Shown: positions 1 through 64,000 of the stretch, in pieces
Layout: each line of letters starts with the position of its first letter
How positions within the stretch are numbered: the stretch's first letter is position 1
Assembly (NCBI GenBank): GCA_949283375.1
Contig: CASDSM010000032.1
Coordinates: forward strand, 62,001 to 126,000
Reading direction: 5' to 3'
Source: an uncultured Eubacteriales bacterium
GTDB taxonomy: Bacteria > Bacillota > Clostridia > Oscillospirales > Oscillospiraceae
DNA: 64,000 nucleotides
Made by a program: the position numbers and the translations under genes
The notes under the pieces: generated by a model
What the model saw: only the letters and a program-made list of their open reading frames with translations
The model's database searches: none
What the model was told of the DNA's origin: nothing

Positions 1-82
1 GAAGGACGTCCTCTTCCTCAACACCATCTCCACCACCCGCTCGGAAAAGCTGGTCAACCTGCTCACCAGCTTCGTCGGCTGA
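1..82 (+). CDS. C-terminal fragment of an unidentified protein
   Basis: An open frame enters from the left edge and ends at TGA 80-82. Only 26 residues are visible ([20 protein letters not shown], then LTSFVG). The codon use is the same GC-rich third-position pattern as the rest of the window, and a perfect hairpin follows 8 bases after the stop, so this is probably the true end of a gene. The fragment is too short to name a family. Confidence 0.55.
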
Positions 83-90
83 ATATGAAG

Positions 91-131
91 CATGCGCTCC
101 CCTCTCCGTTCCAACGGGAGGGGAGCGCATG
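91..131 (+). terminator. Rho-independent terminator hairpin
   Basis: A perfect 14-bp stem (arms 91-104 and 118-131) is followed by a short TTT run. It lies directly after the stop at 82 and would end the gene entering from the left. Confidence 0.7.
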
Positions 132-142
132 TTTGACAGTCT

Positions 143-182
143 CAGCTCCTCCCGGAGCGGCTATGCGCCGTCCGGGAGGAGC
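143..182. repeat. Hairpin repeat, terminator of the macAB-type operon
   Basis: Perfect 13-bp stem (143-155 with 170-182) between the convergent ends of the left-edge gene and the efflux permease. Read leftwards it can end the permease transcript, although the T-run is weak. The same sequence, in opposite orientation and with about 36 of 42 positions matching by eye, recurs at 4743-4784 after the next gene unit. Confidence 0.6.
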
Positions 183-215
183 TTTGTGGTGTTGCAGGGT
201 CTGTGCTATGCGCCG

Positions 216-1400
216 TCAGGAGTGCCGCAATGCCTCGATGGGGTTCTTGCGCGCGGCCTTTCCGGCGGGATAGAGGCCGAAGATGGCCCCAATCAGCGCA
301 CAGAAGCCCACCGACAGCCACGCCACCGAGAAGTCGAGCGTGAAGGTCATCGTCTCTCCGGCCACCGCATTGGCAATTTGCAGGATACCCCAGGAGAAGG
401 CGATGCCGAGCAGGCCGCCCAGGATGCTGATGAGCAGGGCCTCGATCAGGAACTGCACCATGATGTCGCGCGGGTCCGCACCGATGGCCTTACGGATGCC
501 GATCTCCCGCGTCCGCTCCGTCACCGACACGAGCATGATGTTCATGATCCCGATGCCGCCGACGAGCAGGGAGATGGCGGCGATGCCGCCCAGCATGAGC
601 GCGAGGGTATCTGTCACCGAGCTCATCGCGTCGGCGATGGCGGACTGGTCGCTCACCGTAAAGGCGTCCTCGTCCTGGTTCAGCCGCTCGAGGAGGTACT
701 CCGTCACCGCCGCCTCCGCCAGGTCGAGGGAGGTGTCGTCCGTCCCCGCGAGGTAGAACCGGCTGACATACCGGCTGCTGCCCGAGATGCGGCTGAGGGT
801 GGTGTAGGGGATGTAGGCCTCATAGACCGTCTCATCCCCGGTCAGGCTGGTCTCGCTGTCCTCCTCGGCCAGCACGCCGACCACGAGGAAGGGGATGCCG
901 TCCAGATAGACCTTCTCCCCGGTGGCGTCCGGCCGGCCCACCAGCTCGACCGCCGTCTCCCAGGTGAGCACGGCGACATAGGACATGTTGTCCACATCTG
1001 TCTGCATCAGCAGGCGCCCGTAGGCCAGCTCCAGCCCCTGGATCTCAAAGTAGGGGTTGGTGGTCCCGTAGACCGCGGCGCTCTCGTCGCTGGTGTAGCC
1101 GTACTTCACCGTGGCGCTGGTCTGCCCCAGCGGTGCGGCGAGGGAGATGTCCTCGTCCTCCATCAGCGTGTCCAGCTCAGAGAGGCGGATGGGGTTCTCC
1201 TTGTCGTCCGACACGCTCACCAGGAGCAGGTTGGTACCGAGGCCGGAGATGGTGTCGGTGATGGAGCCGGTTGCGCTGTTCACGATGGAGACGAGCACCA
1301 CCAGCGCGATCACGCCGATCAGAATGCCCAGCATGCTCAGGAAGGAGCGCAGTTTGTTGCCCAGGATGGACTCCCATGCCATTTTCAGTGCCAGGATCAA
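216..1400 (-). CDS. MacB-type ABC transporter permease (FtsX family)
   Basis: 394 residues with the MacB/FtsX plan: an N-terminal membrane helix (about residues 20-42, in a segment beginning [16 protein letters not shown]), a large extracytoplasmic MacB_PCD domain (about 45-270), then three helices in the C-terminal FtsX domain, which carries the usual [12 protein letters not shown] segment. It overlaps the ATPase gene by 4 bases and is the last gene of a three-gene operon with an adaptor. It should form the membrane part of a mechanotransmission-type export system for an unknown substrate such as a peptide or antibiotic, with no outer membrane needed in a Gram-positive. Family call is secure; substrate unknown. 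Confidence 0.93.
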
Positions 1401-2065
1401 TCCTCATGCACCACCTTCCCGTCGCGGATCTGCAGCCGGCGCTCCGCCTGCTGCGAGACCTGCTCATCATGCGTGATGAGCACGATGGTGTTTCCCTCCC
1501 CGTGCAGCCGGTGGAAGAGGGAGAGGATCTCCTCGCTGGTGCGCGAGTCCAGATTCCCCGTCGGCTCGTCGGCCAGGAAGAGGGAGGGGCGGGTCACCAG
1601 CGCCCGCGCGATGGCGATGCGCTGCTGCTGTCCGCCGGAGAGCTCCATCGGCCGGTGATTCATCCGGTCCACCAGGCCCACCGTCCGCAGCGCCTCCGTC
1701 GCGCGGACCAGGCGCTCCTTCCGCCGGACCTTCTGATAGATCAGCGGCAGCTCCACGTTCTCCAGGGCGGTCATCTGGTGGATCAGGTTGAAGTTCTGGA
1801 AGATAAAGCCGATCTTTCTCCGGCGCAGCTGGGTCAGATCCCGCTCGGAGTAGTGCTCGATGTTCTGCCCCTCGAGCAGGTACTCCCCCTCGTCGGCGGT
1901 GTCCAGGCAGCCGATGATGTTCATCAGCGTGCTCTTGCCGCTGCCGGACGGGCCGATGATGCTCACAAACTCGCCGGTGCGGATCCGCAGGTTGACGTGG
2001 TCCAGCGCGTTGACGACATTGTGCCCCATCTGGTAGCGCTTGGAGACATCATGAAAGACGATCAT
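1397..2065 (-). CDS. MacB/LolD-type ABC transporter ATP-binding protein
   Basis: 222 residues. Walker [10 protein letters not shown] at about 39-47, a Q-loop, the signature LSGGQQQR, Walker [14 protein letters not shown] and the switch His (ITHDEQV) are all visible. TGNLDS is typical of the LolD/MacB/FtsE group. It lies 3 bases after the adaptor gene and overlaps the permease by ATGA-type coupling, so the three are co-translated. It powers the neighbouring permease. Confidence 0.95.
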
Positions 2066-2068
2066 GGC

Positions 2069-4540
2069 TCAGCCTCCCATCATGCCGGGCATCTGTCCAC
2101 CGCCGCCGCCCATGCTGGGCATCTCGCTCATATCCGGCATCGAGCTGCCTCCGAAATCCGGCATCTGTCCGCCGCCGAAAGAGAAGCCGCCGGCCGCGCT
2201 CTCCGATTCGGAGGAGCTGGCGCTGCGCAGGTAGTAGACGGTCTGCCCCTCCTCCAGGCCGGAGACGATCTCCACTGTCTCCCCGTCGGAGAGGCCGGTC
2301 TCCACCTCCACCTCGCCGCCGAGGTTCCCCTCCTCATCCATCGAGGTGTAGACGAAGACGCTGCTGCCGCTCTGCTGGAGGGCGGAGACCGGCAGGGTGA
2401 GCACATCGGCCGCCTCCTCCGTGGTAATGGTGGCGGTGGCGCTCATGCCGAGTTTCATCTCTGCCGTGGCTGCAAAGGAGATCTCCACGGTGTACTGGGT
2501 GGACCCGCCCGCGGAGCTGCCGATGGAGGAGACGGCGGTGACGGCGCCCTCAAAGCTCTCGTCCTCGATCGCGTCGAGGGAGATCACGGCGCTCTGTCCC
2601 ACCGAGACGGTGTTGATGTCCAGCTCATCCACCGAGATGCTGATGCACATGCTCTCGCTGGCCGAGAGGGTGAAGGCGCTCACCGTCTCCGCTGCGCTGC
2701 TGTCTGTGCTGCTCTCGGTGGCGGTCACGGTGGTGCTGGCGGCGGTGACGATGCTGCCGGAGCTGACCGAGACGGAGCCGCTCCCGCCGGAGAAGCCGCT
2801 GCCCGAGCCGCCGGAGGGCCAGGTCACAGAGCCGCCGCTGCCGGTCCCGTTATTCTCCCCCGTACTGTCCTGATCCGGGAGGAGGGTGTCGCCCTGCGTC
2901 CCGCTCTGCTCCTCCTCCGTGGCGGAGAAGGTGACCAGGAAGGAGAGGGTCTTCCCGTCCTCCGACCAGCTCAGGCCGGAGACCAGGCAGTCCACGCCGT
3001 CATTGACGAGCGGGGTGTAACGGGCGGAGAAGCAGTACCCCTCCTGCGCCGTCAGCGTGATGCGCGCCCGGTAGGTGGTCCCGGCGGCAAAGACGGTGTC
3101 CGCCGTCTGCCAGACGATTTCGCCGGTGTACTGCTCCGTCCCGGCCAGCCCGGTCTGCATCGCCGCGCCGGTGACGGGCGCGGTGACCGTCAGGGCGGAG
3201 AAGTCGGAGATGGGGGTGTCGGCGGCCGTCTCCCCGCTGTCCGTCCCGTCCTCTGTGCCGCCGGTCTCGCCGGAGCCGCTCCCGGTCTCACCGGAGTCCT
3301 CAACGGAGCCCGCATCGGAATCACTCCCGGTCTCGCCGGACGGCGCCTGCGTGCCGTCCTCTCCGTCCACGCTCCCGTCTTCCTCTGCCGCGCCGCTCTC
3401 CGCCTCACCGGAGACCACTGCGCCGAGCAGAGTCACCGCGCCGCCAGTGTCCGCACTGGAGGCATCCAGCGCGGTGAAGCTCACGGCCGAGCTGGCAGAC
3501 GCCGTCTCCGACGAGCCGGAGGAGGAGATGTTCACTGACTGCACCACCCCGTCCGAGGGGGCGGTGACCGTCCCGGTCTGGGCGATGGCGAGCACCTGCT
3601 GGAGCTGCTCATAGACCTCCTGGCGCTCACGGGTGAGCTCCTGCACCTCGGCAGAGCTGCCGGAGTGCTCCAAGGTGCAGAGGGTGTCCCCGGCGTCCAC
3701 CGCGTCGTTCTCCTCCACCTCCAGCTCGCTCACCACGCCGCTCACGGCGGTGATGGCGATCGGCTGATGGATGGTGAGCGTCCCCCTGCCGAGGCTGTTC
3801 CCGCCGGCGTCGGTGACGGTGACGCTCTCATCCAGCTCCGTCCCCTTGTCGCCGATCGTGATGACCGCGCCCGCACTCACGCTCTCCACCGTGCCCTCCT
3901 TCTCCGTGCCGTCGGAGAGGGTGACGGTGACCTCATCGCCCACGGCGAGACTGCCGGCATCCTCCAGCGTGACCGACATCCGCCCGTCCGCGCTCAGGAG
4001 CATCAGCGCGCCGTACTCGGCGACGATGCTGGCGGCGTCGTCCCCCTCGGCGGCGTAGATTTTGATGATACGGCCGGAGAGGCTGGTCTCGAGTTCGGTC
4101 TCGTCCTCGTCCTCCTCCAGCGCCTCCTCCAGCTCCTCATCCAGGCCGTCCAGCGTCTCCTGGAGCGACTGGAGGACCAGCTGGATGGAACTGGCGTCCA
4201 CACTTGCGAGGGTGTCGCCCGCCTGGACCTGGTCTCCGGCGGAGACGTAGACGGTGTCGATCACCAGCCCGCTGGGCAGCTCCACCGACTCCGTGCTGGA
4301 GGAGGTGAGCGAGCCGGTGCCCACGATGGAGTTGGTGACTGTCCCCGTCGTGACCTCGGCCGACTGTGCGCCCGCGGTGAAGTTCTCCATCGCACCCTGG
4401 AAGAGGAGGCGCGGCAGCACGAAGAGCGCCAGCACCGCCAGCGCGGTGAGGGCGAGCACGGCGATGAGGATCACTCTGCGCCAGCGATGCGGCTTCTTCG
4501 CCGCCGCGCCGGACAGGGAAGGGGGGTTTTTCAGTTTCAT
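2069..4540 (-). CDS. MacA-like efflux adaptor with Ser/Gly-rich insert and Met-rich tail
   Basis: 823 residues, about twice the usual MacA/HlyD adaptor length. The start ATG at 4540 is chosen because AGGAGG lies 8 bases before it; an upstream in-frame start has no such site. It has a cytoplasmic Lys/Arg-rich start, one membrane helix (about 23-44), two biotinyl-lipoyl-like halves (about 80-110 and 280-350) with a short coiled coil, and a C-terminal beta-barrel/membrane-proximal region. Between the lipoyl part and the barrel lies an acidic Ser/Gly-rich linker, an Ig-like surface-repeat segment (about 455-560) and another Ser/Gly linker. The tail is Gly/Met-rich with repeated MPD/MPS/MPG motifs. 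It links the ABC pump to its substrate outside the membrane. Confidence 0.88.
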   Translation of the reverse strand: MKLKNPPSLSGAAAKKPHRWRRVILIAVLALTALAVLALFVLPRLLFQGAMENFTAGAQSAEVTTGTVTNSIVGTGSLTSSSTESVELPSGLVIDTVYVSAGDQVQAGDTLASVDASSIQLVLQSLQETLDGLDEELEEALEEDEDETELETSLSGRIIKIYAAEGDDAASIVAEYGALMLLSADGRMSVTLEDAGSLAVGDEVTVTLSDGTEKEGTVESVSAGAVITIGDKGTELDESVTVTDAGGNSLGRGTLTIHQPIAITAVSGVVSELEVEENDAVDAGDTLCTLEHSGSSAEVQELTRERQEVYEQLQQVLAIAQTGTVTAPSDGVVQSVNISSSGSSETASASSAVSFTALDASSADTGGAVTLLGAVVSGEAESGAAEEDGSVDGEDGTQAPSGETGSDSDAGSVEDSGETGSGSGETGGTEDGTDSGETAADTPISDFSALTVTAPVTGAAMQTGLAGTEQYTGEIVWQTADTVFAAGTTYRARITLTAQEGYCFSARYTPLVNDGVDCLVSGLSWSEDGKTLSFLVTFSATEEEQSGTQGDTLLPDQDSTGENNGTGSGGSVTWPSGGSGSGFSGGSGSVSVSSGSIVTAASTTVTATESSTDSSAAETVSAFTLSASESMCISISVDELDINTVSVGQSAVISLDAIEDESFEGAVTAVSSIGSSAGGSTQYTVEISFAATAEMKLGMSATATITTEEAADVLTLPVSALQQSGSSVFVYTSMDEEGNLGGEVEVETGLSDGETVEIVSGLEEGQTVYYLRSASSSESESAAGGFSFGGGQMPDFGGSSMPDMSEMPSMGGGGGQMPGMMGG

Positions 4541-4571
4541 ATGCGATCCCTCCTGAATTGATTGCAGCCGC

Positions 4572-4604
4572 ATTATAATTCCTCAGGCTGAAACCAAGCT
4601 GAAA
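4572..4604 (-). promoter_or_regulatory. Promoter and 11-bp-phased direct repeats of the macAB-type operon
   Basis: On the minus strand a perfect TATAAT (4577-4572) lies 31 bases before the adaptor start. Upstream, TTTCAGC occurs twice (4604-4598 and 4593-4587) with an 11-base period, covering the -35 position, where there is no good -35 hexamer. Direct repeats one helical turn apart over a weak -35 are the usual target of OmpR/PhoB-type activators. Confidence 0.55.
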
Positions 4605-4739
4605 AAGGGAAGGACCCGGGATGAACAAACTGTAAATAAACGGAAAACAGCTTCGCCACAGCTGTCAACGTGGCGGTCTTTGCCCAGACGTCCTGCACAT
4701 CTCTGCTCCAGCGAGCGGCGTATGGGCTTTCCCGACGCA

Positions 4740-4782
4740 AAAAGCTCCTCCCGGACGGCGCAAAACCGCTCTGTGAGGAGCC
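4740..4782 (-). terminator. Terminator of the AraC regulator gene (hairpin repeat copy)
   Basis: Read leftwards, GGCTCCTC and GAGGAGC arms (4782-4775 and 4750-4744) close a GC-rich hairpin followed by TTTTTG. It is a diverged, inverted copy of the hairpin at 143-182. The stretch 4605-4739 holds no gene I can support. Confidence 0.65.
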
Positions 4783-4785
4783 TTT

Positions 4786-5673
4786 TCATTCCAGATGGGC
4801 AATGTTCCGGCGGTACTGGGCGGGGCTGCAGCCCACCTGGCGGCGGAACTGGCGGTTGAAGTTGGAGAGGTTGTTATAGCCGCTGTCCGCCGCGATCTCC
4901 GCGATGCTCCGCCCGGTGCTGCCCAGGGCCTCGCAGGCGGCGCGGATGCGCAGCTGGCACAGATGCTCGATCGCGCTCATGCCGGTCGCGCGCTTGAAGC
5001 AGAACATGAAGTGGCTCTTGCTCAGGCTGCACAGGGCAGCAAGCTGCTCCACCGTGACCGGCCCGGCATAGTGCTCCGCGAGGTAGGAGAGGGCCGGGCG
5101 GATCGCGTGGCCATCCGAGGCCTCCGGGCGGCGGTCGGGGGCGGCGGCAGCGTCCTCCTCCAGCAGATAGACCAGGCGGAGCAGCTCGCTCTTGAGCAGG
5201 AGGTCGGCGCGGGCGGTGTTCTCCCGCGCGCAGGCGAAAATCTGCCGGAAGCAGGCGCGCAGGGTGGGATAGCACGGCTGCGCGGGGGTTATCTGTCGCC
5301 GGACGGCCAGCCGCCCGCTCAGCAGGGGGTTGACGCAGTCGGTGACGCTCCGGTCCCCGCCCGTCCCGAGCAGGGCGGGGTGGAAGACAAAGGCGTCGTA
5401 GTGCAGCATCGCCCCCTGCCGGGGGTAGGCGGCGTGCAGGGTGTTGGGCGGGATCACCACGAGGTCACCCGCAGAGACGGAGCAGCGCGCCCCGTCGAGA
5501 AAGAGCAGCCCCTCCCCCGCCAAAATCTCGTTGAGCTCAAACTCCCCGTGCCAGTGGGCGGGGACGTTGGCGTACAGCTCCGGCATTCGGCACTCATAGA
5601 GAGAGAACGGGATGCGCGCCGTGCCGTGCGCGCGCCGCTCCCGGGCAGATCGTATCCCGTCTTTTGCAGGCAT
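4786..5673 (-). CDS. AraC family transcriptional regulator
   Basis: 295 residues from the ATG at 5673, chosen because a GGAGGAGGGGAG site precedes it and would overlap the start region of the longer frame at 5691. An N-terminal cupin-like sugar-sensing domain (EFELNEILAGEGLLF and surrounding strands, about 30-110) is followed by a C-terminal double helix-turn-helix (about 190-290, with IAEIAADSGYNNLSNFNRQF, then a SPAQYRR end). It is divergent from the GH31 enzyme gene and is the likely local sugar-responsive activator. The cognate promoter has a good -10 and no -35, as expected for an activated gene. Confidence 0.92.
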   Translation of the reverse strand: MPAKDGIRSARERRAHGTARIPFSLYECRMPELYANVPAHWHGEFELNEILAGEGLLFLDGARCSVSAGDLVVIPPNTLHAAYPRQGAMLHYDAFVFHPALLGTGGDRSVTDCVNPLLSGRLAVRRQITPAQPCYPTLRACFRQIFACARENTARADLLLKSELLRLVYLLEEDAAAAPDRRPEASDGHAIRPALSYLAEHYAGPVTVEQLAALCSLSKSHFMFCFKRATGMSAIEHLCQLRIRAACEALGSTGRSIAEIAADSGYNNLSNFNRQFRRQVGCSPAQYRRNIAHLE

Positions 5674-5752
5674 GGCGCTCCCCTCCTCCATTATCGTAGG
5701 ATAGTATCCATCTGTCCGAATATAGCAGGAGATTTCCCCCGCAGCTTCGTAT

Positions 5753-5795
5753 TATAATTGTATCACAGAACACCGCAAATGCAACTGCAAAGGAG
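5753..5795 (+). promoter_or_regulatory. Promoter and RBS of the GH31 gene
   Basis: TATAAT at 5753-5758 has no recognisable -35 at 16-18 bases, and AAAGGAG (5789-5795) lies 6 bases before the ATG at 5802. The weak -35 suggests dependence on the divergent AraC regulator. Confidence 0.5.
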
Positions 5796-5801
5796 AACGC
5801 T

Positions 5802-7823
5802 ATGAAATTCATCAACGACAACGGGGCCCTGGTCTTCTACCACAACGGGGAGATGGGCCGCATCGAGGCGTGGGGGCCGGACGCCCTGCGCGTGCGCACC
5901 ACCATGCTGGGCAAATTCACCGGAAACGACTGGGCGCTCACCGAGCCCATCCCCGCCGCCGCGGCCACCGTGACGGTGGAGGAGGAGGACCATTGGGTGG
6001 GCGACGGCACCATCGACAAGCGCGAGATCGCCACCATCACGAACGGACGCATCCGTGCGGTGGTCAACTTTGTGGGCATCCTCTCGTTCTACCGGGACGA
6101 CAAGCTCTTCCTGCGCGAGTACTTCCGGATGTACGACGGCACCCTCTCGCGCGAGAGCCGCTGCCTGAAGGTGGTCAACCGCACCTGGAAGGGGATCATC
6201 GGCGGGACGGAGCACGCGCTGAGCGTGAAGTTTGAGAGCAACGACGCAGAGCGCATCTTCGGCATGGGCCAGTACCAGCAGCCCTACCTCGACCTGAAGG
6301 GCTGCACGCTGGAGCTGGCGCAGCGCAACTCGCAGATCTCCGTCCCCTTCGCCCTCTCCTCCCTCGGCTATGGCCTGCTGTGGAACAATCCCGCCGTCGG
6401 CCAGGTTACCTTCGGCAAGAACTACACCGAGTGGGTCGCCCGCTCCACCCGCGAGATGGACTACTGGATCACCGCGGCGGACACCCCCAAGGCCATTCTG
6501 GAGCGCTACACCGCCGTCACCGGCCGGGCCGGGCAGTTCCCGGAGGACCTGATGGGCCTCTGGCAGTGCAAGCTGCGCTACCGCACCCAGGACGAGGTGC
6601 TCACCGTCGCGCGGCAGTATCAGGCGGAGGGGATCAAAATCGACCAGATCGTGATCGACTTCTTCCACTGGACGGTGCAGGGGGACTGGAAGTTTGACCA
6701 CACCTACTGGCCCGATCCCAAGGCGATGGTGGACGAGCTGCACGCGATGGGGATCAAGGTGATTGTCTCCGTCTGGCCCTCCGTGGACCGCCGGAGCGAG
6801 AATTTCGGCCCGATGATGGAGCGCGGGCTGCTCATCCGCACGGAGCGCGGCGCGCTGCAGACCTATGACTACCAGGGCGACTGTGTGGAGATCGACCCCT
6901 TCAACCCCGAGACGCGGAAATACGTCTGGGAGGTCTGCCGCCGCAACTACTACGACCTTGGCATTGACGCCTTCTGGCTGGACAATTCCGAGCCAGACTA
7001 CGGGGTGTACGACTTTGACCACTACCGCTACTGCGACGGCCCGGCGCTGGCCGTGAGCAATATCTACCCGCAGATGTACAGCCGCGTCTTCTACGACGAG
7101 ATGAGCAAGCTGGGCAAGCCCGTGGTCAACCTCCTGCGCTGCGCCTGGGCGGGCTCGCAGAAGTACGGCAATGTCATCTGGTCGGGGGATGTGCCCAGCA
7201 CCTTCGAGGCCTTCGCCGACCAGCTCCAGTGCGGACTGAACATGGGCCTGGCGGGCATCCCCTGGTGGACGACGGACGTGGGCGGCTTTATGACCGACGA
7301 CGTGAATGACCCCGACTTCCGGCAGCTCCTCATCCGCTGGTATCAGTTCGCCGTCTACTCCGCCGTGCTGCGGATGCACGGCGACCGCGGCCCGTACAAC
7401 ATCCCCCCGCTGGACGACCGCGACTGGGGCGGCGGGTATCTCCACACCGGCCAGCCCAACGAGCTGTGGAGCTACGGCGAGGAGAATTACGCCATCATGC
7501 GCAAGTACTACGACATCCGCATCTCCCTGCACGACTATATCAAGTCGCTCTACGATGAGGCGAGCGAGAACGGCTCCCCCCTCATCCGGACGATGTTCTA
7601 CGAGTTCCCGGAAGACCCGGTCTGCTGGAGGCTCTCCGACCAGTACATGTTCGGCAGCCGCTATCTGGCCGCCCCCATCCTTCAGCTCAACCAGTTTGAG
7701 CGGGAGGTCTACCTCCCCGCCGGGTCGTGGAAGCTCACCTCCACCGGCGAGGTCTTCCCGGGCGGGGGCCGCGTCACCGTGGCCGCCCCGATCGACTACA
7801 TGCCCGTCTTCGAGCGCATCTGA
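5802..7823 (+). CDS. GH31 alpha-xylosidase/alpha-glucosidase-type glycoside hydrolase
   Basis: 673 residues with an N-terminal beta-sandwich (about 1-230), a TIM barrel (about 240-560) and a C-terminal beta domain. The GH31 nucleophile motif FWLDNSEPD places Asp394, and IWSGDVPSTF places the acid/base Asp463; KLRYRTQDEV and RMHGDRGPY are further family marks. The Asn after the nucleophile and the overall size fit the YicI/alpha-xylosidase side of the family, but alpha-glucosidase or another alpha-glycosidase is possible. No signal peptide, so it acts in the cytoplasm on imported oligosaccharides. It is a single-gene unit paired with the divergent AraC regulator. Confidence 0.9.
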   Translation: MKFINDNGALVFYHNGEMGRIEAWGPDALRVRTTMLGKFTGNDWALTEPIPAAAATVTVEEEDHWVGDGTIDKREIATITNGRIRAVVNFVGILSFYRDDKLFLREYFRMYDGTLSRESRCLKVVNRTWKGIIGGTEHALSVKFESNDAERIFGMGQYQQPYLDLKGCTLELAQRNSQISVPFALSSLGYGLLWNNPAVGQVTFGKNYTEWVARSTREMDYWITAADTPKAILERYTAVTGRAGQFPEDLMGLWQCKLRYRTQDEVLTVARQYQAEGIKIDQIVIDFFHWTVQGDWKFDHTYWPDPKAMVDELHAMGIKVIVSVWPSVDRRSENFGPMMERGLLIRTERGALQTYDYQGDCVEIDPFNPETRKYVWEVCRRNYYDLGIDAFWLDNSEPDYGVYDFDHYRYCDGPALAVSNIYPQMYSRVFYDEMSKLGKPVVNLLRCAWAGSQKYGNVIWSGDVPSTFEAFADQLQCGLNMGLAGIPWWTTDVGGFMTDDVNDPDFRQLLIRWYQFAVYSAVLRMHGDRGPYNIPPLDDRDWGGGYLHTGQPNELWSYGEENYAIMRKYYDIRISLHDYIKSLYDEASENGSPLIRTMFYEFPEDPVCWRLSDQYMFGSRYLAAPILQLNQFEREVYLPAGSWKLTSTGEVFPGGGRVTVAAPIDYMPVFERI

Positions 7824-7837
7824 GACAAATAGAGATA

Positions 7838-7879
7838 AGACGCCCCCGGCCACGGTTCTGCTGCGGCCGGGGGCGTCTT
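7838..7879. terminator. Bidirectional terminator between GH31 and deoC
   Basis: A perfect 13-bp GC-rich stem (7839-7851 and 7865-7877) between two converging genes, with a short AAGA/TCTT extension. It can serve the enzyme gene from the left and deoC from the right. Confidence 0.75.
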
Positions 7880-7919
7880 GCGTAGTCTCTTGACCATCTC
7901 CTGTCTGCTTGGAGGTCTC

Positions 7920-8582
7920 TTATCCGCCGTCCCGCTGGCGGAGGAGGCGGACGATGCGCGAGGTGCCCAGGCGGTCCGCGCCGAGGGCGAGGAAGTCCTC
8001 CGCGTCGGCCAGGGTGGCGATCCCGCCGGCGGCCTTGATCTTGAGCCCGCCGGTCACATGGCGGGCGAAGAGGGCCACGTCCGCCCGGGTGGCCCCGCCG
8101 GTGGAAAAGCCGGTGGAGGTCTTGATGTAGTCCGCCCCGGAGGCGGCGACGAGCGCGCAGAGGCGGACCTTCTCCCCCTCGGTGAGCAGGCAGGTCTCCA
8201 CGATTACCTTGAGCACCTTGCCGGGACAGGCGGCGCGGACGGCGGCCATTTCCGCGAGCAGAGCGTCCCAGCGCCCCTCCTTCACCAGGCCGAGGTGGAT
8301 GACCATGTCGATCTCATCCGCCCCGTTTTGCACCGCGTCCGCCGCCTCGAACGCCTTGGCGGCCGCCGTGGCGTAGCCGTTGGGAAAGCCGATCACGGTG
8401 CAGACCGGGCAGCGGCCCGCGAGGTACTCCGCCGCCCGGCGGACGAAGGCGGGCGGGATGCAGACGCTCGCGCAGCCATAGCGCGCGCCCTCGTCGCAGA
8501 TGGTCCGGATCTCCTCCCAGGTCGCCGTGGGGGCGAGCAGGGTGTGGTCCACATGGGAGAGCAGGGTGCGTTCATCCATCAT
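7920..8582 (-). CDS. deoC: Deoxyribose-phosphate aldolase
   Basis: 220 residues, normal for DeoC class I aldolases. The Schiff-base Lys154 lies in YIKTSTGFSTGGAT, and Lys125 and Asp92 regions (KVIVET, DEIDMVIHLG) match the family. It splits 2-deoxyribose 5-phosphate into glyceraldehyde 3-phosphate and acetaldehyde, the last step of deoxynucleoside use. Its start overlaps the end of the CYTH gene by 11 bases, with a GGAGGAAG site just upstream, so the two are co-translated. No other nucleoside genes are nearby. Confidence 0.96.
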   Translation of the reverse strand: MMDERTLLSHVDHTLLAPTATWEEIRTICDEGARYGCASVCIPPAFVRRAAEYLAGRCPVCTVIGFPNGYATAAAKAFEAADAVQNGADEIDMVIHLGLVKEGRWDALLAEMAAVRAACPGKVLKVIVETCLLTEGEKVRLCALVAASGADYIKTSTGFSTGGATRADVALFARHVTGGLKIKAAGGIATLADAEDFLALGADRLGTSRIVRLLRQRDGG

Positions 8583-9084
8583 GTTCTTCCTCCCGATAGG
8601 GGTCCCGCCGCTTCAGCGAGCGGTCGAGCCAGTACTGGTGCAGCTTGAAGCCGGAGCGGTAGGTGGTCTCCGGGCCGAGGCAGTCGAGCGGCTGCCAGGC
8701 GTTCGCGGCCGCCTCGCTGGGGAACTCCACCTCCGCATAGGAGAAGGCGCCGCCGTCCACCACGGAGCACTCCAACGTCAGGCCCCCGCCGAGGTCATAG
8801 GCGCGGTAGTCCTTGTGGATGAGGGGCTTGTCCTGGTCGAGCAGGCCGCGCAGCTCCTCGAACTGCTCCGCCGTGAGCGGCAGCTCCACCTCGTGCCGGG
8901 CGAGGTCTCCCCCGCTCTTGATGGTCAGGCGGTAGAACTCCTCGCCGCTCTCCTCCCGGCGGTGGCGGCGGATGCGCACCTCGTTCGGCTCGGTGTAGAG
9001 ATAGCCCTGCCAGGTCTGCATCCGCCGGAGCAGGGGCAGGTCCTCCGGGAAGTCCCTCAGCCAGAATTTGCGTTCGATCTCCAT
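8572..9084 (-). CDS. CYTH domain protein
   Basis: 170 residues, full length for a single CYTH (triphosphate tunnel metalloenzyme) domain. It starts with the EIERKFWL form of the ExExK signature and continues with alternating charged strands (VRIRRHRRE, LTIKS, EVELPL, LECSVVDGGAFSYAEVEFPS) that line the tunnel. Family members hydrolyse triphosphates, tripolyphosphate or make cAMP; the substrate here cannot be told from sequence. It lies between the methionine synthase and deoC genes on the same strand, 15 bases after the former. Confidence 0.9.
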   Translation of the reverse strand: MEIERKFWLRDFPEDLPLLRRMQTWQGYLYTEPNEVRIRRHRREESGEEFYRLTIKSGGDLARHEVELPLTAEQFEELRGLLDQDKPLIHKDYRAYDLGGGLTLECSVVDGGAFSYAEVEFPSEAAANAWQPLDCLGPETTYRSGFKLHQYWLDRSLKRRDPYREEEHDG

Positions 9085-9099
9085 CGGTATCCTCTCCTT

Positions 9100-11469
9100 T
9101 TATCCGAGCACCCTCCGGGCGATCTCCACGCTCTCGCGGGCGTCTCTGGCATAGTAGTCCGCGCCGATCTCGCGGGCGTAGTCCGGCGTGAGCACCGCAC
9201 CGCCCACCCAGATCTTGCAGGGGTGGCCGGACCGGCGCAGGGCCTCGATCGTCCGCGCCATGCTGGCCACCGTGGTGGTCATCAGGGCGGACAGACCGAT
9301 CAGGTGGATGTCCTGCGCGATGGCGGCGTCCACCACCTTCTGCACCGGCACGTCCCGGCCGAGGTCGCAGACCTGATAGCCATAGTTTTCCAGAATGACG
9401 CGGACGATATTCTTGCCGATGTCGTGGATGTCCCCCTCCACCGTGGCGAGTAGTATCTTTCCCTTGGACACAGAGGCCCCGCCGCGGTCCTGAATGGACT
9501 GTTTGATCACCTCGAACGCCTCGCAGGAGGCGTTGGCGGAGTTGATGAGCTGGGGCAGGAAGATCTCCTGCCGCTCATAGCGCTCCCCCACCCGGTCGAG
9601 GGCGGGGATGAGGAGCTCGTTGACGATCTCCAGCTCGGTCTTTGTCCGCAGCAGTTCCACCGTGAGGCGGCGGCACTCGTCGCGCAGGCCGCGGGAGACC
9701 GCCTCGGCGAGGTCCATCTGCGCCGGAGCCGCCGGGGCGGCCGCCGGGCGCTCCTCCCCCGCCGGTGCGGAGAAGCGGCCGATGTAGGCCGCGGCGTCCC
9801 GGTCCTCGCCGGAGAGGACGCGGAAGGTGGCTACGGCGTCCATGATCTGCCGCTGGTTGGGGTTGAGGATGGGGAGGTCCAGACCGCACTGCATCGCCTG
9901 GACCAGGAAGCTCTCCGTGATGCGCACCCGGTCAGGCAGGCCGAAGGAGATGTTGGAGACGCCGAGGACGGTGTGCAGGCCCAACTCGTCATGGACCCGC
10001 CGCACCGCGCGCAGCGTCTCGCGCGCCTGGTCCTGCTGGGCAGAGACGGTGAGGGTGAGGCAGTCGATGAACACGTCCTCACGCGGGATGCCGTGGCGCT
10101 CGGCGCTTTCCAAAATCCGGCAGGCGATGGCAAAGCGCTCCTCCGCCGTCTGGGGGATGCCGTTTTCGTCCATCGTGAGGCCGACCACCGCCGCCCCGTA
10201 CTTCTTCACAATGGGGAGGACGGACTCGAGCACCTCCCGCTTGCCGTTGACCGAGTTGACGATCGCCTTGCCGCAGCAGCAGCGCAGCCCCGCCTCGATC
10301 GCGCGCGGGTCGGAGGAGTCGATCTGCAGCGGCAGGGAGACCACCGCCTGGAGGGCCTGGACCACCTCGGTCATCATCGCCGCCTCGTCAATGCCGGGCA
10401 GGCCGACGTTGACGTCCAGGATGTCCGCCCCCGCCTCCTGCTGCTCGATGCCCTGGGTGAGGATATAGTTCAGGTCATGCTCGCGCAGGGCGCGCTGAAA
10501 GCGCTTTTTCCCGGTGGGGTTGATGCGCTCGCCGATCACGCGCACCCCGCCGAGCTCCGCCACCCGGGAGGCACAGCAGACCCCGTGCCGCCGCCTCTGG
10601 CCGCGCGGGGCGGGCGTCAGCCGTGCAAGGCGGGCGGCGGTCTGGCGGATGAATTCCGGCCCGGTGCCGCAGCAGCCGCCCAAAAGGGTGACGCCGAGGG
10701 CGGCGAACTGGGCCATATCGGCGGCAAATTCCTCCGGCGTGACGTGGTACTCGTTCGTCTCCGGGTCGGGCAGGCCGGCGTTCGGCTTGACGATGAGGGG
10801 GAGGCTGGTCCACTCCGCCAGCTCGCGCACAAGGGGGAGGACCTCCCGCGGGCCGAGGGAGCAGTTGACGCCCATCGCGTCCACACCCAGCCCCTCCAGC
10901 GTCAGCGCCATGGCGGGGACGGTGCAGCCGGTGAAGGTCCGCCCGTTTTCCTCAAAGGTCATGGTGACAAAGACGGGCAGATCGCAGCACTCGCGCGCGG
11001 CGAGGACGGCGGCGCGGACCTCGTTCAAGTCGGTCATCGTCTCAAAGACCACCAGGTCCGCCCCGGCGGCAGCCCCCGCCTCCACCAGCTCGCGGTGGAG
11101 GGCATAGGCCTCGTCAAAGGAGAGGGTGCCGAGCGGCGCGAGCAGCTCGCCGATCGGGCCGACGTCGAGGGCGACGAGGGCCCCGGTTCCGGCGGCGGCG
11201 CGGCGGGCGATGGCGACGGCGGCGGAGACCACCTCCGCCGGGGTATGGCCGCAGCCGGCCAGCTTGTGGGCGTTCGCGCCGAAGGTGTTGGCGTAGATCA
11301 CCCCGCTCCCGGCGTCGAGATAGCGGCGGTGGATCTCCTCCACCAGCGCCGGGCGGGTGAAGCAGAGCAGCTCCGGGCGCTCGCCGAGGCCGAGGCCGGC
11401 CTCGAGGAGCTGCGTGCCCATCGCTCCATCGAGCAGGAGGAATCGGTCAGGTCGCAGGTTCAGCGCCAC
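9100..11469 (-). CDS. metH: B12-dependent methionine synthase core (homocysteine, folate and cobalamin domains)
   Basis: 789 residues from a GTG at 11469, preceded by AGGAGG at 9 bases; longer in-frame starts would run through the upstream gene without a site. Domain order: homocysteine-binding barrel (about 1-290, zinc ligands Cys203 and Cys266/Cys267 in GGCCGTGP), pterin-binding barrel (about 310-560, VRVIGERINPTG and IDSSDPRAIEAGL), cobalamin cap and Rossmann domains (about 600-789, with the axial His682 in GDIHDIGKN). The C-terminal S-adenosylmethionine reactivation domain is missing and is supplied by the preceding gene, which overlaps by 23 bases. It transfers methyl from methyltetrahydrofolate to homocysteine. 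Confidence 0.95.
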   Translation of the reverse strand: MALNLRPDRFLLLDGAMGTQLLEAGLGLGERPELLCFTRPALVEEIHRRYLDAGSGVIYANTFGANAHKLAGCGHTPAEVVSAAVAIARRAAAGTGALVALDVGPIGELLAPLGTLSFDEAYALHRELVEAGAAAGADLVVFETMTDLNEVRAAVLAARECCDLPVFVTMTFEENGRTFTGCTVPAMALTLEGLGVDAMGVNCSLGPREVLPLVRELAEWTSLPLIVKPNAGLPDPETNEYHVTPEEFAADMAQFAALGVTLLGGCCGTGPEFIRQTAARLARLTPAPRGQRRRHGVCCASRVAELGGVRVIGERINPTGKKRFQRALREHDLNYILTQGIEQQEAGADILDVNVGLPGIDEAAMMTEVVQALQAVVSLPLQIDSSDPRAIEAGLRCCCGKAIVNSVNGKREVLESVLPIVKKYGAAVVGLTMDENGIPQTAEERFAIACRILESAERHGIPREDVFIDCLTLTVSAQQDQARETLRAVRRVHDELGLHTVLGVSNISFGLPDRVRITESFLVQAMQCGLDLPILNPNQRQIMDAVATFRVLSGEDRDAAAYIGRFSAPAGEERPAAAPAAPAQMDLAEAVSRGLRDECRRLTVELLRTKTELEIVNELLIPALDRVGERYERQEIFLPQLINSANASCEAFEVIKQSIQDRGGASVSKGKILLATVEGDIHDIGKNIVRVILENYGYQVCDLGRDVPVQKVVDAAIAQDIHLIGLSALMTTTVASMARTIEALRRSGHPCKIWVGGAVLTPDYAREIGADYYARDARESVEIARRVLG

Positions 11470-12130
11470 AGGGGTTCCCCTCCTTTCTTCTCTGGCAGGT
11501 ATCGTATAAAAGGCAGTGCGCACAGCCGGCCCGATAGCCCGTCTTGGGCGTAGCGGCAAGGCCGAGCACCGCCGTCACCGACTTGCGCGGCAGCAGCAGG
11601 CCGCTGCGCGATACGGTGAGCCCGATCCGCCGCCCGGTGTCCAGCGCGGCGCAGAGCGGGCGCTGGAGGGCGAGCGGGAGGTCCCCGTAGCCCGGGCTGA
11701 AGCGTCCGGTCAAATAGAGGCCCTGCGCGCGAAAGTGTGCGCGCAGTTCCGCCTCCAGATTGTCGCAGACGTTCTCGATCGCTGCGGAGGCGCAGCTGTC
11801 CCAGACCAGGGCGCGGGCCATGTCGCGCACCTCGGCGCGCAGCAGCAGAGCGTCCACTTCCCGCCCCAGGGTGGCCGCCAGGAGCACGGCCCGGTCACAG
11901 CCGTCCAGATGGCGGCGGATGTCCTCCCCCGTAAGCGTCAGGCCGGACCCGGCGGGCGTCGTGCCCTCCAGGGGGAAGACGCGCCAGCAGGCGCGCGGCT
12001 GCGCGGCTGCGGCGACCGCCGCCTGCCCCTCCGACACCCAGGCGCGCAGGTCCTCCTGCCCGTCCGGCGTGCGGCAGCCGAGATAGCGGAGGATCTCCGC
12101 CGGGTCGGTATCGGTCAATCTCGCCTGCAT
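11447..12130 (-). CDS. Methionine synthase reactivation (activation-domain) protein
   Basis: 227 residues from ATG 12130 (AGGAGGG 7 bases upstream). It matches the stand-alone MetH activation domain: a RFSPGYGDLPL stretch resembles the AdoMet-binding RxxxGY segment of MetH, and the C-terminal end has GCAHCLLYDTC, a small Cys cluster seen in the detached form. It should use AdoMet and a reductant to rescue oxidised cobalamin in the core enzyme encoded next. Gene order and the 23-base overlap support a two-subunit enzyme. The Cys cluster may bind a metal; that is inference. Confidence 0.88.
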   Translation of the reverse strand: MQARLTDTDPAEILRYLGCRTPDGQEDLRAWVSEGQAAVAAAAQPRACWRVFPLEGTTPAGSGLTLTGEDIRRHLDGCDRAVLLAATLGREVDALLLRAEVRDMARALVWDSCASAAIENVCDNLEAELRAHFRAQGLYLTGRFSPGYGDLPLALQRPLCAALDTGRRIGLTVSRSGLLLPRKSVTAVLGLAATPKTGYRAGCAHCLLYDTCQRRKEGNPCGAEPAT

Positions 12131-12217
12131 CCAGCCGCCCTCCTTCTCAGCGTATGTCCTCTCTAGTATACCGGCAGCGGGCGCAAATGTAAACCCCGCG
12201 CCGGGGCAGAGCGGGGG

Positions 12218-12250
12218 ACCGGCCGCAGCGACGGTTTCGCTGCGGCCGGT
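12218..12250. terminator. Hairpin between pgsA and the MetH genes
   Basis: Perfect 13-bp stem (12218-12230 and 12238-12250) with a 7-base loop, 18 bases after the pgsA stop. The T-run is poor in both directions, so termination may be partial. Bases 12131-12217 contain no gene. Confidence 0.5.
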
Positions 12251-12268
12251 ATCTTCTGCTGCCATATG

Positions 12269-12793
12269 CTATTTTCGGGAATTGAGGGCGTCCCGGTTCT
12301 TCACGAAGTACTCCACGCCGGACCAGATCGTGGTGAGCAGGATGACGGCGTTTACCGCGCGGTCGAGCATCTCTGCCCGCAGCAGGAGCATCAGGCAGAT
12401 GCCCACCATGGTGCAGGCGGTCTTCACCTTGCCCGACCAGCCGGCGGCGATCACGCGGCCGTTGTCCACCGCCACCAGGCGGAGGCCGGAGACGGCGAAC
12501 TCCCGCGCCACCACCACCAGAAGCACCCAAGCCGGCATCCGCCCCTGCTCGACAAAGAGGCACATGGCGGATGTGACCAGCAGCTTGTCCGCGATCGGGT
12601 CAAGGAACTTGCCAAAGTCGGTGATCTGGTTGTAATGGCGGGCGATATAGCCGTCTGCAAAGTCGCTCAGGCTGGCAAGGATGAAGACGGCCAGCGCGGC
12701 ATACTGCGCCCAGTCAACGGGCAGGTAGCAGAGCACGACAAAGACGGGGATGAGCGCCACCCGAAAGAGGGTGATCTTGTTGGCTGTATTCAT
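12269..12793 (-). CDS. pgsA: CDP-diacylglycerol--glycerol-3-phosphate 3-phosphatidyltransferase
   Basis: 174 residues from ATG 12793, with GGAGGAC upstream and an ATGA overlap with the rimO stop. The CDP-alcohol phosphotransferase signature is complete: DFADGYIAR, then G at eight residues and the FLDPIADK end. Four to six membrane helices alternate with short loops. It makes phosphatidylglycerol phosphate in the cytoplasmic membrane. Last gene of the recA-recX-rimO-pgsA run, an arrangement common in Firmicutes. Confidence 0.95.
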   Translation of the reverse strand: MNTANKITLFRVALIPVFVVLCYLPVDWAQYAALAVFILASLSDFADGYIARHYNQITDFGKFLDPIADKLLVTSAMCLFVEQGRMPAWVLLVVVAREFAVSGLRLVAVDNGRVIAAGWSGKVKTACTMVGICLMLLLRAEMLDRAVNAVILLTTIWSGVEYFVKNRDALNSRK

Positions 12794-14130
12794 GCTTCGT
12801 CCTCCCAGGCGTCGATCTCGCCCATCCGCTCGCCGTCTTCCGTGCCGGTGAGCAGGACGGGGACAAAGGTCCCCGCGGGCACCTCGCCCGCGGCAGTGAA
12901 GTAGACCGTGCCGTCCACGCCGGGCGAGTCCGCCCAAGTGCGGCCGGCGTAGCAGCCCATCTCCTCGTCAAAGCCCTCGCAGAGCACCTCCACCACCTGG
13001 CCGAGCTGGCCCTCGTTCCACGCGTCCATCACCTCGGCCTGCAGCTCGGAGACCAGCGCCACGCGGCGCGCGGCCACCTCCGGCGGCACCTGGTCCGGCA
13101 TGGCGGCGGCGGGCGTCCCCTCCTCCGGGGAGAACTGGAAGACGCCGGCCCGCTCGAGCCGCTGCTCGCGCAGGAACTGGCACAGCTCCTCAAACTCCGC
13201 CTCCCCCTCGCCGGGGAGGCCGCAGATCAGGCTGGTGCGGATCACCACGTTGGGGATGCGCTCGCGCAGGCGGCGGAAGAGGCCCTCGATGTGGGCCCGG
13301 TCCCCCCGGCGGCACATCGCTTTGAGAATGGCGTCATTCGCGTGCTGGATGGGGATGTCAACGTAGGGGACGATCTTCTCCTCCCCCGCGATGGTGTCGA
13401 TCAGCTCGTCGGTGAGCGCGTCGGGGTAGAGGTAGTGCAGGCGAATCCAGTGCACATCCAGCCGGCACAGCCGGCGCAGCAGCTCGGGCAGCATCAGCTG
13501 ATGGTAGCGGTCCTGGCCGTAGCGCGTGACGTCCTGGGCGATCAGGATCAGCTCCTGCACGCCGCCGTCCACCAGCGCCCGAGCCTCGGCCAGAATGGAC
13601 TCCATGCTGCGGCTGCGGTAGCGGCCGCGCAGGGTAGGAATCACGCAGAAGGCGCAGCGGTTGAAGCAGCCCTCCGCGATCTTCAGATAGGCCGTCCAGG
13701 GCGGGGTGGAGACCATCCGGTCCCCGTCCTCAAAGGTATGGTTGATATCGCCAAAGTATTCCGGACGGCCGCCGGAGAGCACCTCGCGCACGGCGGGGAC
13801 GATGTCGGTGTAGCTGCCGGTGCCGAGCAGACCGTCCACCTCAGGCAGCTCCTCGCCGATCTCCCGCCGGTAGCGCTGGGAGAGGCAGCCGGTGACCAGG
13901 AGCTTTTTCAGGCGCCCCTCCTCTTTCAGGCGTGCCATCTCCAGGATGACGCCGATGGCCTCCTCCTTGGCCGCGTCGATAAAGCCGCAGGTGTTGACCA
14001 CACAGAGGTCCGCCCCCTCCGGCTCGTCCACAACGGTATAGCCCGCGTCCTGCACGAGCGCGGCCATCTGTTCGCAGTTGACGCGGTTCTTGTCACAGCC
14101 GAGGCTGATAAATGCCACTTGTTCGCCCAA
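12790..14130 (-). CDS. rimO: Ribosomal protein S12 methylthiotransferase
   Basis: 446 residues. An N-terminal UPF0004 domain with SLGCDKNRVN and VVNTCGFI cluster ligands, the radical-SAM motif in GCFNRCAFCVIP (about 155-165), and a C-terminal TRAM domain. It inserts sulfur and a methyl group into Asp of ribosomal protein S12. The start is a TTG at 14130: AAGGAG lies 8-9 bases upstream and the conserved N-terminus begins there. Overlaps pgsA by 4 bases and follows recX by 12. Confidence 0.95.
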   Translation of the reverse strand: MGEQVAFISLGCDKNRVNCEQMAALVQDAGYTVVDEPEGADLCVVNTCGFIDAAKEEAIGVILEMARLKEEGRLKKLLVTGCLSQRYRREIGEELPEVDGLLGTGSYTDIVPAVREVLSGGRPEYFGDINHTFEDGDRMVSTPPWTAYLKIAEGCFNRCAFCVIPTLRGRYRSRSMESILAEARALVDGGVQELILIAQDVTRYGQDRYHQLMLPELLRRLCRLDVHWIRLHYLYPDALTDELIDTIAGEEKIVPYVDIPIQHANDAILKAMCRRGDRAHIEGLFRRLRERIPNVVIRTSLICGLPGEGEAEFEELCQFLREQRLERAGVFQFSPEEGTPAAAMPDQVPPEVAARRVALVSELQAEVMDAWNEGQLGQVVEVLCEGFDEEMGCYAGRTWADSPGVDGTVYFTAAGEVPAGTFVPVLLTGTEDGERMGEIDAWEDEA

Positions 14131-14142
14131 ATCCGTCTCTCC

Positions 14143-14768
14143 TTACCATGTTTCTTCCGGTTCCGTCTGCCAGCGGTCCAGCTGGGAGCGGATCGCCCGC
14201 CAGGAAAACCCCCGGCGGCGCAGGGCATTGGCCTGCCGGCCCAGCTCCTGTTCCGTCACCGGGCCGCGGGAGAGCCTGCGCTCCAGATACTGCGCGATGA
14301 CCTCTTCCTCCGGACGGGCCCCGGCCAGCGCCTCCTCCCAGTACTCGGCGGGCACCTTGCGCCGGCGCAGCTCCTCGCGCAGGCGCTGCGGGCCGTAGCC
14401 GCGCGCGTCGTAGTGCCGGACCAGCATGGCGGCATACGCGCGGTCGTCCACCGCACCCAGGTCCTCCAGCCAGTCCGCCGCCCGCGCGGCCTGCTCCGCC
14501 CCCTCGCCCTTGGCGACCAGGCGGTCCACCAGCTCACGCTTGGCCAGCGGGCGGGCCCCGATCATCCGGGCGGCCCGGGCCTTGGCGGAGCTCTCCGCCC
14601 CGCTCGCGCGCAGGCGGGCGGTCTCCTCCTCCCCCAGCTCCAGGCCGGGGCGGAGGGCGAAGTCGAGCACCTCCTGCCCGGTGACGCGCAGCATGGTCCC
14701 GTCGTCCAGCCAGACCAGATAGCGGTCCTTCACCCGCCGGGAGGGCTCACAGCGTTCGACCAGCGCCA

Positions 14769-14769
<1 letters not shown>
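14143..14769 (-). CDS. recX: Regulatory protein RecX
   Basis: 208 residues, in the usual range. Three-helix repeats typical of RecX are visible (ALRYLGARPLAK-like segment RMIGARPLAKRELVDRL, then DDRAYAAMLVRHYDARGYGPQRLREEL, then ANALRRRGFSWRAIRSQL) with a short beta-rich N-terminal extension. It binds RecA filaments and limits recombinase activity. Its ATG shares bases with the recA stop (TGATGG), so translation is coupled to recA. Confidence 0.92.
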
Positions 14770-15914
<1,145 letters not shown>

Positions 15915-15965
15915 ATGGTTCTGCTTCCTTCCTCGTGAAGTGTTTTTCTACATGATAGCAGGGCA

Positions 15966-16865
15966 TCAGTCCGATAAACCGGACTGTTTCTCCCCCTCCG
16001 CCGGGAGCGGGCGCTGCCCCTCCACGACGCGGAGGATGCCCTGGGTGTCCGGATGGCAGGCGACAGAGCGGTAGCCCGCCTCCTCCATCAGGGCCGCGAC
16101 CCGGCCGGCCTGATCGTACCCCACCTCAAAGAGCAGCCAGCCCTCCGGGCGCAGGGCGGCCGTCCAGCGGCGGATGATTGCGCGGTAGAAATCCAGCCCG
16201 TCCGCCCCGCCGTCCAGGGCGAGGTGGGGCTCATAGTCGCGCACCGACCGGTCCAGCGTCCCGATCTCCGCGGTGGGGATGTAGGGGGGATTGGAGGCGA
16301 TCACGTCAAAGCTCCAGAGCCGGGCGGGCGGCTCCTCCCGCGCGTCCACCTGGAAGCAGGTCACCTGCGAGAGCAGGCCGCAGCGGCGGATGTTCTGCCG
16401 GCAGAGGGCCACCGCGTCCGGCGAGAGGTCGGCGAGCACCACGCGGCAGGGGTGCACGTTGGCAGCGATCGCAAGGCCGACGCAGCCCGTCCCGGCGCAG
16501 AGGTCGAGGGCGCGCGCCCCCTCCCCCGCCGCGCGGACGCGCGCGATCGCGTGCGCGGCGAGCACCTCGGTGTCCGCGCGGGGGATGAGCACCTGGGGCG
16601 TCACGTCGAGGTCCAGCCCGTAGAAGCTCCACTCCCCCAGCAGGTAGGCCACCGGCGTCCCCTCCAGGCGGCGGCGCAGCAGGTCCTCCACCTCCCGGCA
16701 GAGCTCCTCTGAGGCGTAGAGCGGCAGGTCGATCCAGAACTGTTCCCGGCTCTTGCCGGAGACATGGCAGATCAGCTCCCGCGCCTCCAGCGAGGCGGCC
16801 TCCACCCCGGCGCGGCGGAGGAGCTGGCGGGTGTCCAGATAGAGATTGTTATAGGTCTTTGCCAT
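15966..16865 (-). CDS. prmC: Peptide chain release factor N5-glutamine methyltransferase
   Basis: 299 residues from ATG 16865; a TTG 15 bases upstream would overlap the preceding stop. N-terminal helical domain that holds the release factor (about 1-85), then a Rossmann methyltransferase with LDLCAGTGCVGLAIA (AdoMet loop) and the catalytic NPPY motif in ASNPPYIPT. It methylates the GGQ glutamine of RF1/RF2. It starts 9 bases after the YqhQ-like gene, so the two are one operon. Confidence 0.95.
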   Translation of the reverse strand: MAKTYNNLYLDTRQLLRRAGVEAASLEARELICHVSGKSREQFWIDLPLYASEELCREVEDLLRRRLEGTPVAYLLGEWSFYGLDLDVTPQVLIPRADTEVLAAHAIARVRAAGEGARALDLCAGTGCVGLAIAANVHPCRVVLADLSPDAVALCRQNIRRCGLLSQVTCFQVDAREEPPARLWSFDVIASNPPYIPTAEIGTLDRSVRDYEPHLALDGGADGLDFYRAIIRRWTAALRPEGWLLFEVGYDQAGRVAALMEEAGYRSVACHPDTQGILRVVEGQRPLPAEGEKQSGLSD

Positions 16866-16873
16866 CGCGCACC

Positions 16874-17839
16874 TCACCAACGGTCCTGGCCGGGGCGGCT
16901 GGGCAGGACGAGGCGCAGCGCCTCGATCGCCACCTCCATCATGCTCTCGTCCGGCTCAAAGGTGGTGAAATTCTGCATCCAGAGGCCGGGGGCGGTGAGG
17001 ATGCGGGTGAGGGCGGTGTCATGCCGGCCGGCAAAGCGGTTGAACTCATAGCTGATGCCGACGATGACCGGCAGGGTGAGCAGCTGCAGCCCCATCCGCG
17101 CGAGCAGGTTGGGAGGCGTGACCACGCTGAAGAGGAGCGCATGCACCAGAATTGCGATGATGACGACGACAAAGAGGAAGCTGGTGCCGCAGCGCGGGTG
17201 GTGGCGCGGCATCTTCGCCACGTTCTCCACCGTCAGCTCCAGCCCGCGCTCGTAGCAGAAGATGGTCTTGTGCTCCGCCCCGTGGTAGGAGAATACCCGG
17301 CGCATATCGCTCAGGCGGGAGCAGAAAAAGAGATAGGCGAGGAAGAGGCAGACGCGGATGACCCCCTCCACCGCGCTCACGGCGAGCTTGCCCATCGGGA
17401 TCAGGAGCTGGAGCGCCCCGGTGACCGCCGCCGGGAGCAGGAAGAACAGGCCGACGGAAAAGCCGATGCCGAGCACAACGGCCAGGCCGATCACGATCTG
17501 GCCGAACTTCTCGCTGCCCAGCCGCTCCTCCAGCCAGACCTCCAGCCGGGACAGCTCAGCCGCCTCCTCCTCCGGGTAGAAATCGGCGGAGAACATCAGC
17601 GCCTTGACGCCGCGGATCATGGAGTCGAGAAAGGTGACGACGCCCCGGATCAGCGGCCAGCCAAGGATGGGATAGCGCTCTTTGATCAGATGCAGCTCCT
17701 CTGTGCGGACCTCCAGTCCGCCGTCCGGGCGGCGGACCACGATGGCCTGCCGCTCCGGGCCGCGCATCAGGATGCCCTCGATCAGCGCCTGACCGCCGAT
17801 CGTCGTGCGAAAATCTGTCTTGGTGTCTCTGGTTTGCAT
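16874..17839 (-). CDS. DUF1385/YqhQ family membrane protein
   Basis: 321 residues from ATG 17839, though AAGGAG lies 12 bases off, so a nearby start cannot be excluded. The family hallmark GGQALIEGILMRGPE opens the protein, followed by several membrane helices (about 95-250) and the conserved YHGAEHKTIFCYE segment. YqhQ-like proteins are widespread in Firmicutes; their biochemical role is not settled. Commonly found just upstream of prmC, as here. Confidence 0.9.
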   Translation of the reverse strand: MQTRDTKTDFRTTIGGQALIEGILMRGPERQAIVVRRPDGGLEVRTEELHLIKERYPILGWPLIRGVVTFLDSMIRGVKALMFSADFYPEEEAAELSRLEVWLEERLGSEKFGQIVIGLAVVLGIGFSVGLFFLLPAAVTGALQLLIPMGKLAVSAVEGVIRVCLFLAYLFFCSRLSDMRRVFSYHGAEHKTIFCYERGLELTVENVAKMPRHHPRCGTSFLFVVVIIAILVHALLFSVVTPPNLLARMGLQLLTLPVIVGISYEFNRFAGRHDTALTRILTAPGLWMQNFTTFEPDESMMEVAIEALRLVLPSRPGQDRW

Positions 17840-17910
17840 GGATGTGATTGACTCCTTCTCAAGCTGCCCACAATATATCAAACATCCGTTCGAATTTCAA
17901 GAGGGCAGCG

Positions 17911-19509
17911 TCATTTTCCGCCGCCTGCGAGGTCCTCCGGGCGGAGGATGGGCAGCGCGCCGGTGTTGCCGGTGGGATTGCTCGGCGTCGGGGCGGAGAC
18001 GGGCAGGAAGATGCGCACCAGGCAGCCGCCGCCCACCGCGTTGGAGATCTCCAGCCGCCCGCCGTGGCGGGAGACGATCTCATCGCAGACCGCCAGGCCG
18101 ATGCCGTTGCCGCGCGCCTTGGAGGAGCCCTTGTAAAACTTCTTTTTCACAAAGGGCAGCTCCTCCTCCGGGATGCCCGCGCCGTGGTCGCGGATGGAGA
18201 TGCAGATGGTGTCGTTGATGCGGGCGATGGCGGTCTGGATATGGCCGCCCGCCCCGCCGTGCTTGGCGGCGTTGTCCAGAATGTTGGAGAACACCTGCCG
18301 CAGCCGGTGCGGGTCGCCCGGGATGGGGGGGAACTCCTCCTCACAGTCGGTGTGCTCCAGGCGGATGCCCTGCTTCTGAAAGAACTGGCGGTAGGTGAAC
18401 ACGGCGTCCTCAAACTCCGCCTTGATGTCCACCGTCTCGATATTGAGGGTGAAGCGGCCATCCTCGATGCGGGAGAACTCCAGCAGCTCCTCCACCATCT
18501 GGGCCAGGCGCTTGCCCTCGCTGACGATGATGCCGAGGCCCTGACGGTACTCCCCCGGGTCGGTGATCTCGCCGGCCAGCAGCGTCTCCCCCCAGCCGTT
18601 GATCGCCGTGAGCGGGGTGCGTAGCTCGTGGGAGACGGAGGAGATGAACTCGCTCTTCATCCGCTCGTTCTGGCTGATCTTCTGGGACATGTCGTTGATC
18701 GCATCGGTGAGCTGGCCGATCTCGTCGTCATACTGTTTTTCGATCTGGATGCCATAGCTCCCGGCGGCGATGTGGCGGGCGGTCTCGGTGATGCCCGCCA
18801 TCGGCTCGACGATGGACTTGATGAAGTAGACGCTCGTGCCGTACATCAGCACGACGAGGAGGGCGGCGCAGAAGAGGACGAGCAGCATGAGATAGACGAT
18901 CTGCCGGTCCACCAGACGCAGCGAGGTGACCAGGCGCATCACGCCGCGCACCTCGCCGTTGTTCACAATGGGGGAGGAGACCGCCATCACCCGCTCTCCG
19001 GTGCTGGGGTCCCGGCCCATCCAGTAGCCGGTGCTCTGCTGCCCGATCGCGGTCTCCACATCCCCGGTCGAGACGCTGCCGCCGGAGTTGAGCCCGTAGG
19101 AGGCGAAGGAGGAGAGAATCACCCGGCGCTGGCTGACGTTGATGAATTGCAGCTCCAGCCGGTCGCGCTCGTCAAAGCCGCTGATATAGTAGTTGGCCAT
19201 GTCCAGATATTCCGACTCCGTCGAGGCATAGCTGGAGAAGAAGTCGCTGGCCGCCTGGGCCCGCGCCTCCAGGCCGAGGCGCATGGAGCCGTAGTAGTAG
19301 TCGCTGATCCACATGGCGGCAAAGATGGCGACGACCACCGCAATGCTCATCACCACGCCCACGCTGTTGATCATCCAGCGGCGGCGGATGCCCTTCTGGA
19401 AGAAATTGGACGGATGGAGCAGCTCGCGCAGGTGGAACTTCTCCTGCTCCCGCTTTTTCTGCGGCGCGGTCCGCCCGCCGCTCCGCTCAGGCGGTCTCAA
19501 AAGCCCCAT
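17911..19509 (-). CDS. Membrane sensor histidine kinase
   Basis: 532 residues. Basic cytoplasmic lead (1-44), first membrane helix (about 47-69), extracytoplasmic sensor (about 70-205), second helix (about 206-228), HAMP (about 229-282), HisKA with phospho-acceptor His294 in SSVSHELRTPLT, and HATPase_c with N-box (DNAAKHGG) and G-boxes (DHGAGIPEEELPFVKK, GNGIGLAVC). The C-terminal tail after the kinase core is Pro/Asn-rich. Starts inside the end of the response-regulator gene (13-base overlap), so translation is coupled. Resembles the WalK/PhoR group. It phosphorylates the neighbouring regulator. Confidence 0.95.
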   Translation of the reverse strand: MGLLRPPERSGGRTAPQKKREQEKFHLRELLHPSNFFQKGIRRRWMINSVGVVMSIAVVVAIFAAMWISDYYYGSMRLGLEARAQAASDFFSSYASTESEYLDMANYYISGFDERDRLELQFINVSQRRVILSSFASYGLNSGGSVSTGDVETAIGQQSTGYWMGRDPSTGERVMAVSSPIVNNGEVRGVMRLVTSLRLVDRQIVYLMLLVLFCAALLVVLMYGTSVYFIKSIVEPMAGITETARHIAAGSYGIQIEKQYDDEIGQLTDAINDMSQKISQNERMKSEFISSVSHELRTPLTAINGWGETLLAGEITDPGEYRQGLGIIVSEGKRLAQMVEELLEFSRIEDGRFTLNIETVDIKAEFEDAVFTYRQFFQKQGIRLEHTDCEEEFPPIPGDPHRLRQVFSNILDNAAKHGGAGGHIQTAIARINDTICISIRDHGAGIPEEELPFVKKKFYKGSSKARGNGIGLAVCDEIVSRHGGRLEISNAVGGGCLVRIFLPVSAPTPSNPTGNTGALPILRPEDLAGGGK

Positions 19510-20183
19510 TTATACCCGTAGCCCCAGACGGTGGTGATATAGGCCGGATTGGTGGGGTCGTCCTCCACCTTCAGGCGCAGGCGGCGGATGTTCACGTCCA
19601 CGATCTTCACCTCGCCCAGGTACTCCCTGCCCCAGACCGCCTCGAGGATCTCGTCGCGCGAGAGGGCCTTGCCGGGATTTTCCATGAAGAGCTTGATGAC
19701 GGAGTACTCCACCTGGGTGAGCTTGATGCGCTGGCCGTTCTTCTCCAGCGTGCGGTTGCGGGTGTTGAGCAGGAAGGGGGCCTGGCGGATCTCTCCGCTG
19801 TCCATCACCGGCTCCCCGCCGGTGCGGCGGTAGAGCGCGTCCACCCGGGCGGTCAGCTCCGCCGGAGAGAAGGGCTTGGTCACATAGTCGTCCGCCCCCG
19901 TCATCAGGCCGGTCACCTTGTCCATCTCCTGTGTGCGGGCGGTGAGCATAATGATGCCGATCTTGGCGTTGTCGGCGCGCAGGCGGCGGCAGACCTCAAA
20001 GCCGTCGATGCCGGGCAGCATCACGTCCAGCAGGGCCACGCGGATATCCGGATTGCGCCGGACCACCTCCAGCGCCTCCTCTCCGCTGGAGGCCTCCAGC
20101 GTGTCATATCCGGCCCGCTTGAGGTTGATGACCACAAAGCTGCGGATATTGTCCTCATCTTCCAGAACCAGTACCTTTTTCAT
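19497..20183 (-). CDS. OmpR/PhoB family response regulator
   Basis: 228 residues from ATG 20183, with GAGGAGG 6 bases upstream; the longer frame lacks a site. Receiver domain with acidic pair Glu8/Asp9, phospho-acceptor Asp53 (LLDVMLPGID) and Lys of VTKPF, then a winged-helix DNA-binding domain (about 130-228) ending in TTVWGYGYKWGF. Middle gene of lipoprotein-regulator-kinase operon. Targets are unknown; the 11-bp direct repeats before the macAB-type operon are the only OmpR-like site I noticed in the window. Confidence 0.95.
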   Translation of the reverse strand: MKKVLVLEDEDNIRSFVVINLKRAGYDTLEASSGEEALEVVRRNPDIRVALLDVMLPGIDGFEVCRRLRADNAKIGIIMLTARTQEMDKVTGLMTGADDYVTKPFSPAELTARVDALYRRTGGEPVMDSGEIRQAPFLLNTRNRTLEKNGQRIKLTQVEYSVIKLFMENPGKALSRDEILEAVWGREYLGEVKIVDVNIRRLRLKVEDDPTNPAYITTVWGYGYKWGF

Positions 20184-20194
20184 GCCGTACCTCC

Positions 20195-21643
20195 TCATTC
20201 ACTGGACCAGTCGGTGACAATGATATGCAGATGCTCCTCCACATCCTCCACCGTCCAGGCGATCTCCGTTTCGCCGGAGAAGAGGACGGAATAGACCGCC
20301 TCCTCCGTCCCCTGGCCGAGCACGGTGCGCTCGCCGATCGCGGCGCGCATCTCCCGGTCAGCGCCGGTGTTCTTATAGACCGTCATGAACAGCGCGCCGG
20401 CGGCGTTGGTGAGGACGTTCTGTCCGGTGGAGAGGTCCATCTGGAGATGGCTCTCCCCCTCCGGGTCCACCTTCACCACCTGATAGAACTGGATGCCGCG
20501 CTCCACCGTCCGGCCTTCGCTGTAATCGCTGCGCGCCAGGGCGATCTGCCCCTGCCACGACTCAGGCAGGACGAGATACCAGCCGTCGCTGCTGTTATAA
20601 TAGGTCGTACACATCAGGTGCTGGCCGCCGTGGAGATCGTACTGCATCCAGGAGACCAGATAGAAGGTCTCCGCCACGCAGATGGCGCCGCTCTCCAGCC
20701 GCTCATAGGTGGCCGAGAGGGTGGGGATCTCCCAGACGCCGTCTCCGTTGAGGTCCTGATCGGCCACATAGGTCCGCCGGCGGGTGAGCTCGCTGCTGCC
20801 GCTCTCCTCGCTGCGGGTGACGTTGACCAGCGTCCCCTCCCGGACGGCGAGCACGTCGGTGATCTGATAGGCCGCGCCGCTCTCCTCCCCCGCGGATGCC
20901 GCCGTGCCGGTGACATAGAGGGCGGCCTCTCCCCCGTAGAGGGCGCTGGCGTTGATGCGGTCGATGGAGGCCAGGTCGGTGGAGAGGTAGACCTGGTTCA
21001 CCCGCATCATGCTCCCGTCCACGCAGCGGTAGTAGTCCGCGCGGTTCTCGCTGCCCTCGGCGGTGTTGAGCTGGAAGAGGAGGAGCTCGTCCGCACCGTC
21101 CCCGTCGAGGTCCTCGATCGCGTAGCGGGTGTAGGTCTGGGGGGAGAGGAGCTCCTGACTGCCCCCGTCCCAGACGCTGTAGGCGGACAGGGCGTAGATG
21201 CCGGAGGAGATCTGCCAGCTGATGACGATGTCCAGATTGTCCCCCCCGTCGAGCTGGCAGTAGGCCACCGAGCTGAAGGCGCTGCCCTGTCCGGTGAGGA
21301 TGGTCATCACCTCATATTCGCTCTCCTCGTTCTGGCCGAAGACATAGACCTGCAGGCCACCCTCCTGGCCGGAGGAGTCACGGAAGAAGGCCACCGCCTC
21401 CCCCACGCCGTCCCCGTCCAGATCCACGTCCTGCACCGGCTGGGTGCTCGAGCCGGCGAGGGGGGCGGCGTATTCCAGTCCGCTGTCGAGCAGGGCCTGC
21501 AATTCGCCTTGCAGACTCTCATATTCCACCGAGGCGCGCGGCAGGGCATAGAGCTCTTCCGCCGCACTGATCGCGCCGCAGCCGCTCAGCAGCGTCAGCA
21601 GCGCCGCCAGCAGCGCCAGCAGCGCCGGTTTTCTCTCTCTCAC
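20195..21643 (-). CDS. Lipoprotein with FG-GAP/VCBS-like repeats
   Basis: 482 residues from a GTG at 21643 (AGGAGG 7 bases upstream). A lipoprotein signal peptide ends in the lipobox LLSGC with Cys22. The mature part has several Asp-rich calcium-loop-like turns (VDLDGDGVGEA, EDLDGDGADEL, QDLNGDGVWEI) as in FG-GAP/VCBS beta-propeller blades. It is anchored outside the membrane. Its stop lies 11 bases before the response-regulator start, so it probably feeds the sensor kinase pathway, perhaps as a ligand-binding partner; that role is inference from gene order. Confidence 0.8.
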   Translation of the reverse strand: MRERKPALLALLAALLTLLSGCGAISAAEELYALPRASVEYESLQGELQALLDSGLEYAAPLAGSSTQPVQDVDLDGDGVGEAVAFFRDSSGQEGGLQVYVFGQNEESEYEVMTILTGQGSAFSSVAYCQLDGGDNLDIVISWQISSGIYALSAYSVWDGGSQELLSPQTYTRYAIEDLDGDGADELLLFQLNTAEGSENRADYYRCVDGSMMRVNQVYLSTDLASIDRINASALYGGEAALYVTGTAASAGEESGAAYQITDVLAVREGTLVNVTRSEESGSSELTRRRTYVADQDLNGDGVWEIPTLSATYERLESGAICVAETFYLVSWMQYDLHGGQHLMCTTYYNSSDGWYLVLPESWQGQIALARSDYSEGRTVERGIQFYQVVKVDPEGESHLQMDLSTGQNVLTNAAGALFMTVYKNTGADREMRAAIGERTVLGQGTEEAVYSVLFSGETEIAWTVEDVEEHLHIIVTDWSSE

Positions 21644-21727
21644 AGCCTCGCCTCCTGTAGATAGTCGCCCTTTTATTTTATCACACCATGCGGCAAATTC
21701 CTATCCCAATTTTCCGCCTGCACGGCA

Positions 21728-21762
21728 AATGGGCGGGAAACGCATTCGGTTTCCCGCCCATT
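21728..21762. terminator. Hairpin after the threonine-synthase-like gene
   Basis: Perfect 14-bp stem (21728-21741 and 21749-21762) with a 7-base loop between the end of the threonine-synthase-like gene and the lipoprotein gene. T-runs are weak. Confidence 0.6.
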
Positions 21763-21794
21763 GAGATGTGCTCTGTTTCTTACAGGTCTGTCCC

Positions 21795-23027
21795 TTACAG
21801 CCGCTCCATCACGGCTAGGAGCTCGCCGAGGTCGGGGCGGATGGACACCGGCTCCCCGGCGGCGCGGATGGCGTTGGGGGTGTCCTTCAAGCCGTTGCCG
21901 GTGACGATGCTCACCACCGAGGCATCCTGCGGAATGAGGCCCAGCTCCAGGGCCTTTTTCACGCCCGCCGTCCCCGCCACGCCGGCCGGCTCGCCGAACA
22001 CACCGGCGGTGCGGCCGAGCAGGCGGGCCGCGGCCAGAATCTCCTCGTCCGAGACGTTGACCACCACGCCGTTGGAATCGCGGATGGCGCGCAAGGCCTT
22101 GTCCGCGTTGCGCGGGACGCCGACGGCGATGGAGTCGGCGAGGGTGTTCTCCTCCATCGGCTGCCACGGCTCGCCGGTGGCGATCGCGCGGTTGAGCGGG
22201 CAGCAGCCCTCCGCCTGCACGCTGATCAGGCGGGGCAGGCGGTCAATCATCCCGGTGGCGTAGAGATCGCAGAACCCCTTCCACACCCCGGCAATGGTGC
22301 AGCCGTCCCCGACGGAGAGGGCGACGTAGTCCGTCATCTGCCAATGGAGCTGCTCGGCGATCTCCAGGGCGACCGTCTTCTTGCCCTCCATCAGGTAGGG
22401 GTTGATCGCCGCGTTGCGGTTGTACCAGCCGTAGCGCCCGATCGCCTCCTGGGAGAGGCGGAAGGTCTCCTCATAGCTGCCCTGGACGCTGATGACGTGC
22501 GCGCCGAAGATCATGAGCTGGGAGACCTTCCCCTTGGGCGCGCGGGAGGGCACAAAGATATATGTGGGAAAGCCCGCCGCCGCGGCGTTGCCCGCCAGAG
22601 AGGAGGCGGCGTTGCCGGTGGAGGAGCAGGCGATGATCTCCGCCCCCGCCTCCTCCGCCTTGACCACCGCCATGGCGGAGGCGCGGTCCTTCAGGCTGGC
22701 GGTGGGGTTCACGCCATCGTCCTTGATGTAGAGCTTGCGCAGGCCCAGGACCTCCGCCAGGCGCTCTGCCTCGTAGAAGGGGGACCAGCCCACCCGCAGG
22801 CGGGGACGGCTGCCAATACCGCGCACCGGCAGATATTCCAGATAGCGCCACATGGACCGCTCCGGACGGCGGGCCATTGTCTCGCGGTTCACCGCGCGGG
22901 CGATGGCGTCGTAGTCATACCGGATGTCCAGCAGGCCGCCGCAGTCGGGGCAGGTGGTGATATCTGGCTTTGCCTCCCACTCGCGGCCGCAGGAGATGCA
23001 CTTGGCGCAGCGCACATGTTCCATCAT
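21795..23027 (-). CDS. Threonine synthase or threonine-synthase-like PLP enzyme
   Basis: 410 residues. An N-terminal zinc-ribbon-like stretch (Cys7, Cys10, Cys13, Cys26, Cys29), then the fold-type II PLP domain with Lys113 in NPTASLKDRAS and a glycine-rich phosphate loop. This is the architecture of class II threonine synthase, which turns O-phosphohomoserine into threonine. No homoserine genes are nearby; instead it is co-transcribed with a second PLP enzyme and divergent from ygeY/ygeW/carbamate kinase. A role on 2,3-diaminopropionate or a related amino acid is therefore an alternative. Confidence 0.8.
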   Translation of the reverse strand: MMEHVRCAKCISCGREWEAKPDITTCPDCGGLLDIRYDYDAIARAVNRETMARRPERSMWRYLEYLPVRGIGSRPRLRVGWSPFYEAERLAEVLGLRKLYIKDDGVNPTASLKDRASAMAVVKAEEAGAEIIACSSTGNAASSLAGNAAAAGFPTYIFVPSRAPKGKVSQLMIFGAHVISVQGSYEETFRLSQEAIGRYGWYNRNAAINPYLMEGKKTVALEIAEQLHWQMTDYVALSVGDGCTIAGVWKGFCDLYATGMIDRLPRLISVQAEGCCPLNRAIATGEPWQPMEENTLADSIAVGVPRNADKALRAIRDSNGVVVNVSDEEILAAARLLGRTAGVFGEPAGVAGTAGVKKALELGLIPQDASVVSIVTGNGLKDTPNAIRAAGEPVSIRPDLGELLAVMERL

Positions 23028-23040
23028 GGCGGCAAACTCC

Positions 23041-24516
23041 TTACAGGGTCTTGAGCAGGCCGGTGCGCTCGTTGAACTCGTCGATCAGCGCGTCCAACTC
23101 GTCCGCCTGGGCGTGCACGGCGTCCCAAGTGCCCTTGGTGTCGTACCAGAGGGCATTGAGGTCCTCCACCGTGCGGCCCTGCTGCTCCACCCAGGTGTAG
23201 TACTTCAGGTTGTGGATGCGCTTGCGGTCGCGGTAGCCCAGCTCCGCCATGCTGTCCGTCTTGAGGTTCAGGATGTGCAGGTTGTGATCCAGCTCCGCCG
23301 CGCGGTCGCTATACGCCCCGTACATCTCGTTGAGCTCCTCGATGCGGCTGCGGTACATGACGGCGGAATCGGTGAGGACGGTGAAGACCATGTCGTGCTC
23401 GGTCAGCTCGTAGTACTTGGCCATCTTGATGCAGCACAGGACGTTGGCGATGCCGGAGATGCCCAGCCAGGTGAGCTGCTCGATCAGCTCGTCGGACAGG
23501 CCGAGGGTGCCGCGCAGGTACTGCTGGCCCTCCGGGGTGTTGAACAGGCGCAGCAGGCGCTGGGAGTCCTCGTCGTCGATGTCGATGACCATGTCGGTGT
23601 TCTTGACGTTGTGAATCCAGGGGATGTGCTTGTCGCCGATGCCCTCGATCCGGTGGCCGCCGAAGCCGTTTTCCAAAATGGTGGGGCACTGCAGCGCCTC
23701 GCCCACGGCGAGCTTGGCGCGCGGATAGACGTCCTTGATGCGGTCGCCGGCCGAGAGGGTGCCCGCCGAACCGGAGGTGAAGCAGCAGCCGAAGATCTCG
23801 TCGCCCGGGCGGCGGATCGCCTCATAGAGGTCCACCAGGGCGTTGCCGGTCACATTGTAATGCCAGAGGGGATTGCCCATCTCCTCAAACTGATTGAAGA
23901 TCATCATGGACGGGTCCTGGCGCAGCTCCCAGGTCTTGTCGAAGATCTCCTTCACGTTGGACTCGCAGCCCGGCGTGGCGATCACCTGTCCGGCAATCTG
24001 GCTGAGCCACTCAAAGCGCTCCTTGCTCATCTCCGCCGGGAGGATGGCCACCGAGTCGCAGGCGAGCAGCTTGGAGTTGAACGCGCCGCCGCGGCAATAG
24101 TTGCCGGTGGAGGGCCAGACGGCGTGGTGGTAGGTGGCGTCAAACTGGCCGGTCACCAGGCGCGGGGCAAGGCAGCCGAAGGAGGCGCCCACCTTGTGGC
24201 AGCCGGTGGGGAACCACTTGCCCACCATCGCCACGATCCGGCAGGGCACGCCGGTGAGCGCGCTGGGCAGCTCCACATAGTTCGGCACCGCCTGATAGCC
24301 GCCGCCGAACTCCTTGGCCTCGTTCTTCCAGGTGATGCGGAAGAGATTGAGGGGGTTCACGTCCCACAGCCCCACCTGCTTCAGCTTGGCCTGAATGGCC
24401 TCCGGGATGGTCTCCGGGTGGCGCATCTGGCGGATGGTGGGGATGATGACGCCGTTTTCCTTCGCCTTCTGAATATTACGTTCCAAGGCAGCTTCGTTTT
24501 TGGTCAGATCGATCAT
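23041..24516 (-). CDS. PLP-dependent fold-type II enzyme (beta-subunit-like, cysteine synthase superfamily)
   Basis: 491 residues. The likely PLP Lys108 sits in TGCHKVGASFGC, and CCFTSGSAGTLSAGDRIK looks like the glycine loop that holds the cofactor phosphate. The N- and C-terminal extensions are longer than in cysteine synthase. I do not recognise a proven reaction; proteins of this type are usually annotated only as PLP-dependent lyase/thiolase. It lies 13 bases before the threonine-synthase-like gene on the same transcript and faces the ygeY operon across a 385-base control region. Confidence 0.8.
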   Translation of the reverse strand: MIDLTKNEAALERNIQKAKENGVIIPTIRQMRHPETIPEAIQAKLKQVGLWDVNPLNLFRITWKNEAKEFGGGYQAVPNYVELPSALTGVPCRIVAMVGKWFPTGCHKVGASFGCLAPRLVTGQFDATYHHAVWPSTGNYCRGGAFNSKLLACDSVAILPAEMSKERFEWLSQIAGQVIATPGCESNVKEIFDKTWELRQDPSMMIFNQFEEMGNPLWHYNVTGNALVDLYEAIRRPGDEIFGCCFTSGSAGTLSAGDRIKDVYPRAKLAVGEALQCPTILENGFGGHRIEGIGDKHIPWIHNVKNTDMVIDIDDEDSQRLLRLFNTPEGQQYLRGTLGLSDELIEQLTWLGISGIANVLCCIKMAKYYELTEHDMVFTVLTDSAVMYRSRIEELNEMYGAYSDRAAELDHNLHILNLKTDSMAELGYRDRKRIHNLKYYTWVEQQGRTVEDLNALWYDTKGTWDAVHAQADELDALIDEFNERTGLLKTL

Positions 24517-24901
24517 AACTGCAACCTCTCTCCATCGTCAAAATTCCGCAGGGTACGGCCCCGGCGTGTACTGAATATACTATAGCATCCGCCTTGACAA
24601 ATTGCAACGCCGGCCAAACATTTTTTGTGATAGCCTGATACTTTTTCAGTGTCATTTTCCGGCGCTGTTTCTTTCCTTTTCAGGATTGAAAAGGGCAGTA
24701 TCAATCTTTTTTCTCCTATTAGTTTTCATAACACCTTTCTATTCGTGAGAAATTTTTATCGGAGGCGCTAAAAGATTTTCTGCCAAGCCCTTGCAATTTC
24801 TTTCTTGTATGCTATGATATTTTCAGGCATACCAGAGATAGCGTTTTGTCGTTTTTTGCCTGGAAATTTGTTTTGTGAGCGCATACAGGGAGGGCTTATT
24901 C
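24517..24901. promoter_or_regulatory. AT-rich divergent control region of the PLP pair and ygeY operon
   Basis: 385 bases with no gene, clearly richer in A+T than its surroundings. On the plus strand TTGCAA (24791-24796), a 16-base spacer and TATGAT (24813-24818) form a good promoter for ygeY, and AGGGAGGG precedes its ATG. Facing left, TTGTCA and a TATATT-like box lie near 24570-24605. A hairpin CCTTTTCA/TGAAAAGG sits at 24676-24695. These could hold operator sites, but I recognise no regulator motif. Confidence 0.5.
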
Positions 24902-26221
24902 ATGGATTTGGAACGAATCAAGGCGGCCGCGGAGGGCTACCGCGAGGACATGTCCCGTTTCCTGCGGGAGCTGATCGCCATCCCCAGCGAGAGCTGCGAG
25001 GAGGAGGGCGTCGTCCGCCGCTGCGCGCGGGAGATGGAGCGCCTGGGCTTTGACAAGGTGGAGATCGACCCGATGGGCAACTGCCTGGGCTGGATGGGCT
25101 GCGGCAGCCGCGTGATGGCCTTTGACGGGCATATCGACACCGTCGGCATCGGCAACCGCGCCAACTGGACGGACGACCCCTACCAGGGCTACGAGACCGA
25201 CCGCATCATCTACGGCCGGGGCGGCTCGGACCAGGAGGGCGGCGTGGTCAGCGCGGTCTACGGCGCAAAGATCATGAAGGACCTCGGTCTGATCCCGGCC
25301 GACACCTCCATCCTGGTCACCGCGACGGTGCAGGAGGAGGACTGCGACGGCCTGTGCTGGCAGTACATCCACCAGGAGCTGGGCATCACGCCGGAGTTCG
25401 TCGTCTCCACCGAGCCGACGGACGGCGGCATCTACCGCGGCCACCGCGGCCGGATGGAGATCCGCGTGGACGTCAAGGGCGTCTCCTGCCACGGCTCGGC
25501 GCCGGAGCGCGGGGACAACGCGATCTATAAGATGGCGGACATCCTCCAGGACGTGCGCGCGCTCAACGAGAACGGCTGCGGCCCGGACGACGAGATCAAG
25601 GGCCTGGTCAAGATGCTTGAGCCGGAGTTCAACGAGCACTGGGAGGACGCGCGCTTCCTCGGCCGGGGCACGGTCACCGTCAGCCAGGTGTTCTTCACCT
25701 CCCCCTCCCGCTGCGCGGTGGCGGACTCCTGCGCCGTGTCCCTGGACCGGCGGATGACCGCCGGGGAGACGTGGGAGAGCTGCCTGGAGGAGATCCGCAG
25801 CCTCCCCGCCTGCCGGAAGTACGGCGCGGATGTAAAGGTGTCCATGTACACCTATGAGCGGCCATCCTGGACCGGGCTGGTCTACCCCACCGAGTGCTAC
25901 TTCCCCACCTGGATCAACGCGGAGTCCGCCCCGCACGTGCAGGCGCTGGCGGACGCGCACCGCGCCCTCTACGGCGATGCGCGCCTGGGCGACGAGGACG
26001 CGATGGAAAAGCGCCGCCGCCCGCTGATCGACAAGTGGACCTTCTCCACCAACGGGGTGTCCATCCAGGGCCGCTACGGCATCCCCTGCGTCGGCTTCGG
26101 CCCGGGCGCGGAGAGCCAGGCGCATGCCCCGAACGAGATCACCTGGAAATCTGACCTGGTCCGCTGCGCGGCGGTGTACGCCGCCATGCCCGGCCTGTAT
26201 CAGAATAAAGACGGAAAGTGA
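24902..26221 (+). CDS. ygeY: YgeY family M20 metallohydrolase
   Basis: 439 residues from ATG 24902 (AGGGAGGG upstream; an in-frame GTG 27 bases earlier lacks a site). M20/ArgE-DapE metal ligands are in place: [10 protein letters not shown] (His), GGSDQEGGV (Asp), QEEDCDG (catalytic Glu), TEPTDGG. Residues around [20 protein letters not shown] form the dimerisation domain. YgeY proteins cluster with selenium-dependent purine catabolism genes and are thought to remove a carbamoyl or acyl group from a diaminopropionate derivative. First gene of ygeY-ygeW-carbamate kinase. Substrate is inference. Confidence 0.9.
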
Positions 26222-26232
26222 GGACTGGAACC

Positions 26233-27438
26233 ATGCTCGACAGAAAGAAGTTTGACGAACTGCTCGCCCGGCTGCGTGCGCTTGACTGTAAGGATATGTA
26301 CCAAAACGACTTTTTCCTCACCTGGGAGAAGTCGGACGACGAGCTGCGCGCGGTCTGGACGGTCGCCGACCTGCTGCGCACCCTGCGCGAGGGAAACGTG
26401 TCCGCCAAGGTCTTTGACTCCGGGCTCGGCATCTCCCTCTTCCGTGACAACTCCACCCGCACCCGTTTCTCCTTTGCCTCGGCCTGCAACCTGCTCGGCC
26501 TGGAGGTACAGGACCTGGACGAGGGCAAGAGCCAGGTGGCCCACGGCGAGACGGTGCGCGAGACGGCGAACATGATCTCCTTTATGGCCGACGTGATCGG
26601 CATCCGGGACGACATGTACATCGGCAAGGGCAATGCCTATATGCACGCCGTGGCGGACGCGGTGCAGGAGGGCTATCAGGACGGCATCCTGGAGCAGCGG
26701 CCCACCCTGGTGAATCTCCAGTGCGACATCGACCATCCCACCCAGTGCATGGCGGACATGGCCCACATCATCCACCACTTCGGCGGCATCGAGAACCTCA
26801 AGGGCAAGAAGGTCGCCATGACCTGGGCCTACTCCCCCTCCTACGGCAAGCCGCTGTCCGTGCCGCAGGGCGTGATCGGCCTGTTCACCCGTCTGGGGAT
26901 GGACGTGGTGCTCGCCCATCCGGAGGGATACGAGGTCATGGGCGAGGTGGAAGAGGTCGCCCGCGCCAACGCGGAGAAGTCGGGCGGCTCGTTCACCAAG
27001 ACCCACTCGATGGCGGAGGCCTTCCGCGACGCCGACATCGTCTACCCCAAGAGCTGGGCGCCTTACGCCGCGATGGAGAAGCGCACCAACCTCTACGGCG
27101 AGGGCGACTTCGACGGCATCAAGGCCCTGGAGCAGGAACTGCTGGCGCAGAACGCCCAGCACAAGGACTGGACCTGCTCGGAGGAGCTGATGGCCACCAC
27201 GAAGGACGGCAAGGCCCTCTATCTGCACTGCCTGCCGGCGGACATCACCGGCGTCTCCTGTGAGGCGGGCGAGGTGGACGCCTCCGTCTTTGACCGCTAC
27301 CGCGACCCCCTCTACAAGGAGGCCAGCTACAAGCCCTATGTGATCGCCGCGATGATCCTGCTGGCGAAGTTCCGGGACCCCGCCGCCGTGCTCGAGCAGC
27401 TCGCGAACCGGGACCGGAAGCGTCAGATGGAGGTCTGA
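26233..27438 (+). CDS. ygeW: Knotted carbamoyltransferase YgeW
   Basis: 401 residues from ATG 26233 with GAGG upstream, 11 bases after ygeY. The carbamoyl-phosphate loop appears as FRDNSTRTRFSFASA, and the HPTQCMAD and LPADITGVSCEAGEV segments are characteristic of the YgeW knotted group, not of ornithine carbamoyltransferase. It would run in the phosphorolytic direction, giving carbamoyl phosphate from a ureido compound, which the carbamate kinase downstream can turn into ATP. The natural substrate (a ureidopropionate derivative is proposed for such clusters) cannot be read from sequence. Confidence 0.92.
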   Translation: MLDRKKFDELLARLRALDCKDMYQNDFFLTWEKSDDELRAVWTVADLLRTLREGNVSAKVFDSGLGISLFRDNSTRTRFSFASACNLLGLEVQDLDEGKSQVAHGETVRETANMISFMADVIGIRDDMYIGKGNAYMHAVADAVQEGYQDGILEQRPTLVNLQCDIDHPTQCMADMAHIIHHFGGIENLKGKKVAMTWAYSPSYGKPLSVPQGVIGLFTRLGMDVVLAHPEGYEVMGEVEEVARANAEKSGGSFTKTHSMAEAFRDADIVYPKSWAPYAAMEKRTNLYGEGDFDGIKALEQELLAQNAQHKDWTCSEELMATTKDGKALYLHCLPADITGVSCEAGEVDASVFDRYRDPLYKEASYKPYVIAAMILLAKFRDPAAVLEQLANRDRKRQMEV

Positions 27439-27469
27439 CATCTCCCGGGCCCTTTGACCGAAAATACGC

Positions 27470-27510
27470 GCAGGGAGGCGTCTTTCGCGCCTCCCTGCAC
27501 TTCTTTTTCC
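27470..27510 (+). terminator. Terminator or attenuator between ygeW and carbamate kinase
   Basis: Perfect 11-bp stem (27470-27480 and 27488-27498) followed by a T-rich tail. It lies inside the operon, before the kinase gene, so it may lower kinase expression or end most ygeW transcripts. Confidence 0.75.
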
Positions 27511-27548
27511 CTAAAACCACCAGTTGCGACAGGAAGAGAGGAGCTTTT

Positions 27549-28505
27549 ATGAACCGCAAACCCCGCATTGTCATCGCCCTGGGCGGCAACGCGCTGGGCA
27601 ACACCCTGCCCGAGCAGATGGCAGCGGTGAAGATCACCTCCCGCGCCATCGTAGACCTGATGGACGAGGGATACCAGGTCGTCGTCTCCCACGGCAACGG
27701 CCCGCAGGTGGGCATGATCAACAACGCCATGGCCGCCCTCTCCCGGGAAAATCCGAACCAGCCCAACACCCCGCTCTCCGTCTGCGTGGCGATGAGCCAG
27801 GCGTATATCGGCTATGACCTGCAAAACGCTCTGCGCGAGGAGCTCTGCCGCCGGCGCGGCCGCGGCGTGCCGCATGAGGACGTGGCCACCGTCGTCACCC
27901 AGACAGAGGTGGACCCGGACGACCCCGCCTTCCTCCACCCCACCAAGCCGATCGGCCACTTTATGACGGAGGAGCAGGCTCACTATGCCGAGCGTGCCTA
28001 CGGCTATGTGATGCGCGAATTTCCCGGGAAAGGCTGGCGGCGTGTGGTCGCCTCCCCCCGGCCGGGCAGGATCGTGGAGATCAATGCCATCCGCACCCTG
28101 GTGGACGCCGGGCAGGTGGTCATCGCCTGCGGCGGCGGCGGCATCCCGGTCACGCGGCAGGATCTCGGCCATCTGCGCGGCGCCTCCGCCGTGATCGACA
28201 AGGACTTCTGCTCCTGCCTGCTCGCCGAGGAGGTGGACGCTGACCTGCTCATCATCCTCACCGCCGTGGAGCGGGTGGCCCTCCACTTCGGCACCCCGCA
28301 GGTTGAGTGGCTCGATGAGCTCACCCCTGCCCAGGCGGAGCAGTACATCGCCGAGGGGCACTTTGAGCCCGGCTCCATGCTCCCCAAGGTGCAGGCGGCC
28401 ATCGCCTTCGCCCGCAGCAAGCCGGGCCGTGTGGCCCTCATCACCCAGCTCGAAAAGGCCCGCCTCGGCATCCGCGGTGAGACGGGGACGCGCATCCATC
28501 TCTAA
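27549..28505 (+). CDS. arcC: Carbamate kinase
   Basis: 318 residues, normal length. Typical ArcC segments include IVIALGGNALGN at the start, VVSHGNGPQVGMI, GGGGIPV and AVIDKDFCSCLLAEEV. It makes ATP and carbamate from carbamoyl phosphate and ADP. Its place after ygeW supplies the energy-yielding last step. A GAGAGGAG site precedes the ATG. Third gene of the unit, with an internal hairpin in front. Confidence 0.96.
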   Translation: MNRKPRIVIALGGNALGNTLPEQMAAVKITSRAIVDLMDEGYQVVVSHGNGPQVGMINNAMAALSRENPNQPNTPLSVCVAMSQAYIGYDLQNALREELCRRRGRGVPHEDVATVVTQTEVDPDDPAFLHPTKPIGHFMTEEQAHYAERAYGYVMREFPGKGWRRVVASPRPGRIVEINAIRTLVDAGQVVIACGGGGIPVTRQDLGHLRGASAVIDKDFCSCLLAEEVDADLLIILTAVERVALHFGTPQVEWLDELTPAQAEQYIAEGHFEPGSMLPKVQAAIAFARSKPGRVALITQLEKARLGIRGETGTRIHL

Positions 28506-28569
28506 GAGACATTTTTAAGGCGTTTACAGGCTCTCTGGCCCTGCAGGCCGTGAGATCTTTTCACATGCT

Positions 28570-28598
28570 GGCCGCTCTGCGCACCCCGCAGGGCGGCC
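28570..28598. repeat. Hairpin repeat, copy 1
   Basis: GC-rich hairpin (GGCCGCTCTGCG arm) nearly identical to copy 2 at 28763-28790, including a CTC after the stem. On the minus strand it is preceded by TTTTTTGACA. It lies about 65 bases after the carbamate kinase stop. Confidence 0.6.
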
Positions 28599-28634
28599 TC
28601 AGCGTGTCAAAAAAGGCTTTTTGCCCCGCTGAGT

Positions 28635-28670
28635 CCGTTTTTGAAACTTTTTCAAAGTTCCAAAAACGGT
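28635..28670. repeat. Long imperfect hairpin in the arcC-XpaC intergenic region
   Basis: A 16-bp stem with one mismatch (CCGTTTTTGAAACTTT against AAAGTTCCAAAAACGG) and a tiny loop, followed by TTTTGACTG. It sits between the two copies of the neighbouring hairpin repeat. The rest of 28506-28906 holds a GGGGGCCC-rich palindrome and no gene. Confidence 0.6.
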
Positions 28671-28762
28671 TTTGACTGCACGCGAAGGGGGCCCTTTGCC
28701 CCCTCCTCCGCACCCCCGCGGCTCTCTCGCGGAAGTCTCATCATCGTTTTTCGACCGTCTGT

Positions 28763-28800
28763 GGCCGCTCTGCGCCCCCGCAGAGCGGCCTCTTATTTTT
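28763..28800 (+). terminator. Terminator, hairpin repeat copy 2
   Basis: Perfect 12-bp stem (28763-28774 and 28779-28790) with CCCC loop, followed by TCTTATTTTTT. A strong Rho-independent terminator. Its stem repeats that at 28570-28598. Confidence 0.8.
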
Positions 28801-28906
28801 TCATTAAAATCCACCGCCGCCCTTTCAAAGCGCCGACTTTCGTTGTATACTATTCCTTGTATACGAAATGCAGCTTTCTCTTCACCCTTTTTCCGGAGGC
28901 AGAGAC

Positions 28907-30109
28907 ATGAACGGACCGAGACGCAATCTCCCGACGGTGCCCTGGTGGGTCGTCATCATGGGATTTATCTTCGCCGCCCCGGCGGGCGCGGTGCTGCTGA
29001 TCTACAAGCTGATCACCGACTCCATGCCGAGCCAGACCCCCTGGCAGGGCAGCACGATGGACAGCCAGGCGATGCAGCAGCACAGCCAGGCCATCTATCA
29101 GGCGCGTCACCGGCAGGCCACCGGTCAGGTCTATGCCCCGCAGCGCAAGTTCCCCTATGTGAAGCTCAAGGAAGGCAGAGGGATCACGATCGCCGGGGGC
29201 GTCATTGTCGGCATCTTCGGGCTGGGCGCGGTCTCCTCCCTCCTGGAGTGGCTGCCGTTCCACTCGCTGGACTACCTCTGGTACGCCCTGCAGGATGCCA
29301 TGATCCCCGGGCTGTTCGCCTGCGCCGGACTTGCGATGGTCGTCTGGGGGCGCTTCCGCGCGAATCAGGCCAGGAAGTTCCGCCGCTATCTCGCCCGCAT
29401 CGGCAACGACCCCCTCATCCCCCTGCGCCCGCTGGCCGAGAGCATCCCGGCGGACATGGACGAGGTGTGCGAGACCCTGCAGGAGATGATCGACTACGGC
29501 GTCTTCGGTGACCGGGCCTACCTCGACTTTGCCAGCGAGACGCTGGTGGTGGACGGCGCGGTGGCCCGCCCCGCACCCAAGCCCCGGCCGGCGGCCAGGC
29601 CGGACGCTTCCCTCAGCCCGGAGGACAAGATCCTGCGCGAGATCCGCCTGGCCAACGACCGCATCCCGGACGAGGTGGTCAGCGCAAAGATCGACCGGAT
29701 CGAGGAGATCACCCATCACATCCTCACCTACCTCAACAAGCACCCGGAGCGCTCCAGCGAGCTGCACACCTTCCTGGACTACTACCTCCCCACCACCCTC
29801 AAGATGCTCAACACTTACGCCGAGCTGGACGCCCAGCAGCACGCCGGGCAGAACGTCTCCGCCACCAAGGCGCGCATCGAGGGCATCCTGGACAAGGTGG
29901 TGGAGGGCTTTGAGCTCCAGCTCGACAAGCTCTTTGAGGGGGATATGCTGGATATCTCCGCTGACATCGACGTGATGGAGCGGATGCTCCAGCGCGACGG
30001 CCTGACGGAGGACTTCCGCATCCCCCAGGCGGACGGGGCGGAGGGCTATACCCCCCGCCTGACGCTCGACCCGGACGAGCCGGGCAGCACGGCCGCAGGC
30101 AGACGGTAA
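28907..30109 (+). CDS. XpaC-like (5-bromo-4-chloroindolyl phosphate hydrolysis family) membrane protein
   Basis: 400 residues from ATG 28907 with GGAGG upstream. Three membrane helices at the N-terminal end (about 10-35, 85-110, 120-142) are followed by a cytoplasmic, helix-rich XpaC domain (about 240-370: DKILREIRLANDRIPDEVVS, a TFLDYYLPTTLKMLNTYAEL segment and GKILDKVVEGF-like helix). The name comes from a Bacillus phenotype; the enzymatic role is unproven and such genes often travel with TelA-type tellurite-resistance genes, which I do not see here. Stand-alone transcription unit. Confidence 0.85.
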   Translation: MNGPRRNLPTVPWWVVIMGFIFAAPAGAVLLIYKLITDSMPSQTPWQGSTMDSQAMQQHSQAIYQARHRQATGQVYAPQRKFPYVKLKEGRGITIAGGVIVGIFGLGAVSSLLEWLPFHSLDYLWYALQDAMIPGLFACAGLAMVVWGRFRANQARKFRRYLARIGNDPLIPLRPLAESIPADMDEVCETLQEMIDYGVFGDRAYLDFASETLVVDGAVARPAPKPRPAARPDASLSPEDKILREIRLANDRIPDEVVSAKIDRIEEITHHILTYLNKHPERSSELHTFLDYYLPTTLKMLNTYAELDAQQHAGQNVSATKARIEGILDKVVEGFELQLDKLFEGDMLDISADIDVMERMLQRDGLTEDFRIPQADGAEGYTPRLTLDPDEPGSTAAGRR

Positions 30110-30139
30110 CAGGAAGTGGGCGCTGCGCCGCCCCCGCCT

Positions 30140-30170
30140 CCCCGGACCGGCGACGGTCCGGGGCGTTTTT
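30140..30170 (+). terminator. Terminator of the XpaC-like gene
   Basis: Perfect 10-bp stem (30140-30149 and 30154-30163), GCGA tetraloop, then CGTTTTTTG. The region 30171-30340 after it contains a 9-bp inverted repeat with a wide loop (ACGGCGGGA near 30198) and no gene. Confidence 0.85.
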
Positions 30171-30347
30171 TGCCCTCCGGGTGTTTCACTGCTAAAAAAC
30201 GGCGGGAGGCGGGGTGTGTTTTCTCCAATGCATGGGTCAAAAGGCCGCATCCCGCCGTAATTTTGAGCACGGGAGAGAAAACAGGCGTCCGTCCCCGCTT
30301 ATTTTTGAATAAACCGTAAATTTGGCGAAAATTGCGGCGGACAGGAC

Positions 30348-30376
30348 TTGCGTTTTTCCAGCTTCTGCTTTATGAT
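30348..30376 (+). promoter_or_regulatory. groESL promoter
   Basis: TTGCGT (30348-30353), 17-base spacer, TATGAT (30371-30376), directly upstream of the CIRCE element. Confidence 0.65.
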
Positions 30377-30386
30377 AATAGAGGTC

Positions 30387-30413
30387 TTGGCACTCCCCTT
30401 TTCAGAGTGCTAG
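30387..30413 (+). promoter_or_regulatory. CIRCE element (HrcA operator)
   Basis: TTGGCACTC, nine bases, GAGTGCTAG: the CIRCE inverted repeat (consensus TTAGCACTC-N9-GAGTGCTAA) with one change in each outer arm. Placed just after the -10, so HrcA would repress groESL at the start of transcription. Confidence 0.92.
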
Positions 30414-30743
<330 letters not shown>

Positions 30744-30785
30744 GCCACCTTAATTGCACTGATTTCTACGTTGATTCGGAGGTAA

Positions 30786-32414
<1,629 letters not shown>

Positions 32415-32451
32415 GGCCGGCAGCACACGGACAACGTGATCCATTGACCGC

Positions 32452-32486
32452 AAAAACCGCCAGGCTGCTATGCCTGGCGGTTTTTT
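32452..32486. terminator. Bidirectional terminator of groESL
   Basis: AAAAA-CCGCCAGGC (32452-32465) pairs with GCCTGGCGG-TTTTTT (32472-32486). It can end groESL from the left and the convergent unknown gene from the right. Confidence 0.9.
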
Positions 32487-32530
32487 GTCTCTTCACGGCC
32501 CTGCCGCGCGCTTCGCGCAGAAGGCGTCTC

Positions 32531-34324
32531 TCATGGCCGGCCGGCAGAGGCGCGGGTCTTCCTCGGTCTGACCAGGGAGGAGCAGACCTCGGCGTAGATG
32601 TCGGCAGGGTTTCCGGTGTCCTGGCTGGAGAGGACGATGGAGAGCATCATGCTCTGCTCGAGAATATGGGGCGGGTAGAAGCCGGACAGCCCTGCCCCGT
32701 CGAGTACCATCTGGGCGGCATCACAGTAGTCGGCCAGATTGTTATACAGGTCGCTCCGGGTCGCGATCGGGTGGACCAACCAGTAGAGGCTGAAGAGGAA
32801 CCAGAGCAGATAGAGCAGGTCCCCCTTCTCCACCTGGAGCGTGCCCAGAAGCAGCTCCTGGATCCGGTTGCGCATATGCCCCGGACCGCCTCCCACGGTC
32901 AGCCGGAGCTGGCCCTTCCGGTCAGTAGTGATGGTACGCCACGCCTTTGCCAGATCGGGCTCAAAGGTGAACTGCTCCTTGTTCTCCTTCATCAGCCGTC
33001 TGCTCAGCTCTCCGCACTTCTGCGCGGAGACGGCGCCGCCGTCAAACAGGGCGCGCTCCACCTCCGCCTCCCGTCCGGCGGAGCTGTGGCAGAGGCTGTC
33101 CAACTCATCGAGCAGGGCGCTGCCGCTCTCCGGCGCCGCCTCCTGCGCGATCAGCCGGTCCGCCCAGACCGCCAGCGCGCGGTAAACCCCCGTCGCGGTG
33201 CGGGAGGGGAGGTCCAGATAGGGAGCCTGACGCAGGAGCCAGTCCAGAAACCGCTCCTCCCGCTCCTCCGGCGTCTCCGACCATCGCTCCACCAGGAGGG
33301 GAAGAGAGGTCTGGACCGACTGCGTCCAGTCCAGTGTGCGCCCCTCTCCCTCCGCCTTGGCAATGCCCTGCGTCCGCTGGCGGTAGCACGCCTGCCAGCG
33401 GCACACCTCCCGCCAGCCCGCGCCGGTCAGAAAGCCGTATGCCTCGATCAGGTCGCGTGAGCTGTGATAGCGAAATCCGTCCTCGTGGTCAAAGACCCGC
33501 AGGAGAAACCAGCTCATCTCCTGGAGGGAAAAGGCGAGAAAATGCCCCAGCCGAAGGGCCTCCTCCCTGGTCAGCATCTGGCTGCAATCCCGCTCCGCCT
33601 GTCTTCTGGCCTGGCTGAGCGCCCTGCGGGTGGGCACACCGTCCATCCGGCTGGCATAGAACTCCCCCAGCCGGCCGGACGCGCGCATCGCGCGGCAGCA
33701 CAGCGCCATCACATCCGGCCAGTCCGCATCTGCCTGCCGGGAGGCGATGTCGAGCAGCACCTCCAGATAGCGCCCGTGCTCCTCCTCCAGGAGGCCACTC
33801 AGCCGGTCCGCCGCCGCCCGCGCGAGTGCGCGGATCTCCTCCACCCCCCGGTCCGTGCCGGTCATGGCATAGAGGCGCGGCTTGAACTCCCCTCCGTCCG
33901 GATTGATCTGCGGCCGAAAGGCGTCCTGCCGCTCATACACGCACAGCTCGTCAAGCAGGCCCGGCTCGCGCGCCGCCTCTCCTGCGGCGATCCGCTCGAG
34001 CAGCTCGAGCAGCTCCGTCCGCTCCCGGTAGCATCCCAGCGCCTCAAAGGTGTAGGACTGCTGCCCGCTCAGGCGGATGGTGAAGCCCGGCCTCTGCTCC
34101 GATTCGCTCGGGCTGCATCCGAAGGTGCGCGCGCAGAGGATCCGCATCAGGGCAAACCGGCTGGAGAGAGCGTACTGCGCGGCCAGACGGGTGAGCTTGC
34201 CGCGCCATATTTCGGCGGAGGTATTCTCCTGCGTATTTTCAATCTCCTCCCAGACGGCAAAGAGATCGGGATCGATCAGGTCAAAGCAGCGGGCATTGGC
34301 CGCAAGCGTATAGTTTTCATACAT
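32531..34324 (-). CDS. Uncharacterised 597-residue protein divergent from the kinase-TIR gene
   Basis: I do not recognise this family. It is mostly alpha-helical by appearance, rich in Leu, Arg and Glu, with no signal peptide. One very hydrophobic stretch near residues 505-522 (GDLLYLLWFLFSLYWLVHP) could be a membrane helix or a buried core. Cys are scattered, with no metal motif, and there is no Walker motif. It ends with a basic tail. GGAGGAAG precedes the ATG, and a good promoter lies upstream. It shares a 256-base divergent promoter region with the kinase-TIR-propeller gene, which suggests joint control or function; that is inference. Confidence 0.75.
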   Translation of the reverse strand: MYENYTLAANARCFDLIDPDLFAVWEEIENTQENTSAEIWRGKLTRLAAQYALSSRFALMRILCARTFGCSPSESEQRPGFTIRLSGQQSYTFEALGCYRERTELLELLERIAAGEAAREPGLLDELCVYERQDAFRPQINPDGGEFKPRLYAMTGTDRGVEEIRALARAAADRLSGLLEEEHGRYLEVLLDIASRQADADWPDVMALCCRAMRASGRLGEFYASRMDGVPTRRALSQARRQAERDCSQMLTREEALRLGHFLAFSLQEMSWFLLRVFDHEDGFRYHSSRDLIEAYGFLTGAGWREVCRWQACYRQRTQGIAKAEGEGRTLDWTQSVQTSLPLLVERWSETPEEREERFLDWLLRQAPYLDLPSRTATGVYRALAVWADRLIAQEAAPESGSALLDELDSLCHSSAGREAEVERALFDGGAVSAQKCGELSRRLMKENKEQFTFEPDLAKAWRTITTDRKGQLRLTVGGGPGHMRNRIQELLLGTLQVEKGDLLYLLWFLFSLYWLVHPIATRSDLYNNLADYCDAAQMVLDGAGLSGFYPPHILEQSMMLSIVLSSQDTGNPADIYAEVCSSLVRPRKTRASAGRP

Positions 34325-34379
34325 GGCGCTTCCTCCACCGGCAGATCGCAGCGCGCTGCATCCGCGTTTCTATGGGAAA

Positions 34380-34408
34380 ATTATACCGCCCGGCGCGTGG
34401 ATTGTAAA
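34380..34408 (-). promoter_or_regulatory. Promoter of the 597-residue protein gene
   Basis: On the minus strand TTTACA (34408-34403), a 17-base spacer, TATAAT (34385-34380): a near-consensus promoter about 55 bases before the ATG. The rest of 34325-34580 is AT-richer on the right, with a TATTAT/TTATAT region near 34532-34544 that may serve the kinase gene but lacks a clear -35. Confidence 0.7.
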
Positions 34409-34580
34409 TGAACCGCACCGTTTTTTTGCCTTCTCCTCCAGCAGAGGGCGTTTTTCATACGGGATGCGCCTTTTTCCGTCCCGATGCGCCGCTCCGGGCA
34501 TTTGGCACTGGATTTCATCCGCCGTCTTTGCTATTATTTTATATAGAAAGCAGGTTTTTCAGCGAATGGAGGGATGATCT

Positions 34581-37500
34581 GTGGTCAACAGGCGAGCTGC
34601 GCTTCTTCCCGGCACGCGGGTACAGCTGGAACACGGGAATCTGTACGAGATCACGGGCGAGCCCATCGGCAGCGGCGGCGGCAGCCTGATCTACCCCGCC
34701 CATCGTCTCCTGGAGCGGGGGGAGTCGCTTGTGCCGGACGGCATTGTCTATGCCCTGAAGGAGTGCTATCCCCTCTCCCAGACGCACGGCTTTGTCCGCA
34801 GCGAGACGGGGGAGATCGTCCCGGAGCGGCCGGAGGCGGAGGCGCTGGCCTATCTCAGCCGGGTCAGGGAGATGCAGCTCGCCGAGCAGAGGGTGACTCA
34901 GCAGATCTACCGGACCGGCTCGCGTCTGCTCCCCATCCGGGAGTCGGCGCATCGGGTGGCCCTCACCCCGCCGGGGGGCGGGACGGTATGGGTGGAGAAC
35001 ACCGTCACCGTCATGGAGTCTCTCTCCGCCAAGGGGCAGTCCCTCGAGTCCTGCCTGCGCCAGTGCCGGCGGATGACCACCGTGCAGACCTTCCACGTCA
35101 TCCGGCAGCTGCTCTTTGCCCTGCGGGAGGTCCATGAGGCGGGCTTTCTCCACCTCGATCTCCAGGGCAGAAATATCTTTCTGCGCGGCGACCTCTCCGA
35201 CGGGAGCGATATCATCACCATCATCGACTTCGGCTGCGCCCGCCCCCTGACAGACGGCAGGACGGAGCCCATCCGTGACCGGGTGATCTTCACCACTCAG
35301 GGCTTCTCCGCCCCGGAGATCCTGCGGAAAAATGACGGCGCGCTCCGGCTCGGGCCGGAGGCGGACCTCTATGCGGTAGGCTGCCTGATCCTCTATCTCC
35401 TCACCGGGAGCGTCTACAGCCCGGAGGAGCTGCAGAGCAACACCACCGGGCTGTATCTCACCCGCTTTAAGCTGCGGCGGATCGACTGCCCCCGGCATCT
35501 GATCCCCCGCCTCCAGGCCATCATCGCCCACGCGCTGAAAAACCGGCCGGAGGACCGTTACCACTCCGCCGGGGAGATGCTGGAGGACGTGAGCGACTTC
35601 TGCGCCGCCCTCCAGCCCTACCGGAGCGACCTGGCCGCGGTGGACTACGACGCCTTTCTCTGCTACCGCCATGGTCCGGTGGACAGCGCGGCGGCCCGCG
35701 CCCTGCAGCGCCATCTGGAGCACTTTCGGACCGCGCCCGGCTTTGCCGGGGCACGGCGTCCCTTCGACCGGGTCTTTCTGGACGAGGGGGAGCTGTCCAG
35801 CTGCGCCGATATGGGCGAGCAGATCCGCTCCGCCCTGAAAAATGCCGGCTGGCTGATCGTCATCTGCTCCCCGGAGACCCCGGGCTCTCCCTGGGTGCAG
35901 CGGGAGATCGAGACCTTTCTGGAATACCACGACCGCTCGCGCATCCTGGCCGTGCTCACCGGCGGAGAGCCGGAGGAGTCCTTTCCGCCCCAGCTCCGGG
36001 AGGGGGACGGGCATCAGGCGGTGCTGGCGGCGGACGCCCGCGGCAAGGACCTCCGCGCCGTGCTGAAAAAGCTCCGGCGGGACGCCCTTCTGCGCATCGC
36101 CGCCCCCATGCTGGGCGCCACCTATGACGCCCTGCGCCAGCGGCGGCAGATCTACCGCCTCCAGCGGGCGGCCGCGGCGGCCACCCTCTGCCTCGCCGCC
36201 GCCGTCGCCTTCTCCGTCTACGCCTTCCGCCGCGAGCAGACGATCGCCGCCCAGGCATCGCAGCTGCGGGAGCAGACGGAGCAGCTCGAGCAGGAGTATG
36301 AGAACGCCCTCCGGCAGGAGGAGATCATCTCCACCCAGGCGGCGGAACTGGAGGAGGAATACCGAAACACCCTTCTGGAGCAGTCCCGCTACCTGCTCAG
36401 CGACGCGCAGGACCGTCTGGCGGAAAACGATGTGCTGGGGGCGCTGGAGCGGCTGGTGGCCGCCCTCCCCTCGGAGGAGCAGGACCGGCCGGTGCTCCCG
36501 GAGGCGGTGTATGCCCTCACCAGGGCGCTGGGTGTGTATGAGCTGCCGGGCGACGCGGAGGACTCAATGACGCCGGCGGGCAGCTTTGAGCTGCCGGAGG
36601 GCACCCGCTCCGGGCTGCTGATCGATCCCACCGGGCAGTATCTCTTCACCTCCACACTTGACACGATCTATGTCTGGGATGCCGAAACCGGCGCGGTGCT
36701 GCGCACCCTCTCCGATGCCGGCCTGGGCGTCTTCTCCATCCAGCTGACCGGCGAGATGCTGATGACCACCGAGACCCATCTCATCGCCGACTGCTCCAAC
36801 AGCGTCGTCTGCTGGGACTATGTCACCGGAGAGGTGGTCTGGCAGACGGCGACGGAGGACTATATTCAGGCTGCCGCCCTGTCAGAGGACGAGTCCTCCG
36901 TCGTCCTGCTGGAGGACAGCTGTCTCCAGCGGCTCAGCACGCGGGACGGGGGTGTTCTGTGCAGCCTCCCGCTCGAAGAGGCGGACATGTCCGTCCCCCT
37001 CTCCGAGGGCACCTTCGCCTGCTCCGGAGACGGGAGCCGGGCCGCCTTTGCCAGCAAAAAGGACGCCGGAGAGGGCAGTCAGGTCACCGAGGTCTGGCTG
37101 GCAGACCTGCAGCGCGGGACCTGCCGGGCAGTCTCATCGCTGGATGACCGCTTTTATCTGGAGCGGCTGCAATTTGTGCAGGGCGATTTGGCCGCCGTCT
37201 GCTTCTCCTGGGGCGTCGGCTCCATCGAGGATGAATACACCATCTATACATCGCGGGAAAACCGCGTGACCCTCTATGACGGCTCCGCGGGGACGCTGCT
37301 CTGGACCTCCGCTTTTTCGTCAGTCAGCGCCGGAGACCTGCTGAGCGGCTATACCCTCCTCTCCGCTCTCCCCTATTCGGACGGGACGGGGACACGTCAG
37401 GCGCTCATCCTGTATCACACCAGCTCCATCTATGTGCTCGACCGGGAGAGCGGCGCGCTCCTGAAAAACTATGAGCTGGATGACCGCATCGTTGCGGTGC

Positions 37501-39065
37501 ACCCAAGCGAAAACGGATTTCGGGTGTTCACCCGGGACGGCTCCTCCTATCTGGCGGGCTTCTCCTGGGCCGGTACCCGGCACCACTACCGGACAGACTG
37601 CTTCACGGGTCCCATCACCGACGTCTGCTGGGACCCGGGACAGACCTTCTATTACACCATGCAGCGAGATACCCGGAGCTATTATCCCAGCCGCATCGTG
37701 AAGTATGAATATGAGGGCAGCCATTCGGCCTATGAGGCGCTGGACGCCGTGCCGGACAGCGGACAGACGGTCGCCGTCCGGGCGGGCAGCGAGCTGCGCA
37801 GCGGCCGCCCCCTGCTCACCCTGGGGGACTCCCTCTCCCTGTATGACCCGAACACCGGGACCCTCTCCAGCTTCCAGTTCCCCGAGGTGGAGGAGATCGT
37901 CACGATCCAGGACAGCGTCTTCACCGGGGACGGGCGGTATCTCGACTGCATCCTCCAGGGCCAGAGCGGCCTCTTCCTGCGGCGTCTGGAGCTGGCGGGC
38001 GAGACCTGGGAGGACCTGCCCCTTCCCACGCCGGGCGATCTGGCAGAGCAGGAGCGCTGGACGCTGGAGACGGCGGCCTTCTGGAAAAATGAGGTCCTCC
38101 TCCTGGGCAGGCTCGAGACTGAGCGCACCGTGGATATCCCGGAGACCGGCCAGCGCGGGACCTATGTCTCCAGCGCGGTGTATACCCTCCTCTCCTGGGA
38201 CCCGAACACCGGTCAGCTCAGTGAGATCGCCGTCTTCGATCCCGGCCAGAAGGAGGCGGAGTACAGCTATACCGATGACAGAGGCGCCTATCTCGGCTCC
38301 CTGACGCTCACCGCCCCTGCCGCCTCCTGGGTGGGCAGCTCGGGCTTTGACTGTCATCCCTCCTCCGGGACCGTCCGCTTCTGGCTGCGCGGCGCCGACG
38401 GCTATACCCTGGTCTCCGTGGACCTGGAGAGCGGCGCGGTCACGTCGGAGTCCTGCCGCGTGCAGCAGGACGGGGAGACGCTCCACTACTGGAAGAAAAT
38501 GACCATCAGCAGCACCGGGCAGTACACCGCCTGCATCGGCCGGTACAGCACCGGAGGGGAGAACTGGGCGGAGATCGACCTGTTCGATGCCGGAGGCCGC
38601 CTGCTCTATACGCTGGACTGCCCGGCTGAATACGGCAACTGCCTGCTCCTCTTCTCCCCGGACGACCGCCTGCTGATCGCCGGTGCGGGACGGGCCGCGC
38701 TGCTGTATGAGGCGGAGAGCGGCAGCCTGCTGGCCACGCTGGACCTCAGTGCCGAGGCCTCCTCCCTGCTCACCGACCTGGACGACGACACCTGCGCCGA
38801 CTGGCTGGACCCCTCCACCCTGCTGCTCACAGAGGGCGGGCAGGGGTACCTCCTCGACTTCTCCGGCGTGGAGCCGGGCATCACCGCCGTCATCGACCAG
38901 TGCCTCGGCTACGACCCGGAGGGGGACCGCTTCCTGGTCAGCCAGCTGGACTACTCCGGCAGCACTGCCGCGTATCAGTTCGGCGCCTTCCATCACTACA
39001 CGCTCCCGGAGCTGACGGCGCTGGGCCGGAGCAGGGCCGGCGCGGGCGAGGCCGGGCCGGACTGA
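34581..39065 (+). CDS. Ser/Thr kinase - TIR - transmembrane - beta-propeller fusion protein
   Basis: 1,494 residues from a GTG with GGAGGG 7 bases upstream. Domains: protein kinase (about 20-345: glycine loop IGSGGGS, Lys60 in YALKE, catalytic HLD with Asp193 and Asn198, IDFG at 215-218, APE at 244-246); TIR domain (about 352-500: [22 protein letters not shown], and SPWVQREIE with Glu442 at the position of the NAD-cleaving Glu); one membrane helix (530-549) after basic residues; coiled coil (about 550-605); then some 850 residues of beta-rich WD40/PQQ-like blades. The kinase loop has Gln195-Gly196 where Lys-Pro is usual. Kinase and TIR are probably cytoplasmic and the propeller outside. Stand-alone unit; function unknown, with immunity or signalling both possible. 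Confidence 0.88.
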
Positions 39066-39115
39066 GCGCACCTTCTGCCGTACGGAGGAAGTGCCCGGTT
39101 TTTTCCCCCGATTGC

Positions 39116-39144
39116 TGGACAAACCGGTTGGAGCAGGGTATAAT
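39116..39144 (+). promoter_or_regulatory. Promoter of the lactate permease gene
   Basis: TGGACA (39116-39121), 17-base spacer, TATAAT (39139-39144), about 55 bases before the ATG at 39199. Confidence 0.7.
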
Positions 39145-39198
39145 AGGCTGAATTATTTCCGATCTGTGCAAGCGGAACGCTTCGGAGGACAAAGAGAA

Positions 39199-40851
39199 AT
39201 GATCTATGCCGTTCTGTCCCTCTCCCCCATCCTGCTGGCGCTGGCCGCCATGGTCATCCGCCGCATCCAGCTCTCTGCCCCCAAGGCGCTGCTGCTCTCG
39301 CTGCTGCTGACCATCTTCCTGGCCGCCTTCGTCTGGCAGATGGAGCCTGCCGCCCTGGCCGCCTTCGGCGTACAGGGGGTGTGCAAGGCGCTGGAGGTCT
39401 TCTTTATCATCTTCGGCGCCATCCTCTTTCTCAACATGCTGCGCCGCACCGGGCATATGGAGGCCATTCAGCGCAGCTTCTCCCGCGTCAGCCCGGACCG
39501 GCGGGTGCAGGCGATTTTGATCGCCTGGCTCTTCGGCGCCTTCATCGAGGGGACGGCGGGCTACGGCACCCCGGCCGCTCTGGCCGCCCCGCTGCTGGTC
39601 GCCCTCGGCTTCCCGCCGGTAGCGGCGTGCATCGTCTGCCTGATCGCGAACTCCGCCCCTGTCCCCTTCGCCGCGGCGGGCGCGCCCATCACGGCGATGG
39701 CCTCCTCCATCGCCAGCGAGCTGACCGCGAACGCCGACTACGCCGCCCGGTACGGCCTCGGCTATGAGGACTTTCTTCAGGCGTGTACCGAGATGACCAC
39801 CCTCTTCCTCGGCGTGGGCGGCATCGCGGTGCCGCTGCTGCTCATCGGCGTCTTCCTTTTCCGCTATGGGGAGAAGGGGCGGCGCGGGCGCGACTTTGCG
39901 GAGATCATCCCCTTCGCCCTCTTCACCGGCCTGGCCTTCAGCGCGCCGTACTACCTCATCTCCCGCCTCTTCGGGCATGAGTTCCCCTCCATTATCGGCG
40001 CGGTGTTCGGGCTGGTGGTGTCGGTGGCCGCGGCCTCGCGTGGCTTCCTGGTGCCCAAGCACGTCTGGCGCTTTCCGAACGACCTGCCGCTGGAGGGCCG
40101 CGCCATCTTCAACGACAGCCACAAGGCGATGCCCGCCTGGCAGGGCTGGCTCCCCTACGGGTGCATCGGCCTCTTCCTGCTCATCAGCCGGGTGCCCGCC
40201 TTCGGGCTGCGCCCGCTGCTCCAGTCGTGCACGGTCGGCTGGGAGGGGCTGTTTGGCGTGGAGTCGTGTACCTATTCCTTCCAGCCGCTCTGGAACGCGG
40301 GCATCCTCCCCTTCGCCCTCTTTGCCGTCCTCGTCGGGCTGCTCAGCGGCGTGGGGGTGAAGGACGTGGGCCGGGTTTGCCTGGGGTCGTTCTTCCAGCT
40401 GCTCAAGGTGTTCTCCGCCCTCGTCTTCGGCGTGGCGATGGTGCAGATCATGATGAATTCCGGTGTGAACAACTCCGGGATGGACAGCATGCTGCTCGTC
40501 GCAGCCCAGGCGCTGGCCGACCTCACCGGCCCCGCCTTCCCCGTCATCTCCCCCTTCATTGGGGTGCTGGGGGCCTTCATCTCCGGCTCGTGCACCGTCT
40601 CGTGCGTGATGTTCACCTCCCTGCAGTTCCACACCGCCCTGCTGATCGGGATCGACCCGGTCTACACCTGCGCCCTCCAGACCGCGGGCGGGGCGATCGG
40701 CAATATGATCTGCATCAACAACGTCGTCTCCGTCTCCGCCACCACCGGCGCGAACGGACACGAGGGAGAGATCATCTCCACCAACCTCCTCCCGGTGGTG
40801 GTCTATGTGGCGCTGGTGCTGGCGGTCGCGTTTGCGGCAATGCTGGCCTGA
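39199..40851 (+). CDS. L-lactate permease (LctP family)
   Basis: 550 residues from ATG 39199 (GGAGG 10 bases upstream). About 12-14 membrane helices, with family segments [35 protein letters not shown] and the [26 protein letters not shown] end that is strongly conserved in LctP/GlcA. Imports lactate (or glycolate) with protons. It lies upstream of a butyryl-CoA:acetate-type CoA-transferase, in keeping with lactate use, but no lactate dehydrogenase is in the window. Confidence 0.92.
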
Positions 40852-40888
40852 GCCGACCGCCCTCTGACCGGAAAAGCAACCAACGCTG

Positions 40889-40925
40889 TGGACCGCAAGC
40901 TGTGCTCTTGCGGTCCATTTTTCTG
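40889..40925 (+). terminator. Terminator of the lactate permease gene
   Basis: Perfect 11-bp stem (40889-40899 and 40907-40917) followed by TTTTTCTG. Confidence 0.85.
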
Positions 40926-41007
40926 TCCCTCTGTCCTTCTCCCTTGCCCCGGGCGGCAAAATGCGGTATACTTTTTGCATCTGAACGATCCAAGGGAGGC
41001 GAACGCG

Positions 41008-41580
41008 GTGGGTCCGCTGCACAGGATACAATACAATTCCCCCGTCATTCTGACCTTTGCTCTGCTCTCGCTCGGGGCGCTCTTTCTCGGCATCTGGACC
41101 GGCGGGACGAGCACGGCGCTCTGCTTTTCCGTCTACCGCGCGCCGCTGACCGACCCGCTGACCTATCTGCGCTTCTTCACCCATGTGCTCGGGCACTCCA
41201 ATTACAGCCACTACATCGGCAATATGACCCTCCTGCTCGTGATCGGTCCACCGATGGAGGAGCGCTACGGCAGCGAGATGCTGCTCAAGATGATCGCCGC
41301 GACCGCCTTCCTCTCCGGGCTGGTGCAGTTTCTCTGCTTCCCCGGCGCTGCCCTGCTCGGGGCGAGCGGCGTGGTGTTCATGCTCATCGTCCTCTCCTCC
41401 CTCGCCGGGGCGGAGCAGGGGCGCATCCCACTCACGCTGATTCTGGTCTACGCGATCTATATCGGCGGAGAGATCGCCGACGGCCTCCTGCAGTCGGACA
41501 ATATCTCCCAGCTCACCCACATCATCGGCGGCACCTGCGGCGCGGTCTTCGGCATGGCCCTGCGCAGGAAAAGGCGCTGA
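41008..41580 (+). CDS. Rhomboid family intramembrane serine protease
   Basis: 190 residues from GTG 41008, with GGGAGG 8 bases upstream; the longer frame upstream would cover the terminator. Six membrane helices. Catalytic dyad Ser120 in LLGASGVVF (GxSG) and His171 in SQLTHIIGG, with the loop-1 segment HSNYSHYIGNM. It cleaves membrane proteins within the bilayer; substrates are unknown. Followed at 37 bases by the ArsC/Spx-like gene. Confidence 0.9.
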   Translation: MGPLHRIQYNSPVILTFALLSLGALFLGIWTGGTSTALCFSVYRAPLTDPLTYLRFFTHVLGHSNYSHYIGNMTLLLVIGPPMEERYGSEMLLKMIAATAFLSGLVQFLCFPGAALLGASGVVFMLIVLSSLAGAEQGRIPLTLILVYAIYIGGEIADGLLQSDNISQLTHIIGGTCGAVFGMALRRKRR

Positions 41581-41616
41581 GCGCAGTCCGCCCTCCCCAC
41601 GGAAAGGAGTCGTACC

Positions 41617-41970
41617 ATGCTGTTTCTCTGCTATCCCAAGTGCACCACCTGTCAGAAGGCCCGCCGCTGGCTGGACGGGCACGGCGCGGCCTATGAGCTG
41701 CGCGACATCAAGGAGGAAAACCCCTCTCTGGAGGAGCTGCGCGCCTGGCATGCGGCGAGCGGACTGCCGCTGCGCCGCTTCTTCAACACCAGCGGCCAGC
41801 AGTACCGCGCCCTCGGTCTGAAGGACCGTCTGGCCTCCATGACGGAGGAGGAGCAGCTCGCCCTGCTCGCCTCGGACGGGATGCTGGTCAAGCGCCCCAT
41901 CCTGGTGGACGGTGCGCGGGTGCTCGTCGGCTTCCGCGAGGCGGCGTGGGCGGAGGCGCTCGGGCTGTGA
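41617..41970 (+). CDS. ArsC/Spx family thioredoxin-fold protein
   Basis: 117 residues, full length for the ArsC/Spx/YffB family. N-terminal CYPKCTTCQKA with a CxxC pair, and the conserved RRFFNTSG and KRPILVDGARVLVGF segments. It could be an arsenate-reductase-like thiol protein or a Spx-type regulator; the KRP motif fits the reductase-like group. No arsenic genes are nearby. AAAGGAG precedes the ATG. Confidence 0.92.
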   Translation: MLFLCYPKCTTCQKARRWLDGHGAAYELRDIKEENPSLEELRAWHAASGLPLRRFFNTSGQQYRALGLKDRLASMTEEEQLALLASDGMLVKRPILVDGARVLVGFREAAWAEALGL

Positions 41971-43427
41971 GCGGCGGGAAGCGACGCCCCGCCTCCCCGC
42001 TGCGCCGCGCCCTGCGCATCGCCCGGCGCGCCCTGCTGGTCCTGCTCGTCTATCTGCTGCTCGGGGCGACCCTCCCCTTCGCCTGGAACCATCCGGAGGT
42101 GAGCGGGGACTACGCCGCCTGGGTGGCGGAGACGGATTTCTATGACAGCACCCCCGGACCGGAGCGGGTCGCCCTGATCGAGACGAATCAGGACGCCCTG
42201 GAAGCGCGCATCCGCCTCATCAGTCAGGCGGAGGAGCGGGTGATCCTCTCCACCTTCGACTTCCACAGCGACGAGAGCGGGCAGGATGTGCTCGCCCTGC
42301 TGCTGGACGCGGCGGAGCGCGGGGTACAGGTCCAGGTGCTCGCGGACGGGGCGACCAGCCTGCTGCGCATGACGGACAATCCCCTCTTCCAGGCCCTCGC
42401 CGCCCACCCGAACGCGGAGATCCGGCACTATAACCCGGTGAACCTCCTCGCCCCGTGGACGCTCAACGGGCGGCTGCACGACAAGTATGTGATCGTGGAC
42501 GAGACTGCCTATCTCCTCGGCGGGCGGAACACCTACGACTACTTCCTCGGCGACTACCCCACCCGACACCCCAGTCAGGACCTGGAGCTGCTGGTCTACA
42601 ATTCTGCCGGCGACGACACGCAGGGCAGCATGGCCGAGCTGCTGGACTACTTCGACGCGGTCTGGGAGGCCGAATGCTGCGTGACCTACTGCGACGACAC
42701 CGCCCTGCTCGAGCGCCCCGCTGTGCAGGAGGCCACAGCCCAGCTCGAGCGACGCTTTACCTGGCTCCAGACCGCCTATCCCGGCGCCTTTGAGACGGTA
42801 GACTACGCCGCCGTGACGGAGGAGGCGGGGGCGATCCACCTGCTGTCCAACCCCATCCACGTCAATGTGAAGGAGCCGCAGGTGCTCTACGCCCTCACCG
42901 AGCTGATGGCCGGGGCGGAGGAGTCCGTCACCCTGCACTCCCCCTACGCCGTGTGCGACCGGGCGATGTACGACGCCCTGGCTCGGGTGGCGGGCAGCGT
43001 CCCCGACTTCACCCTCCTGGTCAACGGGGTGGCCAACGGGGACAACCTGATGGCCTCCTCCGACTATCTGCGCAGCAAGGGGGATATCCTCGCCACCGGC
43101 GTCACCCTCTATGAGTACTCTGGCGAGGTGAGCGACCACGGCAAGAGCGTCACCATCGATGGCACGCTTGCCATCGTCGGCAGCTTCAACTGGGATATGC
43201 GCGCGGCCTACCTCGACACCGAGTTGATGCTGGTGGTGAGCAGCCCCGCACTCGCCGCCGCGCTGGACGGGTACACCGACGGCCTCCTCGCCGAGAGCTG
43301 CCTCTGTCTGGATGAGAGCGCCTATCTCGCCCCGGAGGGGCTGGAAATGCCGGAGATGTCCGGCGGGAAGGCCGCCGCCCTCTGGGTCCTGCGCTGGCTC
43401 ACCGTCCCCATCCGCTACCTGCTCTGA
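41967..43427 (+). CDS. Phospholipase D-like (cardiolipin synthase-type) protein
   Basis: 486 residues from GTG 41967, which overlaps the previous stop by 4 bases and has GGAGG 10 bases upstream. A basic start and one membrane helix (about 20-42) precede two PLD domains with HKD motifs: HDKYVIVD (about 171-178) followed by GGRN, and HGKSVTID followed by GSFNWD in the C-terminal half. Such proteins move phosphatidyl groups, as in cardiolipin synthase, or cleave phosphodiesters. The single membrane helix and length differ from classic Cls, so the exact reaction is open. Confidence 0.88.
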   Translation: MSGGKRRPASPLRRALRIARRALLVLLVYLLLGATLPFAWNHPEVSGDYAAWVAETDFYDSTPGPERVALIETNQDALEARIRLISQAEERVILSTFDFHSDESGQDVLALLLDAAERGVQVQVLADGATSLLRMTDNPLFQALAAHPNAEIRHYNPVNLLAPWTLNGRLHDKYVIVDETAYLLGGRNTYDYFLGDYPTRHPSQDLELLVYNSAGDDTQGSMAELLDYFDAVWEAECCVTYCDDTALLERPAVQEATAQLERRFTWLQTAYPGAFETVDYAAVTEEAGAIHLLSNPIHVNVKEPQVLYALTELMAGAEESVTLHSPYAVCDRAMYDALARVAGSVPDFTLLVNGVANGDNLMASSDYLRSKGDILATGVTLYEYSGEVSDHGKSVTIDGTLAIVGSFNWDMRAAYLDTELMLVVSSPALAAALDGYTDGLLAESCLCLDESAYLAPEGLEMPEMSGGKAAALWVLRWLTVPIRYLL

Positions 43428-43430
43428 CCG

Positions 43431-43459
43431 TTGACGGAAAGACGCGCAGAGGCTATAAT
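43431..43459 (+). promoter_or_regulatory. Promoter of the CoA-transferase gene
   Basis: TTGACG (43431-43436), 17-base spacer, TATAAT (43454-43459): nearly perfect, one of the strongest in the window, 60 bases before the ATG. Confidence 0.85.
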
Positions 43460-43518
43460 AAAAAACGAACCAAAAGCGCATGCGCCTCAGACCGGCGCAG
43501 TGGAAGGAGTGTCCCGCC

Positions 43519-44871
43519 ATGACGCAGTATGCCGAAACCTACCGTCAGAAGCTGACCACCCCCGAGGAGGCCGTCAAGGTCGTCCAGTCCGGGGACTGGG
43601 TGGATTACAGCTTCACCTGCAACCACCCAGTCGCCCTCGACCGCGCCCTCGCCGCGCGCATGGAGGCGGAGCCTGAGCTGACCGACATCAACTTCCGCGG
43701 CGGCATCGCCCTCTGGCCCCCCGCCGTCACCCAGCTCCCGGACGCGGCGGGCCGCATCACCTGGAACTCCTGGCACGTCTCCGGCATTGAGCGCCGCCTC
43801 TTCCCGCAGGGCATCGGCTTCTATCACATCCTGCGCTACTCCGAGATGCCGCGCTATTACCGGGAGAACATCGGGCATGTGAATGTGGCCATGTTCCAGG
43901 TCGCGCCGATGGACGCCTTCGGCAACTTCAACTTCGGCCTCACCCCCTCTCACCTGCGCGCGATCTGCGATGTGGCGGACGTCATCATCGTCGAGGTCAA
44001 CCGCAATATGCCCTACGTCCACGGCGGGCATGACATGAGCGTCCATGTGGACGAGGTGAGCATGATTGTCGAGGCGGACAGCCCCATCGGCCAGCTCGCC
44101 GGGAGTGCTCCGAGCGAGGTGGACACCGCCGTGGCCAAGCTCATCCTCCCCGAGATCCCGAACGGCGCCTGCCTCCAGCTCGGCATCGGCGGGATGCCCA
44201 ACGCCGTCGGCGCGCTCATCGCCCAGTCCGACCTGAAGGACCTCGGCGTCCACTCTGAGATGTATGTCGATGCCTTTGTGGACATCGCGATGGCGGGCAA
44301 GATCACCGGCAAGTACAAGTCCCTCGACCACGGCCGTCAGGTCTTCACCTTCGCCGCCGGTACCCAGAAGCTGTATGACTACATGAACAACAACCCCGCC
44401 ATCATGGGCGCCCCGGTGGACTATGTCAACGACACCTCCGTCATCGCCCAGCTGGACAACTTCATCTCCATCAACAACACGGTGGAGGTGGACCTCTTCG
44501 GACAGGTCGCCTCGGAGAGCGCCGGCACCCGCCACATCAGCGGCGCAGGCGGACAGCTCGACTTCGTCCTCGGCGCGTACCGCTCCAAGGGCGGCAAGAG
44601 CTTTATCTGCTGCTCCTCCACCGTGAAGAACAAGAAGGCCGGCACGGTCAAGAGCCGCATCACTCCCACCCTGACCCCGGGCGGCATCGTCACCGCCACC
44701 CGCGCGAACATCCAGTATCTCGTCACCGAGTACGGCATGGTGAACCTCAAGGGCACCACCACCTGGCAGCGGGCGGAGGCCATCATCTCGGTCGCCCACC
44801 CCGACTTCCGTGACGAGCTGATCGCCGCGGCGGACCAGATGCACATCTGGAAGCGCTCGAACAAGCGTTAA
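43519..44871 (+). CDS. Butyryl-CoA:acetate CoA-transferase-like protein
   Basis: 450 residues from ATG 43519 (AAGGAG upstream). It belongs to the acetyl-CoA hydrolase/transferase family: [14 protein letters not shown], the segment [13 protein letters not shown] (probably holding the active-site Glu) and [16 protein letters not shown] are characteristic. Length and motifs fit the butyryl-CoA:acetate and 4-hydroxybutyrate CoA-transferase branch of butyrate producers. It would transfer CoA between butyryl-CoA and acetate as the last step of butyrate formation. Substrate is by family; 4-hydroxybutyrate or propionate remain possible. Single gene with a strong promoter and terminator, so probably highly expressed. 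Confidence 0.85.
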
Positions 44872-44891
44872 CGCTTCATATTACCCAGCAA

Positions 44892-44925
44892 GGGTCCGGC
44901 AGCATCGCGCTGCCGGACCCTTTTG
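44892..44925 (+). terminator. Terminator between the CoA-transferase and GH2 genes
   Basis: Perfect 12-bp stem (44892-44903 and 44909-44920) with a 5-base loop, followed by TTTTG. It can also serve the convergent GH2 gene. Confidence 0.88.
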
Positions 44926-44981
44926 CTGTCAAAAAGGATTCGTGCCGTCCCGGATTTGTGCCCTCCCGGGGCGGACGCTTG

Positions 44982-47204
44982 TCACTTGGGCACCCTCTGG
45001 AGGGCGGCGTTGAGCTGGCGTACCGCCTCGGGGGGGATCGCCCCGGCGGCCTGCTTGAGGAGGCTCTCGAGGGACATCCCCGCCATCATCCGCTCCAGAT
45101 TCCTGTTGCCGCTGGCGGCCTGGGCCACATCGCCACGGCTGGCGCGGGCCTTGTCCATCATGGCCTTCACGATGGGGGCGGTGCCCGGATGGGCCATCAG
45201 GGCGCCCAGGGTGTCCCGGATGGAGAAGCAGTCCGGCCGGAAGTCCTCCCGGTCAAACCAGTTGACCACCTCTCCCTGCTGGGCCAGGCGGTAGGCGGGG
45301 TCGGGCTGCGCTGCCCGGCGCACCGTGATGGTGTCCGTGCAGTCCCCCGCCCGGGCGGTGACGGTGTGCTCCCCGGTCAGCGGGACGCGGAAGGTGAACA
45401 CCCGCTCCCCCCGCAGGGTCCCGACCGGCACGCCGTCCACCGTAAGGCTGACCTCGGCGCAGTTGGAGTAGACCTTGATCTCGGTGACCTCCTCCGCCCG
45501 GTTGACGTACCGCCGCCCGCAGAGGTGGACGAAGGGCTCTGTCCGGTTCCAGGCGGCCTTGTAGAGGTAGAAGGCATCCTTCTTCACCTGACGGTCCATG
45601 GTGACCAGGCCCTTCTGGTTCACCCCGTGCTTGCCCCCCTCGTCCCGGCCGTCGGCGGCGAAGTCGAAGAGGTTCCAGACGTGGGTGGCCCAGAGCCAGG
45701 GGCGGCGGTCAATGAGACGGAGGATGTGCTCGTGATAGAGGCACTGGTAGCCCTCGGTGTAGTCCCCCCGCTCCGGGTGGGACGACTGGAGGGCGGGGTT
45801 GGCGTCCGCCCCGTACTCGGAAAAGCCCATCACCCGCCGGGGGAAGCGCTCGTGATAGGCGTCAAAGAAACGGTCATTCTCCTCCAGCTCCCCCAGATAC
45901 CAGCCGAAATAGAGGTTGTAGCTGCCGATGTCGGCGATCTGGATGAGGGGGCTGTCCGTCTCGAGCATAAAGACGTGGGCCATTGTGGTGGGCCGGGTGG
46001 GGTCCAGCCTGTGGCAGAGGTCGTTGAGGAGGCGGTGGTTCTCCATCAGGTCCCCGGTGGCCGTGCCGCTGGCGGTGATCTCGTTGGAGAGGCCCCAGCA
46101 GACGATGGAGGGGTGGTTATAGTTCTGCACCACCAGCTCGGTCATCTGGTCCAGAGTGTTCTGCCGCCCTGCGGGCATGTGCTGGGTGATATAGGGGATC
46201 TCCGCCCAGACGATGAGACCCTGCTCATCGCAGAGGTCGTAGTAGGCCTGTGCGTGCTGGTAGTGGGCGAGTCGGACGGTGTTCGCCCCGATCTCCCGAA
46301 TGATGGCCATGTCCTCCCGGTGATGGTCCAGGGTGAGGGCATTCCCCACTCCCGCCCGGTCCTGATGGCGGGAGACGCCGCGCAGGGGATAGGGCCGCCC
46401 GTTGAGGAAGAAGCCCTCCTGCGCGTCAAACCGAATCGTCCGGCAGCCGAAGCGGGCGGAGATCTGGTCGGTCTCCTCCCCGCCGGAGAGCAGGGCGGCA
46501 GTCACGGTGTAGAGATAAGGGTCCTCCACCCCGTCCCAGAGGTGGACGTCCTCGAGGGAGAAGACCGCCTCCGCCCGGCCCGCGGCGTCCGGGGCGGTGA
46601 AGATGGCGCCGTGGACACCCTCGAGCTCCAGGCGCACCAGCCCCTCCCCCACCTGCCAGGTCTCCACCTTTACCCGGGCGGTGCGCCTCTCCAGATCCAC
46701 CTCCGGGGTCATCCGGAGGCCGGGGCCGCCGTGATGGCCGAGCTCAAAGTGGACCGCCGGGACGATGATGAGGTTCACCCCCCGGTAGAGGCCGCCGTAG
46801 AAGGTGAAGTCCGCCTTCTGGGGGTAGACGCGGTCGTTTTCTCCGTTGTCCACCGCCACGCAGAGGAGGTTGTCCTCCGCCAGCGCGTCGGTGATGTCCA
46901 CCCGGAAGGTGGAGTAACCCCCCTCGTGGCGGGCCAGCGTCTGCCCGTTCAGGGTGACAGTGGCGGTCATCGCCGCCCCCGGGAACTCCAGCCAGGCCCG
47001 CTCCCCCGCCGCCAGCGCGGGCCGGGAGAAGGCCCTAACGTACATGGCGGTCCCCCGCCAGTAGTCGTTGCCCCCGTCCTGGCCGTCCACGGCATTCCAG
47101 GTGTGGGGCAGGGTCACCTGCACCCAGTCCTCCGGCAGGGTGGCGGGAATCTGGGCGGTCTTGGCAAAGCGCCAGCCGCCGTTCCACTCGGTCACAGTTC
47201 TCAT
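44982..47204 (-). CDS. GH2 family beta-glycosidase (beta-galactosidase/beta-glucuronidase type)
   Basis: 740 residues. Sugar-binding sandwich (about 1-165), Ig-like domain (about 165-260), TIM barrel (about 260-560) with acid/base Glu375 in GLSNEITASG and nucleophile Glu463 in GFSEYGADA, then a beta domain and a helical tail (about 640-740). GH2 covers beta-galactosidase, beta-glucuronidase and beta-mannosidase; I cannot choose. No signal peptide, so it works in the cytoplasm. The ATG overlaps the GH3 stop by 4 bases and its GGAGG lies in the GH3 end, so they are coupled. Last gene of the glycan locus. Confidence 0.92.
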   Translation of the reverse strand: MRTVTEWNGGWRFAKTAQIPATLPEDWVQVTLPHTWNAVDGQDGGNDYWRGTAMYVRAFSRPALAAGERAWLEFPGAAMTATVTLNGQTLARHEGGYSTFRVDITDALAEDNLLCVAVDNGENDRVYPQKADFTFYGGLYRGVNLIIVPAVHFELGHHGGPGLRMTPEVDLERRTARVKVETWQVGEGLVRLELEGVHGAIFTAPDAAGRAEAVFSLEDVHLWDGVEDPYLYTVTAALLSGGEETDQISARFGCRTIRFDAQEGFFLNGRPYPLRGVSRHQDRAGVGNALTLDHHREDMAIIREIGANTVRLAHYQHAQAYYDLCDEQGLIVWAEIPYITQHMPAGRQNTLDQMTELVVQNYNHPSIVCWGLSNEITASGTATGDLMENHRLLNDLCHRLDPTRPTTMAHVFMLETDSPLIQIADIGSYNLYFGWYLGELEENDRFFDAYHERFPRRVMGFSEYGADANPALQSSHPERGDYTEGYQCLYHEHILRLIDRRPWLWATHVWNLFDFAADGRDEGGKHGVNQKGLVTMDRQVKKDAFYLYKAAWNRTEPFVHLCGRRYVNRAEEVTEIKVYSNCAEVSLTVDGVPVGTLRGERVFTFRVPLTGEHTVTARAGDCTDTITVRRAAQPDPAYRLAQQGEVVNWFDREDFRPDCFSIRDTLGALMAHPGTAPIVKAMMDKARASRGDVAQAASGNRNLERMMAGMSLESLLKQAAGAIPPEAVRQLNAALQRVPK

Positions 47205-49693
47205 GATAGTTCCTCCCTCTCCATCCAGACCGGGGTCACGCCATTGGTGATCAGCCGCAGCACCCGGCCGGCACAGCGGCGCAGGCCGGCATAGTCCAGC
47301 CGCCCGTCCGCCACGGCGGCCCGGAGGGCCTGATGGTCATAGTCGTTGCCCGGCATGATGAGGTCGTTCCCCGCCCAGGCGCAGCGGACGGGGTCCCCGG
47401 CGCGGGCGTTGGTGCTCCCCCAGTCGGTCATCACAATGCCGTCAAAGCCCCACTCGCAGCGGAGGATATCGGTGAGCAGGTCGCGGCGGTTGGCGGTGTA
47501 GACATGGTTGAGCTGGTTGTAGCTGCTCATCACAGTACGCGGGCCAGCCTTACGGACGGCGATCTCAAAGCCCTTCAGGTAAATTTCCCGCAGGGCCCGC
47601 TCGCTGATGTTGGCGGAGAGGCCGTTGCGGTTGTCCTCCGAGTTGTTGCAGCAGAAGTGTTTTACGCTCACCGCCGTCCCCGGACGGCTCTGGACCCCCC
47701 GGGTCAGAGCGGCGGCCAGCTCACCGGTGAGGACGGGGTCCTCGGAGTAGTACTCAAAGGCCCGGCCCCCCAGGGGATTGCGGTGGATATTCATCGCCGG
47801 GGCGAGCCAGACGGTGACGCCGAAGGCCTCCATCTCCCGCCCTGCGGCCCGGCCCACCGCCTCGAGCAGTGGGGCGTCCCAGGTCTGGGCGAGGAGCATC
47901 TCCACCGGCCAGGCGGTGGCATAGCGGTAGATCACCGTCCCCTGCGGCATGGCGGCAAGCTGCCTGCGGATCACCGCGGAGAGCATCCCCCAGTCATACC
48001 GCTCCGGGATGTCGGCGGCCACGGAGCGCCCGTCCGGCAGCAGCTTGAGCTTTTTGCAGAGGTTGATCCCCGCCGGGCCGTCGGCAAAGATCAGGTTGCG
48101 CAGCCCCTTGTCCAGCAGGGAGGTGGCGGTCTTGCCCCCCGCCCCGGGGATGTCCAGCGCCCCCCTGGGCACCTGCTGCAGCGCCCCGCCGCAGAGAAGC
48201 TCGGTCATCTCCTCCGCCGTCAGGCGGTCCAGAAAGGCCCGCTCCTCCTCCGTTTCGGTGAAGGCGGGCGGGGTGTAGTTGGTGACCCGGGCGGGGACCG
48301 ACCGGGGATCGGCGGTCAGGCGGAAGGCGTGGGCGGGGATCTCCTCCTCCGGGCGGTCCGTCTCCGGGAGAAATGCGCCCAGCTCGTCGGTGGGGGCGCA
48401 GCAGGTGCGGCACTGACGGGTCACCACCCGCTCGGGCAGGGTGACCACGGCGGCGATTTCGGTGTCCCGGCTGGAGCTTCCCAGCCTGAAGATATAGTCT
48501 CCCGCCTCCAGCACCCAGGCGGCGCGGCCCTCGTCATAGCTGGCACAGTCGGAGAGAGGGACGATGAGGGTCAACTGCTCCTCCCCGCCGGGGGCCAGCT
48601 CCCCCGTCTTGGCGAAGGCGGCCAGCCGCTGATACTCCTTCACCAGCCCGCCGCGCGGGGCGCTGGCGTAGAGCTGGACCACCTCCCGGCCGGGGACGGC
48701 ACCGGTGTTTGCCACCGCCGCCGTCAGGCGGAGAGTCTCCCCCTCCATCTCTGCCGACACGGCGCGGAGAGAGAAGCTGGTATAGGACAGGCCGAAGCCG
48801 AAGGGATAGCGCACCGCCTGATGGAAGGAGTCAAAATAGCGGTAGCCGACGTAGATCCCCTCCCGGTAGTTCTCGTTCTCCACATCTCCGTCCAGATAGC
48901 TGAATTCATCGCCGAAGGGGATGTCCTCATAGCGCAGGGGGATGGTGTCCGAGAGCTTGCCGGAGAAGTTCACCTTGCCGGAGAGGACGTCCGCCAGGGC
49001 GTTGCCCCCCTCCTCGCCACCCTGGACAAAGAGGACCACGGCGTCGATTCCGCCGATCTCGTCCAGAAAGCCGAGGTCGATGTGCCCGCCCACATTGATG
49101 ATGAGGATGGTATGGGCATACCCGGCAGCCACGGTGCGCAGGTTCTCCCGCTCGATGTCGGTGAGGTAGTAGTCCCCCGCCTCCAGGCGGCGGTCGTTGC
49201 ACTCCCCCGCCTGACGGGTGAGGACATAGAGGGCGGTGTCGGTGTCGCTCTCGCGGATGTCCTCCCCGGTGATGCGCCGCCCGCTGGGATAGCGGTAGAC
49301 AAAGCTGTGCGCCAGAGGGATGATCTCCATCGGGTTGGTGAGGCCGGCCACCTGCTCCTCCACCATGTCATGCCAGACCCGGTACGTCTCGGCGTGCTCC
49401 CGGTCATAGTCGTCCAGCCAGCGGGCGGTGGTGATGGTATAGCCGGCGTTTTTCAGACCGTCCTCGATGTTGACGCTGCAGCGCTCCTCCACGCTGCCGC
49501 TGCCCAGACCGCCCTTGACGGTCTCCCGGGCGCCCATGCCGTAGAGGGCCAGTCTGTTCCCCCGCAGGGGCAGGGCGTTCCCCTCATTTTTCAGCAGGAC
49601 AAAGCCTCCGGCGGCGGCCCGGCGGGCCAGCGCCCGGTTCTCCAGCTCCAGCGGGGTGGGGTCTGGGCTGGTGGTTCCGTAGAGATGATGCAT
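47201..49693 (-). CDS. GH3 beta-glucosidase with reversed domain order
   Basis: 830 residues from ATG 49693 (AAGGAGG upstream). The usual C-terminal GH3 domain comes first (GGFVLLKNEGNALPL near residue 30, then a beta-sandwich and fibronectin-III-like part), and the catalytic barrel follows: NIHRNPLGGRAFEYYSEDP, VSVKHFCCNNSEDNR, and the nucleophile Asp at about 757 in IVMTDWGS. This reversed order is known from some Ruminococcus-type beta-glucosidases. No signal peptide. Overlaps GH2 by 4 bases and lies 12 bases after the GH43-like gene. Acts on beta-linked glucose or xylose ends. Confidence 0.92.
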   Translation of the reverse strand: MHHLYGTTSPDPTPLELENRALARRAAAGGFVLLKNEGNALPLRGNRLALYGMGARETVKGGLGSGSVEERCSVNIEDGLKNAGYTITTARWLDDYDREHAETYRVWHDMVEEQVAGLTNPMEIIPLAHSFVYRYPSGRRITGEDIRESDTDTALYVLTRQAGECNDRRLEAGDYYLTDIERENLRTVAAGYAHTILIINVGGHIDLGFLDEIGGIDAVVLFVQGGEEGGNALADVLSGKVNFSGKLSDTIPLRYEDIPFGDEFSYLDGDVENENYREGIYVGYRYFDSFHQAVRYPFGFGLSYTSFSLRAVSAEMEGETLRLTAAVANTGAVPGREVVQLYASAPRGGLVKEYQRLAAFAKTGELAPGGEEQLTLIVPLSDCASYDEGRAAWVLEAGDYIFRLGSSSRDTEIAAVVTLPERVVTRQCRTCCAPTDELGAFLPETDRPEEEIPAHAFRLTADPRSVPARVTNYTPPAFTETEEERAFLDRLTAEEMTELLCGGALQQVPRGALDIPGAGGKTATSLLDKGLRNLIFADGPAGINLCKKLKLLPDGRSVAADIPERYDWGMLSAVIRRQLAAMPQGTVIYRYATAWPVEMLLAQTWDAPLLEAVGRAAGREMEAFGVTVWLAPAMNIHRNPLGGRAFEYYSEDPVLTGELAAALTRGVQSRPGTAVSVKHFCCNNSEDNRNGLSANISERALREIYLKGFEIAVRKAGPRTVMSSYNQLNHVYTANRRDLLTDILRCEWGFDGIVMTDWGSTNARAGDPVRCAWAGNDLIMPGNDYDHQALRAAVADGRLDYAGLRRCAGRVLRLITNGVTPVWMEREELS

Positions 49694-49704
49694 GATGGGC
49701 CTCC

Positions 49705-50760
49705 TTATAATTCCTCCGGCGTCCATTCCTCCCGCCAGCGGATGCAGGGCATTCCGTCCTCCACCGTGAGGGGGAGCCAGACGTAATTGGCGATGGAGGT
49801 ATTGGCCGTGGCCAGCATGGGGCTGCTGCGCAGCTCCATCACCTCATGGGGCTCCACCCGGTAGCGGTCCGGGGCGAAGTGGGCGGCGATGGCCCGGGTG
49901 AAGAGGTCCGCCCGGTGGGCGTCCACCGGGTAATCCGGCACCCAGCGGTCGGCGAGGGTGAGGAACACCCCGGGCCTCCCCGGCAGGGGGAAGGCCTGGC
50001 TGATCTGGCTGTTGAAGCTGGCCCGGCTCTCGTCCGCCACATGGGGGTCCCCGATCGGGCGGAAGGGGCCGAGGGGCGCGTCGGACACGGCAGCGTCGCT
50101 CTGGTTGGGGATGTAGCCGGTCATTCCGCTGGTGAGCATATAGTGCCGGCCCTCGTGGGCGAACACCGTGACCCCCTCCCGGGTGAAGGGGGCGTGGAGG
50201 CCCTCATACTGGACGGTGACCGGGCCGGTGAGGTCCAGATAGTCCTCCGTCAGCTCGGAGCAGAACACCCCGGCGTGGTCGCCGTCAAAGTAGAGGTAGG
50301 CCCGCCCCTCCTCCTGGAAGAGGTCGAAGTCCCCCACCTTTTTGCCGAGGGGACGGTAGTTGTCCTTTACAATGGTATACGGCCCCAGCAGGCGGTCCGC
50401 CGTGAGCACCACAAAGCAGGCCTCCCGCCCGGAGAGCTTGAGCCAGCAGACATATTTCCCGGTGCGGGGATTTTTCAGGATATGGGGGCGGTCCACCCGC
50501 TTCTGTGGGGCCAGATTGGAGCCGGGGTCGTCCAGCACCGGCGGGATGATGAGGCCGCGGTCGGTCCAGTTGCAGAGGTCCTCACTCTGATAGGCCCGGA
50601 TGCCCCAGGTCCAGATGCCGTTTTTGCCGTCCGTATGTTCCTTGTTCTCCCCGTACCAGGTGTAGACGCCGTCTTCAAAAAACAGGGCGCCGGCGTGGGC
50701 CTGGATGCGCTTGCCGTCGGTGTCCAGCCAGGGGCGGCCGGGATAGATCGCGTTTTGCAT
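49705..50760 (-). CDS. GH43-like five-bladed beta-propeller glycosidase
   Basis: 351 residues. The opening WLDTDGKRIQAHAGALFF, then YTWYGENKE, matches the GH43 group that includes exo-beta-1,3-galactanases, and later blades have RPHILKNPRTGKYVCWLK and VGDFDLFQEEGRAYLYF. The propeller is complete, without a carbohydrate-binding module or signal peptide. Catalytic residues cannot be assigned surely; galactanase-type members use unusual ones. A beta-galactosidase, arabinosidase or xylosidase role is possible. Lies 18 bases after the GH78 gene in the same operon. Confidence 0.75.
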   Translation of the reverse strand: MQNAIYPGRPWLDTDGKRIQAHAGALFFEDGVYTWYGENKEHTDGKNGIWTWGIRAYQSEDLCNWTDRGLIIPPVLDDPGSNLAPQKRVDRPHILKNPRTGKYVCWLKLSGREACFVVLTADRLLGPYTIVKDNYRPLGKKVGDFDLFQEEGRAYLYFDGDHAGVFCSELTEDYLDLTGPVTVQYEGLHAPFTREGVTVFAHEGRHYMLTSGMTGYIPNQSDAAVSDAPLGPFRPIGDPHVADESRASFNSQISQAFPLPGRPGVFLTLADRWVPDYPVDAHRADLFTRAIAAHFAPDRYRVEPHEVMELRSSPMLATANTSIANYVWLPLTVEDGMPCIRWREEWTPEEL

Positions 50761-50777
50761 GGTCTGTTCCTCCTATT

Positions 50778-53477
50778 TTACAGCTTGGCCAGCAGGGCGT
50801 CCAACTGACCGAAGGGCACTGCGCTGCCGCCGCCCATCCGGCTGGCGATCTGGCGCATACTCATGGCATGCATACTGGGCGGGAGCTGGGCGATCTGGGG
50901 CATGATACGCCCGAGCAGGCTCCGGGCGGCGGGGTGGGCCAGCAGCTCCCCCACCGGGGTATGGGTGGAGAGGACCTTGCGCAGGGGCCGGTCCGGAGTG
51001 TAGGTATGTGCAAACTCCCCCGCTTCAAGCCGGTAGGTACCGCCGCCATAGGGCAGGGTCAGCTCCGCCGTGCAGCCGAAGGGGACGGTGCAGCGATAGC
51101 TGATCTGGCCGTCCGGCAGCACCTCCCACCCGGCCCGCCAGAGGCCGGCGGCGGAGCGGTACTTGGCCGTCACATGGCCCAGCCGCGGGTCCACCCGGGG
51201 CCGGAGGGCCGCCCGGCGAAAGCCGGGAGAGGCCGGGGCGATGCCTGCCACATCGCGGTAGAGCCAGGAGACGATGGAGCCGTAGGCATAGTGATTCAGG
51301 CTGTTCATGCCGTTTTCCGCGATGGTCCCGTCGGGGGCGACGCTGTCCCACCGCTCCCAGATGGTGGTGGCCCCCAGCCGGACGGCGTAGAGCCAGCCGG
51401 GATAGTCCTCGTTCAGCAGGAGGTCAAAGGCGAGCTCGGGATATCCGGCCTCCGTGAGGCCGGGGCAGAGCAGCGGGGCGCCCACAAAGCCGGTCTTGAG
51501 CTGTCCCCCATCCTGCTTCAGCCGGGCGGCGAGGTCCGCCGCCGTCCGCTCCGGGACGGGGGAGACCCCATCTTGCAGGGCCAGCAGGTGCCCGGTCTGG
51601 GTGGGGACGGCGCAGCGGCCTGTGGGGGTGAAATACTCCGCCCGGAGGCCCTCCAGAATCCGCCCGGCCAGGGCCTCATAGCGCTCCGCCTCCTCCGTCC
51701 GCCCCAGCACACGGGCGGCCCGGGCGGTGAGGAGGGCGCTGCGGTGGAACTGGGTGTCCGCCACATAGCCCACGTCGGTGCCGCCCCGCTGGTTTTTCCC
51801 GTCCGGGGCGTCCAGGGCCAGCCAATCCCCGTAGTGGAAGTGCCGCCGCCAGCCGTGGTCCGTTCCGTCCAGGGCGGCGACATAGTCCACCCAGGCGGCC
51901 ATGCTGGGATACTGGGCCTCCAGAATCGCGGGGTCTCCGTAGAACTGATAGAGGGTCCAGGGGATGACGCAGGCGGCGTCCCCCCAGGCGGCGGAGCAGC
52001 CGGTCTTGCCAAAGGTGGGGACCACGTCGGGCACCTCGCCGCCCAGGGCCCGCTGTACCTCCGCCAGGTCGTGGAGGTATTTGGCGAAGAAGGCATAGCT
52101 CTCCCGCTGGTAGCAGGCGGTGGGGGCAAACACCTGCGCGTCCCCCGTCCAGCCCAGCCGCTCGTCCCGCTGGGGGCAGTCGGTGGGCACGTCCAGGAAA
52201 TTGTCGATCTGGCTCCACTGGGCATTGGAGATCAGTTGGTTCACGAGCGGATGCCCGGTCTCCAGATGGCCGGACCGGGGCAGCTCGGAGTGCCAGAGCA
52301 GGGCGGTGAAGTCCTCCGGCACGAGGTCCCCGATCCCCTCCACCTTGACATAGCGGTAGCCGTAAAAGGTGAATTTCGGCTCCAGGGTGTGGGGCTGACC
52401 GTCAGAAATGTAGCGGTACTCCGCCCTGGCGGTGCGGAGGTTCCCGCGGTAGAAGCTCCCGTTTTGCAGAATCTCCCCGAATTGCAGCCGCACCTCCTGC
52501 CCCGATGGGACATGGACCCGAAGGCGAAAGCCGCCGGTGAGGTTCTGGCCCAGGTCGAGCACCGTCTCCCCCGATGGGGTGCGCAGCAGCTCCCGCACCG
52601 GCAGCTCCTGCCGGGTGCGCACCGGCGTGGACCGGCGCGCGGTCAGCGCCCCCTTCGGCGGCTCCACCAGCACCGCCGGGACGGGCGGGACGGGGGGCAG
52701 GGTGTCGTCCTGGTGCTCCCCGTCGTAGAGATTGGAGAAGGTGAGGTTGGAGCGGGTGACCTGCCAGTCCCCGCCGGTGCCGATGGTCTCCTCGCTCCCG
52801 TCGTCGTAGGTCAGGCGTAGCTCGGCCAGCAGCTTCCAGTGCTCACCATAGCAGGACTTTTTGCTGCGGTCGAGGCCGAAGCGGCCCTTGTACCAGCCGT
52901 TGCCTAGGGTGACGGAGAGGACGCCGGGGGCCTGGACCTCGCCGGTCACGTCATAGGTCTGGTACTGCACCCACCGGTCATAGTCATTGCAGTAGGGGGT
53001 CAGGTGCTCTGCGCCGATCTTCTCCCCGTTCCAGGCGGCCTCACAGAGGCCGAGGCCGCAGAGGTAGAGCCGGGCGCGGGCCACCGGACGGCGGGGGAAT
53101 ATCTCCCGGGAAAAGACAGGGTGGCGCGGCTCGGCATCGTCGCAGCCGATCCACCGGGCCTCCCACGGCTCGTCCAGCTTGGCGGTCTCGAACCATTGGG
53201 GCTCGCTCTCCCCCTCCTCCCCGGCGTCGGTGCGCACCGCCACCGTCCAGGTATAGCGGGTGCGGGGGGAGAGGGGCAGGCCGATCGGGGCGGCCAGACT
53301 GTCCAGCTCCGCCCAGCCGGTGTCGTGGACCTCCTCCCCCTCCCGGCGGATGCGGATGCGGGCGGCGGTCTGGCGCTTCCCCGCCGCCTCCTCCACCTGC
53401 CAGGAGAAGACCGGGCGGGAGAGCGCATAGCCCAGAGGATTCGTGATGTGGTTGGTCTGGCAATGGGTGATCTTCAT
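50778..53477 (-). CDS. GH78 alpha-L-rhamnosidase
   Basis: 899 residues from ATG 53477 (GGAGG 8 bases upstream). Two N-terminal beta-sandwich domains (about 1-320), the (alpha/alpha)6 barrel (about 400-770) with the family signature DCPQRDERLGWTGDAQ, which carries the acidic catalytic residues, and the TIWERWDS segment with the proposed general base. A C-terminal beta domain and a 65-residue helical tail follow. It removes terminal alpha-L-rhamnose from glycans or glycosides such as flavonoid rutinosides. Cytoplasmic by lack of a signal. Transporter gene lies just upstream. Confidence 0.95.
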   Translation of the reverse strand: MKITHCQTNHITNPLGYALSRPVFSWQVEEAAGKRQTAARIRIRREGEEVHDTGWAELDSLAAPIGLPLSPRTRYTWTVAVRTDAGEEGESEPQWFETAKLDEPWEARWIGCDDAEPRHPVFSREIFPRRPVARARLYLCGLGLCEAAWNGEKIGAEHLTPYCNDYDRWVQYQTYDVTGEVQAPGVLSVTLGNGWYKGRFGLDRSKKSCYGEHWKLLAELRLTYDDGSEETIGTGGDWQVTRSNLTFSNLYDGEHQDDTLPPVPPVPAVLVEPPKGALTARRSTPVRTRQELPVRELLRTPSGETVLDLGQNLTGGFRLRVHVPSGQEVRLQFGEILQNGSFYRGNLRTARAEYRYISDGQPHTLEPKFTFYGYRYVKVEGIGDLVPEDFTALLWHSELPRSGHLETGHPLVNQLISNAQWSQIDNFLDVPTDCPQRDERLGWTGDAQVFAPTACYQRESYAFFAKYLHDLAEVQRALGGEVPDVVPTFGKTGCSAAWGDAACVIPWTLYQFYGDPAILEAQYPSMAAWVDYVAALDGTDHGWRRHFHYGDWLALDAPDGKNQRGGTDVGYVADTQFHRSALLTARAARVLGRTEEAERYEALAGRILEGLRAEYFTPTGRCAVPTQTGHLLALQDGVSPVPERTAADLAARLKQDGGQLKTGFVGAPLLCPGLTEAGYPELAFDLLLNEDYPGWLYAVRLGATTIWERWDSVAPDGTIAENGMNSLNHYAYGSIVSWLYRDVAGIAPASPGFRRAALRPRVDPRLGHVTAKYRSAAGLWRAGWEVLPDGQISYRCTVPFGCTAELTLPYGGGTYRLEAGEFAHTYTPDRPLRKVLSTHTPVGELLAHPAARSLLGRIMPQIAQLPPSMHAMSMRQIASRMGGGSAVPFGQLDALLAKL

Positions 53478-53513
53478 GTGACCGACCTCCGTATCTGTGA
53501 GAGCTTTGGAACA

Positions 53514-53558
53514 CTCCCACACCGGATAGACGGCGGAGCCGCCCGGCCGGTGTGGGAG
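53514..53558 (-). repeat. Hairpin between the GPH symporter and GH78 genes
   Basis: A 12-bp stem (53514-53525 and 53547-53558) encloses a smaller GGCGG/CCGCC hairpin, 21 bases after the symporter stop. No T-run follows leftwards, so it may be an mRNA-stability or partial-termination element inside the operon. Confidence 0.6.
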
Positions 53559-53578
53559 GAGAACTTATTGTTGTGCGG

Positions 53579-54976
53579 TTATCCCTGCTGAGCGGACTGC
53601 TCCGCCTCATACTGGGCGCGCTTCTCCGCCTCGAAGGCCTCCGCCCTGGGCTCCAGCCGGGAGAAGGCCAGGCAGCACAGGCCGATCACCACCACAAGGA
53701 TGGCGGGGAAGATGGCGAAGTCGATGCGGATCATCATCAGGGCGCTCTCGGGCTGGGTGACGATCGCGTCACCGGTGCCCTCGATATAGCCGGCGGCCAT
53801 CAGCACCAGGCCGGTGAGCAGGCTGCCCAGGGAGCCGCCGAAGTTGGAGCAGAAGTTGGCCAGGATGTTGGCCGAGCCGTCCATCCGGGGCAGGCCCTTC
53901 ATCTCGTTGTAGGTGCAGACGTTCATCAGGAAGAGGGTCCCGTAGTAGGCCAGCGGCAGGGTGGCAAACTGGCCGAGCAGGTAGCCGCCCAGCACACCGG
54001 GGAGGAAGCCGCCCGAGAGGAAGCAGATCACATAGCCCACGGTGCCGATCACGCAGAAAAGGGAGATCATCTTGCCCATGGAGCCCAGCTTCTTCATCAC
54101 CCAGGGGAAGAGGAGCATGACCGGCAGCAGCACGATGGAGAAGACGGAGAGCGTCCCCGCCATGCCCATATTGCCGACGATATACTTGAAGTAGTAGGAC
54201 GCGCCGCCCAGGCCGGTGATGACGTTGTAGCAGAGCATGACGATGGCGTACAGCCAGACATAGGGGTTCTTCTGGAACATGGAGAAGATCTCCCGGAAGC
54301 GGACCTTCTGCTGGACGCTGGTGTTGTCCACCTCGGGGTCCTCCTTGCAGAAGACGAAGCGCAGCACGCCAAAGAGGGCGGCGGGCACCATGAAGATGGC
54401 CACCGGGCCGGCCCAGCCGAGGGCGCCGGAGGAGAGGAGCTCCACCAGGGCGGGGAAGGTGGCGCTCACCACCATGGAACCGGCGGTGGTGATGATGCCG
54501 CCGTAGGAGGAGACCTTGCGGATGAGCACCGGGTTGTTGCTGAAGTGGCGGATCATGTAGGCCGACATGGGCACCGCCCGCAGGGAGCCGAAGACGGAGA
54601 AGGTGAGCACATACATGCCGAAGACCCAGCCCACCTTGGCGGCGTAGGCCCAGTCCGGACCCGCCAGGAAGAGGGCGAGGGTGGCCAGGGTCTGGCCTAC
54701 GATGCAGATCTCATAGGGACGGGCCTTGCCCCAGGGGGTGCTGGTGTTGTCCACCAGCCAGCCGATGAAGAAGTCCACCAGACCGTCCATCAGCTTGCTG
54801 GCAAAGAGGATGACGCCCACCAGACCGACGTCCAGCCCCAGATAGTCGCTGGCATAGATGGACAGGTAGGTGAGCATGATGACGTTGACCCAGCCCGCCG
54901 AGATATCCGAGCTCTTCCAGAGCATCAGGCGGCCAAAGCCGAGATGATTCGGGTCCTTCGCTTTCTTCTTTCCCAT
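53579..54976 (-). CDS. GPH family glycoside:cation symporter
   Basis: 465 residues with 12 predicted membrane helices. The cation-site helix and loop MDGLVDFFIGWLVDNTSTPW, then GKARPYE, matches the MelB/GPH signature. It imports a glycoside or oligosaccharide with Na+ or H+. First gene of the operon symporter-GH78-GH43-GH3-GH2, with AAGGAG 8 bases before the ATG, divergent from an AraC regulator. C-terminal tail is charged and Gln-rich. Confidence 0.93.
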   Translation of the reverse strand: MGKKKAKDPNHLGFGRLMLWKSSDISAGWVNVIMLTYLSIYASDYLGLDVGLVGVILFASKLMDGLVDFFIGWLVDNTSTPWGKARPYEICIVGQTLATLALFLAGPDWAYAAKVGWVFGMYVLTFSVFGSLRAVPMSAYMIRHFSNNPVLIRKVSSYGGIITTAGSMVVSATFPALVELLSSGALGWAGPVAIFMVPAALFGVLRFVFCKEDPEVDNTSVQQKVRFREIFSMFQKNPYVWLYAIVMLCYNVITGLGGASYYFKYIVGNMGMAGTLSVFSIVLLPVMLLFPWVMKKLGSMGKMISLFCVIGTVGYVICFLSGGFLPGVLGGYLLGQFATLPLAYYGTLFLMNVCTYNEMKGLPRMDGSANILANFCSNFGGSLGSLLTGLVLMAAGYIEGTGDAIVTQPESALMMIRIDFAIFPAILVVVIGLCCLAFSRLEPRAEAFEAEKRAQYEAEQSAQQG

Positions 54977-55070
54977 AGTGATGTCTCCTTTTTTGCCGCT
55001 GAAATGCAGGGGGTCTCTCTGTGCCCCCGTTCTGACATCATCATATCGGAGCGGCGGAGAATCGTATATC

Positions 55071-55153
55071 AGTCAATTTGATTTTCTGTCCAATTTTTCG
55101 CTCATCTTTCGGAATCCATCTAATTTACTGACAGAAAGACAAAATGATTGACT
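55071..55153. promoter_or_regulatory. Dyad operator between the GPH operon and its AraC regulator
   Basis: Nested inverted repeats: AGTCAAT (55071-55077) pairs with ATTGACT (55147-55153), and TTTCTGTC (55083-55090) with GACAGAAA (55130-55137). The symmetric layout, AT-rich in a GC-rich genome, suggests a binding site for the AraC-type regulator encoded to the right. On the left, a TATGAT (minus strand, 55045-55040) lacks a -35, as expected for an activated operon. Confidence 0.65.
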
Positions 55154-55176
55154 TTTCCTCTCCCCTGCTCTATCAT
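55148..55176 (+). promoter_or_regulatory. Promoter of the AraC regulator gene
   Basis: TTGACT (55148-55153), 17-base spacer, TATCAT (55171-55176). The -35 lies in the right arm of the dyad, so the regulator may repress its own gene. Confidence 0.75.
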
Positions 55177-55223
55177 CAGAGTATCACAGGGCAAGCACAC
55201 GCCCGGAAGAAGGAGGCCTCCCC

Positions 55224-56453
55224 ATGCCGTACTCCGCCGCCCATGACGCCGTCCCTCCGGAGACCGCGCTCCTGCGCGACACCCTTCAGGCGGTGATCAG
55301 CCTGTACTTCTGGGTCTACAGCCCCGACGGACATCTGGCCGCCACGAACAGTCAGGCCCTCGTCCTGCACCAGTTCCTCTCCTCCCGCTACCGGCCGGAG
55401 ACCATCGCCGCCCACTTTCAGGCGAGCCGCGCCCCCCTCTATCTGAGCACCGACTTCGGCCTCTCCTGGGGAGCGGTGGGGCACTATCAGGAGGACGGGG
55501 CCCTGCTGCACGTCTATGTCCTCGGCCCCGCCATCGGTGAGGATATCTCCGTCGCCGCTGCCGCCCGGCGAATGCGGGAGCTGGATATCCCGCTGGACTT
55601 CCGCGCCTCTTTTGCCGACTATCTCAAGCAGATGCCCCTGGTCACCCCTAACAGCATGTTTATTTATGTCCGGATGCTGCACTACGCGGCCAACGGCGAG
55701 GCCCTGCTCTCGAGCGACATCCGGTCGCTCACCCAGCGCCCCGCCCTGGCGCGGTCCGCCGGGGACGCCCCGGAGGCGGAGCGGCAGCGGACCTGGCTGA
55801 CGGAGCAGCAGCTGCTGCGGATGGTGCAGGAGGGGGACCTGGACTACCGCCGGGCGCTGGCGGACGCCGCGGACATGAGCGGCGGGGTCCGGGTCAATCT
55901 GGGCAACCAGCTCCGCCGGGCACAGGTCAGCGGGGTGGCCTTCACCACCCTCTGCACCCGGGCCGCCATCCAGGGCGGGCTGACGCCCGAGCTGGCCTAC
56001 ACCCGGGGAGACGCCTATATCCAGAGCCTGATGGAGTGCCAGTCGGCGGCGGACGTGATCGCCGTCAACCACGCGATGTATGACGACTTCATCCATCTGG
56101 TCCGCAAGGCCCGGCTGGATGACCGGCACTCCGCCCCGGTGCGCACCTGCCGGGACTACATCGAGCTGCATGTGGAGGAGGAGATCACCCTCGCCACGCT
56201 CGCCGCCCGCACCGGCTACACGGAATACTATCTCTCGCGCAAGTTCAAGCAGGAGACGGGGACCAGCATCAGCAGCTATATCAAGTTCGCCCGGATGGAG
56301 CACGCCAAGACCCTGCTGATGGGCTCCAGCCTCTCCATCGCCGAGATCAGCGAGCGGCTCCACTTCTGCAACCGGACCTACTTCGCCACCGAGTTTCGCA
56401 GGATCGTGGGGCTCACCCCGGCGGAGTACCGGAAGCGGAACCGGAAGATATAA
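55224..56453 (+). CDS. AraC family transcriptional regulator of the glycan locus
   Basis: 409 residues. A long N-terminal sensing region (about 1-300) without a clear cupin signature, containing PAS-like and helical segments (ISLYFWVYSPDGHLAATNS), followed by a C-terminal AraC double helix-turn-helix (about 305-405: TLAARTGYTEYYLSRKFKQE and IAEISERLHFCNRTYFATEF). GGAGG precedes the ATG. Divergent from the symporter-glycosidase operon with a dyad between them, so it is the likely sugar-responsive activator. Confidence 0.93.
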   Translation: MPYSAAHDAVPPETALLRDTLQAVISLYFWVYSPDGHLAATNSQALVLHQFLSSRYRPETIAAHFQASRAPLYLSTDFGLSWGAVGHYQEDGALLHVYVLGPAIGEDISVAAAARRMRELDIPLDFRASFADYLKQMPLVTPNSMFIYVRMLHYAANGEALLSSDIRSLTQRPALARSAGDAPEAERQRTWLTEQQLLRMVQEGDLDYRRALADAADMSGGVRVNLGNQLRRAQVSGVAFTTLCTRAAIQGGLTPELAYTRGDAYIQSLMECQSAADVIAVNHAMYDDFIHLVRKARLDDRHSAPVRTCRDYIELHVEEEITLATLAARTGYTEYYLSRKFKQETGTSISSYIKFARMEHAKTLLMGSSLSIAEISERLHFCNRTYFATEFRRIVGLTPAEYRKRNRKI

Positions 56454-56457
56454 GAAT

Positions 56458-56500
56458 GCCCGGAGGGGTGCGGCGGTGATCCGTCTGCACCCCTCCGGGC
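56458..56500. repeat. 43-base hairpin repeat, copy 1
   Basis: A 43-base hairpin (15-base GC-rich arms) starting 5 bases after the AraC stop. It is identical over all 43 bases to copy 2 at 56722-56764. Confidence 0.85.
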
Positions 56501-56721
56501 ATTCGAACAAAATCTTTGATTTTGTTCGAAATATGCGGCCGACCCGCGCGCCCCTGCGGGGCACACTCTCGGCCTCCCTGTGTTTTTGGGCCGGTACATG
56601 CCCGTCCCAAAAACGAGATTACACTTTATTTTGTTGCTGCGCAACAAAACTCCTGCGGAGGGCTTCCTAAACTTTTTACCTTGCTTTTATCACGCCAAAC
56701 ATACTTTTTGACAGTCTAAAG
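56501..56721. repeat. Hairpin-rich insert between the two 43-base repeats
   Basis: 221 bases without a gene. It contains three further inverted repeats: GAACAAAAT/ATTTTGTTC (56506-56528), GTTTTTGGG/CCCAAAAAC (about 56582-56614) and TTTTGTTGC/GCAACAAAA (about 56630-56650). It ends with TTTTTGACAGTCT (56705-56717) just before copy 2. No open frame with a ribosome site is evident. Confidence 0.7.
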
Positions 56722-56764
56722 GCCCGGAGGGGTGCGGCGGTGATCCGTCTGCACCCCTCCGGGC
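56722..56764. terminator. 43-base hairpin repeat, copy 2, terminator
   Basis: Identical to copy 1, followed on the plus strand by TTATTTTGTCCTTTTT. It lies between converging AraC and LysR genes and could end transcription from the left. Confidence 0.8.
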
Positions 56765-56779
56765 TTATTTTGTCCTTTT

Positions 56780-57706
56780 TCAGACCTCCAGATAGAGGGC
56801 GGTGTCCGCCCGGCCGGAGTGGCCGTCCTTCCGGTAGGCGCGGATCTGCCCCTGCACCAGGGGAGATGGGCTCTTGGAGTAGTAAAGGCCAAAGGGCAAT
56901 GTTTGCTCCGAGCGGAGCCGCACCATCCGGAAGAGGGGATGGACCCCGCGGAGGTAATTGCCCACCAGAAGGAGCCGGCCCTTCTGAAACGCCTGATCGA
57001 AGGTGGAAAACTGGATGAAGTCCACCGGGCACAGCCGGGCCTCCGGGGCCTTCTCCCCGATCTCCGCGTTGATGCGCGCATAGTACAGGTTGACGGCGCT
57101 GCTCAGGGTGACAATCTCCTCGCCGTTTAAGCCGGCGGGGTCCGCCTCCTCCCGGGCGGCCAGCGGGTGATTCGTCGGGACGGCGAGCACGAAGGGAAAG
57201 CGGACCAGGCAGAAGGCGTTATACTTCTCATCCAGCTCCCGGTTGCCCAGAAAATAGGGGATGAAGTCGATTTCCCGGCCCAGCGCGCGAAAGGCGGCGG
57301 CAAAGCCGCTGCAGCTGCATTCGATGGGGACCACGGAGAGGGAGTATTTCCCGAAGAGCTCGGCGGAGTAGGGAAAGCGGCCATAGAGCTGCTCGTTGAA
57401 GGGGTTGAGGAGAGAGGTCCCCACCCGGACATTTTCCGACTGCTGCTTTTCCAGCGCCTTGGCCTGCTCGAGGGCGTTGTTCATCGTCTCGAGCATCTGA
57501 AGGGCCGCCTGATAGACGATCTCCCCGGCGGGGGTCAGGGCGACGCCCTTGCGGGAGCGGGAGAAGAGGGTCACCCCCATCTCCTCCTCCAGATTGCGCA
57601 TCTTCCGGGAGAGGGCGGTGGAGGAGAGAAAATACTCCCTGCACGCCTTCTCAAAGCTGCCGCACTCCGCCACGGTCAGAAACATTTTTAAGATGTTGGT
57701 CTGCAT
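56780..57706 (-). CDS. LysR family transcriptional regulator
   Basis: 308 residues. N-terminal winged helix-turn-helix (about 1-62: LTVAECGSFEKACREYF, STALSRKMRNLEEEMG, LFSRSRKGVALTPAG), linker helix, and a two-lobed periplasmic-binding-like effector domain (about 90-300). Divergent from the NTF2/SnoaL-like genes, with four copies of a CCTGCGKTTTT box in the shared region, so it very probably controls them. Effector is unknown. Confidence 0.93.
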   Translation of the reverse strand: MQTNILKMFLTVAECGSFEKACREYFLSSTALSRKMRNLEEEMGVTLFSRSRKGVALTPAGEIVYQAALQMLETMNNALEQAKALEKQQSENVRVGTSLLNPFNEQLYGRFPYSAELFGKYSLSVVPIECSCSGFAAAFRALGREIDFIPYFLGNRELDEKYNAFCLVRFPFVLAVPTNHPLAAREEADPAGLNGEEIVTLSSAVNLYYARINAEIGEKAPEARLCPVDFIQFSTFDQAFQKGRLLLVGNYLRGVHPLFRMVRLRSEQTLPFGLYYSKSPSPLVQGQIRAYRKDGHSGRADTALYLEV

Positions 57707-57766
57707 CCCGCTCCCCCCTTTTGTCTCATGATACCGGCGCGGGCGGCGTTTGTAAAGGCTCGCTTT

Positions 57767-57861
57767 CCTGCGTTTTTGTCGGGACCGTCCTGCGGTTTTG
57801 ACAAGTACCCTTTCCTTTGGATTCTGCTACAATTTTGTCAGGACAGACCTGCGTTTTTGGC
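57767..57861. promoter_or_regulatory. Array of CCTGCGKTTTT boxes, LysR-type operator, and promoter of the first NTF2-like gene
   Basis: Three copies of CCTGCG[G/T]TTTTxxC at 57767-57780, 57789-57802 and 57848-57861. The third lies in a perfect palindrome GACCTGC-GTTTTTG-GCAGGTC (57846-57866), the shape of a LysR-type box. A TACAAT -10 (57828-57833) starts 39 bases after the start of the second box, with no good -35. Confidence 0.7.
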
Positions 57862-57904
57862 AGGTCACATCTCAGACGCAGAGAGAGGGAAAGGATGAAG
57901 CCTT

Positions 57905-58459
57905 ATGAGCGAAAAAGCCCCTATGACCCTGGCTGAGCGGATCGAGCACCACCGCCGGATGGCGGAGAGCTATCACGCCGCCTACCTGAATCAGACGGTG
58001 CAGGAGGGTGAGACCTATACCGAGTGGACCTTCGCCCCCCACGCCGAGTACTGGTCCCCCTACTTCGGGGACAACCTGATCGACCTGGACAACTGGCCGA
58101 TGAGCGTGCGCAAGGCGGCCACGATGGAGGCCGCCACCTACACCATCACCCTGCCCGACTGGGGTCCGCTGGACTTCCACTGCTGGCCCTCGGACAACGG
58201 CTTTGTCATGCAGAGCCACTTCGGCGGCCACGACCAGGCGGGCAAGCTCTGGGACTTCTACGCCTACGGCTTTGTGCGCACGAACGGGCAGGGGCAGATC
58301 ACCCGCTGGGAGACCCACGTCAGCCCGGAGTACAACGAGTTCCTCGACGTGGTCATCGGCGTGCACGGCCCCTTCAAGGAGGGTCCGGAGCCCTACATGG
58401 CCGCGGTCGCCAAAAAGATGCAGGAGGCGGGCATCCCCCTGAAGATGCCGGAGGGCTGA
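57905..58459 (+). CDS. NTF2/SnoaL-like protein
   Basis: 184 residues; the cone-shaped NTF2 fold is suggested by an N-terminal helix pair followed by strands with many aromatics (EYWSPYFGDN, WGPLDFHCWPSDNGFVM, LWDFYAYGFVRTNGQGQITRW). No signal peptide or membrane helix. SnoaL-like proteins act as isomerases, cyclases or small-molecule binders. His and Asp residues around TYTITLPDWG and GGHD could form an active site but I cannot identify it. First gene after the LysR-controlled promoter. AAAGGATG precedes the ATG. Confidence 0.7.
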   Translation: MSEKAPMTLAERIEHHRRMAESYHAAYLNQTVQEGETYTEWTFAPHAEYWSPYFGDNLIDLDNWPMSVRKAATMEAATYTITLPDWGPLDFHCWPSDNGFVMQSHFGGHDQAGKLWDFYAYGFVRTNGQGQITRWETHVSPEYNEFLDVVIGVHGPFKEGPEPYMAAVAKKMQEAGIPLKMPEG

Positions 58460-58488
58460 GGCTGTCCCAACCATTTTGTGGGGAGAGA

Positions 58489-58533
58489 CCTGCGGTTTTC
58501 CCAACTACCCCTTTTTCGCCATCGTGCTACACT
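58489..58533 (+). promoter_or_regulatory. Second CCTGCGGTTTT promoter
   Basis: CCTGCGGTTTTCCC (58489-58502) is followed by CTACCC and a TACACT -10 (58528-58533). Box-to--10 spacing is 39 bases, exactly as in the promoter before the first NTF2-like gene, and ACTACCC aligns with AGTACCC there. Confidence 0.7.
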
Positions 58534-58588
58534 GATATCAGACCAGAACAAGGGCCGCACGGCCCTTTTCAGCAAGGAGGAACCCCCT

Positions 58589-59023
58589 ATGTCTGTCACT
58601 GAGATCAAGAACCCCACTCCGATCGAGAAGGACATCGAGAAGAAGATCATGGACCGGCTGTTCAACGGCTTCAACAACTGGAACGGCGGCTATGACGGCT
58701 GGCTGGAGTGGTGCAACACCCTCTATGAGCCGGACGCCTACTACAACGTCTACGGCAAGCGGCTCACCCTCCAGCAGTACAAGGACATGATGGGCCAGCT
58801 CTTCCAGCACTTCACGATGGAGCTGGGCCAGTTTGAGAACATGATTATCCGGGACAACTGGTGCGCCATCCGCTACACGGTGAAGATCATCAACCTCCAC
58901 ACCGGGGAGGAGATCCTGCAGAACACGATGGAGTTCGTCCAGTTCAAGGAGAACCCCGACCCCATCGGCGTGCGCGTGGTGGAGGGCTGGGCCCTCTCGG
59001 ACAGCCCGCTGTCGGCGAAGTGA
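58589..59023 (+). CDS. NTF2/SnoaL-like protein, second
   Basis: 144 residues from ATG 58589 (AAGGAGG upstream; the open frame to the left covers the promoter). A helix (IEKDIEKKIMDRLFNGFNNW), then the typical SnoaL pattern WLEWCNTLYEPDAYYNVYG, a helix MMGQLFQHF and strands with NWCAIRYTVKIIN. This is a clear SnoaL-like domain, as in ketosteroid isomerase and polyketide cyclases. Likely partner of the protein before it, under its own copy of the LysR-type promoter. Substrate unknown. Confidence 0.78.
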   Translation: MSVTEIKNPTPIEKDIEKKIMDRLFNGFNNWNGGYDGWLEWCNTLYEPDAYYNVYGKRLTLQQYKDMMGQLFQHFTMELGQFENMIIRDNWCAIRYTVKIINLHTGEEILQNTMEFVQFKENPDPIGVRVVEGWALSDSPLSAK

Positions 59024-59057
59024 GGGCACACCGGGCAGCAGAGCAAAGGAGCGCCTC

Positions 59058-59483
59058 ATGAAGCAGTTTATCCCACCCAAAATAGAAGTGATGCTGTTTC
59101 GTCCCGACGAGTACATCTCCGCCTGCGATGGCTCCGTCACCGCCACCGTCACCTGCATCCACGGCGGCTCAGTGAGCCTCAGCGGCGGCTATGACAACGG
59201 CAACGGGCTGTTTACCTTCCCCAGCGGTCATCAGCTCTATACCGACGTCTACCGCAACGGCGCGCTGGATGAGAGCGTGGATGGCATCCTGGTGGGGAGC
59301 ATCTCCGAGGGACACCACTATGACGCCTCCCAGTTTCCCCGGCATGACGGCGAATATTCCGGCGGCGACCAGGTGGCCCTGACGGAGCAGTGCGGCCATA
59401 CCGCCGTCGGCGCGGACGGCGGCCAGCAGCAGACCCCGCAGCATCACCACCTCAGTTTCGTGACCGTCCACAACCACTCTTGA
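59058..59483 (+). CDS. Small uncharacterised His-rich protein
   Basis: 141 residues, AAAGGAG before the ATG, 34 bases after the second NTF2-like gene. Starts KQFIPPKIEVMLFRPDEYIS, a form often seen in short Firmicute proteins of unknown role, with Cys23 and Cys33, a Gly/Ser-rich middle, and a C-terminal HHH and HNHS end that could bind metal. No signal peptide. I do not recognise a family. Codon use is as in neighbours and the gene is in phase with the operon. Confidence 0.6.
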   Translation: MKQFIPPKIEVMLFRPDEYISACDGSVTATVTCIHGGSVSLSGGYDNGNGLFTFPSGHQLYTDVYRNGALDESVDGILVGSISEGHHYDASQFPRHDGEYSGGDQVALTEQCGHTAVGADGGQQQTPQHHHLSFVTVHNHS

Positions 59484-59512
59484 CGTCTCCTCCATGTCGT
59501 TTCCTCTTGTCG

Positions 59513-59538
59513 AAGGGGCCGGAATGTTCCGGCTCCTT
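59513..59538. terminator. Hairpin after the small His-rich gene
   Basis: Inverted repeat AAGGGGCCGGAA (59513-59524) and TTCCGGCTCCTT (59527-59538) with one G-T pair. A short GTTTTG follows later on the plus strand. Bases 59539-59645 hold no gene. Confidence 0.5.
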
Positions 59539-59645
59539 TGGCGTTTTGGGCAGCCAGAGGGCAGACAGACCCGCCGCAGAACAGAAAATCCTGCGGCGGG
59601 TCCGTTGATCGCTTGTTGTTCCCTCGCCCATCCTGCCCGGTGCAC

Positions 59646-60407
59646 TCAGCGGAGGACCTCCACGCAGACGGGGTAATGGTCGGAGAGATAGACGCCGTCC
59701 TCCTCGTCCGTCCAGCAGACGGCCTGCCCGGCCCGGAGGGGGTCGGTGAGCAGGATGTAGTCGATCTTCCCCGGCTGCTCGCCGGGGCGATGGTAGTTGT
59801 GGAAGGTGACCGGCAGCGCCCCGGTGACGTCCCGCAACCCGAGGGCAGGAAACTCCGTGAGCACCGCCAGCTCCGCCGCCCCGGGCCAGGCGTTGAAGTC
59901 CCCCAGGAGGGCGGCGGGGAGGGGATGGCGCGCCCGGTCCGTCTCCATCCGGCGGAGGATCTGGCGCAGGCCGAGGGCGCGCGCCCCGGCGCTGAGGTGG
60001 TCGAGGTGGGTGTTGTACACCCGCAGCGCGCCGAGGCCGCGGCAGAGGACCGCCGCCACCGTGCAGATGCGCGGGCAGTCGCTCTGGCCGTCATAGCGGG
60101 AGCCGGGGCGGTCCGGCTCCGGGGAGAGCCAGAAGGTCTCCAGCCCGAGCAGCTCCGCCGTCTCATCGCGCACGGCGATGGTCATCGCCTCGCCGTCGCA
60201 GTCCGCCCCGCGCGGACAGCCCACCACGGTATAGCCCTCCAGATGCCCGCGCAGCCAGCGCTGCACATGGGGCAGCACCTCCTGGAAGCCGATGATGTCC
60301 GGCTGTTCGCGGGCGATGCGCCGGAGGATGAGCGGCTTGCGGCAGTCGAAGTTGTTCTCCCCGTCCTGTCCGTAGTCGCAGCGGATATTGAAGGTGACCA
60401 GCTTCAC
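59646..60407 (-). CDS. Endonuclease/exonuclease/phosphatase (EEP) family protein
   Basis: 253 residues from GTG 60407, with AAGGGGG upstream. EEP metal and catalytic motifs: TFNIRCD at the start, IIGFQEVLP, LLGDFNAWPG and YLSDHYPVCVEV at the end. The family includes DNases, sphingomyelinases and inositol phosphatases; this short cytoplasmic form without a signal peptide is usually annotated only by family. It follows the ECF S-component gene by 46 bases on the same strand. Confidence 0.9.
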   Translation of the reverse strand: MKLVTFNIRCDYGQDGENNFDCRKPLILRRIAREQPDIIGFQEVLPHVQRWLRGHLEGYTVVGCPRGADCDGEAMTIAVRDETAELLGLETFWLSPEPDRPGSRYDGQSDCPRICTVAAVLCRGLGALRVYNTHLDHLSAGARALGLRQILRRMETDRARHPLPAALLGDFNAWPGAAELAVLTEFPALGLRDVTGALPVTFHNYHRPGEQPGKIDYILLTDPLRAGQAVCWTDEEDGVYLSDHYPVCVEVLR

Positions 60408-60453
60408 GCGCCGTTCCCCCTTTTCAGCATGTCACGCCCGTGATTGGCACAAC

Positions 60454-61065
60454 TCAGTCCCGCTTGAGCATATGGGCCACGCCCTTGGCCACCGCGCTGG
60501 AGACCACGCCGGAGGCCACCGCCTCGATCAGCCCCTGCACGCCAACGGCGAGGACCACGAAGGCGAGCGGATTGGCCGCGCCCAGCGTCTGGACCAGATT
60601 CTGCACATATTCCGTCTGATAGAAGAACAGGACGATGTAGCCCATGAAGAAGAGCGTATTGAGCAGCGGCGCGGAGAGCGCGCCCAGCAGATAACAGATC
60701 ACCTGGCTGCGGTCCACCTTGGAGACCAGGCGGAAGACCCACCCGGCGGCGACACCCATGAGCACCCGCATGCCCACGCAGAGGACGATGGTGCTCAGCG
60801 GGTCATACTGGAAGAAGACGCCGGTCATCATGGATGCGCCGGTGATGGCATCATACAGGCTGCAAAAGCCGAAGACCGCGCCGAGCACGCCGCCCGCCGC
60901 CGGTCCGAGCAGCATCGCGCCGATGGCGATGGGGACGGTGAGAAAGCTCATCACCAGCGGGCCGACCGGCACGCTGCCCAGTCCGAGCAGGCGCATCACC
61001 AGCTCAATGGCAACCAGAAAGGCCAGTTGTGTCATGTAGCGGACGTTTACCTGATTCTGTTTCAT
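60454..61065 (-). CDS. ECF transporter S component
   Basis: 203 residues with about six membrane helices. The start QNQVNVRYMTQLAFLVAIEL and LTVPIAIGAMLLGPAAGGVLG, then GAVFGFCS, fit the vitamin-binding S component of energy-coupling-factor transporters. It must use energising subunits (EcfA/A'/T) encoded elsewhere. The ligand is not evident; pantothenate, folate or another vitamin is possible. AGGAGG precedes the ATG. Preceded by a leader of about 135 bases. Confidence 0.85.
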   Translation of the reverse strand: MKQNQVNVRYMTQLAFLVAIELVMRLLGLGSVPVGPLVMSFLTVPIAIGAMLLGPAAGGVLGAVFGFCSLYDAITGASMMTGVFFQYDPLSTIVLCVGMRVLMGVAAGWVFRLVSKVDRSQVICYLLGALSAPLLNTLFFMGYIVLFFYQTEYVQNLVQTLGAANPLAFVVLAVGVQGLIEAVASGVVSSAVAKGVAHMLKRD

Positions 61066-61211
61066 GGAAAAGACCTCCTGCTGCTGTTTCGCCCCTGCGA
61101 ATACAGCGCGTTTGAATTTGCCGGTCGGTGCGGGAAATCACTTCCGTCCCTCTGCAGCCCGGCTCTGCCGGTGCCGCGTGGGCAATCCGCCCCGCCGACA
61201 GGTGTATTATA
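61066..61211 (-). promoter_or_regulatory. Promoter and long structured leader of the ECF S-component gene
   Basis: On the minus strand TATAAT (61211-61206) is followed by about 135 bases before the ATG. The leader is GC-rich with several short inverted repeats. It could hold a ligand-sensing RNA; it does not match TPP, cobalamin, THF or FMN riboswitch cores that I know. Confidence 0.4.
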
Positions 61212-61304
61212 CCCGTCTTTTCCCCGGAACGCAAGCGCGGCCGCCGTCTTTATGGCCGGGCGGGGCGACGCGCCGCCCTCCTATACAGACACGCCAAAAT
61301 GCAA

Positions 61305-61334
61305 TTGCGCTTCCCTTTTCTTTTGGTGTATAAT
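61305..61334 (+). promoter_or_regulatory. Promoter of the LytTR response regulator
   Basis: TTGCGC (61305-61310), 18-base spacer, TATAAT (61329-61334), 35 bases before the chosen ATG at 61369. Confidence 0.65.
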
Positions 61335-61368
61335 GACTTATCCCGCCTGCGGCGGTGAGATGCGTTTT

Positions 61369-62091
61369 ATGACAGGGACGGTGAGAACAGTGCGCGTGGC
61401 GGTGATCGACGACGAGCGGAGCGAACGGGAGACGGTGGCGGAGTATCTGACGCGCTATGCGCAGGAGAGCGGCATGGCGCTGGAGGTCTGCCCCTACCCC
61501 TCCGGAGATGCGCTGCTGGAGGACTACCGCCCAGGCATGGACATCCTGATCTTCGACATCGACATGCCCGGCATCAGCGGGATGGACGCCGCCCGGCAGG
61601 TCCGGGCGCAGGACCCCTTTGCCGTCATTCTCTTTCTCACGAATATGGCCCAGTACGCCATCTGCGGCTATGAGGTGGAGGCGGTGGACTACATCCTCAA
61701 GCCGGTGAGCTACTACGACTTCGCCCTGAAATTCCGCCGGGCGGTCCAGCGGGCCACCCGGCGGCGGAGCCGGGAGCTCCTGCTGGATACGGTGGAGGGC
61801 AAGGTCCCCATCCAGACGGAGGACATCGCCTATGTGGAGACGATGGGCCACTACCTGACCTACCACACCGTCTCCGGCCGGGACCTGCGGGTGCGGGGGA
61901 ACCTGCGGGAGCATGAGCAGCTCCTGCGGCCCTACGGCTTCTGTCAGGTCCACAAGTCCTTTCTGGTGAATCTCAGCCATGTGGAGGAGCTGCGGGCGAA
62001 CACAGTGACGGTGGCCGGGATGTCCATCGTGGTCGGCCGCGCCTACAAGAGCCGGCTGACGGAGGAATACCTCCGCTTTCTGCGCGCATAA
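61369..62091 (+). CDS. LytTR family response regulator
   Basis: 240 residues from ATG 61369, chosen because the promoter lies just upstream and GGTGAG is 9 bases before it; the open frame to the left runs through a promoter. Receiver domain (about 8-125) with Asp14/Asp15, phospho-acceptor Asp63 (LIFDIDMPGIS) and Lys of YILKPVSYYDF; LytTR DNA-binding domain (about 140-238: IAYVETMGHYLTYHT, FCQVHKSFLVNL). AgrA/VirR-like. Followed by the matching kinase at 12 bases. Confidence 0.94.
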   Translation: MTGTVRTVRVAVIDDERSERETVAEYLTRYAQESGMALEVCPYPSGDALLEDYRPGMDILIFDIDMPGISGMDAARQVRAQDPFAVILFLTNMAQYAICGYEVEAVDYILKPVSYYDFALKFRRAVQRATRRRSRELLLDTVEGKVPIQTEDIAYVETMGHYLTYHTVSGRDLRVRGNLREHEQLLRPYGFCQVHKSFLVNLSHVEELRANTVTVAGMSIVVGRAYKSRLTEEYLRFLRA

Positions 62092-62103
62092 AGGGGGAGA
62101 AAC

Positions 62104-63471
62104 GTGCAATCTCTGTTCCTGCTCGGGGTCGACCAGCTCCGCGTGGCCCTCGGCCTGCTGGTTGCCCTCCACCTCTTCTGCCATCACGCCGTCCCCCAGC
62201 GGGACGCCTTCTGGCTGCGGGCGGGTGCGGGGCTGCTGGGGAGCGTGGCGGCGGGCCTGGCCTATCTCCCCATCCGGCTGAGCCTCTCTCAGTTCACCTA
62301 CTGGGTCAATATTCTGCTCTCCGCCGGGTACTGGCTGGCCCTCCCGGTGGCGGTGGGGGCCTGCGTGTACTTCTGTTATGAGATCACCCTCTCCAATCTC
62401 CTCTTCCGCCTCCTGCTCGCCCGCGTCTGCGAGAGCGTGGTGACGACGGTGCTGCGCTACCTCATCGTCATGACCTGGCTGCCCACCCTCCCGGAGGAGC
62501 ACACTCTGCTCTATGTCATCCTCCTGCTGGCCCTCTACGCCGGGATGTACGCCATCTGGTACCATCTGCTGGCCCGGCCCCTCCAGCGCGGCGGCGCGCG
62601 GCCGGAGGACAGCGCCCGCACTGTCTGGGCCTACGCACTGGCCCAGCTCTCCTTCCAGCTCATGATGTTCTCGGTAGACCTGATCTTTGAGTGGTTCACC
62701 GGGACGATGAACGACAGCGCCGCCTTCCTGTGGCAGATCAGCCTGATCCGCTATTTCTGCATCGGGGCGCGCTCGCTCGCCTGCGTCCTCTTTCTCATCA
62801 ACCAGTATTATATCTGCCAGACCTACTTTCTCGCCCACGAGCGGGACCTGATCGGGCAGGTACTGCGCCAGAAGAGCGAGCAGTACGCCTTTGCCCGGGA
62901 GAACGCGGAATTCATCCGCCAGAAGTGCCACGACCTGAAGCGCCAGCTCCGGGCGCTGGAATTTGCCGGCGAGGGGGAGCGGCGGGCCGTCCTGGAGGAG
63001 ACCCGCCGGGCCGCCGACTTCTATGACGCCATTATCGAGACGGGCAACAGCGCGCTGGATACCCTCCTCACCGAGCACGCCATTCAGTGCGCCCGCCGGG
63101 GCATCCGCCTTTCCTGCGTGGTGGACGCCCGCGGTCCCTACGCCATCAGCGGCGTGGACCTCTACACCATGCTCAGCAATGCTCTGGACAACGCCCTGGA
63201 GGGGGTGGAGCGCCTGGAGGACCCGGAAAAGCGGACCATCCGGTTTGTAATGCAAAAGCGGGGCAAAATGCTCTGCGTCACGGTGGAGAACTACTATGAG
63301 GGGACCATCACCCTGCGGGAGGGGCTCCCCGTGACCAGCAAGGGGGACAAGCGGGAGCACGGCATCGGCGTGCGCAGCATCCGCACCCTCGCCCAGCGGT
63401 ACGGAGGGGAGATCTCCATCCAGACGGAGGACCAGATCTTCTCCCTCCAGATCCTCCTCCCCGCCGCCTGA
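62104..63471 (+). CDS. GHKL-type membrane sensor kinase
   Basis: 455 residues from a GTG (AAGGGGGAG upstream). Six or seven N-terminal membrane helices (about 5-230), a dimerisation helix with QKCHDLKRQLRAL (likely phospho-acceptor His), then a GHKL ATPase with MLSNALDNALEGVER (N-box) and KREHGIGVRSIRTLAQRYGG (G-box). This is the AgrC/VirS plan, which often senses peptides. Partner of the LytTR regulator, in one operon. Confidence 0.93.
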   Translation: MQSLFLLGVDQLRVALGLLVALHLFCHHAVPQRDAFWLRAGAGLLGSVAAGLAYLPIRLSLSQFTYWVNILLSAGYWLALPVAVGACVYFCYEITLSNLLFRLLLARVCESVVTTVLRYLIVMTWLPTLPEEHTLLYVILLLALYAGMYAIWYHLLARPLQRGGARPEDSARTVWAYALAQLSFQLMMFSVDLIFEWFTGTMNDSAAFLWQISLIRYFCIGARSLACVLFLINQYYICQTYFLAHERDLIGQVLRQKSEQYAFARENAEFIRQKCHDLKRQLRALEFAGEGERRAVLEETRRAADFYDAIIETGNSALDTLLTEHAIQCARRGIRLSCVVDARGPYAISGVDLYTMLSNALDNALEGVERLEDPEKRTIRFVMQKRGKMLCVTVENYYEGTITLREGLPVTSKGDKREHGIGVRSIRTLAQRYGGEISIQTEDQIFSLQILLPAA

Positions 63472-63508
63472 CCGGCCTCTGCCTGTTGTTTGTGCCAGAT
63501 ATCCGTCG

Positions 63509-63546
63509 TTCATGCCGCGCATCTTGCGCGGCATGAACTTTTTTGT
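63509..63546 (+). terminator. Terminator of the LytTR/GHKL operon
   Basis: Perfect 12-bp stem (63509-63520 and 63526-63537), 5-base loop, then CTTTTTTG. Confidence 0.88.
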
Positions 63547-63634
63547 ACATTACAGACAGGAACACCCGCCCCCGTCCGGAAAAACTCCGGCACCTTGCCG
63601 GAAACGGAGGTGGAAAAAGAGAAAGGGGTATGTC

Positions 63635-64000
63635 ATGAAAAAGAAGAGCCATCTGTTCCGAGGGGCTGCCGGCATCTGCCTGGCCCTGCTGGTCATTCTC
63701 CAGATCGTGGCGAACATCGCCAACAACTGGGCCGGCAAGGTCAACGAACTGCTGGGCCTCTCCGTCTCCGGCATCGAGCGCAGCGAGGATGCGGGGGACT
63801 ATCAGTACCTGTCCGACTTTGAGACCCCCTCCGACCTGATCGCGGCGGAGATCGCCCTGAACACCCGCCTGGCCGCCGAGGGCTCGGTGGTGCTCAAGGG
63901 TTCCCCCGCCATCGAGGGGACCCAGATCACCCTCTTCGGGATGCGCAGCGGGGAGTGGATGCAGTTCGGCGGCTCCATGGGCGAGCTGACCGACGCCTCC
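63635..64000 (+). CDS. Membrane-anchored GH3 family glycoside hydrolase, N-terminal part
   Basis: The first 122 residues are in the window; the gene runs off the right edge. ATG 63635 has AAGGGG and GGAGG upstream. One membrane helix (about 10-30, GICLALLVILQIVANIA) is followed by LNTRLAAEGSVVLKGSP and ITLFGMRSG, which match the start of the C-terminal domain of GH3 enzymes. So it is again a GH3 with reversed order, held at the cell surface or in the membrane. It directly follows a LytTR/GHKL pair that may control it. Confidence 0.75.
   Translation, partial: MKKKSHLFRGAAGICLALLVILQIVANIANNWAGKVNELLGLSVSGIERSEDAGDYQYLSDFETPSDLIAAEIALNTRLAAEGSVVLKGSPAIEGTQITLFGMRSGEWMQFGGSMGELTDAS

Follow-up and report, generated by a model that had tools for sequence, protein, structure and literature searches.

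The locus analysed here lies in a window of 64,000 nucleotides from an uncultured Eubacteriales bacterium of the Oscillospiraceae. It raises the question of whether a protein kinase, a TIR domain, a membrane helix and propeller-like blades encoded in one frame make up a genuine protein and, if so, what this protein might do. The first part can be answered firmly: kinase and TIR domain, a lone membrane helix and propeller-like sensor domains do belong to one bacterial protein. As to the second, the explanation that we favour, with a probability of about 0.4, is that the fusion could be a membrane-anchored, kinase-controlled TIR effector belonging to an accessory stress or defence module. We prefer it because of the domain order, the intact catalytic positions, the single origin of the fusions, their patchy spread and the existence of module-carrying kinase relatives.

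Architecture of the fused gene

The gene is intact: a single open frame leads from a GTG at 34581, with GGAGGG located 7 nt upstream, to the stop at 39065, and encodes 1,494 amino acids (Table 1). A first-pass annotation, made from the sequence alone, had proposed a kinase, a TIR domain, a membrane helix, a coiled coil and a propeller, and these identities are borne out by Pfam, hydropathy and an AlphaFold2 model. In the HMM search that it had called for, Pkinase (aa 144-328, 73.1 bits against a cut-off of 31.7), TIR_2 (aa 397-480, 32.9 against 28) and PQQ_2 (best stretch aa 695-795, 48.7 against 27.6) all exceed their Pfam cut-offs, as does ThsB_TIR (aa 409-459, 30.3 against 21.2). Membership of PF00069 is indicated by the score together with the presence of the Lys, HxD, DFG and Asn positions, and that of PF13676 by the score together with a TIR-like fold in the model. 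Hydropathy reveals exactly one hydrophobic segment in each of the six fusions described below, the window protein included.

Table 1. Features of the fused gene and of its upstream flank (positions in the window)
Feature	Position	Strand	Basis
Fused gene, kinase - TIR - membrane helix - coiled coil - propeller region	34581..39065	+	Pfam, AlphaFold2 model, hydropathy
Kinase domain, aa 1-345	34581..35615	+	Pfam, motifs, alignment of six fusions
TIR domain, about aa 352-505	35634..36095	+	Pfam, alignments, model, PDB matches
Single predicted membrane helix, aa 531-549	36171..36227	+	Hydropathy
Coiled-coil-like helix, about aa 560-614	36258..36422	+	Model helix 215-269
Propeller region, perhaps a pair of propellers, about aa 663-1471	36567..38993	+	PQQ_2, 64 strands, Foldseek
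P0005, 597 aa, divergent neighbour; homologue adjoins the fusion in L064	32531..34324	-	ORF; no Pfam or PADLOC match
Divergent intergenic region, 256 bp	34325..34580		Sequence
Promoter-like TTTACA-17-TATAAT for P0005	34408 to 34380	-	Consensus match only

The model covers residues 346-1494, from the TIR domain to the C-terminus, with a mean pLDDT of 73.5 and a pTM of 0.59; 175 residues fall below a pLDDT of 50. A TIR-like domain of alternating strands and helices is modelled about where the annotation had placed it (352-500), mostly at high confidence: most 10-residue blocks are above 84 and a few at 61-73. The missing TIR fold that would have refuted the annotation is therefore not what the model shows. 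It is followed by a long helix and then by 64 strands. About 800 residues are modelled as blades, so that the initial estimate of about 850 was roughly correct; low-confidence stretches within this region lie at about model residues 701-733 and 806-917. The top PDB matches found by Foldseek are propeller proteins, including Apaf-1 and the tandem WD domain of Utp21 (best E 1.1e-19), and the 50 rows shown are all propeller-dominated, with no TIR chain among them. Because the query TM-scores are low (0.14-0.24), these matches support the fold class of the propeller region and not the number or packing of its blades.

Distribution and common origin of the fusions

An assembly or frameshift fusion found in this strain only, the other outcome that would have refuted the annotation, is rejected because five more genomes, one of them that of the named strain MSK.16.34, carry proteins (L064, L065, L206, L207 and L208) with an equal order of kinase, TIR domain and membrane helix. 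All five belong to a different family of the class, that of Blautia luti. The six fusions cluster together both in the TIR tree (support 98/85, 113 rows) and in the kinase tree (33 rows; SH-aLRT 97 by a quick method) and, judged from these two trees, share one origin. The fusion is rare and patchy in Clostridia: its own genus has it in 1 out of 32 genomes, B. luti's family in 5 out of 397 and B. luti's genus in 1 out of 64, and in genome sets of 391 and 398 it occurs only in its own genome. Such sporadic occurrence in other Clostridia hints at a switch for alarm or self-defence that can be transferred. By sequence, the C-terminal parts of the other five fusions are less sure as propellers: among the three scanned, a Pfam propeller match is above a cut-off in L206 and below in L064 and L065, and BLAST with the window propeller region recovers L064, L206, L207 and L208, not L065.

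Conservation of catalytic positions

The catalytic residues of the kinase and the candidate catalytic residues of the TIR domain are kept in all six fusions. The window kinase has Lys60, the loop HLDLQGRN (aa 191-198), DFG (216-218) and APE (244-246), and by alignment and motif search Lys-Glu-Cys, HLD-x-Q-x-x-N, DFG and (A/S)PEI are present in six out of six, the glycine loop being read from the alignment, so that the kinase motifs, including the Lys, HxD, DFG and Asn positions, are complete as first described. The same annotation suggested that Gln-Gly in the kinase loop may alter activity. Neither an altered nor a lost activity is supported here, because the Gln is a clade feature (6/6 in the alignment) and the catalytic Asp193 and Asn198 are retained; read from the alignment, Gln-Gly is a trait of the clade, not a defect.

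In the TIR domain, Trp438 and the candidate catalytic Glu442 form the W-x-x-x-E motif characteristic of NADase-type TIR domains, and the six-fusion alignment shows both residues in every fusion. This Glu, already placed at the catalytic position by the annotation, is, like the Trp, present in 17/17 and 44/44 rows of two alignments, where it is invariant, and it aligns with the catalytic Glu of WCLME in plant TIR chains. TIR domains of similar kind cut NAD+ in other proteins.

Kinase relatives and partner genes

On the kinase tree, the closest kinase outside the fusion clade is the kinase-TPR protein L048 (support 99). Three others lie on the fusion side (support 95, long branches flagged): L235, a kinase-NACHT protein (NACHT 31.9 bits against a cut-off of 26.7), L060, which is kinase-NACHT-like (NACHT 24.9, just under the cut-off; AAA_22 28.9, above 27), and L059, which is kinase-Card1-like (25.9, just under 26.4). 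PknB-like ORFs of the genus sit on the opposite side. L048, L235, L060 and L059 share with the fusion the tree side and a kinase at or near the N-terminus, but other modules stand behind it and Pfam gives no TIR or propeller match.

The module-carrying relatives mostly lie beside one partner gene family, the partner-domain gene adjoining the kinases of L048, L060 and L235. This gene is found at four of the six fusion loci (L065, L206, L207 and L208), with the restrictions that L206-type genes joined the partner-domain profile only at round 2 (E 0.002-0.004) and that the L207 candidate is 1,818 bp from the fusion, two ORFs lying between. In the window and in L064 the candidate partner is of the P0005 type, so that each of the six loci has a candidate partner gene, from two families unrelated by the tests used. 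Assignment of P0005 to the partner-domain family was rejected: it scores 3.8 bits against the iterated profile (rank 23 of 1,748 listed), and pairwise hhalign gives E 0.024 at 251-309 with a probability of 2%, the position of this alignment being no more than suggestive. Its structure model (pLDDT 35.7) is too poor for use. Genes for PP2C phosphatases are present at two of the six loci, beside the Blautia luti gene (L065) and near the L206 gene; two queries gave no PP2C match at the other four.

A candidate partner gene at every locus would also suit a protein in which the TIR domain only assembles chains, as some TIR domains are known to do, and which acts by phosphorylating the partner, e.g. 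to change the transcription of a stress operon. Since it leaves the invariance of the candidate catalytic Glu in all 44 rows unaccounted for, we hold this signalling scaffold to be unlikely.

Genomic neighbourhood

Those neighbours in the window that match Pfam have metabolic, chaperone or lipid functions, ARAGORN finds no tRNA gene within the window, and there is no mobile-element match among the ORFs scanned. One could then suppose that the protein is a housekeeping regulator of envelope or growth and no conflict gene at all, but a fused gene found in a single genome of the genus does not look like one, and DNA similarity to the window stops at groEL in all eight relatives fetched (of 31); we consider this the least probable of the explanations. 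An insertion between groEL and lactate permease was envisaged, but no empty site is shown, because G001, whose groEL is the most similar among the relatives, has the two flanks on separate contigs (C18 and C35). Carriage by phages or plasmids found no support either: short exact patterns, a method of low sensitivity, detected no relative on viral contigs, and none of the matches in 79 plasmid records and 12 phage records covers 80% of the query. Five of the ten ORFs scanned (32444-33460, 33464-34411, 40161-41696, 44958-47294 and 47333-49786) are matchless; two run antisense to P0005, and a further two are antisense to glycosidase matches.

A possible mode of action

As a kinase-controlled TIR effector, the protein could work as follows. 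At rest the chain would be held silent by the propellers, perhaps with help from the neighbouring partner protein. Chains would be brought together by a signal that the propellers bind or the partner passes on; the kinase would phosphorylate itself, the linker or the partner, and the clustered TIR domains would use up NAD+ or produce a nucleotide signal, leading to dormancy or death of the cell. The PP2C phosphatases could reset the switch. The fusion may be gated by a ligand, may cleave NAD+ and may serve phage defence. The protein is of interest because a single bacterial chain unites kinase and TIR domain, with propellers and a membrane helix placed between the signal and the output. Should the TIR domain be gated by the kinase, this would offer a compact, testable system for the control of an NAD+-consuming enzyme by phosphorylation.

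The sensor might also face outwards, as the annotation had proposed, the protein then being a cell-surface receptor whose propellers bind a ligand outside and switch on the kinase and the TIR domain inside. The single membrane helix of all six fusions agrees with this, as does the flanking charge, more positive on the N-terminal side (N-in/C-out) in five of them, L065 being a tie. The cysteine content argues the other way: the median for the propellers (1.76%, 44 rows) is near that of soluble ORFs (1.61%, n=398, p=0.75), whereas exported ORFs of the lipobox type are lower (1.23%, n=27, p=0.0097), in a comparison where the ORF sets were defined by a crude rule, the rows are not independent and the values for individual fusions run from 1.15 to 2.29%. 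An outer position of the propeller is no more than a possibility, and we hold a surface receptor to be rather improbable.

Comparison with known systems

The ThsB_TIR score relates the window TIR to ThsB of Thoeris, and 23 PDB matches that include plant and bacterial TIR chains, four plant hits having their catalytic-Glu region aligned, relate it to these TIR domains; it differs from all of these by its fusion to a kinase, a membrane helix and propellers. In Thoeris, the ThsB TIR is encoded beside ThsA (SIR2 or macro), but the neighbouring ORFs scanned contain no SIR2 or macro match. Mokosh, a helicase-kinase plus PLD, is rejected: the match to MkoA (PADLOC, 50.1 bits) is weak and covers the window kinase only, Pfam detects no helicase in the window protein, and the PLD ORF 3 kb downstream of the kinase (41946-43427) matches MkoB weakly (31.6 bits), also matches cardiolipin synthase and lies in a region that G001, a genome with no fusion, has as well. 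With PD-T4-6, from the PADLOC library without cut-off, the kinase region alone aligns (E 2.1e-27). All PADLOC hits of the fusions concern the kinase region of kinase models and are no evidence for a defence system. The scores against the MADS kinase MAD6 (NF047741, 57.4 against 460 bits) and the Stk1/PknB PASTA kinases (NF033483, 66 against 450 bits, with no PASTA match in Pfam) are far below what membership demands.

A kinase plus a C-terminal sensor region is also the plan of PknB-type PASTA kinases, of mycobacterial PknD and of actinobacterial kinase-propellers, but in the window protein the TIR domain sits between kinase and membrane. Actinobacterial kinases fused to propellers are mentioned in an excerpt of PMC7159879. 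An excerpt of PMC9153377 calls integrated protein-kinase-like domains widespread among TIR-NLRs, plant receptors that then likewise have kinase and TIR on one chain; the window protein has no NB-ARC or LRR match, and its kinase stands at the N-terminus of a membrane protein from a bacterium, whereas that of the plant receptors is an added bait domain. With Apaf-1 and NTPase-WD40 proteins it shares the C-terminal propellers found by Foldseek (APAF-1 is autoinhibited by two WD40 propellers, according to part of PMC13174449) but it has a kinase and a TIR domain in place of an NTPase match. The architecture does not appear in passages of PMC7159879, PMC8195603, PMC10907252, PMC9153377 and PMC13174449, all from the open-licence literature, which does not prove its absence from print.

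Stand-alone TIR relatives

Relatives of the TIR domain share 29-50% identity with the window protein over most of this domain; one, from a plasmid of Butyrivibrio fibrisolvens, carries the annotation toll/interleukin-1 receptor domain-containing protein. A hydrophobic segment stands behind the TIR domain in 40/44 rows of the alignment, and the Pfam propeller match is above the cut-off in L044 and below it in L050. Clostridial TIR proteins, about 1,000 aa long, resemble the fusion in having a TIR domain, a membrane helix and a long C-terminal part in equal order, with propeller repeats where matched, but mostly lack the kinase (no kinase match in 78/80 loci) and often adjoin a DHH phosphoesterase gene, which is found at none of the six fusion loci. 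It could be imagined, although we find it rather doubtful, that TIR-membrane-propeller proteins make up a class, widespread in Clostridia, of membrane-bound systems in which the TIR domain serves signalling or suicide. In the common form, the DHH phosphoesterase would degrade the nucleotide product of the TIR domain; in the fusion clade, the attached kinase would replace it, with the partner protein and PP2C as the switch, giving a one-chain receptor with phosphorylation and NAD+ chemistry under one sensor. The DHH-TIR gene pairs of the relatives point to a possible phosphodiesterase controlling a TIR-made signal.

Occurrence and architecture of the fused protein

The frame at 34581-39065 of the window runs uninterrupted for 1,494 codons, and kinase, TIR and PQQ-type propeller repeats all match Pfam above cut-off, which bears out the first-pass annotation of these three modules in one chain. 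Hydropathy places one membrane helix at aa 531-549. For aa 346-1494 an AlphaFold2 model was computed from an alignment of 44 rows; in it a TIR-like domain, confident for the most part, is followed by a long helix and then 64 strands, the second half of the model including stretches with low confidence. The best PDB matches of this model (Foldseek) were propeller proteins; because TM-scores were low, our claim for the C-terminal region is limited to the propeller fold class.

The fused gene is single-copy in its genome and is the sole TIR_2 match there. Among 32 genomes of the genus it was found in that genome only, the other 31 matching over kinase stretches only, and in the family 374 of 400 genomes gave some match, with the kinase alone covered in most among the matches listed. 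BLAST of the ORFs of 20 loci from this family revealed TIR ORFs without a kinase match in 15, kinase ORFs without a TIR match in three (L048, L059 and L060) and kinase plus TIR in one ORF in none; L043 and L047 had no match at the ORF level, yet tblastn detects the TIR region in both. A scan of genome contigs with one TIR pattern brought at least 573 relatives. Among the best 80 of these, a kinase lies within the same ORF in two, L064 (from a Lachnospiraceae MAG) and L065 (from Blautia luti MSK.16.34, whose record carries no MAG mark), and is absent in 78, at least eight of which are truncated 3′ by the contig end. When 397 genomes of the family of B. luti were searched with a profile of the fused-form TIR, five matches exceeded 250 bits and all were fusions (L065 in genome G811, L064 in G810, L206 in G994, L207 in G978 and L208 in G947), the best score below them being 198.6 bits. 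With this profile, no genome besides the window's own passed 250 bits in samples of 391 genomes from the class and 398 from the phylum. In the genus of B. luti the fusion occurs in one of 64 genomes; since the samples share genomes, many of which are in fragments, all these fusion counts are lower bounds. The earlier concern that the gene might be an assembly fusion present in this strain only is removed by five further fusions, one of them in Blautia luti MSK.16.34.

Conserved residues and common origin

All six fusions keep the kinase motifs ALKEC or AVKEC, HLD(L/I)Q--N, DFG and (A/S)PEI, as well as the Trp and Glu of the TIR W-x-x-x-E motif, which are also present in 17/17 and 44/44 rows of two alignments. 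This site aligns with WCLME in plant TIR structures, the Glu of which is catalytic in plant TIRs. Peculiar to the fused clade, in six of six, is the signature DEGE(L/F)(S/A)SC, where stand-alone relatives (TIR proteins without the kinase) mostly have RDxEELP in the consensus of the 44-row alignment.

The TIR tree covers 113 rows (the 114 matches less two short ones, with the window added), and several of its long branches were flagged. One branch separates the six fusions from the rest (98/85; recovered in 99% of 200 bootstrap trees), and L064 is the partner of the window (100/84). A quick, midpoint-rooted kinase tree of 33 rows, from which seven of 39 matching ORFs were excluded as too short (L040 and L041 included), is concordant, grouping the fusions at 97 and the window with L064 at 84. 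That the fusion arose once and then spread by inheritance as well as by transfer would best account for both trees. The window belongs to family f1 and B. luti to f31, the latter deduced from identical contig places (G622 = G833, G507 = G991, G447 = G1017), both within one class; the fusion clade therefore crosses families.

Neighbouring genes

The divergent neighbour of the window gene, P0005 (597 aa), had no Pfam or PADLOC match and occurs in one of 32 genomes of the genus. L064 has a homologue (41% over 425 aa), likewise divergent and 190 bp from the fusion; none was found in the genome of B. luti. A second family of divergent neighbours, of 383-402 aa, lies at 110 bp in L206, 1,818 bp in L207 and 179 bp in L208, while in L065 the neighbour (548 aa) is on the same strand and overlaps the fusion by 50 bp. 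An iterated profile seeded with a 115-residue segment taken from the neighbour in L065 and run on 3,525 ORFs unites it with the L206-L208 family, which joined in round 2 (E 0.002-0.004). P0005 failed this test as a candidate member, so that four of the six fusion loci have a neighbour of the partner-domain family and two one of the P0005 family. The profile also matches genes adjoining the kinases of L048 and L060 and near those of L040 and L041, and was matched in three of 12 additional kinase loci (L232, L233, L235); no stand-alone TIR locus fell below E 0.01 among the 3,525 ORFs. None of the partner genes scanned had a Pfam match; their common domain may resemble a helix-turn-helix. PP2C genes lie in L065 and L206, and with these as queries none was found in the other four fusion loci. 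In genome G001 the lactate permease sits on a different contig from groEL.

Coordinates of features in the window and in the fetched loci
Locus	Coordinates	Feature	Remark
Window	30792-32414	GroEL gene	close to the fusion
Window	32415 onward	DNA similarity to congeners (L218-L225) stops at or just past groEL	8/8 relatives compared
Window	32531..34324 (-)	P0005	
Window	43480-44871	Butyryl-CoA:acetate CoA-transferase (TIGR03948, 733 bits)	butyrate-forming enzyme
L208	14484-16106	GroEL gene	close to the fusion
L206	1-3906	Partial kinase at contig edge; genes for vWA, PP2C and Sel1-repeat proteins	upstream of fusion; presumably akin to TerY-type phosphorylation triads
L048	4715-9761	Kinase + TPR	partner-family gene alongside
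L060	5793-9860	Kinase + NACHT-like	partner-family gene alongside
L235	4233-8564	Kinase + NACHT	partner-family gene alongside
L059	4015-9926	Kinase + Card1-like endonuclease domain (just under cut-off)	neighbour without partner-family match
L232	5998-9342	Kinase matching adhesive-like Pectate_lyase_5 domain	genome of window's genus
L233	2578-6183	Kinase matching adhesive-like Pectate_lyase_5 domain	genome of window's genus
L061	5284-8189	Two adjacent TIR-match genes	~280 aa, then ~690 aa
L062	6867-9766	Two adjacent TIR-match genes	~280 aa, then ~690 aa

Stand-alone TIR relatives

A DHH/DHHA1 phosphoesterase gene lies within the flank in 40 of the best 80 of the at least 573 relatives. In 36 it shares the strand of the TIR gene at a distance below 200 bp, preceding that gene in 26 loci and following it in 10; these pairs are not 36 independent cases, since many loci come from related Lachnospiraceae MAGs. 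Beside the stand-alone TIR genes (L066-L143) the product is of ~504 aa, some genes overlapping by 4 bp, and identity to the seed, which has the Pfam match, is 45-67%, the seed's own locus aside. That both gene orders occur argues for a functional link of the two genes. In the six fusion loci, the window included, the DHH query had no match.

Topology and possible mechanism

The N-side flank of the membrane helix is more positive than the C-side in five of six fusions and equal in one, and this, with the presence of a single helix, favours an N-in/C-out orientation. Cys content of the propeller is near that of soluble ORFs and higher than that of lipobox-type exported ORFs, in sets defined by a crude rule and with related rows, so that the propeller may lie on either side of the membrane. 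The most economical model would be a kinase-gated, membrane-tethered TIR switch, with a putative gate (the kinase), a putative ligand and a putative TIR output. A possible role in defence is suggested by the patchy spread of the fusion and by kinase relatives that bear a NACHT, a NACHT-like or a Card1-like domain; two of the three domain matches fall just under the Pfam cut-off.
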